Program-made: the position numbers and the translations under genes | Shown here: one piece after another, positions 1 to 36,955 of the stretch | Layout of the letters: each line of letters begins with the position of its first letter | Numbering within the stretch: position 1 is the first letter of the stretch | Origin: Croceibacterium salegens | GTDB taxonomy: Bacteria; Pseudomonadota; Alphaproteobacteria; Sphingomonadales; Sphingomonadaceae | Direction of reading: 5' to 3' | Length of the DNA: 36,955 nucleotides | NCBI RefSeq assembly: GCF_009827435.1 | Contig: NZ_WTYM01000039.1 | Coordinates: forward strand, 1-36,955 | The notes under the pieces: model-generated | Database searches by the model: none | What the model saw: only the letters and a program-made list of their open reading frames with translations | What the model was told of the DNA's origin: nothing

Positions 1-638
1 CGGGCGTCGAAGGCGTCGCGGGCACCGGAAACAGCGCCAGCGATTTCGCCAGCAGGATCGGCGGCGTCGGTGGCGCTCCAGCTCAAGCGCGCAGCGACGT
101 CGATCCCAAGACCACCGTCACCCAAGGCACCATGATCCCGGCGATCCTCGAGACCGCGATCAACACCGATGTGCCGGGTTATGTCCGCGCCGTCGTTAGC
201 CAGGACGTCCGCAGCTTCGACGGCAGCCGCGTGCTGGTGCCGCGTTCGAGCCGCCTGATTGGACAGTACCAGTCGGGCCTGCAGGGCGGGCAGAAGCGCG
301 CCTACGTCATCTGGACGCGCCTGATCCGGCCCGATGGCGTTTCGGTCAATCTTTCCTCGCCCGCCACCGGGTTCGACGGTTCGACCGGTCTTGAAGGCAA
401 GGTCAACAGCCACTTCTTCAAGCGCTTCGGCTCTGCGATGCTCCTGTCGGTGATTGGAGGACTCAGTACGATCGCTACGGGCGGAGCAGGCTTGATTGTC
501 GGCGGCAGTCAGAGTGCGGCTGCGGCAGCAGTTCAGCAAGGCAATGATATCGGCCCGACGGTGCGGGTGCGCCAGGGCGAACCGATCCGGGTGTTCACCG
601 CGCGCGACCTCGACTTCAGCCGCGTTCCGCGCATCTGA
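1..638 (+). CDS. virB10: VirB10/TrbI-family type IV secretion protein, C-terminal part (5' end outside the window)
   Basis: The reading frame is open from base 3 and ends at TGA 636-638, so this is the last roughly 210 residues of a longer protein. After a Gly/Ala/Ser-rich stretch comes the VirB10/TrbI C-terminal beta-barrel signature: TQGTMIPAILETAINTDVPG, then VLVPRSSRLIGQY, then a hydrophobic segment (SAMLLSVIGGLS) that fits the antenna helix crossing the outer membrane. In this family the protein spans the envelope, linking inner-membrane ATPases to the outer-membrane core of the secretion channel. virB11 follows after 8 bp, as in many VirB/Trb operons. An internal ATG at 132 is not the start, because homologous sequence continues upstream of it. 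The frame is certain; the N-terminal cytoplasmic and transmembrane parts are missing. Confidence 0.9.
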   Translation, partial: GVEGVAGTGNSASDFASRIGGVGGAPAQARSDVDPKTTVTQGTMIPAILETAINTDVPGYVRAVVSQDVRSFDGSRVLVPRSSRLIGQYQSGLQGGQKRAYVIWTRLIRPDGVSVNLSSPATGFDGSTGLEGKVNSHFFKRFGSAMLLSVIGGLSTIATGGAGLIVGGSQSAAAAAVQQGNDIGPTVRVRQGEPIRVFTARDLDFSRVPRI

Positions 639-646
639 GTCAGAAA

Positions 647-1642
647 ATGGCGGCCGATATTCACAAGCTGGCGCCCGACGAGGGCGCGGTGGCGGGCAGC
701 GCCTACCTCGAGGCCTATCTCGGGCCGTTCCGGCAATGGCTCGACCGGGAAGGCGTGACCGAGATTCTCGTCAACCGGCCCGGCGAGGTCTGGATCGAGG
801 ACAGCAGTGCGTCCGGGATGGAGCGCGTCGAAGCGCCCGAGATCGACGACATGCTGGTCCAGCGGCTCGCCGAACAGGTCGCCCGCACCAGCCACCAGGG
901 CATCAACCGCGAGCATCCGCTGCTCGGCGCGACGCTGCCCGACGGCGCGCGCATCCAGTTCTGCGGTCCGCCCGCCACGCGCCGGCATTGGGCGATGGCG
1001 ATCCGCCGTCACTGCCGGCTCGACCTGCCGCTCGACGCCTATGACACCGGCCCCCTCACCGCCAATCGCGAACCGACGATGCCGGACCCTGCGGCCGAGC
1101 CGGTCGCCTACCTCCGCGCCGCCATCGCCGCGCGCAAGACGATCCTGATTTCCGGTGGTACGAGCACCGGCAAGACGACCTTCCTCAACGCCATGCTAGG
1201 TGAAATTCCCGCGGGCGAGCGCGTGGTGCTGGTCGAGGATACTCCCGAACTGCGGCTACCCGGCGCCAACGGCGTCGGTCTTGTCGCGGTCAAGGGCGAG
1301 CTGGGCGAAGCCAAGGTCACTGCCAACGAACTGCTTCAGGCCGCCCTGCGCCTGCGCCCCGACCGCATCGTGCTGGGCGAACTGCGCGGCGCGGAAAGCG
1401 TCAGCTTCCTGCGCGCGATCAACACCGGCCACCCTGGCAGCTTCTCAACGATCCATGCCAACAGCCTGCGCGGCGCGCTCGAACAGCTGGCGCTGATGGT
1501 CATGCAGACCGGCATCGGCCTGACCCGCGAAGACACGATCGAGTACGCCGCTTCAGTGATCGACGTGATCGTCCAGCTCGAACGCAGCGACGGCAAGCGC
1601 GGCATCGCCGCGATCGGGCGGAGCAAGGACCTGCTGGCCTGA
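647..1642 (+). CDS. virB11: VirB11-type type IV secretion ATPase
   Basis: A 331-residue protein, normal length for VirB11/TrbB hexameric traffic ATPases at the cytoplasmic face of the secretion channel. The N-terminal domain (about residues 15-140) precedes a RecA-like domain with Walker A GGTSTGKTT (170-178, Lys176), an Asp box VEDTPELRL, Walker B RIVLGELRG and the His box GHPGSFSTIHANS. All catalytic motifs look intact, so this should be an active ATPase. It starts 8 bp after virB10; no strong ribosome site is visible, so translation is probably coupled. It appears to be the last gene of its operon, because the next gene is convergent and only 18 bp away. Whether the system is conjugative or an effector exporter cannot be told from two genes. 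Confidence 0.92.
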   Translation: MAADIHKLAPDEGAVAGSAYLEAYLGPFRQWLDREGVTEILVNRPGEVWIEDSSASGMERVEAPEIDDMLVQRLAEQVARTSHQGINREHPLLGATLPDGARIQFCGPPATRRHWAMAIRRHCRLDLPLDAYDTGPLTANREPTMPDPAAEPVAYLRAAIAARKTILISGGTSTGKTTFLNAMLGEIPAGERVVLVEDTPELRLPGANGVGLVAVKGELGEAKVTANELLQAALRLRPDRIVLGELRGAESVSFLRAINTGHPGSFSTIHANSLRGALEQLALMVMQTGIGLTREDTIEYAASVIDVIVQLERSDGKRGIAAIGRSKDLLA

Positions 1643-1660
1643 CGCCCGGAGGAAGGGCGC

Positions 1661-1927
1661 TCAGCCCTTCTTCTTTTTCTTCTTGCCGGACTGGCCGGGG
1701 ATCTTGGCGAGCTTGCCGCTGCGCGCGGTCTTGCCCTTTTTCGATGGCTTCTTCTTCGCCTTGGCGACGACGGCTTCGGCCAGCCGCATGACTTCCGCCA
1801 CACGTGCGCGGATCGTTCGGTCGAGCACCGCCTGCGCCAACTGGCGATCGGTCATCGACGAGGTGTCGGGACGCACCGCGGCCTCCGCCGCAATGTCCGT
1901 CGCCATATCCCCCTGAGTTTCAGCCAT
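1661..1927 (-). CDS. Small lysine-rich hypothetical protein (88 aa)
   Basis: I do not recognise the family. The start at 1927 (MAETQGDM) has GGTGGGGAA a few bases upstream; a longer frame from 1999 exists but lacks such a site. Residues about 20-55 form a predicted helix (TDRQLAQAVLDRTIRARV) and the last 30 residues are very basic, ending in a run of six lysines and a glycine (KKKKKKG). The tail suggests binding to nucleic acid or polyphosphate, but that is inference. It lies 75 bp downstream of exopolyphosphatase on the same strand, with a stem-loop between them (1961-1980), and is convergent with virB11. Codon use resembles the neighbours, so it is probably a real gene. Confidence 0.6.
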   Translation of the reverse strand: MAETQGDMATDIAAEAAVRPDTSSMTDRQLAQAVLDRTIRARVAEVMRLAEAVVAKAKKKPSKKGKTARSGKLAKIPGQSGKKKKKKG

Positions 1928-1960
1928 TATGAGTTCCCCACCGTAAGACAGGGCCGCGTA

Positions 1961-1980
1961 TCGCCCGGCGTTCCGGGCGA
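1961..1980 (-). terminator. GC-rich stem-loop between exopolyphosphatase and the lysine-rich gene
   Basis: An 8-bp perfect stem (TCGCCCGG with CCGGGCGA) closes a 4-base loop. It sits about 20 bp after the exopolyphosphatase stop on the minus strand. There is no T tract after it on that strand, so it is at best a weak or factor-assisted terminator, or an mRNA-stabilising hairpin ahead of the lysine-rich gene. Confidence 0.3.
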
Positions 1981-2002
1981 GGTAAAGATAATGCCGCACC
2001 CG

Positions 2003-3532
2003 TCACATGAGTGTCAAATTTGCTCTCTTCGGCAAGCGCCGGTCGACCCTGATCTCGGCGTCCATGCCTAGCCATCCGGCGAGATTCTTGAGCTCGGTCT
2101 CTACGGGTTCGCCGAGCAGTTCCGCCCCGGTGCTGTCGAGGTCGAGCACCACGGTCTTGCCTTCCACCGTCAGCGAACTGCTGGCAAGCGAAGTGCGTGA
2201 TCCTCCGCCAAGACGGCGGCACAGGCGGATCGCGAGGCCCCAGCCGAGCGCCTCGTGAAGATCCTTCTCGTCTGCCAGTGCGAGCAGCTCGGACGGCAAG
2301 GCAGGCTTGTCGCAGGCCCCGACGAGCGCCGCAGCGATTCGTGCGCGGCCGGGCATGTCGAGCCCGATCCACCGCTTCTCCAGCGCCCAGTTGAGCGCAT
2401 GGCTCATGCGGATGTTCGGCTCCAGCCTTGCCGCGGCCTGCGCCAGCAAGGTCGCCGCCAGCCGCAAGCGCTCGCTCTTCGCGCCATCGCCGTTGGCCAC
2501 CGATGCGGTCCATCCCGCGATCATCGCCGCCTTCGAGATCGAGGCGCCGCGCGGCGCGGTGAAATACGCCATCCCGGCGAGCAGCGGATCCTGCCGCCGT
2601 GCCAGTTCGGGCAGGCGCTGATAGAGGATGCCTTCGCGCAGGCCCCATGAAGAAAACACCAGCTCGGTGGGGGCTAGTTCCGCCAACATGACCCGCAGCA
2701 GCGCCGCCGCATCGGGCAACGCCCCTGCGCGCAGGTTCGTGATCCCGCCCATTTCGCGCAGTGTCTCAGGGTCGGTGCGGACCAGTTTCTTGGCGATCTT
2801 GTCGGCTTCCTCGACCGGCAGTTGCAGCCAGTGCGGATCGCTGAGCGGATGGCCGGACGTGAGCATTGCGTACTTGGCGAAAGCGCGCCAGGTGCCGCCG
2901 ACCATGTAGAGCGGACCGGGGTGCGCCGCCGCCCAGCCGGCATTGTCGAATGCGCGGTGCACGGTGCGCTTGAACGAGGCCGAGCCTTTCTTGCGCAGCG
3001 CGCCAAGGCGCAATGTTCCGATCGACAAGCTCTCGCCGTGGTGATCCTGGCCGTTCTCGACCGAAACGAGTTCGAGGCTTCCCCCGCCAAGGTCGGCGAC
3101 GACTCCGTGCGCATCGGGAAACGCGGCGATGACGCCGGTGGCGGAGGCCCGCGCCTCTTCGTCGCCGCTCAGCAAGCGCGCATCGAGGCCGAGCTTGCGC
3201 ACCCGTTCGAGGAATTCGCCGCCATTCTTAGCATCGCGCACGGCCGCCGTGGCAACGACGTCGACCTGCTGCACGCCGAGGTCGGTGATGAGCGCGTTGT
3301 AGCGGCGCAGGGCGGCGAGCGCGAGTTCGGCCGACTTGTCGGGGATCAGCCCGGTATCGCCGATATCGCGGCCCAGCTTGGCCACGACCTTTTCGTTTAG
3401 GAAGGAATTGGGCGCCCGCGGCGGGCCGGAGTAGATGACCAGTCGAACGGTGTTTGAACCGATGTCGACGACCGCTCGGTCGGGCTTCGCACCATCGAGC
3501 TCAAGCGTTCCGGACGGCCAATGCGAACTCAC
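2003..3532 (-). CDS. ppx: Exopolyphosphatase / guanosine pentaphosphatase family (Ppx/GppA)
   Basis: A 509-residue member of the Ppx/GppA family, which removes terminal phosphate from polyphosphate or converts pppGpp to ppGpp in the cytoplasm. The ASKHA-fold phosphate-binding motifs are present: VVDIGSNTVRL near residues 21-31 and VVADLGGGSLELV near 145. The C-terminal part (about 310-509) looks like the HD-like helical domain of long Ppx proteins. I place the start at GTG 3532, because the frame upstream lies inside ppk and lacks family similarity. This GTG shares the sequence GTGA with the ppk stop, so the two genes are translationally coupled in the order ppk-ppx, the common arrangement. 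Substrate preference (polyP or pppGpp) cannot be decided; the ppk partner favours polyP. Confidence 0.9.
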   Translation of the reverse strand: MSSHWPSGTLELDGAKPDRAVVDIGSNTVRLVIYSGPPRAPNSFLNEKVVAKLGRDIGDTGLIPDKSAELALAALRRYNALITDLGVQQVDVVATAAVRDAKNGGEFLERVRKLGLDARLLSGDEEARASATGVIAAFPDAHGVVADLGGGSLELVSVENGQDHHGESLSIGTLRLGALRKKGSASFKRTVHRAFDNAGWAAAHPGPLYMVGGTWRAFAKYAMLTSGHPLSDPHWLQLPVEEADKIAKKLVRTDPETLREMGGITNLRAGALPDAAALLRVMLAELAPTELVFSSWGLREGILYQRLPELARRQDPLLAGMAYFTAPRGASISKAAMIAGWTASVANGDGAKSERLRLAATLLAQAAARLEPNIRMSHALNWALEKRWIGLDMPGRARIAAALVGACDKPALPSELLALADEKDLHEALGWGLAIRLCRRLGGGSRTSLASSSLTVEGKTVVLDLDSTGAELLGEPVETELKNLAGWLGMDAEIRVDRRLPKRANLTLM

Positions 3533-5697
3533 GACGCCGCCCCTCGCTTCAGCGTGAGCTTGGGCACGCTCGCGTCGTCGATCGCGGTTCCGCGACCGGA
3601 CAGGCTGGGATTGTTCATGAAATAGGCATGCAGGTTGAAGCCCGGCTCCCCCGGTTCGGGTTCGATACGGCAATAACGCCCATCGGGCTGCAAGCGCCAG
3701 CTCAGTTCGTTGTCGAGCAGGTTGGCGAGCAACACCTGGTTGAGCACCTGGTCGTGCACCGTGCGGTTGCGCAACGGGACCAGCACCTCGACCCGCCGGT
3801 CGAGATTGCGCGACATCGCATCGGCTGAGGAGATGAACAGCTTGGCCCGCGCACTCGGCAGGCTGTAGCCGTTGGCAAAAGCCCAGATGCGGCTGTGCTC
3901 GAGGAAGCGGCCGATGATCGATTTGACCCTTATGTTTTCCGACAATCCGGGTACGCCGGGGCGCAGGCAGCAGTTCCCGCGGATGACGAGATCGATCTGA
4001 ACCCCGGCGCGGCTGGCGGCGTATAGGCGGTCGATCACGCCCTTCTCCGTAATCGCGTTGAGCTTGGCCCAGATGGCCGCCGGACGCCCTTCCTGCGCGT
4101 TCTCGATCTCGCGGTCGATCAGCTCGTAGAGCCGCTCACGCAGGTCGATCGGCGAAATGGCGATCTGTTCGGTTCGCGGCGGCTCGACGTACCCGGTCAC
4201 GAAATTGAACAGCCGGCCGGCATCGCGGCCGAAGCGCGGATCGGCGGTGAAGAAGCTGAGGTCGGTGTAAACCTTGGTCGTCACCGGGTGATAGTTGCCG
4301 GTGCCGAAATGGCAGTAGGTGCGATAGCCTTCGTCTTCGCGCCGTACGACCATCGACACCTTGGCGTGGGTCTTCCAGTCGACGAAGCCGTAGATCACCT
4401 GGATGCCGGCGCGTTCGAGCTGTCCCGCCCAGTGCAGGTTCTGCTCCTCGTCGAAACGCGCCTTGAGTTCGACCACTGCGGTGACCGATTTGCCTGCCTC
4501 GGCTGCCTCGATCAGCGCGTTGATGACCGGCGACTGGTTGCCCGCCCGGTAGAGGGTCTGCTTGATCGACACGACCGCCGGGTCGGCCGCGGCCTGGCGC
4601 AGGAAGTCGACCACCACCTCGAAGCTTTCGTAGGGGTGGTGGATGACGATGTCCTTCGCCCGGATGGCAGCGAAGCAGTCGCCGTCGTGCTCCATCACCC
4701 GCTCGGGATAGCGCGGCGTATAGGGCTTGAACTTGAGGTCGGGCCGGTCGAGCGCGTCGACGATTCCCGACAGGCCACCGATGCCCAGCATGCCCTCGGT
4801 CTTGGTGATCAGCGCCTCTTCGAGGCCGAGCTGCTCGCGCAGCAAGGCTTCGGCCGCACGGTCGAAATCGCCGTCGAGTTCGAGCAGGATGACCCGTCCG
4901 CGGCGGCGGCGCTGGATCGCGGTGCGGAAGTAGCGGACGAGGTCTTCGGCTTCTTCCTCGATCTCGATGTCGCTGTCGCGCAGCACCCGGAACACGCCGC
5001 TGCCCTCGACCTTGAAACCGGGGAACAGGAGATGGGCGTGGCGGCTGATGACGCTCTCGATCGGGATGAACGTCTGCTCTTCGCCCGGCACGCGGACGAA
5101 GCGTGGCATGCCAGACGGCACCAGCACCATCTCGACCAGCGAGGCGTCGTCGGCCTTGCGCGTCAACTTGAACAGCACGCCCATACCCATGTTGGCGACG
5201 AACGGGAACGGGTGCGCCGGATCGATCGCCTGCGGGGTGAGGACGCGGCTGATCTGGTCCTCGAAATACTTGCGCAGCTTGCGCTGGGCATCGGGCTTGA
5301 GCGAAGTGCCGTCGCTTATCTGCACACCTTCGTCGGCTAGGCTGCGGCGCAGGTCGGCAAGCGCGTCATGCTGGCCGGTCTCGAGATCGCGGACCCGGCG
5401 ACGGATTTCGGCGAGCTGTTGCGACGGGGGCTTGCCGTCGATCGAGAAGGCCTCGATCCCGCGATAGACCTGGCCGACGAGGCCGGCGACGCGGATCATC
5501 AGGAACTCGTCGAGGTTGCTGCCGGAAATCGACAGGAAGCGGAGCCGTTCGAGCAGCGGATATTTCGGGTTGCAGGCTTCGGCGAGGACGCGATCGTTGA
5601 ACGCCAGCCAGCTCAGTTCGCGATTGAAATAGCGATCGGCGGAGCGAGCGGCGGCTCCTCCGGATTGGTCGCGGCCCGTGGGATTGCTCATTTCCAT
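3529..5697 (-). CDS. ppk: Polyphosphate kinase 1
   Basis: A 722-residue PPK1, the membrane-associated enzyme that reversibly polymerises the gamma-phosphate of ATP into polyphosphate. The N-terminal domain opens with YFNRELSWLAFNDRVL. The catalytic phospholipase-D-like domains carry the autophosphorylated histidine in HFGTGNYHP (His463) and the second conserved histidine in FLEHSRI (His601). Length and domain order are complete. An ATG at 5691 is an alternative start two codons in; neither has a strong ribosome site. ppx follows through a GTGA overlap. The 56 bp upstream hold one TTGTCAC half-site resembling half a Pho box but no convincing second half. The 5'-nucleotidase ends 57 bp upstream on the same strand. 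Confidence 0.96.
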   Translation of the reverse strand: MEMSNPTGRDQSGGAAARSADRYFNRELSWLAFNDRVLAEACNPKYPLLERLRFLSISGSNLDEFLMIRVAGLVGQVYRGIEAFSIDGKPPSQQLAEIRRRVRDLETGQHDALADLRRSLADEGVQISDGTSLKPDAQRKLRKYFEDQISRVLTPQAIDPAHPFPFVANMGMGVLFKLTRKADDASLVEMVLVPSGMPRFVRVPGEEQTFIPIESVISRHAHLLFPGFKVEGSGVFRVLRDSDIEIEEEAEDLVRYFRTAIQRRRRGRVILLELDGDFDRAAEALLREQLGLEEALITKTEGMLGIGGLSGIVDALDRPDLKFKPYTPRYPERVMEHDGDCFAAIRAKDIVIHHPYESFEVVVDFLRQAAADPAVVSIKQTLYRAGNQSPVINALIEAAEAGKSVTAVVELKARFDEEQNLHWAGQLERAGIQVIYGFVDWKTHAKVSMVVRREDEGYRTYCHFGTGNYHPVTTKVYTDLSFFTADPRFGRDAGRLFNFVTGYVEPPRTEQIAISPIDLRERLYELIDREIENAQEGRPAAIWAKLNAITEKGVIDRLYAASRAGVQIDLVIRGNCCLRPGVPGLSENIRVKSIIGRFLEHSRIWAFANGYSLPSARAKLFISSADAMSRNLDRRVEVLVPLRNRTVHDQVLNQVLLANLLDNELSWRLQPDGRYCRIEPEPGEPGFNLHAYFMNNPSLSGRGTAIDDASVPKLTLKRGAAS

Positions 5698-5753
5698 CGC
5701 GTGACGAATTTGGGCTTCGCCGAGATATGTGACAAGTCGATTACAATACCCCC

Positions 5754-7439
5754 CTATGGGGTGAGGTTTTCGACCCTTGTATCATGCGGCGCGGCAACTC
5801 CTTCGGCAAGATAGGCTGCGAGGGCATCGAGATCGCTGACCCCGCCGGCGACAGGCTTGGCCTTGGCGAGAAAATCGAATCCGTCCCCGCCTCCTGCGAT
5901 GAAATTGTTAGCCGCGACCCGATAGGTCGCCGCCGGATCGATCGGCTTGCCGTCGAGCGTCAGGCTGACGAGGCGCGATCCCGCCGTGCGGGAATAGTCA
6001 AAGGAATAGCGCAGGTTGGCGGACGGGATCAGCAAGGCCTTCTGCCGTTCGATGTCGCTCCGCGCCAATGCGGTTTCGAGGCCGGCAATCAAGGCTGACC
6101 CGCTAACCTCGAGTATCCCGAGCGTATTTCCGAACGGCTGAAGAGCAAAGATCTGGCCGAAGGTCACCGTGCCGTCGGGGGCCGGATCGAATGTCGTGCG
6201 AATGCCGCCGCGGTTCATCAGTGCAAATTGCGCACCGCCATCCGACTCGCCACGCGTCGCGGCGAACTGCGCGTCGGCGACGAGGTAGTCGATCGGCCGA
6301 TAGAATGCATCGGGGTCCGAAGCGAGCGAACCGTCGATTGTGCCGACCACGCGCGCCGCCTCGCCAGCGCTGCTGGCGACGTAGCGCTGGACGATCGCCG
6401 CGACGTCGGCCTGCTCGCCGGCGGCACCGGTAACCGGGACATTGTGCGCGGCCATGGAAACGATAGTGTCGCTCACCGGATCGACCGTCAGTTCGATGTC
6501 GGTGACGAAGTAGCCGTACTTGCCCGCCGAGGTGACCAGCCGATTGCTGCCGTCGCTGGCGGGAATCTCGCAGGCATAGGCCTTGTGCGTATGGCCGGTG
6601 ACGACCAGCCTGATCTTCGGATCGAGCCGGGCCAGCACTGGCAACAGCGCCCCGTCGAGATCGGGGCAGCCGGTCTCGTTGTAGATCGGCATCGGGTCCA
6701 GGCCCTGGTGGATCAGCAGGACTACGGCATCGACGCCCTGCGCCCGCATTCGCGCGGCCTCGGCGTTGGCGGTGTCGGCCTCGTCTGCGAAGCGATAACC
6801 GCGCGTCCCGCTCGGCGAGACGAGCAGGCTGGTGCCGGTAAGCGTCATCCCGATGAAGGCGATCGTCACTTTGCCGACCTGCCGCACGGTCGAGGCCGGG
6901 AACAGCGATTGCCCTGCATCGTCGAGCACGTTGCCGGCGAGATAGGTGAAGCGCGCGCCTTCGAACGGGCTGTCGAGCTGGCACGGCATGAGCCGCCCGA
7001 GCGGTTCGCCGCCGTTGCAGCCGCCCGATTGCATGCGCTTGAGCTCGATCGTGCCCTTGTCGAACTCATGGTTGCCGACCGATGCAACGGCCAGCCCCAT
7101 GCGGTTGAGCGCCATGATCGTGGGCTCGTCGAGATAGAGTGCCGAGGACAGTTGGCTCGCCCCGATCAGGTCGCCGGCAGCCACGGTGATCGTCGCGGCA
7201 TGGCCGGCACGCAGAGCCGCCAACTCTGCACCGAGACGCGCCGCTCCGCCCAGCGAATCCTTGGCCATCTCACCTGTGGCGCTGTGGTATTCCTCAGAAC
7301 CGGGCGGAACTTCGAGGCTGCCGTGAAAGTCGTTGAGCGCGAGAATCTGGACACGTTCGGGCGTCGGTGCGGTGGGAACGGTCGCGCAGCCCGCCAGCGC
7401 GAGCGCAACGGCGAGCAGACCCGAAACCCTCACACCCAT
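5754..7439 (-). CDS. Lipoprotein 5'-nucleotidase / 2',3'-cyclic phosphodiesterase family (UshA-like)
   Basis: A 561-residue exported metallophosphatase. I chose ATG 7439 because GGGAGAG lies just upstream and it gives a clean lipoprotein signal ending in LALAGC (lipidated Cys18). The N-terminal metallophosphatase domain shows the dinuclear metal motifs LNDFHG (Asp37, His39), GDLIGAS, GNHEFDKG and VTGHTHKAY; the C-terminal half is the nucleotide-binding domain with NRGGIRT and FGNTL. UshA-type enzymes release phosphate and nucleosides from extracytoplasmic nucleotides. It lies 92 bp downstream of the TonB receptor and upstream of ppk, all on one strand, which fits phosphate scavenging feeding polyphosphate storage. 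A hairpin at 7467-7504 separates it from the receptor, so it may have its own promoter or depend on read-through. Exact substrate is unknown. Confidence 0.9.
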   Translation of the reverse strand: MGVRVSGLLAVALALAGCATVPTAPTPERVQILALNDFHGSLEVPPGSEEYHSATGEMAKDSLGGAARLGAELAALRAGHAATITVAAGDLIGASQLSSALYLDEPTIMALNRMGLAVASVGNHEFDKGTIELKRMQSGGCNGGEPLGRLMPCQLDSPFEGARFTYLAGNVLDDAGQSLFPASTVRQVGKVTIAFIGMTLTGTSLLVSPSGTRGYRFADEADTANAEAARMRAQGVDAVVLLIHQGLDPMPIYNETGCPDLDGALLPVLARLDPKIRLVVTGHTHKAYACEIPASDGSNRLVTSAGKYGYFVTDIELTVDPVSDTIVSMAAHNVPVTGAAGEQADVAAIVQRYVASSAGEAARVVGTIDGSLASDPDAFYRPIDYLVADAQFAATRGESDGGAQFALMNRGGIRTTFDPAPDGTVTFGQIFALQPFGNTLGILEVSGSALIAGLETALARSDIERQKALLIPSANLRYSFDYSRTAGSRLVSLTLDGKPIDPAATYRVAANNFIAGGGDGFDFLAKAKPVAGGVSDLDALAAYLAEGVAAPHDTRVENLTP

Positions 7440-7466
7440 CGAACTCTCCCGCGAAATCAGATCAAA

Positions 7467-7504
7467 GGGGGGACGGCCGTGCCTTGCGGTACCGCCATCC
7501 CCCC
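7467..7504 (-). terminator. Long stem-loop after the TonB receptor gene
   Basis: On the minus strand GGGGGGA pairs with TCCCCCC (7-bp stem, 24-base loop), followed by TTTGATCTGATTT. Inside the loop is a perfect 10-bp palindrome, GCGGTACCGC (7486-7495). The position, 27 bp after the receptor stop and 27 bp before the 5'-nucleotidase start, fits an intrinsic terminator or an attenuating structure in a shared mRNA. Confidence 0.5.
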
Positions 7505-7531
7505 GAAAACTACAGCATTCGCTACAGCGGA

Positions 7532-10500
7532 CTAGAAGTCGTAGCTGATGCCGATCTTCATGCGCCACACCGAGCTGCTGAAATTGATGAAGTTGTCGTC
7601 GGCAATAGCCTGGGCACCGTTGAAGCCGGTGATGATGTAGCGGCCTTCGCTGTCGACACCCGAAGTCGAAGCAACATCCTGCAGACCGGAGAAGTCGCGA
7701 CGGCGCTGGACGTTCCAGCGGTCGTCGATGATGTTCAGGAAGTTGTCGATCGTCCCGTACAACTTGATCTTGTCGTGACCGAATCCGAACAGGCTGGCGG
7801 GACCCGGGATCTCCTGTGAGAAATAGAGGTCCATGTCATAGTACCGATCGCCCTCGCAGGTGTTGCGCGGGATCGACGAACCAACATAATCGCGAGCGCA
7901 CTTCTCGTCGGCTGCCCAGTCGGCGAAGTCGGCGACTGCCGTCATGTTCGACAAGGGCGAGACGTTCGGATCGTTGATGCCCGAGGGGATGTAGGCCAGC
8001 GCGTTGTCGCTTCCCGATGCCGAGTCGTTGAAGACGCCGCCCCCGCGGAAGGTCAGGCTGTAAGGCCGGCCGTGACGGACCACAAAGGTGATGCCGAGCT
8101 TGGTGTCGTTGTCCCCGAAGAACTGCTCGGTGAACGTCGTGTTCATCGTGAAGTTGATCTTCGACGAGTAGAAACCGCGCGATTCAGCCGGGTTCTGGCG
8201 ATCAAAGGCCGCCGTTCGATCGTAGTTCGAGCCGGCCGTCGAGTTGTACATGTTCCGGCGGTCGTGCGCATCGGTGTAGGCATAGCCCACGCTGAAGAAC
8301 ACGTGGCCGCCCTGCGTGATGAGGCCGCCGTTGAAACTCTTCGACAGCATGAACGAAGCGATGTGGCTGTCGAAGCCCGGACCGTTGGTCAGCATCAATT
8401 CGTCGTCGCGGCTCGTGGCAAAGCACGCAGCAGTGACGTTCTCGAACACAGGCCCCGGATTCAAGCCGACCAGGGTTGCACCGCATCCCGCTGCCGTCGG
8501 ATCGATCGCTGCATAAACCGGACGACCGTCGATCGAGTAGCCGTTGAGACCCTTGGTGATATTCGGGGTCTGCGACAAGTCCACGACCGTGAACGGGTTG
8601 CGATAGTGGCTATAGATATAGTCGAGATTGAGGTTCCAGCCACTCAGGAAGCCGCCGGTGGTCACGTCGACTGCAGTCGAGAAACCGAGATTGGCGCGCC
8701 AGACCGTCGGCATCCTGATGTCGGGGCTGATCGACTGGGCGTCGCCGAGGCCGGCCGCGGCACGGTCGATGCCGTCCTGCTGGATGCAGGTCGGAACGCC
8801 GGTGAAGTTGCCGCTGCCGTCGAGGACGCTGATCTGACCTGCAGGGCAGTTGCTGCTCTGGCTCGTGCCTGTAGCAAACCCGCGACCGTCGTTCTGGAAG
8901 GCATTGCCGAACCAGACCAGCGGGTCGCCGCCCGAGAACACGCCGAGGCCGCCGCGCAGCTGCGCCCGGCTGAACGCCGAGAAATCGTCGAAGTCGTAGG
9001 TGAAGCCGAAGCGCGGCATCCACACCGGATCGAGGTTGTCGAAGCCGGCGTCGTTGCCGAATCCATAGCGATCGACGAAGGTCTGGTTCAGGAGCGGGTG
9101 ACCGCCCTTGTACCAGTCGACACGAAGGCCAAGCGTGGTCGAAAGGCGATCGCTCAGCTGCCAATCGTCCTGCGCGAAGAGCGAGAAGATCTCGCGCTTG
9201 AACGAGGCCGCGGCATCGTTGACGTCGCCGGTGTAGGAGAAGTTGCCGAAGGCACCCTCGACCGATCCGGTCGCGACGCCGAACGGCGTGTTGAACGTGT
9301 CGAAGTTGCCAGTGCCCGGCGAGAGCATGCCGGCCTGAAGGTCGGCCAGGTTGCGGAAGACCAGAGTACCGGTCGCGTTCTGGACGAACAGGTTGAACAG
9401 GTCGGCCTTGTTGTATTCGCCGCCGAACTTGAACTTGTGGTCACCGACTTCGTAGATAGCCGCGGCGCGCCACTGGTCGATGGTGGTCTGCAGGTCGTTG
9501 GCCGAGCGCGAGTAACCAGGACCGACTTCGACCGCGCCGTAGCTGCCCCCCCCATTGTCGATGCCGACGACGATGCGCGGGATAGGGTTTGCCGACTGCG
9601 CTTCACCACCACCGATCGGATCCTGCAGATCCTGCACCTCCGACCGCGAATAGCGAAGCTCTGTCGAGAAGTTGTCGGTCCACTGCGAGTATAGGCGGCC
9701 CGAATAGTAATTCGATTCGGTGCCGCTGGTGTAGAAGGTATTGAGACCGACGGCGGTACCGCCGAACGATCCCGTCACCGCCTGGTCGTCTTCCTTCGTC
9801 GTGCCTTCTTCGAGCCGCTGGTAGGTGACTTCGAGGCGGTGATTGTCGGTAATCTGCCAGTCGGCGCGCACGAAGTAGCGATCGTTCGTGAAGTCGCGGT
9901 TGTAGACCAGCGGTCCGCTGTCGATGCCATAGACGCTGCTCAGGACGCTGGTGATCGCGTCGAACTGCGCCTGGGTCACCTGGCTGATCGCGATCGGGAA
10001 GCCGGCGCCCGCGACGCCCGAGTCCTGCGACTGGCCCGCTTCCTGGTGCTCGTAGGCGCCGAAGATGAACAGGTGGTCCTTGATGATCGGGCCGTCGGCG
10101 TAGAAGCCCCAGCGCTTGTCGGACTTGATGGCCGCGACCGGGATGCCGTCGACCGTGTTGCCGCGCAGGCCGTCATCCGAATATTCGTAGAAGCCACCGA
10201 AGTGATAGTCGTTCGTACCCGATTTGGTGACGACGTTGATCGCGCAGCCCGTGAACTGGCCGTAATCGACGTCGAACGGGGCGAACTGGACCTGGGTCTC
10301 GCGCACCGCATCGTAGGGGATCGGCGTCGAACTGCGCGAGCTGAAGCCGGTGTCGTTAAGGCCGAAGACGTCGCCCTGGCTGATGCCGTCGACAGTGAAG
10401 GCGTTGCCGCGATCATTGCCGCCGAGGCATGAAATTCGGTCCTGTCCCGAACCGGTGTCGTCGCGGTCGAGGCTGACGCGCGGATCGATACGAATGACAT

Positions 10501-10969
10501 CACGAACGTCGCGGTTGAAGCTCGGCGCCGTCTCGAGCACTTCGCCGGCAAAGCTGGTGCCGGGGCCGATCGCAAGCTGTGCCAGCTGGACGCGCGCGCT
10601 GGTCACGATGATCTCACCGCCGCCCAACGAGAGCGCGAATGTCAGGGTCGTATCACCCTGAAGCGACGTGGTGACGTCGTTGACGCTCTGGCCTTCGTAG
10701 CCGTCGGCATTGGCGCTGACGGTGTAGGGTCCGCCGGTAACCAGGTTGGTGGCGCTGAAGTCGCCGTTTGCGTTCGTCGTCAGCGTGCGTGCCGAACCGG
10801 TGCGAGTGTCGGTGACGACCACGGTCGCGCCCGGGATCGGATTGCCGCTTTCGTCGGCCACGGTGCCACTGACACCCGTGGTGATCTGCTGGGCCTGAGC
10901 GGCCTGAGGAAGAGCGATGGCGACCGAAAGCGACGCCAGACTGGCGGCGAGAAGATATTCTATTTTCAT
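7532..10969 (-). CDS. Oar-like TonB-dependent outer-membrane receptor
   Basis: A 1145-residue outer-membrane protein. A signal peptide (about 1-27, ending ALPQAAQAQQ) precedes a carboxypeptidase-regulatory-like beta-sandwich (about 30-115, with VSGTVADESGNPIPGATV), a plug domain (about 125-260, with DRGNAFTVDGISQGD and INVVTKSGTNDYH) and a long beta-barrel ending in Phe (GISYDF), the usual recognition signal for outer-membrane assembly. Oar-like receptors take up large or unknown ligands using the TonB system; the substrate is not visible here. The start has AGGGG upstream. A Pho-box-like repeat lies 98-115 bp before the ATG, and the next genes downstream are a 5'-nucleotidase and polyphosphate genes, so import of a phosphorylated compound under phosphate limitation is a reasonable inference. 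Confidence 0.93.
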   Translation of the reverse strand: MKIEYLLAASLASLSVAIALPQAAQAQQITTGVSGTVADESGNPIPGATVVVTDTRTGSARTLTTNANGDFSATNLVTGGPYTVSANADGYEGQSVNDVTTSLQGDTTLTFALSLGGGEIIVTSARVQLAQLAIGPGTSFAGEVLETAPSFNRDVRDVIRIDPRVSLDRDDTGSGQDRISCLGGNDRGNAFTVDGISQGDVFGLNDTGFSSRSSTPIPYDAVRETQVQFAPFDVDYGQFTGCAINVVTKSGTNDYHFGGFYEYSDDGLRGNTVDGIPVAAIKSDKRWGFYADGPIIKDHLFIFGAYEHQEAGQSQDSGVAGAGFPIAISQVTQAQFDAITSVLSSVYGIDSGPLVYNRDFTNDRYFVRADWQITDNHRLEVTYQRLEEGTTKEDDQAVTGSFGGTAVGLNTFYTSGTESNYYSGRLYSQWTDNFSTELRYSRSEVQDLQDPIGGGEAQSANPIPRIVVGIDNGGGSYGAVEVGPGYSRSANDLQTTIDQWRAAAIYEVGDHKFKFGGEYNKADLFNLFVQNATGTLVFRNLADLQAGMLSPGTGNFDTFNTPFGVATGSVEGAFGNFSYTGDVNDAAASFKREIFSLFAQDDWQLSDRLSTTLGLRVDWYKGGHPLLNQTFVDRYGFGNDAGFDNLDPVWMPRFGFTYDFDDFSAFSRAQLRGGLGVFSGGDPLVWFGNAFQNDGRGFATGTSQSSNCPAGQISVLDGSGNFTGVPTCIQQDGIDRAAAGLGDAQSISPDIRMPTVWRANLGFSTAVDVTTGGFLSGWNLNLDYIYSHYRNPFTVVDLSQTPNITKGLNGYSIDGRPVYAAIDPTAAGCGATLVGLNPGPVFENVTAACFATSRDDELMLTNGPGFDSHIASFMLSKSFNGGLITQGGHVFFSVGYAYTDAHDRRNMYNSTAGSNYDRTAAFDRQNPAESRGFYSSKINFTMNTTFTEQFFGDNDTKLGITFVVRHGRPYSLTFRGGGVFNDSASGSDNALAYIPSGINDPNVSPLSNMTAVADFADWAADEKCARDYVGSSIPRNTCEGDRYYDMDLYFSQEIPGPASLFGFGHDKIKLYGTIDNFLNIIDDRWNVQRRRDFSGLQDVASTSGVDSEGRYIITGFNGAQAIADDNFINFSSSVWRMKIGISYDF

Positions 10970-11066
10970 GACTTAAGTGCCCCTAAGCGACTGAACGAAA
11001 CCAAGCAGAGTGCCAAAGCACGGCGAATGACGTGCCTTGCCAGGCCCTCTCCTTAACGCGCCCAAT

Positions 11067-11084
11067 TTGACGGCTAGGTGACAG
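11067..11084 (-). promoter_or_regulatory. Pho-box-like direct repeat upstream of the TonB receptor
   Basis: On the minus strand the sequence reads CTGTCAC-CTAG-CCGTCAA, two 7-mers spaced by 4 bp. The PhoB consensus is two CTGTCAT-like 7-mers with a 4-bp spacer; this site matches 11 of 14 positions. It lies 98-115 bp before the receptor ATG, and a weak -10-like TTAAGG lies about 10 bp downstream, the spacing expected when a Pho box replaces the -35 element. Single-site evidence only. Confidence 0.4.
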
Positions 11085-11119
11085 ATTTGCCGTCGCTCAT
11101 GGGACGGTCATAATCTGTC
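11080..11119. repeat. Imperfect 40-bp inverted repeat upstream of the TonB receptor
   Basis: The arms GACAGATT and AATCTGTC are perfect complements at the outer ends; inner arms CCGTC and GACGG pair again, with unequal spacers of 2 and 4 bases. It overlaps one half of the Pho-box-like site. It could be an operator for a dimeric regulator or, less likely, an RNA hairpin. No other use is evident in the 270-bp gap 10970-11239. Confidence 0.4.
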
Positions 11120-11212
11120 CTCACTCATGCATTTCTGCGCACTTTGCACCAGTCCGACCCGGCTGAAACCCGGCAGAAATATTGCGCTTCAGAGACAGTA
11201 AATAACCATTTT

Positions 11213-11227
11213 TGCCGCAGTGCGGCA
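11213..11227. terminator. Short palindrome after the oxygenase gene
   Basis: TGCCGCA-G-TGCGGCA is a perfect 7-bp inverted repeat around one base. It lies 12 bp beyond the oxygenase stop. On the minus strand it is followed by five A residues rather than T residues, so any terminator role for the oxygenase gene is doubtful. Confidence 0.25.
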
Positions 11228-11239
11228 TTTCCGCAACGC

Positions 11240-12163
11240 TCAGGCGAGCCCTATTTCGCGAAGGCGCTGTTGCAGGAAGTCGTGGGCCGTGATCGGAGGT
11301 TGCGGCGAATCGCCTTCGCCCACGAAAGCCGGCAGCGGATCGATCAGGAAATCGGGCCGGAAGTGCAGGAAGAACGGCATCGAATAGCGCGAACGGCGTG
11401 CCGCCTCGCCGGCCGGGTTGACCACACGGTGGGTCGTGGAGCGCAGGTGCGAATTGGTGAGCCGGTCGAGCATGTCGCCGACGTTGACCACCAAAGCGCC
11501 TTCCGGAACGTCGACTGCAAGCCACTTGCCTTGCTTCGTCAGTAGTTCGAGCCCAGCCTCCTCGGCGCCGAGAAGCAGCGTGATGGTGTTGATGTCGCCG
11601 TGCGCTGCGGCGCGCACCGCACCCTCCGGCGCTCCTTCGGCCAGCGGCGGATAGTGCAGCAGCCGCATGACCGAATTGCCGTCCTTCACAATCGCCACGA
11701 AGTAATCCTCGGCCAGTCCGAGGTGCAGCGCGATCGCCCGCAGGATACGGTCGCCGGCCTTCTCGAAGGCGGCGTAGACCTCCTCCATGGTCTCCTTGAA
11801 GCCGGGCAGTTCGTTGGGCCAAACGTTGGGCGCCATCGTGCCAGCCAACTCGTGGCCCTCGGGCAGGCTGCGGCCAATGTGCCAGAATTCCTTGAGGTCG
11901 TGGACCTTGGCGTCCTTGGCTATTTCCTTGCCGAACGGGGTGTAGCCGCGCGCCCCGCCGCCGCCGGGAATGGCGTAGGCCATCTTGGCCTCGGTCGGCA
12001 GCTCGAACAGCGCCTTCTGCATCTCCTCGACCCGCTTGACGAGATCGTCCGGGATGCCGTGGTTGCGGATCACCGCGAAGCCGAATTCCGAAAACGAGCG
12101 GCCGAGTTCGTCGGCCAGTTCCTCGAGAGGCCTGGTGAGATCGACGACAGCGATGTTGTCCAT
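11240..12163 (-). CDS. 2-oxoglutarate/Fe(II)-dependent oxygenase, isopenicillin-N-synthase-like
   Basis: A 307-residue cytoplasmic protein with the N-terminal non-haem dioxygenase domain (FGFAVIRNHGI near residues 28-38) and a C-terminal double-stranded beta-helix. The iron-binding triad is visible as HGD (His188, Asp190) and the distal histidine in STTHRVVNP (His245); the Arg that binds the 2-oxoglutarate carboxylate is in RYSMPFF. So it should be catalytically competent. Relatives oxidise many small molecules, including nucleosides, amino acids and flavonoids. The start lies 11 bp after the nucleoside transporter stop, with only a weak ribosome site, so translation is probably coupled. That context suggests, but does not prove, oxidation of an imported nucleoside or base. 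Confidence 0.88.
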   Translation of the reverse strand: MDNIAVVDLTRPLEELADELGRSFSEFGFAVIRNHGIPDDLVKRVEEMQKALFELPTEAKMAYAIPGGGGARGYTPFGKEIAKDAKVHDLKEFWHIGRSLPEGHELAGTMAPNVWPNELPGFKETMEEVYAAFEKAGDRILRAIALHLGLAEDYFVAIVKDGNSVMRLLHYPPLAEGAPEGAVRAAAHGDINTITLLLGAEEAGLELLTKQGKWLAVDVPEGALVVNVGDMLDRLTNSHLRSTTHRVVNPAGEAARRSRYSMPFFLHFRPDFLIDPLPAFVGEGDSPQPPITAHDFLQQRLREIGLA

Positions 12164-12174
12164 GGTACGTGAAC

Positions 12175-13491
12175 CTAGCTAGCGAGAAACAGTCCGGCGA
12201 GCGCGGCGCTCATCAGGTTGGCGAGCGATCCCGCGGCAAGCGCCCTCAGGCCCAGCCTGGCGATTATCGGCCGCTGGTTTGGGGCGAGGCCCCCGGTAAC
12301 AGCCATCTGGATGGCGATGGAAGAAAAATTGGCGAATCCGCACAGCGCGAAGGTCACGACCGCCCGGCTGCGGTCGCTCAGCGCGCCCGTTTCGAGACCT
12401 CCGAGATCGATGAAGGCGACGAATTCGTTGAGCACGATCTTGGTGCCGAACAGTCCCCCGGCGACCTGCGCCTCACCCCACGGAATGCCGAGCAGGTACA
12501 TGACCGGTGCGAACAGCACGCCGAGGATGCCCTGGAACGACAGTTCGGGGTAGCCGAACAGGCCCCCGGCCCAGCCGAGCAATCCGTTGGCGAGCGCCAC
12601 CAGTGCGACAAAGGCCAGCACCATGGCGCCAACGGCAACCGCCAGCTTGACTCCGGTCTGCGCGCCTTGCGCGGCGGCCTCGATGATGTTGGCCGCTTGG
12701 TGGTCGCCTTCGAGCGACTCTGACGCAACCACTTCGTGCGGTTTCTCGCCTTCAGTGATGGCGGCGGGACCTTCGGCACTGACCCGACCCTTGGGAAGCG
12801 CGATTTCGTCGTCACTCTCCACCACGTTGGCCGGATCGGGCATGATGATTTTTGCCATCAGGATACCGCCCGGTGCAGACATCACTGCCGCCGCAAGCAG
12901 GAACGGCAGGTAGTCGCGGCCGAGCAGTCCGGCATAGGCGGCGAGGATCGTCCCGGCGACGCCGGCCATGCCGACCGCCATCAGCGTGAACAACTGCGAG
13001 GGCGCGAGTGCGGCAAGATAGGGCCGCACGACCAGCGGGCTTTCCGACTGGCCGACAAAGATGTTGGCTGCCGCGCTCAGCGATTCGACCCGGCTGATCC
13101 CGGTCACCCAGCCGATCCCCCCGCCGACCCAGCGCACGATGCGCTGCATGATCCCGAGATAGTAAAGGATCGAGACCAGCGAGGCGAAGAAGATGATCAC
13201 CGGCAGGGCGCCGAGGGCAAAGCTGCTCGACAGCGGATTGTCGGCGCTGGCCCCGAACAGGAACTCGGTTCCGGTCGTCGCATAGCCGAGCAATGCAGAT
13301 ACGCCGTTGGACGCGCCCTGGATTCCGGCCTTGCCCCACGGCGTCCACAGCACGAGGAAGGCGATGATCGTCTGCAGCAGGAAGGCAGCGCCGACCACGC
13401 GAATGCGGATGCGCTTGCGATCGGTAGAGAGCAGGAAGGCGATGGCGAGAATGGCCACAATCCCGGCGAGATTGATGAGTTTCGGCGCCAT
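12175..13491 (-). CDS. nupC: Concentrative nucleoside transporter (NupC/CNT family)
   Basis: A 438-residue inner-membrane protein with the three CNT regions: an N-terminal pair of helices ([15 protein letters not shown]), the gate region ([12 protein letters not shown]) and the nucleoside-binding core. [18 protein letters not shown] matches the CNT motif with substrate-contacting Gln and Glu. CNTs import nucleosides with H+ or Na+. I chose ATG 13491 because AAGGAAACC precedes it, although the frame runs back to 13557. A charged insert (about residues 205-255) before the C-terminal domain resembles the cytosolic loop of related bacterial proteins. The oxygenase gene follows after 11 bp, and a UshA-like enzyme that makes nucleosides outside the cytoplasm lies 5 kb away on the same strand. 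Confidence 0.92.
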
Positions 13492-13608
13492 GGTTTCCTT
13501 CGAGACGATCCCTTTGCCCGATCCTTGCCCTTCGCGGCCCGCAAAGGTCAAAGGCAAAGATGTGCACGGCGCACTTTTCTTATTGCGCGTGAAACAATAG
13601 CAGGGCGC
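13492..13608. promoter_or_regulatory. Divergent intergenic region between nupC and the VUT-family transporter
   Basis: These 117 bp must hold both promoters. GTGC-ACGGC-GCAC (13562-13574) followed by TTTTCTT forms a short inverted repeat. I see no preQ1 riboswitch, although the downstream plus-strand gene belongs to a queuosine-linked family. No promoter hexamers are convincing. Confidence 0.4.
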
Positions 13609-14271
13609 ATGGAACAGACCCCGCCCCCCGCCGCCGCGATTCCCGTGCCGCTGTTCGCGCTGGCGCTGCTTTACGGCGGCATGACCTGCATCGCCGGAGT
13701 GCTCGGGTCAAAGCAGGTGGCGCTCGGGCCGCTGGCGGTCGAGGCGGGAATCCTGCCTTTCCTGCTTCTGGTCGCGATTTCGAGTTCGGTGGCGAAGCTC
13801 TACGGCCGCGCCACGGCGGACCGGCTGGTGCGCTTCGGGTTCATCCCGCTTGTTACCGCCATCGCGCTGACCTGGCTGGTGATCCAGCTGCCGACCGATC
13901 CGGCGATGTACGAACCGGCCAAGGCGGCCTTCCCGATCGTCCTCGGACAGGGCGTGCGGCTGATGATCGCCGGGATCATCGCCTATGGCGTGTCGATGAC
14001 CCTCAACGTGTTCATCTTCTCAAAGCTCGCCGCGATGGCCGGGCGACTGACGCTTGTCGCGGGCGCGGTAGCGGCGGTGATCAGCCAGGTGATCGACACG
14101 CTGATCTTCATCACCGTCTCGTTCTACGGCGAGCGCCCTATCGGCGCGCTGATCGCCGGCCAGGCGCTGGCGAAGGTCGTGCTGTCGCTCGTGCTGGTGC
14201 CGGCGCTGATCGCGCTGATCACCGCGCTGGCCCGGCGCGTTGAAGCGCCCAGCGCGAACGCTATTTCCTGA
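13609..14271 (+). CDS. yhhQ: VUT-family transporter, queuosine precursor transporter-like (YhhQ)
   Basis: A 220-residue polytopic membrane protein with about six hydrophobic segments. The family signature near the C-terminal third, [17 protein letters not shown], is characteristic of the YhhQ/VUT family, known to import queuosine precursors (preQ0/preQ1). I chose ATG 13609, preceded by AGGG; the open frame extends 291 codons further back but is antisense to nupC and has no similarity. The gene ends 11 bp inside the convergent SMP-30-like gene. The N-terminus ([14 protein letters not shown]) is unusually proline-rich. No queuosine synthesis gene lies nearby, which fits a cell that salvages the precursor. 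Confidence 0.85.
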
Positions 14272-15283
14272 CCCCCATCGCCTCGGTGTCGATCGCGTAG
14301 ATCGTCGCCGCGATGTTGCGGATGCCCTGCGGCGTCTGCCAGTTCTCGCCGGTCGGAGTAACGGCACCAAGCGTCCCGGCGAAGAGCGTCTTGCCCGACG
14401 GCCCGCCGATCGCGACGGTAATGGAGCGCCGGGGAACCGGGATCGCGCCAAGCTGCTTGCCGGCCTTGTCGAACACCACGATCCCTTGTCCGGTGGTCAC
14501 GTAGAGCCGCCCGTCGGTATCGACCGTCATCCCGTCACCGCCGAAGCTACCTTCGGGCTCACCGCCGATTATCGCGAAGGTGTGCTTGTTCGACACCGAG
14601 CCGTCGGCGGCGACGTCGAAGGCCATGATCTCGGTGCGGTTGGTGACGTAGAGCGTCTTGCCGTCCGGGCTGAGCACCACGCCGTTGGTGAAGATCCCGC
14701 CCTGCGCCGGGTTGCCGCCGGTCACGATGGTATCGACCGTGCCATCCGCCTTGGCATGGAACAGGCCGCCCTGCGTGTAATAGGCTCCGCCATGCCCGTC
14801 GGCCGCGAGGTCGTTGATGCGGCCTAGCGTGCTGCCGTCGGCAAACTTGTCGGCAACGGTCTTACGCTCGGGCGTGAGCTGGACGATCTTGGAGAGGATG
14901 GTGCAGTTCGCTCCCAGGCCGAGGCCCGGATCGGTGCATGAGCGATCGGCGGCAAAGGCATTGCCCGCACTATCCAGCGAAATCGACCCCGCACCGGCGA
15001 CGAAGGGATATTCGACCCACCACTTGCCGTCGGGCCAGACCTTGATGATCGAATTGCTCTGCTCCTGCGCGAAGAGAAGCGAGCCGTCCTTTGCCGCGGC
15101 CATGCCGTCGACGATCATCGGGCCTTCCCAGAAAGTCTTCCACTGCGCTCCGGCGGCAACTACGCCGGGGATCGCGGTCACTGTGACCGGCACTGCCGGA
15201 CCCGGCTGGCTCTGCGCGGCGGCAGGTGCTGCCAGCACCAGCGCCAGGCTGGCGAGACCGGTGGTCAGGAATTCCTTGCGCAT
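14261..15283 (-). CDS. Exported SMP-30/gluconolactonase-like beta-propeller protein
   Basis: A 340-residue protein with a clear Sec signal peptide (MRKEFLTTGLASLALVLAA, cleavage near AAAQS) followed by a six-bladed propeller of the SMP-30/LRE family. Metal-binding positions typical of that family are visible: Glu in FWEGP, Asn-Asp in RINDLA, a second Asn in FTNGVVLSPDGK and Asp in GGDGMTVDTDG. Members hydrolyse lactones or esters. ATG 15283 follows GGGGAGA. It is the last gene of a four-gene minus-strand unit and overlaps the convergent transporter by 11 bp. Unlike cytoplasmic gluconolactonases it is periplasmic, which suits a quinoprotein dehydrogenase making a lactone or ester outside the inner membrane. 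Confidence 0.85.
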   Translation of the reverse strand: MRKEFLTTGLASLALVLAAPAAAQSQPGPAVPVTVTAIPGVVAAGAQWKTFWEGPMIVDGMAAAKDGSLLFAQEQSNSIIKVWPDGKWWVEYPFVAGAGSISLDSAGNAFAADRSCTDPGLGLGANCTILSKIVQLTPERKTVADKFADGSTLGRINDLAADGHGGAYYTQGGLFHAKADGTVDTIVTGGNPAQGGIFTNGVVLSPDGKTLYVTNRTEIMAFDVAADGSVSNKHTFAIIGGEPEGSFGGDGMTVDTDGRLYVTTGQGIVVFDKAGKQLGAIPVPRRSITVAIGGPSGKTLFAGTLGAVTPTGENWQTPQGIRNIAATIYAIDTEAMGVRK

Positions 15284-15295
15284 CTCTGTTCTCCC

Positions 15296-16084
15296 CTAAT
15301 CCTTGGGCGGTTCGATCGTGTTGACCTCTCCATCGGAGCCGGTGCGGTCGTTGGACCAGTCTACCTGTATCATGCGGTCGAAGCCGGTGTCGCGCGACCA
15401 GGCCAAATGAGAGACCCACGGCGCTGACAAGGTGACCGGATCCTCGATCGTCATCTGGCCGCGGAGCGTTTCACCGTCGAGCCTGATGCGCTCGACGTAA
15501 TGCGCTTCCTCACTCAGCGGTGGCGCGCCCTGGAAGTACTCATTGGGATTGGTCACCTGGATCGTGTCGATCACCAGGGTATTTCCTTCCCAGTGGCCGA
15601 TCGAGTTGCCCGTCGTCGTCGGCCAGAGGTCTTCGGGAGCCGGATGGTCGCGCCCGTCGGTGTAGATGTGCCGCGCCTCATTGTAGGCGTTGATGATCAG
15701 CACTTCCTCGGGGGTGATGAGGACCTGGAACGGGGTTGCCGCGGTCATCATGGTCGGAAAGCTCCAGCCCTTCCCTTTGCGCGCGTTCATGGTCTTGGCG
15801 TTTTCCGCCACGCGGCGACGCCCTTCCTCGTTCCACGGTATGTTGGGCGCCCAGACGCCGAGCGTATCGGTTTCCGGTCCCGGCGGTTTCCCGAGATCGT
15901 TGCGGATGCCGCTGATCGGCATGTCGAGCAGGTTCACCGGCACCCAGTACCCCGGCCAGTAAGGTAGCTTGTCGAAGGCCTCGCCGCGCGCTTCAGTGGC
16001 ACCTTCCTGGGCAGTGGCCGGGGCGGCACCAACAAGGGCCGTCGCCAGCAGAGCCGCGGCCAGAGTCTTTACAAGTACTCCCAA
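15296..16084 (-). CDS. Exported protein of an uncharacterised GHWEG-motif family, copy 1
   Basis: A 262-residue secreted protein starting at TTG 16084, chosen because AGGGGG lies 5 bases upstream and the frame begins with a good signal peptide (cleavage near APATAQEG). I recognise the family only as uncharacterised proteins often found near oxidoreductases; hallmarks are IYTDGR, SIGHWEGNTLVIDT, VERIRLDG and MTIEDPVTL. It is a paralog of the next gene upstream (16096-16866): both begin KLPYWPG(Y/F)WV after the signal and end in PPKD. The beta-rich pattern suggests a lipocalin-like or sandwich fold, but no catalytic residues can be assigned. Twelve bases separate its stop from the SMP-30-like gene start. 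Confidence 0.8.
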   Translation of the reverse strand: MGVLVKTLAAALLATALVGAAPATAQEGATEARGEAFDKLPYWPGYWVPVNLLDMPISGIRNDLGKPPGPETDTLGVWAPNIPWNEEGRRRVAENAKTMNARKGKGWSFPTMMTAATPFQVLITPEEVLIINAYNEARHIYTDGRDHPAPEDLWPTTTGNSIGHWEGNTLVIDTIQVTNPNEYFQGAPPLSEEAHYVERIRLDGETLRGQMTIEDPVTLSAPWVSHLAWSRDTGFDRMIQVDWSNDRTGSDGEVNTIEPPKD

Positions 16085-16095
16085 GCGTACCCCCT

Positions 16096-16866
16096 CTAGT
16101 CTTTTGGCGGATCGATCGTCCCGACACCGTCGCTGTAATCGGTGCGGTCATTCGAGAAATCCATCTGGATCATGCGGTCGAAACCGGTTTCGCGCAGGTA
16201 GGTGATCGACTTGCTCCACGGCCCTGTCAGCGTGGTCGGGTCCTCCACGGTGATGCTCATGGCCAGGCGTTCGCCTTCGAGGCGCATCCGCTCGTGATAC
16301 TTCGCGTCTTCCGAGAACGTCGGCGCGCCGTGGAAGTAGATCGCCGGGCTTTGTACCTGCACGGTTTCGATCACCAGCGTGTCGCCGTCCCAGTGGCCGA
16401 TCGACGTGCCCCATACGGTCGGCCACATGTCTTCGGCAGCTGGGAGTTCCCGACCGTCGGTGTAGATGTGCCGGGTTTCGCCATAGGCGTTGACGATCAG
16501 CGTCTCCTCCGGGGTGATCATGACCTGGAACGGCGTCGCCGCGTCCATCATCATCGGGTAACCCCAGCCATCCGCACCGCGGCTGCCGCGGGTCTTGGCG
16601 TCCTCGGCCTGGCGAGCCTTGCCTTCCGCGTTCCACGGCGCGTCGAAGCCGTTGAGCCGGTCGAGCGGGGGGCTGCCTGCCGGCCGCTGCGGAGCCGTGC
16701 CGGTGATCGTCGTGTCGTGATACTTTTCGCTGACCCAGAAGCCGGGCCAGTACGGCAGCTTGGCGAATGCGGCGACCCTATCCGCTTGCGTCGCGTCCTC
16801 GGCCTGTACAGGCCCCGTTGCGAGGAGCGCGGCTGCGGCGATTGCGGCAGCGGCGCTACGGATCAC
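16096..16866 (-). CDS. Exported protein of the same GHWEG-motif family, copy 2
   Basis: A 256-residue secreted protein starting at GTG 16866, which overlaps the preceding DUF6152 gene's stop as GTGA; a longer in-frame stretch to 17241 is antisense noise over that gene. The signal peptide is Ala-rich (cleavage near GPVQAED). Family motifs match copy 1: KLPYWPGFWV, IYTDGRELP, SIGHWDGDTLVIET, SITVEDPTTL, and a final DPPKD. The two copies align end to end with one extra segment in copy 1 (about residues 60-80), so they arose by tandem duplication and diverged. Function is unknown; the operon context suggests a periplasmic role beside the quinoproteins. Confidence 0.82.
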   Translation of the reverse strand: MIRSAAAAIAAAALLATGPVQAEDATQADRVAAFAKLPYWPGFWVSEKYHDTTITGTAPQRPAGSPPLDRLNGFDAPWNAEGKARQAEDAKTRGSRGADGWGYPMMMDAATPFQVMITPEETLIVNAYGETRHIYTDGRELPAAEDMWPTVWGTSIGHWDGDTLVIETVQVQSPAIYFHGAPTFSEDAKYHERMRLEGERLAMSITVEDPTTLTGPWSKSITYLRETGFDRMIQMDFSNDRTDYSDGVGTIDPPKD

Positions 16867-17237
16867 TGGTTGGTCCCGATCGGCTTGCCGTCGGGGGTCA
16901 AGACGTCGCGCACCACACCGCCCGGCTCGCCGTTGCGCAGCGGGCTGAGCTTTACGCTGATCATCATTCCCGGCTTCAGCGTGGCAGGGCGCCAGCCGCG
17001 GGCGTAGAGGTACATCGGAGCGCCCATCTCGAGGCTGTACTCGACTTCCTTGCCCGACGCGTCGGTGACCGTCAGCTGGATGTAGGAGTGCGGATTGGTC
17101 CACTGGAACTTGCGGACCTTGCCGGTGATCGTGACTTCCTTGGTCATGTCGAACATGCCGAAGCTGTGGTGTGCATCGGCTGCGCTCGTCGCCAGCGTCG
17201 CGCCCATCAGGGCCAGCGCGGCCATCATCTTTCGCAT
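16863..17237 (-). CDS. Exported DUF6152-type small protein
   Basis: A 124-residue protein with a Sec signal peptide (MRKMMAALALMGATLATS) cleaved just before DAHHSFGMFDM. The mature start HHSF, followed by KEVTITGKVRKFQWTNPHSY, is the hallmark of DUF6152, an OB-fold-like uncharacterised periplasmic family. The N-terminal His pair could bind metal. It heads the minus-strand unit that runs to 14261; GGGGAGTAGGA precedes its ATG. Its stop overlaps the GTG of the next gene (GTGA). The 125 bp upstream contain an AT-rich patch (TTTAAAC) that may be the promoter; I see no sharper signal there. Confidence 0.85.
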   Translation of the reverse strand: MRKMMAALALMGATLATSAADAHHSFGMFDMTKEVTITGKVRKFQWTNPHSYIQLTVTDASGKEVEYSLEMGAPMYLYARGWRPATLKPGMMISVKLSPLRNGEPGGVVRDVLTPDGKPIGTNQ

Positions 17238-17362
17238 ACAATCCTACTCCCCGCCGTATTCGGCTACGCGCAATGTGGCATCTCGCCGCGCATGAGTCAT
17301 CCGGCTTGTGCTTGTTTAAATCACCTTTCTTGCCGAGCGCAAATTACGGCGTCCTGAATAGG

Positions 17363-19474
17363 CTAATCCCGGCCCCAGTCCTCGTTGGCGCGGGCGATCA
17401 GGTACTGATGAATCGCCTCTGCCTGCTCCGGCGAGAGAATGTCGGAGAAGTTCGCCATGCCCTTCTCGAGGTAGAGGCCCTTGAGCACGATGTCGTTGAA
17501 CTTGCCGTGGGTCTCGGGCGTCATGTGGCGCAGGTCCTTGACCCCGCCGATGGCGTTCTGCCCGTGGCAGACCGAACAGGTCTCGGCGAACAATTGCGCT
17601 CCCTGCGTAATCTGCGCCTCGGTCCCCCGAACCGGCGGCGGGTTGGGGATCGCTTCGACCTTGGCCAGCGGCGGCAACTGTTCGGTCCCACCGAGCTTGA
17701 ACACCAGCAGCCGCGCCGGCGCGCGCGGAAGTTCGATGCCAGCCCCGCGCTCGATCTGCGCCGCGCCGCCACCCCAACCGGCGTTGATCGCCACGTACTG
17801 CACGCCGTCGAGCATATAGGTGATGCCGCCCGCGACCGGGGCGCTTTGTGTCGGGTATTCCCACAGCACCTTGCCAGTCCTCGCGTCGAAGGCGGCGAAG
17901 GTCTGCTTGGTGGTGCCTTCGAAGACGAGGTCACTGGCGGTGACGAACACGCCGCCGTTGCCGTGGCGCGGCAGTTCGACCTTCCACGCCACTTCCTGTT
18001 TCACCGGATCCCATGCGGTCAGCCAGGTCTTCTCGATCTTGTTGGCCTCGGCCATCAACTCGCCGCGTTTCTTGCCGGCCTCGCCGGTAAAGCCGCCCCA
18101 GCCGCTGTTCGAACGGAACGGCTGCGGCTTCCAATTGGGCTGCAGGGCATAGACGAATTCGGACTGGTAGGCCGGGAAGTAAGCTAGCTTCGTGCGCGGA
18201 CTGTAGGCCATCGGGAACCAGTTGTGCGCCCCGCCCGGCCCCGGCGCGACAAGCACCGGGTCGAAGCCGTAGCGGACCTTTTCGCTGGTGATCGGGCGGC
18301 CGTCCTTCCCGAAGCCCTCGTTCCAGTTCTGGAAGACGTGGTTCCTGGCGCTGATGAACTCGCCGGTCGCCCGGTCGAGGACATAGAAGAACCCATTCTT
18401 CGGCGCCTGCATCAGCACCTTGCGCAGGCGGCCGTCGATCGTCAGGTCCGCGCTGATCATCGACTGCGTGCAGGTCCAGTCCCACTCCTCCCCGGGGTTC
18501 ATCTGGTAGTGCCAGGCGTAGGTCCCGTCCTTACCGTGGAGTGCGACGATCGAACAGGTGAACAGGTTGTCGCCTTCGTTGTTCGAGCGATAGTAGCGGG
18601 CGTGCGGGTTGGAGTTGCCGGTGCCGACATAAACCAGGTCGAGCTCGGGGTCGTAGGCGATCGAATCCCACGGGTTGGCCCCGCCGCCGAGCTCACGCCA
18701 CATTCCGGTGTCGGCCCAGGTCTTGCGCATCATTTCCATGATGCCGTCGGAAGCCTCGCCGTCGAGCTTGTCCTCGGGATTGGGGGCGAGGAAGAACTTC
18801 CACAGCTTGGCGCCGGTCTCGGCATCGAACGCCGCGACGAAGCCGCGCACGCCGAGGTCGCCGCCGGATTCGCCGACCACGACCTTGCCTGCGAACACCC
18901 GCGGCGCGCCGGTGATCGAGAAGGCGTACTGGCTGTCCTCGGGGAAGACCCGCGTCGTCCAGACCGGCTGGCCGCTATCCTTGTCGAGCGCGATCAGGCG
19001 GCCGTCGAGCGTGGCGATGATGACCTTGCCGTTCCACAGCGCCAGCCCGCGCGCGACCGGCTCGCAGCAGGCATAGCGGCCGTATTCGCGCGGGGTCCTG
19101 GGATCGTAGGTCCACAGCTTGGCGCCGGTCTTGGCGTCGTAGGCTGTGGTAATGTTCCACGCGAGCGTGTTGTAGAGCACCCCGTCGGCATAGAGCGGCG
19201 TCGCTTCGACCCCGCGGTAGGTGTCGAGATCGTCGAACCACGCGAGGCCGAGCCCGCTGACGTTGTCGGCGTCGATCTGCGTCAGCGTGCTGTAGCGCTG
19301 CGCGGTGTAGTCGTGGCCGTCCATCAGCCATTGGCCCGCCGGGGGATTTGCCAGCGGGTCGGCAAAGCGACCGTATTCAATATCTTCCGCACCCTGCAGA
19401 ACGACTTTCAGCGGTTGGTTGGAGGCGACACAGGCGGCAAGTGCCAGGGCGAGGAATGCGACAAGGTTCTTCAC
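17363..19474 (-). CDS. Lipoprotein PQQ-dependent dehydrogenase with C-terminal cytochrome c (quinohemoprotein), copy 1
   Basis: A 703-residue quinohemoprotein. I chose GTG 19474: AAGGA lies 6 bases upstream, and it gives a short lipoprotein signal ending ALAAC (Cys15). The eight-bladed propeller carries the vicinal cysteine pair over PQQ (Cys136-Cys137 in YACCEPVARG), propeller repeats such as DGRLIALDKDSGQPVW and the block GGGANPWDSIAYDPELDLVY. The C-terminal domain has one c-type heme site, CSVCH (Cys633, Cys636, His637). Type II enzymes of this kind oxidise alcohols and pass electrons from PQQ to their own heme. The segment WDWTCTQ replaces the more usual WDYDAVQ-like sequence, and copy 2 has WDYTCTQ, so this family shares an extra cysteine. 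It starts one base after the upstream NTF2-like stop. Substrate is unknown. Confidence 0.93.
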   Translation of the reverse strand: MKNLVAFLALALAACVASNQPLKVVLQGAEDIEYGRFADPLANPPAGQWLMDGHDYTAQRYSTLTQIDADNVSGLGLAWFDDLDTYRGVEATPLYADGVLYNTLAWNITTAYDAKTGAKLWTYDPRTPREYGRYACCEPVARGLALWNGKVIIATLDGRLIALDKDSGQPVWTTRVFPEDSQYAFSITGAPRVFAGKVVVGESGGDLGVRGFVAAFDAETGAKLWKFFLAPNPEDKLDGEASDGIMEMMRKTWADTGMWRELGGGANPWDSIAYDPELDLVYVGTGNSNPHARYYRSNNEGDNLFTCSIVALHGKDGTYAWHYQMNPGEEWDWTCTQSMISADLTIDGRLRKVLMQAPKNGFFYVLDRATGEFISARNHVFQNWNEGFGKDGRPITSEKVRYGFDPVLVAPGPGGAHNWFPMAYSPRTKLAYFPAYQSEFVYALQPNWKPQPFRSNSGWGGFTGEAGKKRGELMAEANKIEKTWLTAWDPVKQEVAWKVELPRHGNGGVFVTASDLVFEGTTKQTFAAFDARTGKVLWEYPTQSAPVAGGITYMLDGVQYVAINAGWGGGAAQIERGAGIELPRAPARLLVFKLGGTEQLPPLAKVEAIPNPPPVRGTEAQITQGAQLFAETCSVCHGQNAIGGVKDLRHMTPETHGKFNDIVLKGLYLEKGMANFSDILSPEQAEAIHQYLIARANEDWGRD

Positions 19475-19475
19475 G

Positions 19476-20252
19476 TCAATCCTTCGGAGGTTCGGCGATA
19501 GGCTGGGTCCCGTCGGCAAGGCGGCCCCGCTTCAGCGATTCTTCCTGTTCCTGCGTGCCTGGCGGGCGGTGATATGCGCCGGCCGGCTGGGTGCCCGCCC
19601 TGAACGCTTCCCCGGTCACTGGGTTCGGATAGTGGTAGGGGATGATCCAGTAGGCCGGATAGGTCAGGTAGACCGTGGTCGGCGGCAGGTCGGGCGGCGG
19701 GTCGAACTTGTCGGGCCAGGTGTTGTTGAGGGCGTTCTTACCCCACCCGTCCCAGTTCGTGTACATTGTGAAGGGACCGCTGAGGCGGCTGATCTTCCAG
19801 ACGCCGTTTTCCTTGCGGTACTCGTTTTCGTAGAGCGGCAGGCCCCAGCCGCTGATCGCCATGACGAAGGCGCGGCTGCGGATCCACCCGGTCTTGCCGT
19901 CGGGCGAGATGTCGGGGATCGGCTGGAACTGCATGTGGTTGGCGATGAAGCCGGGCCGCGCGCCGTCGGGCCCGAAGGCCTTGTGCATGTATTCGAGCAC
20001 CCGCTCCTTGCCGAGGAACAGGCCCTTGCCGCCGATCTCCAGCGTGGCGTCGTCGGTGAAAAGTTCGCTGAGCTGGGTCCACTGCCCCTTGTCGACGAAG
20101 TAGCCGTAGGTGCGCTGGACGCGCTCGATCTGGTTCATGTCCTCGAGCCGCTCGATCCGGGCTTCAAGGGCGTCGAGCTTTTCCTCGGTGCTCTGCGCCG
20201 CAGCCGGGGCAGAGAGCAGGAGCAGCGGAGCGATGAGGAGTTTGCGCATCAT
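19476..20252 (-). CDS. Exported NTF2-like (SnoaL-like) protein, copy C
   Basis: A 258-residue secreted protein. After a signal peptide (cleavage near APAAAQS) a short coiled coil (about residues 20-42, heptads of Leu/Ile and Glu/Arg) leads into an NTF2-like cone (YGYFVDKGQWTQLSELFTDDA through LYENEYRKENGVWKISRL). A C-terminal extension contains YPNPVTGEAFRAG and ends IAEPPKD. NTF2-like proteins include dehydratases, isomerases and binding proteins; Tyr and Asp residues at the cone entrance are conserved in all three copies but a catalytic set cannot be assigned. Its ATG overlaps the previous stop (ATGA), and its final Lys-Asp codons supply AAGGA, the ribosome site for the quinoprotein gene one base downstream. 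Confidence 0.83.
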   Translation of the reverse strand: MMRKLLIAPLLLLSAPAAAQSTEEKLDALEARIERLEDMNQIERVQRTYGYFVDKGQWTQLSELFTDDATLEIGGKGLFLGKERVLEYMHKAFGPDGARPGFIANHMQFQPIPDISPDGKTGWIRSRAFVMAISGWGLPLYENEYRKENGVWKISRLSGPFTMYTNWDGWGKNALNNTWPDKFDPPPDLPPTTVYLTYPAYWIIPYHYPNPVTGEAFRAGTQPAGAYHRPPGTQEQEESLKRGRLADGTQPIAEPPKD

Positions 20253-20968
20253 TCCCTCCCCAGCACGGTGTCGGGCGGCTGCGGCAGGTCCTTGAGGGAG
20301 TCGCCGGTGACCGGGTGCTTGAAGCTGAAGGGCGGGATGTAGTTGCCCGGCAACGAGCGATAGACCTCGCTCGGCGGCTTGTCGGGTGGGTAGAGCGCGC
20401 TCACTCCCTCCATCGGCAGCGCCGACTTCATGAACCCGAGGTCGTAGTCGGTCATCGCGGTGGGATAGAAGTGCAGCTTCGAAATCAGCCACTTGCCGCC
20501 GACCTTGACGTACTCGTTCTCGTAGATCCCGACGCCCCACTCGCCGTTCTGACCGGGCTCGCCGAGCATGACCATGCCTTGCCAGCGCCCGGTCGCGGTC
20601 TTGCCGTCTGGCGCCACGATGATGACGTTCTGCAGCAGCATGTGATTGTTGAGATGCGCCGGGGCGAGGCCGGCGGGGCCGAACAGCAGCAGCGCGCGGC
20701 GGATGCGGTCCTGGCCGATGTAGACCCCGCGCTGGCCGTATTCGAAGCTGCCGTTCCGGCTGAACAGGTCGGCGGCCTCGTTCCACAGACCCTTGTCGAA
20801 GTAGTAGCCGTAATCGGCCTGCAAGGTCTCGATCGCGACCTGGTCTTCGAGCCGTTCGACCCGCTGGCGGTAATCGGTGAGGCGCTGTTCCACGGACTGC
20901 GCATGAGCACTGAACGGGCTCAATGCGAACAAGAACAGCGGTACAATCGATGCAATCGAGCGCTTCAT
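20249..20968 (-). CDS. Exported NTF2-like (SnoaL-like) protein, copy B
   Basis: A 239-residue secreted protein with a signal peptide (cleavage near FSAHAQS), a coiled coil (VEQRLTDYRQRVERLEDQ) and the same NTF2-like core as its neighbours: YGYYFDKGLWNEAADLFSRN, VYIGQDRIR and IYENEYVKVGGKWLISKL. The tail has KHPVTGDSLKDLP. It shares ATGA overlaps with both neighbours, so the three copies should be made in similar amounts, fitting a hetero-oligomer, although NTF2 domains also form homodimers. The region LLLFGPAGLAPAHLNNHML differs most from copies A and C, which would change the pocket. Confidence 0.83.
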   Translation of the reverse strand: MKRSIASIVPLFLFALSPFSAHAQSVEQRLTDYRQRVERLEDQVAIETLQADYGYYFDKGLWNEAADLFSRNGSFEYGQRGVYIGQDRIRRALLLFGPAGLAPAHLNNHMLLQNVIIVAPDGKTATGRWQGMVMLGEPGQNGEWGVGIYENEYVKVGGKWLISKLHFYPTAMTDYDLGFMKSALPMEGVSALYPPDKPPSEVYRSLPGNYIPPFSFKHPVTGDSLKDLPQPPDTVLGRE

Positions 20969-21669
20969 CGACTTGCCTCCACACGCTTCCCGGTCACCGG
21001 GTTGGGAGCCTGGAACGGCGGCACCTGCACCGCCGGAAAGGGCTGGTAGGTGGAGGTCGAGCCGCGGTCGGGCGGGTAGTCGATACTGGCCTGGCTGCGG
21101 ACCAGACCCTCGCCCGGCTTCAACCGCGCCCAGCCCTTTTCGACCGGGGCGACGAAGTTGACGTAGAGGTGCAGCGCCTTGATCCGCCAGATCCCGTCGG
21201 TGCCCTTTTCGTAGACGTTCTCGTAGATGCCGTCGCGCCATTCGGCGTGCTCTTTGTACTGGCCGAGCATGCCGAGATCGCGCCAGCGCGCCACGGCGCT
21301 ACGCCCGTCGTCCGCGACGACAATCGCCGGTTGCAGCGTGACCCATTCGTTGAGCTGGCCGTAGATCAGCCCCTCCTGCCCGCCGTGCAGGCGGCGCAGG
21401 TATTCCTCGATCCGGTCCTTGCCGACGTAGACCCCGTCGATGCCGATCTCGACCGAGCCGTCGTCGGTGAACAAGTCGGAGGCCTCTTTCCACAAACCGC
21501 GGTCGACATAGTAGCCGAAAGCACGCTGCAGCTTCTTGACCGCGCGATGACCTTCGAGCTTTTCGACCCGCAGCGTCAGCGCGGCGATTTCGGCATCGGT
21601 CTTCGCGTCGGCCAGCGCCGGCGCGGGAAGCATCAGGGCCAGCGCGGCGAGGACGGCGAGGCTTCTCAT
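20965..21669 (-). CDS. Exported NTF2-like (SnoaL-like) protein, copy A
   Basis: A 234-residue secreted protein, first of three tandem paralogs. A signal peptide (cleavage near APALADA) and a coiled coil precede the NTF2-like core: FGYYVDRGLWKEASDLFTDD, GVYVGKDRIEEYLRRL and IYENVYEKGTDGIWRIKAL. The C-terminal tail ends APNPVTGKRVEASR, shorter than in copy C but with the same PVTG motif. Its ATG overlaps the stop of the upstream beta-propeller gene (ATGA). Enzyme or binding function is not determinable from sequence; location in a quinoprotein operon suggests handling of the same metabolite. Confidence 0.83.
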   Translation of the reverse strand: MRSLAVLAALALMLPAPALADAKTDAEIAALTLRVEKLEGHRAVKKLQRAFGYYVDRGLWKEASDLFTDDGSVEIGIDGVYVGKDRIEEYLRRLHGGQEGLIYGQLNEWVTLQPAIVVADDGRSAVARWRDLGMLGQYKEHAEWRDGIYENVYEKGTDGIWRIKALHLYVNFVAPVEKGWARLKPGEGLVRSQASIDYPPDRGSTSTYQPFPAVQVPPFQAPNPVTGKRVEASR

Positions 21670-22679
21670 TTCACCACCGGCAGCGGGAAGGCGCGGATCA
21701 CGAACGGGTCGGGGTTCTGGTCCTTAAGCTTGGGGTCGAACAGGTAACCGATCTTGCCCTCCACTACGTATGCCTCACGGCCGACCACGGTGACCCCGAC
21801 CGGGCCGTTGAGCCCGGTGACGACGTCGGTCACGGTCACGCTGTTTCCCGATACGGTCAGTACGGCCACCCGGCCGCTGGTCCCCTCGCCCTGGATGAAG
21901 CGGTTTCCGCCGAGCGAGCGCAGACCATCAGGACCGCCCAGTTGGACCGGCACCGTTAGATCGGTCAGCCCGGCGTAGCTGCCGTCCGCCTTGCGCTCGA
22001 CCCGCTGGAAGAGGTTCTTGCGCACGTTGTTGATGTAGAGCGTGCCGTCCCCGGAGAACGCCAGCCCGTCGATACCGACCAGCGCCTCATCCTTGGCGAA
22101 CAACTCGAGTTCGTTGGCGTGCGGACGCAGCACGAAGATGCGCCCTCCGCTGGTCTCGCTGACCCAGACCGCGCCATCCCTGGCAATGGCGATGTCGTTG
22201 CACGCCGCCGGGCCGTCGGCGGGAAAATCGTAGCGTGCGCTCTGCAGCGCGGAGCTCAGGTCGAAGGCGAGCAGCGAGGATACGCCCCTCTCGCCGGCGA
22301 AGATGTTGGGGTTGTTGCAGGTCCACAGCAGCCGCCTGGCATTGTCCGCCATGACCCCGAACAGCGATTTCAGCGCATTGTCCGGCCCCGGCACGACCCA
22401 CGGCTCGGCCGTACCCGCCCCGGCGCGGGTTCGATAGATCGTTCCCCCGGTGCTGGCGTTGTAGAGATTGCCCTGCGCATCGTGGGTTATGCTTTCCGGG
22501 AAGACCCGGCTGCCGTTGATCGTCACGTCCCGCGCCGTCGGCGCAACGTTCCAGTTCACGCAGCCCGTAAGGGCAATTGCCAGCCCCAGAGCCAATGCCG
22601 CCTGCTTGCCGATCGCTCGTCTCCCTCTCCCGATCGCTGGACACGATAAGTCACCCGGGCGCGCTGCGAAAGCCAGCAA
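21666..22679 (-). CDS. Lipoprotein SMP-30-like beta-propeller protein
   Basis: About 314-337 residues depending on the start. The mature part begins after the lipobox ALTGC and is a propeller with SMP-30/strictosidine-synthase-like repeats: PESITHDAQGNLYN, ACNDIAIARDGAVWV, IDGLAFSGDGTLYINN and GPDGLRSLGGNRF. The Asn-Asp pair and the Asp-Gly of this family are present, so lactonase or esterase activity is possible. The frame has no ATG near the signal peptide. TTG 22679 is the first usual start but gives an odd 30-residue n-region; the best ribosome site (GGAGAGGGAG, 22621-22630) points to codon ATC 22613, which would give a normal lipoprotein signal. It heads a five-gene unit ending in the quinoprotein. 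Confidence 0.78.
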   Translation of the reverse strand: MLAFAARPGDLSCPAIGRGRRAIGKQAALALGLAIALTGCVNWNVAPTARDVTINGSRVFPESITHDAQGNLYNASTGGTIYRTRAGAGTAEPWVVPGPDNALKSLFGVMADNARRLLWTCNNPNIFAGERGVSSLLAFDLSSALQSARYDFPADGPAACNDIAIARDGAVWVSETSGGRIFVLRPHANELELFAKDEALVGIDGLAFSGDGTLYINNVRKNLFQRVERKADGSYAGLTDLTVPVQLGGPDGLRSLGGNRFIQGEGTSGRVAVLTVSGNSVTVTDVVTGLNGPVGVTVVGREAYVVEGKIGYLFDPKLKDQNPDPFVIRAFPLPVVK

Positions 22680-22787
22680 GCAATTTATTTATCACGCTAA
22701 GCAAATCCTGCCGGGTTTCGCCTTCACAAGCCCGGCGCGGTCGGTCAAAGTCGCAGGCAGGCTCGACAACGGGCGGGAGGGAACCTG
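22680..22787. promoter_or_regulatory. Divergent promoter region of the two quinoprotein units
   Basis: About 110 bp separate the minus-strand lipoprotein unit from the plus-strand quinoprotein. An AT-rich patch (22681-22705, CAATTTATTTATCACG) stands out in otherwise GC-rich DNA and is the likely site of one or both promoters. GGGAGGGAACCTG before ATG 22788 is the ribosome site of the plus gene. Shared control of both units from here is likely. Confidence 0.45.
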
Positions 22788-24932
22788 ATGAATTTCGCGA
22801 TGTGGCGGCGGGCCTTGGCGGCCCCTGTCCTCCTGGCTCTGGCAAGTTGCCAGCCGGCCGATGGCCTGCAGGCTACAGCTTCCGCCGCGAGCGATGCCCC
22901 GACCGTAGCCAACTCGCAGACCATGCGCGCGCTCGACGCCCCGGCCAACGTCGGCGACTGGCTCAGCTACAGCCGTGGCTGGGACGAGCAGCGCCACAGC
23001 CCGCTGACGCAGATAAACGAAGGCAATGTCGGCCAGCTCGGCCTCGCCTGGTACGATGACCTCGGCACCTTCCGCGGCGTGCAGGCAAGCCCGCTGGTGA
23101 TCGACGGCGTGCTCTACAACGAGTCCATCTTCAACGTGGTCACCGCCTACGATGCGACCAACGGCAAGAAGCTGTGGACCTACGATCCCAAAGTCGATTC
23201 CAAGTGGGCCCGCCTCGCCTGCTGCGGCCCGTCGAGCCGCGGCATCGCGGCGTGGCACGGCAAGCTCTACGTCGGCGCGCTCGATGGCCGGGTAATCGCC
23301 ATCGACCAAAAGGACGGGCATGAAGTCTGGTCGACTGCCACATTCGACGAAGCGAAAGCGCCCTACTCCATAACCGGTGCGCCGCGCGTGTATGACGGCA
23401 AAGTCGTGATCGGCAACGGCGGCGCCGACTACGGCAGCCGCGGTTTCGTGATCGCGCTCGACGCCGAGACCGGCAAGAAGGCGTGGAAGTTCTACCTCGT
23501 CCCCGGCGACCCATCGAAGGGCCCCGACGGCGAGGCGAGCGACGAAGCGCTGGCGAAGGCCCTGCCCACCTGGAGCGGCAAGTTCTGGGAAGCTGGCGGC
23601 GGCGGCAACGCATGGGACAGCTTCGCCTACGATCCCGACACCCGCACGGTCATCGTCGGCACCGGCAACGGCAGCCCGCACATGTGGCATTTCCGCAGCG
23701 AGGGCAAAGGCGACAACCTGTTCCTGTGCTCGATGCTCGCGCTCGATATCGATACCGGCAAGTACAAGTGGCACTACCAGGAAGTGCCTGAGGAGGACTG
23801 GGACTACACCTGCACCCAGCCGATCTTGCTCGCCGACATCCCGATCGACGGGAAGACCCGCAAGGTCGCGATGCAGGCGCCGAAGAACGGCTTCTTCTAC
23901 GTTGTCGACCGCACCAACGGGCAGCTGATCAGCGCCAAGAGCTACGTCTCGATCAACACCTGGGCGAGCCATGTCGACATGGCCACCGGCCGCCCGGTGC
24001 TGGTCGAAGGCGCGCACAACACCGCCACGCCGCACCTGATGAGCCCGAGCTGGCTTGCCGCGCACACCTGGCACCCGATGAGCTACGATCCGAAGACCGG
24101 GCTCGTCTATTTCAGCGCGCAGGAGCAGGGCTCGATCTACGCACGGGCGGAGGACGGAAAGTACAAGTACACCCCCGGCCCGGGCCGCTCGAATTCCGGG
24201 CAGGACTTCGGCAGTCAGCCTGAACTGCGCAGGGAACTGCAGTCCAAGGCCAACGCGACCGAGAAGGGCTACCTCCTCGCGTGGGATCCCAGGGCCCAGA
24301 CCGAAGCGTGGCGGGTACCTTATGCCCACCCCGGCTCGGGCGGGGTCCTGACCACCGCCAGCGGGCTGCTAGTGCAGGGCACGATCGACAAGACGCTGGC
24401 CATCTACCGCGACAGCGACGGCAAGAAGCTGTGGGAAATGAACATCGATCAGGCGCCGGTTGCCGGGCCGATCACCTACATGGTCGACGGCGTGCAATAC
24501 ATCGCCATCAATGCCGGTTGGGGCGGATCGCCGGTCTACAACCTCGGCCCGTTCCAGACCGCCACGGCCAAACTGCTGGTGTTCAAGCTCGGCGGCACCG
24601 CCACACTGCCGCCGATGACTGCGGTCAAGACCGACCTGCCCGCCCCGCCGCCGCTGCGCGCGAGCGAAGCGCAGGTCGCCGAGGGCCGCGAACTCTACGG
24701 CGAGAACTGCAGTCGCTGCCACGGCGGCAACGCGGTCGGCGGGGTCAAGGACCTGCGCTTCATGACCGCCGATACGCACCGCGAATTCGCCGACATCGTG
24801 CTCGGCGGAAAGCTCTCTGCGATCGGCATGGCAAGCTTCAAGGGTCAGTTGAGCGAGAGCCAGGTCGAGGCGATCCACGCCTTCCTGATCGCGCGCGGCA
24901 ACGAGGATTATCGCGACGCGACGGCGCGGTAA
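22788..24932 (+). CDS. Lipoprotein PQQ-dependent dehydrogenase with C-terminal cytochrome c (quinohemoprotein), copy 2
   Basis: A 714-residue quinohemoprotein starting at ATG 22788 behind GGGAGGGAA. The signal ends LALASC (lipidated Cys21). The propeller has the vicinal cysteine pair (Cys145-Cys146 in LACCGPSSRG), the block GGGGNAWDSFAYDPDTRTV and WDYTCTQPILLADIP; the C-terminal heme c site is CSRCH (Cys641, Cys644, His645) followed by GGNAVGGVKDLRFM. It aligns with the minus-strand copy over its full length but has an extra charged segment around residues 395-425 (HVDMATGRPVLVEG). So the two enzymes are related but probably differ in substrate. Electrons should flow from PQQ to the fused heme and on to the respiratory chain. 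The next plus-strand gene lies beyond a repeat element. Confidence 0.94.
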   Translation: MNFAMWRRALAAPVLLALASCQPADGLQATASAASDAPTVANSQTMRALDAPANVGDWLSYSRGWDEQRHSPLTQINEGNVGQLGLAWYDDLGTFRGVQASPLVIDGVLYNESIFNVVTAYDATNGKKLWTYDPKVDSKWARLACCGPSSRGIAAWHGKLYVGALDGRVIAIDQKDGHEVWSTATFDEAKAPYSITGAPRVYDGKVVIGNGGADYGSRGFVIALDAETGKKAWKFYLVPGDPSKGPDGEASDEALAKALPTWSGKFWEAGGGGNAWDSFAYDPDTRTVIVGTGNGSPHMWHFRSEGKGDNLFLCSMLALDIDTGKYKWHYQEVPEEDWDYTCTQPILLADIPIDGKTRKVAMQAPKNGFFYVVDRTNGQLISAKSYVSINTWASHVDMATGRPVLVEGAHNTATPHLMSPSWLAAHTWHPMSYDPKTGLVYFSAQEQGSIYARAEDGKYKYTPGPGRSNSGQDFGSQPELRRELQSKANATEKGYLLAWDPRAQTEAWRVPYAHPGSGGVLTTASGLLVQGTIDKTLAIYRDSDGKKLWEMNIDQAPVAGPITYMVDGVQYIAINAGWGGSPVYNLGPFQTATAKLLVFKLGGTATLPPMTAVKTDLPAPPPLRASEAQVAEGRELYGENCSRCHGGNAVGGVKDLRFMTADTHREFADIVLGGKLSAIGMASFKGQLSESQVEAIHAFLIARGNEDYRDATAR

Positions 24933-24939
24933 TCTGGCT

Positions 24940-25028
24940 GTCACCCCGGACTTGGTCCGGGGTCCATCTCTCCACCTGGACCGGCTGTGCAGGTGAAAGA
25001 ATGGATGCTGAAACTGGTTCAGCATGAC
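24940..25028. repeat. Paired-hairpin palindromic repeat (REP/BIME-like)
   Basis: Two perfect hairpins bracket an 89-bp element: CCCCGGAC-TTG-GTCCGGGG (24944-24962) and ATGCTGAA-ACTGG-TTCAGCAT (25005-25025). The outer ends GTCA and TGAC are complementary. This layout is familiar from dispersed intergenic repeats of sphingomonads. It lies between the second quinoprotein and the 589-residue protein gene, where it may end transcription or protect the mRNA 3' end. Only one copy is in the window. Confidence 0.75.
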
Positions 25029-25055
25029 GAAGAGGGAATTGGGGAGAGACGAGTT

Positions 25056-26825
25056 ATGCGAACGGTTCTTGCTTCACTGGCGGCACTGGCGGCCTTGGTC
25101 CCGGTCACTGCGATGGCGCAGGCCGCCGGGGAGACCAGCGCCGTGGTCGCGCCGAAGTGCGACCGCGCCTGTCTGCTCGGCGCACTCAAGAAACACATGG
25201 ACGCTCTGCGCGCCGGCGACATCAGCCAGGTGCCGCTGGCGACCGGCGCGACGGTGGTCGAGAACGACGTCGTCATCCCCGCCGGCACCGGCCTGTGGCG
25301 CACCGTCACCGGGGTCGATGCGACGGGCCTCGAGGCCGCCGACTCGCTGACCGGAAACGCCGCGTGGTTCGGCTCGGTCAAAGAGAACGGCGTCCCGGCA
25401 ATCTATGCGCTGCGCATCCATGTCACACCCGCCGGGCTGATCGACGAGGTGGAGAGCGTCGTCCACCGCAAGACCGCACTGCCCGCCCCGTTCGGCGACG
25501 TGACCAAGATGGTTCACGACCCCGAGTTCAACGAGGTCCTGCCGCCCGAACAGCGCCGCCCGCGCGAACGCATGCTGTCGATCGCCGACGGCTATTTCAG
25601 CACGGTCGAGCTCAACGACGGGCAGGTCTTCACCGACTTCTCCGAGGACTGCGGCCGGCTCGAGAATGGGATCTCGACCACCGCCCCGCCCCCCGGCGGC
25701 GCAGGCGGCAACGCCGCGGCCATCGCCAGCGGCTGCCGCGCGCAGTTCCTGCTCGGTCTCTACAAGATCAACAAGCGCATCCGCCGCGACTTCTTCATCA
25801 TCGACGAGGAACGCGGCGTGGCCGTCGGTCGCGGGTTCTTCGACCACGCCAACGAGTTCGACCGCTACAAGTTGACCGACGGGCGCGAGATGAAGACCGC
25901 GCTCAAGTGGCCCAATTCGATCTCGCTGATCGAGGCCTTCCGCATCCGCGACGGCAATATCTCGCGGATCGAAGCGGTGTTCACCTACGTACCTTACTTC
26001 ATGAACAATCCGTTCTGGGGCCCGGACTCGGCGCCACCCGCCTATGCGGCGAAGCCGGACGAATGCGGCACCGCCTGCCTCGACAAACTGGCGCGGGGCG
26101 CGATCGGGGCGATGAAGGACAACCAGTGGCGCTCGGTGAACTGGGCCGACCGCGTCGGCTACGCCGAGAACAGCGTCGGCATTCGCGTCGGCGAGGGCAT
26201 CTGGTCGACCGTCACCGCGACCGATAGCAAGCCGCTCGTCATCGCCGACGAAAAGACCGGCAAGGCGGTGTGGATCGGGCAGATCGAGGAGCACGGCCAG
26301 CCTTCATGGGGCGTGTTCACGGTCACCTCCGACGGCAACAAGGTCGGCGGCATCGATGCGCTGATCCGCCGCAAGGAATACGGCGCGCCCTATGGCGAGC
26401 CGAGCGACGCGGCGACGCCGCAAGTCGCGGTCCTGCCCGCCGGCCGCCGCACGAGCCGCGAAGCGATGCGCGTCGGGGCGATGGCGATGCTCGACGCGGG
26501 TGCAAGCAACGCCGCAAAGGCGCCCGACGTGGTCGCCACGGATTGTGCCGCCACCGTCAACGGCCAGCCGGCTGGCGCATGTGGCGCGGTGTTCGGCAGT
26601 GGCGCTTTCGACGGGCTGGAGCGCGTCCGCGACATCCAGGTCCTCGCGGTGGACGAGGCGCGCGGGCTCATCGCCATCCGCACCTTCGAGGATCGTCCGG
26701 CCCTCGGCAGCGGCTATCCTCGCACCTTCGAAATTCTCGAACTCATGCGCTTCGATGCCGACAAGGTCGTGGAACTGCGCTCGTTCCTGTCCGAACTGCC
26801 CTACGGAATGCCGCCGCACGGCTGA
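25056..26825 (+). CDS. Exported protein of repeated NTF2-like modules (589 aa)
   Basis: A secreted protein starting at ATG 25056 (GGGGAGA upstream) with a signal peptide cleaved near AMAQAAG. It is an internal duplication: residues about 35-335 and 345-589 each begin with a cysteine pair unit (CDRACLLGALKKHMDALRAG and CGTACLDKLARGAIGAMKD), followed by a VEN/AENS-V-GTGLW/GEGIW block and a PAIYALR/SWGVFTV strand. Within each half a second module starts with an RERM or REAM helix and an ADGYF-like stretch, so I count up to four SnoaL/NTF2-like modules, the last degenerate. Single-unit relatives occur near oxidoreductases. No catalytic residue can be named. It follows the second quinoprotein on the same strand and likely acts with it. 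Confidence 0.8.
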   Translation: MRTVLASLAALAALVPVTAMAQAAGETSAVVAPKCDRACLLGALKKHMDALRAGDISQVPLATGATVVENDVVIPAGTGLWRTVTGVDATGLEAADSLTGNAAWFGSVKENGVPAIYALRIHVTPAGLIDEVESVVHRKTALPAPFGDVTKMVHDPEFNEVLPPEQRRPRERMLSIADGYFSTVELNDGQVFTDFSEDCGRLENGISTTAPPPGGAGGNAAAIASGCRAQFLLGLYKINKRIRRDFFIIDEERGVAVGRGFFDHANEFDRYKLTDGREMKTALKWPNSISLIEAFRIRDGNISRIEAVFTYVPYFMNNPFWGPDSAPPAYAAKPDECGTACLDKLARGAIGAMKDNQWRSVNWADRVGYAENSVGIRVGEGIWSTVTATDSKPLVIADEKTGKAVWIGQIEEHGQPSWGVFTVTSDGNKVGGIDALIRRKEYGAPYGEPSDAATPQVAVLPAGRRTSREAMRVGAMAMLDAGASNAAKAPDVVATDCAATVNGQPAGACGAVFGSGAFDGLERVRDIQVLAVDEARGLIAIRTFEDRPALGSGYPRTFEILELMRFDADKVVELRSFLSELPYGMPPHG

Positions 26826-26836
26826 TTGCGCGCATG

Positions 26837-26851
26837 CTAACCGCCGCTTAA
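26837..26851. promoter_or_regulatory. CtrA-like box upstream of cheA
   Basis: CTAA-N7-TTAA (CTAA CCGCCGC TTAA) differs by one base from the alphaproteobacterial CtrA consensus TTAA-N7-TTAA. It lies 43-57 bp before the cheA ATG, in the 68-bp gap after the 589-residue protein gene. CtrA controls motility and chemotaxis genes in many Alphaproteobacteria, so the position is sensible. A single motif match can arise by chance. Confidence 0.45.
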
Positions 26852-26893
26852 CCATCCCGCGCCATAACCGCCCTTGAGCAAAGGGCGAGATGC

Positions 26894-28963
26894 ATGGACG
26901 ATCTGCTGGCAGATTTCATTGCCGAAGCGCGAGACATGATGGAAGCGCTGTCGGGCGAGATTGTCGCGTGGGAGAACGATCCCGCCGACAAGGACCGCCT
27001 CGACGCCATCTTCCGCTTCGTCCACACCGTGAAGGGTAACTGCGGATTTTTCGACTTCCCGCGGCTCGAAACGCTCAGCCACGCGGCCGAAGACGCGCTC
27101 GCCGATTGCCGTGCCGGGCGCCGCACCGCCGACAAGGCGCTGGTCTCCGCGGTACTCGCGGTGATCGACCGCATCGCCGAAATGGTCGACGCGATCGGCG
27201 AAGGCGCCGAACTTCCGGGCACTGACGACGAGGCGCTGATTGCCGCGCTGGCCGAAGGCGCCGAGACCGCCGAAGCGCCCAGCAAGGAGGCCGCGCCCAC
27301 ATCGAACCGCGCCAAGCGCCAGTCCGCCGCTCCGCGCACCATCCGCCTGCCCGTCGACCTGCTCGACCGCGTCATGGGCGGGGTCTCGGACATGGCCGTG
27401 GCCCGCAACGACCTTGCCCGCCGCCTCGCCCAGGCCGAGGGCGAAACCGGGCTCGAAGCGCCGTTCAACCGCCTCTCGGCAATCCTCGTCGATCTCAGCG
27501 AGGCGATCACCCGCATTCGCATGCAGCGCATCGACACGCTGTTCGCAGGCTTCCCGCGCATGGTCCGCGATCTCAGCCACGAACTGGGCAAGCAGGTCAT
27601 GGTCGAAGTCGAGAGCGGCGACGTCGAGATCGACCGCGAAATGATCGAGGTGGTGCGCGACCCGATGGTCCACATCATCCGCAATGCGATCGACCACGGC
27701 ATCGAAAAGCCGGCCGAACGCCTCACGGTGGGCAAGCGTGAGATCGGTTCGCTGACCATCACCGCGCGCCAGACCGGCAGCGAAATCCGCATCGGCATCG
27801 TCGACGACGGCAAAGGCATCGACGGCGAGAAGCTGGTCGCCAAGGCGATCTCCGCCGGGCTGATAACCGCCGAAGAAGCCGCGGCGCTGACCCCTCGCGA
27901 ACGCAACATGCTGATCTGCCAGCCGGGGCTCTCGACCGCGAAGGAAGTGACCTCGGTCTCCGGCCGCGGCGTCGGCATGGATGTGGTGCGCGCCAATATC
28001 GAGCGCATCGGCGGTTCGCTGGTCATCGATTCCACGCCCGGGTCGGGCACGCGGATGATGCTCAACATCCCGCTGACGCTGTCGATTGTCCCTTCGCTGA
28101 CCATCGGCATCGCCGGCCACACCTTCGCCCTGCCGCGCTCCTACGTCGAGGAAATCGTCCGCAACTCGGGCGACGAGATGGACAGCAACCGCATGGGCGG
28201 GCGCAAGTTCATCACCCTGCGCGGCCAGCGCATCCCTTGCGTCGGCCTCGAGGAAGTGCTCGGCCTCAAGTCGACCTGCCCGGAAGACGCTCGTCTCTAC
28301 GTGCTCATCAAGCTGGTCGGCGGCGACGTCTTCGGCCTCGCGGTCGATGCGATCCACAATCACGAGGAACTGGTGGTCAAGCCGATCGCCCCGGTCCTGA
28401 TGTCCTGCGGGCTCTATGTCGGCACGACCCAGCTCGACGATGGCAGCCCGGTCCCGATGCTCGACATCGCCGGGGTGGCGCGCTCTGCGGGTATGATCAG
28501 CGAGGTCAAGGACCGCACCATCCGCACCGCGGGCGGCGAAGTTCGCGAAGAAGAAAAGGCCCTGCAACCCGCCCTGCTGTTCGTCGGCTTCGACGGCGGC
28601 GAACGGGCAATCGACATGGATTCGGTGCGCCGCATCGAGAAGCTGCCGGTTTCCGCCGTCCGCCGCGAGAGGGACGGCACCGCGCAGATCGTCATCGACG
28701 GCAAGATCGTGCCGTTTCTCGGCGTTGCCGGCGAACTGCCGGAAGACATGGTGGCGATGTTCCGCATCGGCGCCGAGGATCGCGAGATCGCCTACGCCTA
28801 TGAGCGGATGATAGATCTGGTCGAATACGAGCCGGACACGGTTAGCAAGGCCAACAAGCGCACTGGCAGTCGCCTCGCCCTGATCGATGGACGCCCAGTC
28901 GACGTGCTCGACGAGGCGCGCCTGCTGGCCGACCACGCCGGCCGCGTGGCGGAAGGAGCCTGA
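26894..28963 (+). CDS. cheA: Chemotaxis histidine kinase CheA
   Basis: A 689-residue kinase. The HPt domain (about 1-105) has the phosphorylated His44 in FVHTVKGNCGFF. A short linker goes straight to the dimerisation helices (about 145-210), so the usual P2 domain that binds CheY is absent. The ATP-binding domain shows the N box HIIRNAIDHGIE (260-271), DDGKGID and GRGVGMDVV. Two CheW-like domains follow: one at about 385-540 and a second, more diverged one at about 550-680 (LFVGFDGGERAIDMDSVRRI). Canonical CheA has only one. AAGGGCGAG precedes the start. cheW begins 3 bp after the stop. It phosphorylates CheY and CheB in response to receptor arrays. Confidence 0.95.
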   Translation: MDDLLADFIAEARDMMEALSGEIVAWENDPADKDRLDAIFRFVHTVKGNCGFFDFPRLETLSHAAEDALADCRAGRRTADKALVSAVLAVIDRIAEMVDAIGEGAELPGTDDEALIAALAEGAETAEAPSKEAAPTSNRAKRQSAAPRTIRLPVDLLDRVMGGVSDMAVARNDLARRLAQAEGETGLEAPFNRLSAILVDLSEAITRIRMQRIDTLFAGFPRMVRDLSHELGKQVMVEVESGDVEIDREMIEVVRDPMVHIIRNAIDHGIEKPAERLTVGKREIGSLTITARQTGSEIRIGIVDDGKGIDGEKLVAKAISAGLITAEEAAALTPRERNMLICQPGLSTAKEVTSVSGRGVGMDVVRANIERIGGSLVIDSTPGSGTRMMLNIPLTLSIVPSLTIGIAGHTFALPRSYVEEIVRNSGDEMDSNRMGGRKFITLRGQRIPCVGLEEVLGLKSTCPEDARLYVLIKLVGGDVFGLAVDAIHNHEELVVKPIAPVLMSCGLYVGTTQLDDGSPVPMLDIAGVARSAGMISEVKDRTIRTAGGEVREEEKALQPALLFVGFDGGERAIDMDSVRRIEKLPVSAVRRERDGTAQIVIDGKIVPFLGVAGELPEDMVAMFRIGAEDREIAYAYERMIDLVEYEPDTVSKANKRTGSRLALIDGRPVDVLDEARLLADHAGRVAEGA

Positions 28964-28966
28964 TCG

Positions 28967-29419
28967 ATGGAAGAACGCTCGCTCCTGCTCGTGCGCATCG
29001 CCGGCGAAATGGCCGCCATCGAATCCGAGCGCATCCAGTCGGTCGTCGAACTCGACAACATCACCCCGGTGCCGCGCGCCCCGGCGCATGTCGTCGGCCT
29101 GGCCGCGCTGCGCAGCAAGGCGATGACGGTCGTCAACTGCCGCTGCTCGCTCGAACTGGCCGCCAGCGAGGCTGTATCCGAGGGTGAAATCCTTGCGCTC
29201 GCGGTCGTCGTCGAGATCGACGAATACCTTTACGCGCTGGTCGTCGACCGGGTCGAGGAAGTGGTCCCGCTCGAAGGCGAGCCGGCCCCGCTCAGGGCCG
29301 ACCTGCTCCCCGGCTGGACCCGCGCAACGCTCGGCATGGTCGAGACAACTGCCGGCCCTGCGCTCCTGCTCGATCCGGACCAGCTCGTCGCAGGCCCGTC
29401 GAACCGGGAAGCGGCGTAA
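28967..29419 (+). CDS. cheW: CheW-like adaptor protein
   Basis: A 150-residue single-domain protein with the CheW fold: RSLLLVRIAGEMAAIESERI at the start, the conserved APAHVVGLAALRSKAMTVVN strand region and ALVVDRVEEVVPL. CheW couples chemoreceptors to CheA at the membrane. Its ATG lies 3 bp after the cheA stop, with GGAAGGAG inside the cheA end as ribosome site. The usual NLRG motif after the binding-loop strand reads LRSKAMT here, so the receptor interface may be altered. It is one of three CheW folds encoded here, the others being in CheA. Confidence 0.9.
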   Translation: MEERSLLLVRIAGEMAAIESERIQSVVELDNITPVPRAPAHVVGLAALRSKAMTVVNCRCSLELAASEAVSEGEILALAVVVEIDEYLYALVVDRVEEVVPLEGEPAPLRADLLPGWTRATLGMVETTAGPALLLDPDQLVAGPSNREAA

Positions 29420-29426
29420 TCCAATT

Positions 29427-29445
29427 TTTACCTGCGCACGGTAAA
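29427..29445. repeat. Inverted repeat between cheW and cheY
   Basis: TTTACC-TGCGCAC-GGTAAA gives a 6-bp stem with a 7-base loop in the 56-bp gap between cheW and cheY, the widest gap within the che operon. It could be an operator or a weak attenuator. No T tract follows. Confidence 0.3.
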
Positions 29446-29475
29446 CCAGTAGGTGAGAACAGAGGGTCTTAGAAA

Positions 29476-29841
29476 ATGAAGTACTGCCTGATCGTCGACG
29501 ATTCGCGGGTCATCCGCAAAGTCTCGCGCCACATCGTGGAAACGCTCGGCTTCACCGTCGACGAAGCGGCCGACGGGCAGGAAGCCCTGGCCAAGTGCGA
29601 CGTTAAGATGCCCGACGTTATCCTGCTCGACTGGAACATGCCGGTGATGAGCGGCATCGAATTCCTTTCGAAGCTGCGCGACCGCCCCGACGGCAAGTCT
29701 CCAAAGGTGGTGTTCTGCACCACGGAAAACGACGTCGCCCACATCCGCGAAGCGATCGATGCGGGGGCCGACGAATACGTCATGAAGCCGTTCGATCACG
29801 ATACGTTGCAGATCAAGCTGCAGCTCGTCGGCGCCGCCTGA
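29476..29841 (+). CDS. cheY: Single-domain response regulator CheY
   Basis: A 121-residue receiver domain. The acidic pair Asp8-Asp9 (IVDDSR), phospho-acceptor Asp52 (VILLDWNMP), Thr82/Thr83 switch region (CTTEND) and Lys104 (VMKPF) are all in place. It has no output domain, so it acts by binding, classically to the flagellar motor switch. The 56-bp gap upstream holds an inverted repeat; cheB starts 10 bp downstream. Alphaproteobacteria often have several CheY proteins, some serving as phosphate sinks, so motor control is inferred from operon position. Confidence 0.94.
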   Translation: MKYCLIVDDSRVIRKVSRHIVETLGFTVDEAADGQEALAKCDVKMPDVILLDWNMPVMSGIEFLSKLRDRPDGKSPKVVFCTTENDVAHIREAIDAGADEYVMKPFDHDTLQIKLQLVGAA

Positions 29842-29851
29842 GGCGGACGCC

Positions 29852-30955
29852 ATGGGCTTCGCCACGACCCTTGGCCGGCCCGGCAGCGGACCGGAATCCG
29901 AACGCGGTCACGGCATCCGCGTGCTGGTTGTCGACGATTCGCTGATCGTCCGTTCGGCATTTTCCCGCCTTATCGAACAGGAAGAGGGCCTGGTCCTCAC
30001 GGCCGCGGTCTCGAACGCGGAAGACGCGTTGCAACTGCTCGTCACCGAGCGCGTCAACGTCATCCTGCTCGACCTCGAAATGCCCGGCATGGGCGGTCTC
30101 GACGCCCTGCCGAAGATGATCCAGCGGGCCAGAGAAGCAAAGATCCTCGTCGTCTCCAGTCACGCCAAGGACGGCGCCGAAGCGACCGTCGAGGCGCTCA
30201 GCCTCGGTGCGGCCGATACCCTGCAAAAGCCGACCGGCGGATTCGACCAGGCCTATCGCGAGATTCTCGTCGGCAAGATCCACGCGCTCGGCCGCAAGCC
30301 GCTGCGCCGCGCCGCCAAGTCGGCGACGACGCCGGAAACTCCCCCGCCCGCCCTGCGCCCTGCCTCGCGCCAGCGCGCCCGCGTGCTCGCCATCGGCGCA
30401 TCGACCGGCGGCATCCACGCGCTCGGCCAGTTGTTCGGCACCCTGCCGCGCAACCTCGGCATCCCTATCCTCGTCACGCAGCACTTGCCGCAATCGTTCA
30501 ACGAGGCCTTCCGCAACCAGCTGCAGGACGTTTCCGGATTGCCGGCCGTCGCCGCCGAAGACGGCCAGGTGCTGCTTCCCGGCCGCATTGCGGTTGCTCC
30601 AGGCGATGCGCACCTGACAGTCGTCCCGAGCCACTCCGAACACGTCATCAAGCTCGACCGGCGCCCGGCGCCGAGCGGCTGCATGCCCTCGGTCGACCCG
30701 ATGTTCGCCTCGCTCGCCATGACCCACGGTGCCTCCGCGCTCGGCGTGGTGCTGACCGGCATGGGCCGCGACGGTACCGAAGGAGCAATGGAACTGGCCG
30801 AGGCCGGCGGAACCTTGCTGGTCCAGAACGAGGCCAGCTCGGCGGTCTGGGGCATGCCGGGTTCGATCGCCCGCGCCGGCCTCGCATCGGCCATTCTCCA
30901 CCCCTTCGACCTCGCCGCGCGGATCGCTTCTGCGGCCGGCGTCGGGAGCGCGTAA
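29852..30955 (+). CDS. cheB: Chemotaxis protein-glutamate methylesterase CheB
   Basis: A 367-residue two-domain protein. The receiver domain (about 22-140) has Asp28-Asp29 and phospho-acceptor Asp74 (LLDLEMPGMGG). After a proline-rich linker (about 150-175) the methylesterase domain shows the catalytic triad Ser184 (IGASTGG), His211 (TQHLPQ) and Asp307 (GMGRDGTEG). It removes methyl groups from receptor glutamates to reset sensitivity. An N-terminal extension of about 20 residues before the receiver is unusual but the start fits the 10-bp spacing from cheY. Its TAA overlaps the cheR start (TAATG). Confidence 0.95.
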   Translation: MGFATTLGRPGSGPESERGHGIRVLVVDDSLIVRSAFSRLIEQEEGLVLTAAVSNAEDALQLLVTERVNVILLDLEMPGMGGLDALPKMIQRAREAKILVVSSHAKDGAEATVEALSLGAADTLQKPTGGFDQAYREILVGKIHALGRKPLRRAAKSATTPETPPPALRPASRQRARVLAIGASTGGIHALGQLFGTLPRNLGIPILVTQHLPQSFNEAFRNQLQDVSGLPAVAAEDGQVLLPGRIAVAPGDAHLTVVPSHSEHVIKLDRRPAPSGCMPSVDPMFASLAMTHGASALGVVLTGMGRDGTEGAMELAEAGGTLLVQNEASSAVWGMPGSIARAGLASAILHPFDLAARIASAAGVGSA

Positions 30956-31809
30956 TGGATCCTGATGACCTGGCCATCGGCATCATTGCCGGCCTTCTCG
31001 AAGCCCGTACCGGACAGCGCCTGACCGAAGACCGCCGTTGGCGCATCGCCCCGGCCTTGTCGGGCCTGTTCCGCGAGCGCGGCATCTCGAGCCACCAGGA
31101 CCTCGTCGTTCTGCTCACCCAGCCCGACGAAAGCTCGCTGGCGCAGGACGTCGTCGAAGCGCTGCTCAACAACGAGACCTACTTCTTCCGCGACAGGGGA
31201 GTGTTCGACTACATCTCCGACACGCTGCTGCCGCGGCTGGCGAGCGCGCGGGCCAAGACCAAGAAGCTGTCGATCTGGTCGGTCGGCTGCTCGACCGGGC
31301 AGGAAACCCTCTCGCTGGCGATGATGTTCGCCGAACAGGGCAAGCGCTGGGACGGCTGGGAGATCGAGATCCTAGGCACCGACGTTTCGTCGAGCGTGCT
31401 CGAATTCGCCCGCGAGGCGACCTACTCCAATTTCCAGATCCAGCGCGGCCTCAGCGTTGCGCAGATGCTGGCCAATTTCACCGAGACGAGCGAGGGCTGG
31501 AAGGCCCACTACAAGCTGCGCGACCAGGTCCGCTACGAGGTGCACAACGTGCTGCACCCGGCGCCCTACCCCGGGCGTTTCGACCTCATCCTGTGCCGTA
31601 ACGTGTTGCTCTACTTCGACAACGCGGTGCGCGACCGGGCCTTTTCCCGCCTCTCCGAAGCGCTGTCTGAGGGTGGCCGACTTGTCCTCGGCGGCGGCGA
31701 GACGGTGCTCGGCCGCAGCGGCTGGTTCGTGCCCGACGAGGAGCGTCAGGCGGTCTACGTGCACGGCCCCGCAGCCGGCAGCGCCTCCAAATGCGCAAGT
31801 GCGGCCTGA
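30955..31809 (+). CDS. cheR: Chemotaxis receptor methyltransferase CheR
   Basis: A 284-residue S-adenosylmethionine-dependent methyltransferase that methylates receptor glutamates. The N-terminal helical domain includes NNETYFFRD; the SAM-binding motif is SVGCSTGQETLSL (109-121), followed by LGTDVSSSVLEFAREATYS and the FDLILCRNVLLYFD stretch typical of CheR. The ATG overlaps the cheB stop by one base (TAATG). There are no C-terminal TPR repeats. The chemoreceptor downstream lacks the C-terminal pentapeptide tether, so CheR must act on it without docking. Confidence 0.95.
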   Translation: MDPDDLAIGIIAGLLEARTGQRLTEDRRWRIAPALSGLFRERGISSHQDLVVLLTQPDESSLAQDVVEALLNNETYFFRDRGVFDYISDTLLPRLASARAKTKKLSIWSVGCSTGQETLSLAMMFAEQGKRWDGWEIEILGTDVSSSVLEFAREATYSNFQIQRGLSVAQMLANFTETSEGWKAHYKLRDQVRYEVHNVLHPAPYPGRFDLILCRNVLLYFDNAVRDRAFSRLSEALSEGGRLVLGGGETVLGRSGWFVPDEERQAVYVHGPAAGSASKCASAA

Positions 31810-31879
31810 GTCATAGTAAATGTTTGGTTTAATCTTCGGTAACCCTTTGCGCGTATCCACGTCCCAAAGGGGAGACCGG

Positions 31880-33409
31880 GTGCAACTTTCGTTGGCCAAA
31901 CACGAACTGTCGCTGCGATGGCTGGTCATCGGCTCGGCCATCGGGCTGAGCGCGATCCTCGCTCTGCTGCTCAGCTACCTCGGCCGCACCGGTGCCTTCA
32001 CCACGCCCGCGGCGCTACGCTCGCTCGGCGTCGCCTCGATCACCTATTTCGTCGCCGCTGCGCTGCTAGTGCGGATCGGCCTGTCGGGGATTTCCGAACT
32101 CGAAAAGCTCGGCCTGACCGACAGCCTCAGCGGCGTGCCCAACCGGCGCGCGCTGCACATCGACGTGGGTCGCAATGCCGGCGACGATGACGAGGTCGCG
32201 CTCGCGCTGGTCGACCTCGACGGCTTCAAGGCGGTCAACGACCAGTACGGCCATTTCGTCGGCGACACCCTGATCAAGCACTGCTCGACGCTGCTCGGCG
32301 AGATGTGCGGCGAGGAAGCGCGCTTCTATCGCCTCGGCGGCGACGAGTTCGCCATCGCGGTGATCGGGCCGATCGCCGGCAACATCCTCGAGAGCACTTG
32401 CCGCCGCCTGCTGCAGAGGCTCGCCCAGCCGATCGAGATCGACGAGCGCAAGATCACCATCGGCGCCAGCATCGGCATGGCCCGCAGCGCGCAGGGCAAG
32501 CAGGTCAGCTCGTCGGAAATGCTCCGCCAGGCCGATGTCGCGATGTACGCATCGAAGAGCGGCGGCAAGAATCGCTGCACCTGGTTCATCGAGGACTTCG
32601 ACCTTTCGCGCGAGGAAACCCGCAAGATCGAGGAAGACCTCCGCCAGGCCATCGCCCGGCAGGAATTCCGCATGGTTTACCAGCCGCTGGTCGATGCCGC
32701 CGACGGTTCTATCGTCGCAGTCGAGGCGCTGATCCGCTGGGAACGCGGCGAGCGCGACCCGATCGGCCCCAACGTGTTCATCCCGATTGCCGAGGACACC
32801 GGCCTGATCAACCCGATCGGCCGCTGGGTGCTGCGCCAGGCCTGCACCGATGCGCTGGCGTGGGACCTCATCAAGCTCTCGGTCAACGTCTCGCCGGCCC
32901 AGCTGCGCAACCCGGAATTCCCGATCCAGCTCGGCCAGATTCTCGAGGAAACCGGCTTCCCGGCCGAGCGTCTGGAGCTGGAAATCACCGAAACCTACCT
33001 CGTCGGCGACCCGCATGTCGCCGGCCGGGCGCTGGAGATGATCCGCGGCTTCGGCGTCGGCATTTCGCTCGACGACTTCGGCACCGGCTATGCCTCGATC
33101 GGCTTCCTGCGCAAGTTCCGCTTCGAAAAGCTCAAGCTCGACCGCTCGCTGATCGTCGAGGCCGCGGACGACGATTCCAGCCGGGCGATGATGGTGTCTT
33201 CCATCGCCGTCGCCCGGGCCATGAACATGGGCGTGACTGCCGAGGGGGTCGAAACCGACGCCCAGGCCGTGCTCGCCCGAACCGCCGGCTGCGACCACAT
33301 GCAAGGCTGGCTTTACTACAAGGCGGTGTCGGCTGACGAAGTGACCCGCCTCCTCCAATTGACTCATGCCGTCGGAGATGAACGCCATGGACATGTCGCA
33401 AACGCCTGA
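31880..33409 (+). CDS. Membrane GGDEF-EAL cyclic-di-GMP protein
   Basis: A 509-residue bifunctional protein. I chose GTG 31880, preceded by GGGGAG with good spacing; an ATG at 31820 is in frame but has no ribosome site. Two membrane helices (about 15-40 and 55-78) flank a very short loop, so there is no large sensor domain. The diguanylate cyclase motif GGDEF (153-157) is intact and lacks the RxxD inhibitory site expected just before it. The phosphodiesterase domain has EAL (282-284), [21 protein letters not shown] and KLDRS, all catalytic positions present. So it could both make and break c-di-GMP. It overlaps the chemoreceptor by 23 bp and lies in the che operon, linking chemotaxis and c-di-GMP. 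Confidence 0.93.
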
Positions 33410-34727
33410 AATCCCCGTGCTGGACGAGCTCGACCGCGACCGCGCCGAGCGCCTCGCCGCGGGTTCTCAGGACCACGACCGGCGCCTGTTCGGCACGGCC
33501 TCGATCGGCCAGCGCACGCGCACCGTGCTCGCCGCTCTCGCCGTGCTTGCTTGTGGCAACGCCACGCTGGCGCTCGCGGTCTGGCTCGGCACCGACGGTG
33601 TCCCGGGCTGGGTCTTCGTGATGCTCAGCGTCCTCACCGCAGGCATCGGCGCGACCGCCTATTTCACCCAGCAACTGGTCAACGAAGCCATCGTGCGGCC
33701 GCTGGTCAGCGCCAAGCGCAGCGCCGTCGCGCTCGCCGAGGGTCGTCACGAGGTCGATATCGACAACACCCACCGCGCCGACGAGATCGGCGACCTTGCG
33801 CGGGCGCTGGCGACGATCAAGAAGGCCGCCTTCAAGTTCCAGAAGCTGCGCACCGAAACAGACGCCGAACGCGTCAAGCACGGCGAAGCGCTGCGCGAAC
33901 TGACCGACAAGTTCGACAAGACCGTCGGCGAAATCGTCGGCAGCGTCGCCTCGGCCTCGAGCGAGCTGCAGGCCACCGCCACGGCGATGGCCGCCTGCGC
34001 CGAGCAGTCGTCCGACCAGTCGGCCAAGGTCAGCCAGTCCCTGACCGAAGCGACCGCCGGCGTCACCGCCGCCGCCGCGGCGAGCGACGAGTTCGCCATG
34101 TCGATCGGCGAAATCAGCCGCCAGGCCTCGACCAGTGCCGAGCTTGCCCGCAAGGCCAGCATCGCGGCGGTCGACGCCGACCAGACCATTTCGGCCCTCA
34201 CCGAAAGCGCGGCCGAAGTCAGCCAGATCGTCGAGCTCATCTCGACCATCGCCCAGCGCACCAACCTGCTCGCGCTCAACGCCTCGATCGAGGCGGCGCG
34301 CGGCGGCGAGGCGGGCCGCGGTTTCGCGGTCGTGGCGTCCGAAGTGAAGGAACTGGCGACCCGCACCGGCAAGGCGACCGAGCAGGTCGCGGCGCAGATC
34401 CGCGCCATGCAGGACACCACCGGCGCCAGCGTCACCGCGCTGCGCGACATCGCGGTCCAGATCAAGCAGCTCGAGACCACCGCGGTCTCGATCGCCGCGG
34501 CGGTCGACCAGCAGTCGGTCGCCGGGCAGGACCTCGCCCGCTCGATCGACCTCGCCGCGCGCGGGGCCGAGGACGTCACCAGCAATATCGAACAGGTCCG
34601 CGAAACCTCGCTCGCCACCGGCAGCGCGGCGAGCCAGGTCCTGACGAGCTCGACCGAGCTGGAGAAGCAGGCGAACTACCTCAAGGGCCAGGCCACCGAG
34701 TTCCTCAAGCACGTGCGCGATGTTTGA
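33387..34727 (+). CDS. Methyl-accepting chemotaxis protein without a sensor domain
   Basis: A 446-residue chemoreceptor. ATG 33387 has GGAG nine bases upstream; ATG 33366 is in frame but unsupported. Two helices ([21 protein letters not shown] and [18 protein letters not shown]) are joined by about six residues, so there is no periplasmic ligand domain. A HAMP domain (about 100-150, [17 protein letters not shown]) leads to the coiled-coil signalling domain with the hairpin tip [18 protein letters not shown] and [13 protein letters not shown]. The C-terminus (FLKHVRDV) lacks a CheR/CheB-binding pentapeptide. It overlaps the GGDEF-EAL gene. Possible roles are sensing membrane or energy state, or receiving signals from a partner protein. 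It ends the che operon. Confidence 0.93.
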
Positions 34728-34766
34728 GCAGCCGTCTCGAGGCAGTGAGATATACCGGCACTTAGG

Positions 34767-34934
34767 TCATAATTCCTTGTAGTACGCAAGCTCTGATCCC
34801 GCGTGTCCCAGATCCTCCGTGCACGAGGGGCAAGGGATAAGCTTGAGGGCGGTGCCATCGACGCAAGCTTTCTCCCCGATTGTTAGGCACGCACAGTGAC
34901 ATGTCCGCTTGCCCTTCAAGAGGACCTGGTCCAC
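34767..34934 (-). CDS. Possible small cysteine-rich protein
   Basis: In the 271-bp gap after the chemoreceptor, one minus-strand frame from GTG 34934 encodes 55 residues with TCHCAC, KAC and IPCPSC motifs, ending AYYKEL at TGA 34767. Six cysteines in 28 residues (CxCxC, C, CxxC) suggest a zinc or iron-sulfur site or disulfides. The frame stays open back to 35003, with a CTG at 34994 as an alternative start and readable sequence (LLAQDHQWRFYSTTANAQAA). G/C at third positions is higher than in the competing 70-residue frame from ATG 34974. Weak start signal; the real start is unsettled. It could also be the end of a frameshifted gene. I do not recognise the family. Confidence 0.35.
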   Translation of the reverse strand: MDQVLLKGKRTCHCACLTIGEKACVDGTALKLIPCPSCTEDLGHAGSELAYYKEL

Positions 34935-34998
34935 CGCGGCCTGTGCGTTGGCAGTCGTCGAGTAGAAACGCCATTGGTGATCTTGGGCAAGCAGGATC

Positions 34999-36955
34999 CT
35001 ACCTGCTCACGTCGAGGCTGGCTCCTGCGGCGAAGGCGCCGCCGGGTCCGGTGCCGACGGTGCTCACGCCCTGCCCGACCCGGCCGATCTGGACGCTCGC
35101 GCCGGCGGTATTGTTGACCACCAGCTTGACCCACAGCGTGTTGCCATCCTTGAACCAGGCAGTGTTCTTGGCGGCGCGCAAGGCATCCATGCTGCTTTCC
35201 TGCAGGCCGCCGGCGGTGGTGGTGAAACCGGGCAGTTCGAACACGACCCAAGAACCGTCGGCCATTTCGCGCAGCGACAGGGAGAGGTCGTTCCGGGCAG
35301 TTTCGACCCGTACATCCGCACCACTGCGGATCGTGGTCTGGCCGGTGTACTCCCAGCGACGGCCGTTGCGGCTGAGCATCACGGGGTCTTCAATCGGCCC
35401 GCTGCCGAAGCCAAAATTGCCACCGACGCCAAAGTAGCCGAAGTCGCCCTTGCACACGGCAGCATGCCAGAACGGCTTGAGCTCGCAGGCCTCGTCGTCG
35501 TTGGCGATGCCGTTGTCGATGACGATGTAGGAATCGGCGACGCCGCTGACCGAGCCGTCGAGGTCGTGGATCGCCGCGCCCCGCCAGGCATTGCCGCGCC
35601 CGAAATCGGATGACCAGCGGCGTACCACGGGCGGAAAGTCCACCGGCTTGGAATTGACGAACTTTGCCCCTTCGATCGAGTTCTCTATGCTCATCCCGAA
35701 GCTGGTGTACATCAGGTAGGAGACCGCCGCCGCATCGCGCGTGGCATTGGGCTGGAAGTTGACGAAAGTGGTGTCCATCACGTCGTGGCGCAGGTCGTAG
35801 TATTCGTATCCGCGGATCGGGTAGTCAGGGATGTCGTTGGGCATGCTGCGGCCGTAGGCAATCTCCGCCGAGGTCGTGGGGTTGCCGACGTTGTCGGTCT
35901 CGCCGACGAACAGTGAATCGACGACCTTCGAGGTATAGTCGGCGCGGCCGACTGCCGAGGCGGCATGGGTGAAGCCGATGGCGTTGTCCGCTACCCGCAG
36001 GTTCTTGAACAGGTGCAGCTCGCCGCGGCCCCATACGGCGCCGTGGCGGTTCTTGTAGCCGGTGAAATCCTCGAACACCGAGCCCTTGGGCGCGCTGTTC
36101 GGGTCGGCCGGATCGGTGAAGGCAAAGTGGTAGTTGCTGCCGCCGACACTGAAGGTGCCGTCCGGACGCGGGCCGCGGTCGAACATGAAGCCGTCGAAGT
36201 TCGAATGTGCGGTGTTGCCCTTGAACTCACGCACCGGTGTGCGGCGCGGCCAGATGTTTTCGGTGCCCTCCTTGCCTTCGTGCGCGCCCGTCGGATGCTC
36301 GGGCAGGGCGAACCAGAATCCCGTCTGCTCGGACCCCGCTGCGACGTTGTCTCGGAACACGTTGTCCGGATTGGTGATCCAGAACATTGCCGCCGTGTTG
36401 TCCGATGGTAGCAGCACGTCCTTGGCGGCCTGTCCGGCCTGCGAGGATGCAAAGTTGCCGCCCGAACCGGCCGGGCCGAGGTTGGTCGGCACGCAGGGCG
36501 AATTGTCCGGGTGACACTTGGTCCAGATGCCGAGGTTGTGAACGAACTTGTTTCCCACCTCCACGGCGTCTTCGAGGAAGAAGCAGTGGCCGACGGTGTT
36601 GAACGTCACATTATTCTCGACACGAACATCGTCGGTTCCATGCACCGTAACGCAACGGCTGTAGGTGTCGTGGATCGAGGCGTTCTCGATGTATTGCCCG
36701 GAGGCCTTGCCGATGATGTGCCAGTGGATCGGATAGCGGGCGAGGTGCATGTTCTGCCCCATTCGATAGAGCTCGACACCAGAGACGTACATTTTCGCGC
36801 CGGCCATCGCCATGATGTGCCCGCCGAAGTAGGTCTTCTCGGCGTCGTCCGAAGCCTGGACCTTGATGTTGCGCGTCAGCAGGCCGACTTCGCCGCGCTC
36901 GTCGACACCGTAGGTGATCTTGCCAAAGTGCATGTACTCCAGCGGGCGGTCGAGC
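34999..36955 (-). CDS. CEMIP/TMEM2-like beta-helix protein (N-terminus outside the window)
   Basis: About 651 residues are visible; the frame is open to the right edge, so the start and probably the G8 domain are missing. The visible part matches the right-handed beta-helix region of the CEMIP/TMEM2/PKHD1L1 group: GEVGLLTRNIKVQ, YVSGVELYRMGQ, ARYPIHWHIIGK, SIHDTYSRCVTVHGT and VGHCFFLEDAVEVGN. A C-terminal domain (about the last 130 residues) contains AWFKDGNTLWVKLVVNN. In vertebrates relatives degrade or bind hyaluronan; bacterial homologs are little studied. The many His, Asp and Glu in the helix turns could bind metal or sugar. It is probably exported, but the signal is outside the window. 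Polysaccharide binding or cleavage is inference. Confidence 0.8.
   Translation of the reverse strand, partial: LDRPLEYMHFGKITYGVDERGEVGLLTRNIKVQASDDAEKTYFGGHIMAMAGAKMYVSGVELYRMGQNMHLARYPIHWHIIGKASGQYIENASIHDTYSRCVTVHGTDDVRVENNVTFNTVGHCFFLEDAVEVGNKFVHNLGIWTKCHPDNSPCVPTNLGPAGSGGNFASSQAGQAAKDVLLPSDNTAAMFWITNPDNVFRDNVAAGSEQTGFWFALPEHPTGAHEGKEGTENIWPRRTPVREFKGNTAHSNFDGFMFDRGPRPDGTFSVGGSNYHFAFTDPADPNSAPKGSVFEDFTGYKNRHGAVWGRGELHLFKNLRVADNAIGFTHAASAVGRADYTSKVVDSLFVGETDNVGNPTTSAEIAYGRSMPNDIPDYPIRGYEYYDLRHDVMDTTFVNFQPNATRDAAAVSYLMYTSFGMSIENSIEGAKFVNSKPVDFPPVVRRWSSDFGRGNAWRGAAIHDLDGSVSGVADSYIVIDNGIANDDEACELKPFWHAAVCKGDFGYFGVGGNFGFGSGPIEDPVMLSRNGRRWEYTGQTTIRSGADVRVETARNDLSLSLREMADGSWVVFELPGFTTTAGGLQESSMDALRAAKNTAWFKDGNTLWVKLVVNNTAGASVQIGRVGQGVSTVGTGPGGAFAAGASLDVSR

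Follow-up and report, generated by a model that had tools for sequence, protein, structure and literature searches.

Gene content and organization of the locus

The window (the whole stretch of DNA analysed, 36,955 nucleotides from Croceibacterium salegens) contains a gene cluster between positions 14261 and 26825. The sequence-only reading was right about the existence of the cluster and its coordinates, but it counted twelve genes instead of eleven, and its family assignment of SGL2 and its lipoprotein label need the qualifications given below. As it had stated, the genes form three tightly packed units, two of them divergent: unit A (DUF6152-GHW2-GHW1-SGL1), unit B (SGL2-NTFa-NTFb-NTFc-PQQ1) and unit C (PQQ2-NTFx2), the latter diverging from B. 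In unit B, SGL2/NTFa, NTFa/NTFb and NTFb/NTFc share 4-nt ATGA overlaps. As export was judged by eye from the N-termini, the proteins are referred to as exported-type.

All genes of unit A lie on the minus strand. SGL1 (14261..15283) is an exported-type SMP-30/gluconolactonase-like propeller with solved relatives, scoring 89.6 bits against the PF08450 cut-off of 26.3. GHW1 (15296..16084; exported-type, GHWEG) and its exported-type GHWDG paralogue GHW2 (16096..16866; 55% identity) are the two GHW(E/D)G proteins recognized before; neither matches a model of Pfam (E up to 0.1) or of NCBIfam (E up to 0.01). The DUF6152 protein (16863..17237) was also recognized correctly (PF19649, 104.2 bits vs. 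27). The second propeller, SGL2 of unit B (21666..22679, minus strand; start uncertain, TTG at 22679), is lipobox-bearing and strictosidine-synthase-like/SMP-30-like: it passes the strictosidine-synthase-like N-terminal model PF20067 (27.2 vs. 18.9 bits) but stays below the PF08450 cut-off (22.3 vs. 26.3), which of the two exported SMP-30-like propellers originally proposed only SGL1 exceeds. The SMP-30 metal ligands appear plausible by eye in the SGL propellers. SGL1 and SGL2 resemble SMP-30/gluconolactonase and strictosidine-synthase-like propellers, respectively, but are exported-type and located inside these operons.

NTFc (19476..20252), NTFb (20249..20968) and NTFa (20965..21669), all on the minus strand, are indeed three exported-type paralogues, belonging to the SnoaL_4 family (PF13577; 73.2, 93.2 and 80.6 bits, respectively, vs. 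24). Their profile matches chains of LdpA in solved structures with E values of 3e-46 to 4e-45, and the seven best fold matches of the NTFa model (pLDDT 83.9; 8abv, 8abu, 8abt and 8abw at the top) are all LdpA (TM 0.72-0.74, 29-31% identity); BaiE (E 6e-12) and LinA (E 1e-4) match the profile more weakly. The proposal that the NTF2-like proteins are dehydratases, isomerases or carriers can therefore be sharpened to relatives of LdpA-type lyases. Equivalents of the LdpA Asp and His97 are present in NTFb (16/16 sequences) and NTFc (17/17), while NTFa has Asp and Trp at these positions (15/15). In a phylogenetic tree, for which the program warned of long branches meeting, LdpA groups with a separate LdpA-clade gene of the genome (L113:9630-10388) and not with NTFa, NTFb or NTFc; as these lie outside the LdpA clade, we call them LdpA-like rather than LdpA. 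A natural NTFb::NTFc fusion (L067:9709-11037) has halves that group with NTFb and NTFc, and there are 21 single-chain three-module proteins, whose first module (D1) groups with NTFa (99/99); the His is absent from D1 and present in D3 in 21/21. These fusions suggest that NTFa, NTFb and NTFc may form one hetero-oligomer.

LdpA (LsdE) and PcfL are gamma-formaldehyde lyases of sphingomonads, which release formaldehyde from lignin-type dimers (PMC12997858, PMC11323797); the latter paper describes each as a single enzyme that acts alongside NAD-dependent dehydrogenases. We infer that both are cytoplasmic. NTFa-c share the SnoaL_4 fold with them and, in NTFb and NTFc, the Asp-His97 pair (the comparison was made with LdpA), but differ in being exported-type, in being encoded by three overlapping genes, in the missing His of NTFa and in forming separate clades; a corresponding activity of NTFa-c is putative.

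NTFx2 of unit C (25056..26825, plus strand) is the multi-module NTF2-like protein noticed before: an exported-type protein of 589 aa, aligned over 13 sequences, with four NTF2-like modules in its model (pLDDT 76.6) and no Pfam match. Its search against solved structures gave no significant sequence match (best E 0.12). The model matches iota-carbonic anhydrase, polyether epoxide hydrolases, limonene-epoxide hydrolase and KSI at the level of single modules only; since these matches do not extend over the whole chain (TM by query length <0.2), they were not used for naming, and identification of NTFx2 as a known enzyme was rejected.

Distribution of the three units

Of 199 genomes of the family, 15 have close orthologues of both NTFc (marker of unit B) and NTFx2 (unit C), and the remaining 184 have neither; the two markers agree in presence or absence in 199/199 genomes, more than expected by chance (Fisher p 7e-23, a value that ignores phylogeny). 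NTFx2 is split in two of the 15. Each of the 14 full-length NTFx2 genes compared, from the window and from L055-L067, directly follows PQQ2. In 6/15 genomes a long distance separates NTFc from NTFx2; SGL2 then accompanies unit C in four (L059, L060, L062, L063) and unit B in the other two (L079, L080). G076 and G144 carry a fusion of an NTFx2-like half with SGL2, ahead of NTFa-NTFb-NTFc-PQQ1. The marker of unit A, GHW1, has orthologues above 200 bits in 11/199 genomes (9/15 and 2/184). It adjoins unit B in only three of the 15 (G000, G136, G079), is located elsewhere in six and has no orthologue above 200 bits in six; it is also found in two genomes without B/C (G103, G066) and at loci L009-L011. 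On this distribution, unit A was rejected as a part of the core. The cluster is thus two things, a core (units B and C) and an optional add-on (unit A).

The arrangement could also mean that three unrelated operons lie side by side by chance. The separation of unit A from B/C in most genomes having it, its occurrence without B/C and the distance between NTFc and NTFx2 in six genomes, with SGL2 staying with either unit, fit this explanation. However, the concordance of the B and C markers and the fusion that links C to B in G076/G144 argue against it; for B/C it is refuted at the level of co-inheritance, for unit A it may still hold, and overall we consider it improbable. As the earlier idea of a single pathway requires, the markers of B and C stay together across genomes; that of unit A does so only in part. 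We favour the interpretation that B and C together form a catabolic module outside the cytoplasm, to which unit A is an optional accessory; together with the catabolic function proposed below, we give it a probability of about one half.

Outside the family, NTFc had no match at E 1e-30 or better in samples of 385 genomes of the class and 398 of the phylum (both including some family members), and a spread beyond the family was rejected within this scope. Plasmid sequences yielded no copy of the module: PQQ1 relatives detected on plasmids by tblastn (E limit 1e-100) were less than 60% identical in 26/26 records, and NTFc gave four partial matches only. A plasmid origin was rejected on these grounds.

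The near-absence of transporters and regulators that had been pointed out is real in this lineage but not general, as AraC regulators and TonB receptors adjoin the units in some other genomes. A 2Fe-2S/Mo-cofactor pair, a tannase/feruloyl esterase and an FAD flavoprotein with a cytochrome c are further neighbours in some genomes. Upstream of the units, no convincing shared word was found (the best occurred in 4/16 regions vs. a maximum of three in eight shuffles, all G/C-rich), and there were no sigma-70-like sites (shuffled mean 1.2); a shared promoter or operator was therefore rejected.

Quinohemoproteins and PQQ supply

PQQ1 (17363..19474, minus strand; GTG start likely, a longer TTG start at 19519 possible) and PQQ2 (22788..24932, plus strand) are lipobox-bearing PQQ dehydrogenases with a C-terminal cytochrome c, scoring 523.8 and 542.6 bits with TIGR03075 (cut-off 480.05). 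Both have the site string CCDNDTC, with CSVCH as the haem motif in PQQ1 and CSRCH in PQQ2, and the best solved relatives of PQQ1 are 1kv9 and 1yiq. The description as two lipoprotein quinohemoproteins was correct as to the enzyme type; a lipobox-like motif (loose pattern) is present in both window proteins but only in 9/15 PQQ1 and 10/14 PQQ2 sequences, so lipid anchoring is not universal.

The Cys pair, the Asn and the catalytic Asp of the PQQ site and the CxxCH motif are kept in 30/30 PQQ1/PQQ2 sequences, and the calcium-site Glu, present in 1kv9 and in four own paralogues of this type (L074, L092-L094), is replaced by Asp in 30/30. As this exchange is conservative, we describe PQQ1/PQQ2 as a subclass failing one type II feature. 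They share with type II quinohemoprotein alcohol dehydrogenases (1kv9, 1yiq, 1kb0) the PQQ propeller with C-terminal cytochrome c, the Cys pair, the Asn and the catalytic Asp, but differ in the Asp for Glu, in having Cys instead of Ala at the third position past the catalytic Asp, in being a sister pair found together and in their host.

In the host, as in all 15 cluster genomes, pqqC was not found above the curated cut-off (6/199 genomes overall, so it is detected where present). pqqE was above the cut-off in 0/33 genomes tested, including the 15; this search gave sub-cut-off matches in all 33 and had no positive-control genome. The cluster hosts thus seem unable to make PQQ and probably scavenge it from outside; sphingomonads may be able to use exogenous PQQ. 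If the hosts make none, PQQ1 and PQQ2 may be active only when PQQ is supplied. The lack of pqqC and pqqE above cut-off and the changed metal site might instead mean that PQQ1 and PQQ2 are not PQQ enzymes here and that their role is structural, independent of a cofactor or changed in some other way. We regard this as rather far-fetched in view of the conserved catalytic residues and haem motif, the scores above the TIGR03075 cut-off and the reservations about the pqqE search. The "empty quinoprotein" model TIGR04528 was rejected by score (354.7 and 331.2 vs. 650), which also speaks against such a role.

Proposed route and its implications

The favoured reading, at even odds as given above, is that the module breaks down aromatics, probably of the lignin/lignan type, by periplasmic oxidation and a cofactor-free lyase. 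Gene content, gene overlaps, marker co-inheritance, homologies, residue patterns and the pqqC/pqqE results are observations; substrate, activity and complex are inferred. A side-chain-hydroxylated, probably lignin/lignan-type aromatic would cross the outer membrane, and PQQ2 and PQQ1 would oxidise its alcohol (then aldehyde) group using PQQ obtained from outside; the respiratory chain would receive the electrons via the haem c of each enzyme. One hetero-oligomer (a trimer is favoured) would be formed by NTFa, NTFb and NTFc, with NTFa as the degenerate subunit. In it, the Asp-His pairs of NTFb and NTFc would perform a cofactor-free lyase step resembling that of LdpA, either a dehydration or one of the deformylation type. 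NTFx2 may contribute another hydration or an isomerisation, SGL2/SGL1 may hydrolyse a lactone or ester, and the cleaved aromatics would enter the cytoplasm.

As SnoaL_4 also contains BaiE and LinA, the substrate could be non-lignin. The same exported module might then act on terpenoid, polyether, steroid or polyketide alcohols, which the quinohemoproteins would oxidise. The NTF2-like proteins would be dehydratases or isomerases comparable to BaiE, scytalone dehydratase, epoxide hydrolase or KSI, and lactones would be opened by the SGL proteins. The BaiE and LinA matches, the epoxide hydrolases and KSI among the fold matches of NTFx2 and the lactonase-type propeller SGL1 are consistent with this possibility. 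We nevertheless judge it rather unlikely, as LdpA is by far the nearest solved relative of NTFa-c and the tannase/feruloyl esterase, FAD flavoproteins with cytochrome c and the 2Fe-2S/Mo-cofactor pair adjoin in some genomes. Enrichment of PF03055 points in the same direction: at least three such genes occur in 15/15 cluster genomes vs. 21/184 others (related genomes not being independent). PF03055 is the family of the lignostilbene dioxygenases and also includes carotenoid oxygenases; none was recognised on reading the gene content of the compared loci. Counting against the lignin reading, the alcohol side chain of DC-A was oxidised by NAD-dependent enzymes in N. aromaticivorans.

The view that the cluster has no recognisable described counterpart was too strong, LdpA/PcfL and type II quinohemoprotein dehydrogenases having been described already; the interpretation as a whole is partly supported. 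The flavocytochrome routes PinVW/PinAB for pinoresinol share the idea of cytochrome-c-linked lignan-type oxidation (PMC12997858 and PMC12607616). FAD-binding proteins and a cytochrome c are encoded near PQQ2 in G102 (L060), but the cluster has no such flavoprotein, and oxidation here would be by quinohemoproteins. No paper describing this gene combination was found among the literature matches, which include lignin papers, as far as titles, abstract openings and selected passages show; nor was any found that mentions DUF6152 or unites three of the terms DUF6152, SMP-30, PQQ-dependent, NTF2-like and sphingomonad. An extracytoplasmic lignin/lignan-dimer route combining the hetero-oligomeric cofactor-free lyase NTFa-NTFb-NTFc (also as single-chain triple-module protein), a metal-site-variant quinohemoprotein pair and PQQ from other organisms is a tentative and, in all its parts together, doubtful proposal. 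If it is true, part of aromatic-dimer catabolism would proceed outside the cytoplasm, by an exported multi-subunit LdpA relative and quinohemoproteins, and would be tied to PQQ from neighbours. Strain SYK-6 has 62 NTF2 homologues (PMC12997858), and many sphingomonad ones are uncharacterised; some of these would thereby gain a candidate function.

Layout and inheritance of the gene cluster

The window lies on contig G000:C33 of a 3.64-Mb genome (G000), and its region 14261-26825 holds 11 genes; the sequence-only reading had counted twelve, and its three units, two of them divergent, are indeed present. Unit A (minus strand) encodes a DUF6152 protein, two GHW(E/D)G proteins (GHW2, GHW1) and an SMP-30-like propeller (SGL1). 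Unit B (minus strand) encodes a second propeller (SGL2), three SnoaL_4 (NTF2-like) paralogues (NTFa, NTFb, NTFc) and a quinohemoprotein dehydrogenase (PQQ1), and unit C (plus strand) a second such dehydrogenase (PQQ2) and a 589-aa NTF2-like multi-module protein (NTFx2). Units B and C diverge from a 108-bp gap, 125 bp separate A from B, and SGL2/NTFa, NTFa/NTFb and NTFb/NTFc share 4-nt ATGA overlaps. Judged by eye, all 11 products are predicted to carry export-type N-termini. The next gene after the cluster is cheA (from 26894). A short stretch directly before NTFx2 (24987-25055, reading WMLKLVQHDE) resembles a dispersed sphingomonad repeat. Upstream of the cluster (5754-13557) lie genes for a nucleoside transporter, a 2OG-Fe(II) oxygenase, a large TonB-type outer membrane protein and a 5'-nucleotidase, the first two of which keep synteny with the cluster in genome G136 (locus L055).

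NTFx2 and NTFc, as markers of units C and B, were each searched in the same 199 family genomes. At E limits of 1e-3 (NTFx2) and 1e-15 (NTFc), each query matched 31 genomes, and many of these hits are to weaker paralogues. Orthologues counted as close (identity of 70% or more for NTFc; for NTFx2, 58% or more along most of the protein, or 62-63% along the N-half in G076 and G144) occur in an identical set of 15 genomes from 6 of 96 genera (G000, G136, G191, G193, G138, G069, G147, G102, G079, G008, G164, G014, G165, G076, G144) and in 0/184 others, phylogeny being ignored; G066 and G103, with neither orthologue, fall within genera g1 and g15, one each. Samples of 385 class and 398 phylum genomes yielded nothing outside the family that matched NTFc at E 1e-30 or below. 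The two markers share one ~20-kb stretch in nine of the 15 genomes and lie apart in six (G147, G102, G165, G079, G014, G008), where SGL2 stays with unit C in four (L059, L060, L062, L063) and with unit B in two (L079, L080). Wherever a full-length NTFx2 was compared (14 genes: window and L055-L067), PQQ2 is the gene directly upstream. In G076 and G144, NTFx2 is split, its second piece forming one chain with SGL2 ahead of NTFa-NTFb-NTFc-PQQ1, and PQQ2 is absent from the stretches carrying the split gene.

GHW1 (>200 bits), the marker of unit A, was found in 9/15 cluster genomes and 2/184 others (Fisher p 2e-10, phylogeny ignored), and adjoins unit B only in G000, G136 and G079. Elsewhere, the stretches read at L077, L083, L085-L090 and L009-L011 hold DUF6152-GHW-SGL1 sets but neither B nor C, apart from a single weak NTFb-like match in L011; a solitary GHW1 also occurs in G191 (L084). 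The expectation that the cluster stays together across genomes holds for the markers of units B and C and only partly for that of unit A: B and C are a real, co-inherited module of exported type, and A is an optional accessory.

Relatives of the lyase LdpA

A profile from 20 NTFa/b/c sequences matched solved structures of LdpA, a gamma-formaldehyde lyase of lignin-type dimers, at E 3e-46 to 4e-45 (8abt, 8abv, 8abu, the last an H97Q mutant according to its title), the next-best match being BaiE (E 6e-12). The seven top fold matches of the NTFa model (pLDDT 83.9) are all LdpA (TM by query length 0.72-0.74, 29-31% identity). The Asp and His are kept in NTFb (16/16) and NTFc (17/17), where they presumably pair; NTFa keeps the Asp and has Trp in place of the His (15/15). 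The available text of PMC11476836 identifies 8ABV as LdpA and describes Asp-His pairing in NTF2-like proteins. NTFx2 had no Pfam match, and its predicted model (pLDDT 76.6) contains four NTF2-like modules. The window's own genome also has an LdpA-clade SnoaL_4 gene (L113:9630-10388, contig G000:C25) near ALDH, amidohydrolase, MFS and TPP-enzyme genes.

LdpA-fold proteins are presumably trimers. In G138, one 442-aa chain (L067:9709-11037) contains two modules, placed by the tree with NTFb and NTFc, respectively. Three LdpA-like modules in a single chain of 602-714 aa are encoded by 21 distinct genes (L095-L108, L114, L069:609-2609), chosen from long open frames among the NTFc matches and not a census; by eye, 15 have a signal-like start as called, the remaining starts being uncertain. 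Modules D1, D2 and D3 form one clade each, and D1 groups with NTFa (99/99), in a tree for which the program flagged long branches. D1 has no His (0/21) and no Asp in the 19 chains with a letter there, D2 has Asp in 21/21 and His in 9/21, and D3 has His in 21/21 and Asp in 20/21; together with the Trp of NTFa, this means that the first member is degenerate both in the operon and in the single-chain form. The fusion and the three-module chains suggest, from gene structure, that NTFa, NTFb and NTFc may form one complex. The G138 fusion adjoins a second PQQ2-PQQ2-NTFx2 set, and three-module genes often lie beside amidohydrolase-, ALDH-, BKACE-, HpcH/HpaI-, MFS- or TonB-receptor-like genes, as judged mainly by inspection.

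Dehydrogenases and PQQ supply

PQQ1 and PQQ2 orthologues form one tree group (97/92) that excludes L092, the nearest paralogue in the same genome. All 30 sequences compared (15 PQQ1, 14 PQQ2 and L067:796) possess Cys-Cys, Asp at the calcium-ligand Glu, Asn, the catalytic Asp, CxxCH and Cys at the Ala of 1kv9, a type II quinohemoprotein alcohol dehydrogenase. In contrast to this Asp and Cys, 1kv9 and the paralogues L074, L092 and L094 have Glu and Ala, and paralogue L093 has Glu and Ser. PQQ1 matches 15 places in its own genome, some being pieces of one gene. PqqC exceeded the cut-off in 6/199 family genomes and in 0/15 cluster genomes, and PqqE in none of the 33 genomes tested (including the 15), all of which, as well as 14 control genomes, gave sub-cut-off matches; by gene content, therefore, the hosts do not make PQQ. 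Elsewhere in G000, L091 (G000:C24:1-19500) has four diverged PQQ-propeller genes amid GHW/DUF6152-like genes (three without CxxCH, all four without the Cys-Cys site), and L074 (G000:C24:68500-88000) carries a paralogous set of FAD flavoprotein, MFS-like, NTFx2-like, DUF6152-GHW2-like, PQQ dehydrogenase and ALDH genes.

Gene neighbourhoods and a possible substrate

Neighbouring genes in other genomes encode AraC regulators (L056, L062, L063) and TonB receptors (L056, L063; both by Pfam), L058 being similar by inspection. In L076, PQQ1 is followed by a 2Fe-2S/Mo-cofactor pair (Pfam), clustered relatives of which lie in L075 and L078, and the locus also encodes a tannase/feruloyl esterase. L060 has genes for an FAD-binding protein and a cytochrome c, unit B of L068 is preceded by BKACE, ALDH and MFS genes, and L069 contains an HpcH/HpaI aldolase gene. 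At least three PF03055 genes are present in 15/15 cluster genomes versus 21/184 others. These neighbours and the PF03055 counts indicate a link with aromatic catabolism, though they differ between genomes. A separate locus of G000, L093 (G000:C53:137500-157000), with GST genes, SDR, Zn-ADH, ALDH, amidohydrolase, a TonB receptor and a PQQ dehydrogenase having Asp two positions after the catalytic Asp, looks like an aryl-ether cluster, presumably of the lignin beta-etherase type.

According to the available portions of PMC12997858 and PMC11323797, LdpA turns erythro-DGPD into a quinone methide by dehydration, formaldehyde then being lost, and PcfL catalyzes a like reaction on a phenylcoumaran. 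In the accessible part of PMC11323797, a putative PQQ-dependent ALDH was assayed on the aldehyde and does not figure among the active enzymes, a result that argues against PQQ involvement for that study's compound in that study's strain; flavocytochrome steps on pinoresinol are described in the text available of PMC12607616. Our literature searches found no description of exported LdpA-like operons with quinohemoproteins. We give about even odds that NTFa, NTFb and NTFc would act as a lyase complex on a lignin-type substrate.
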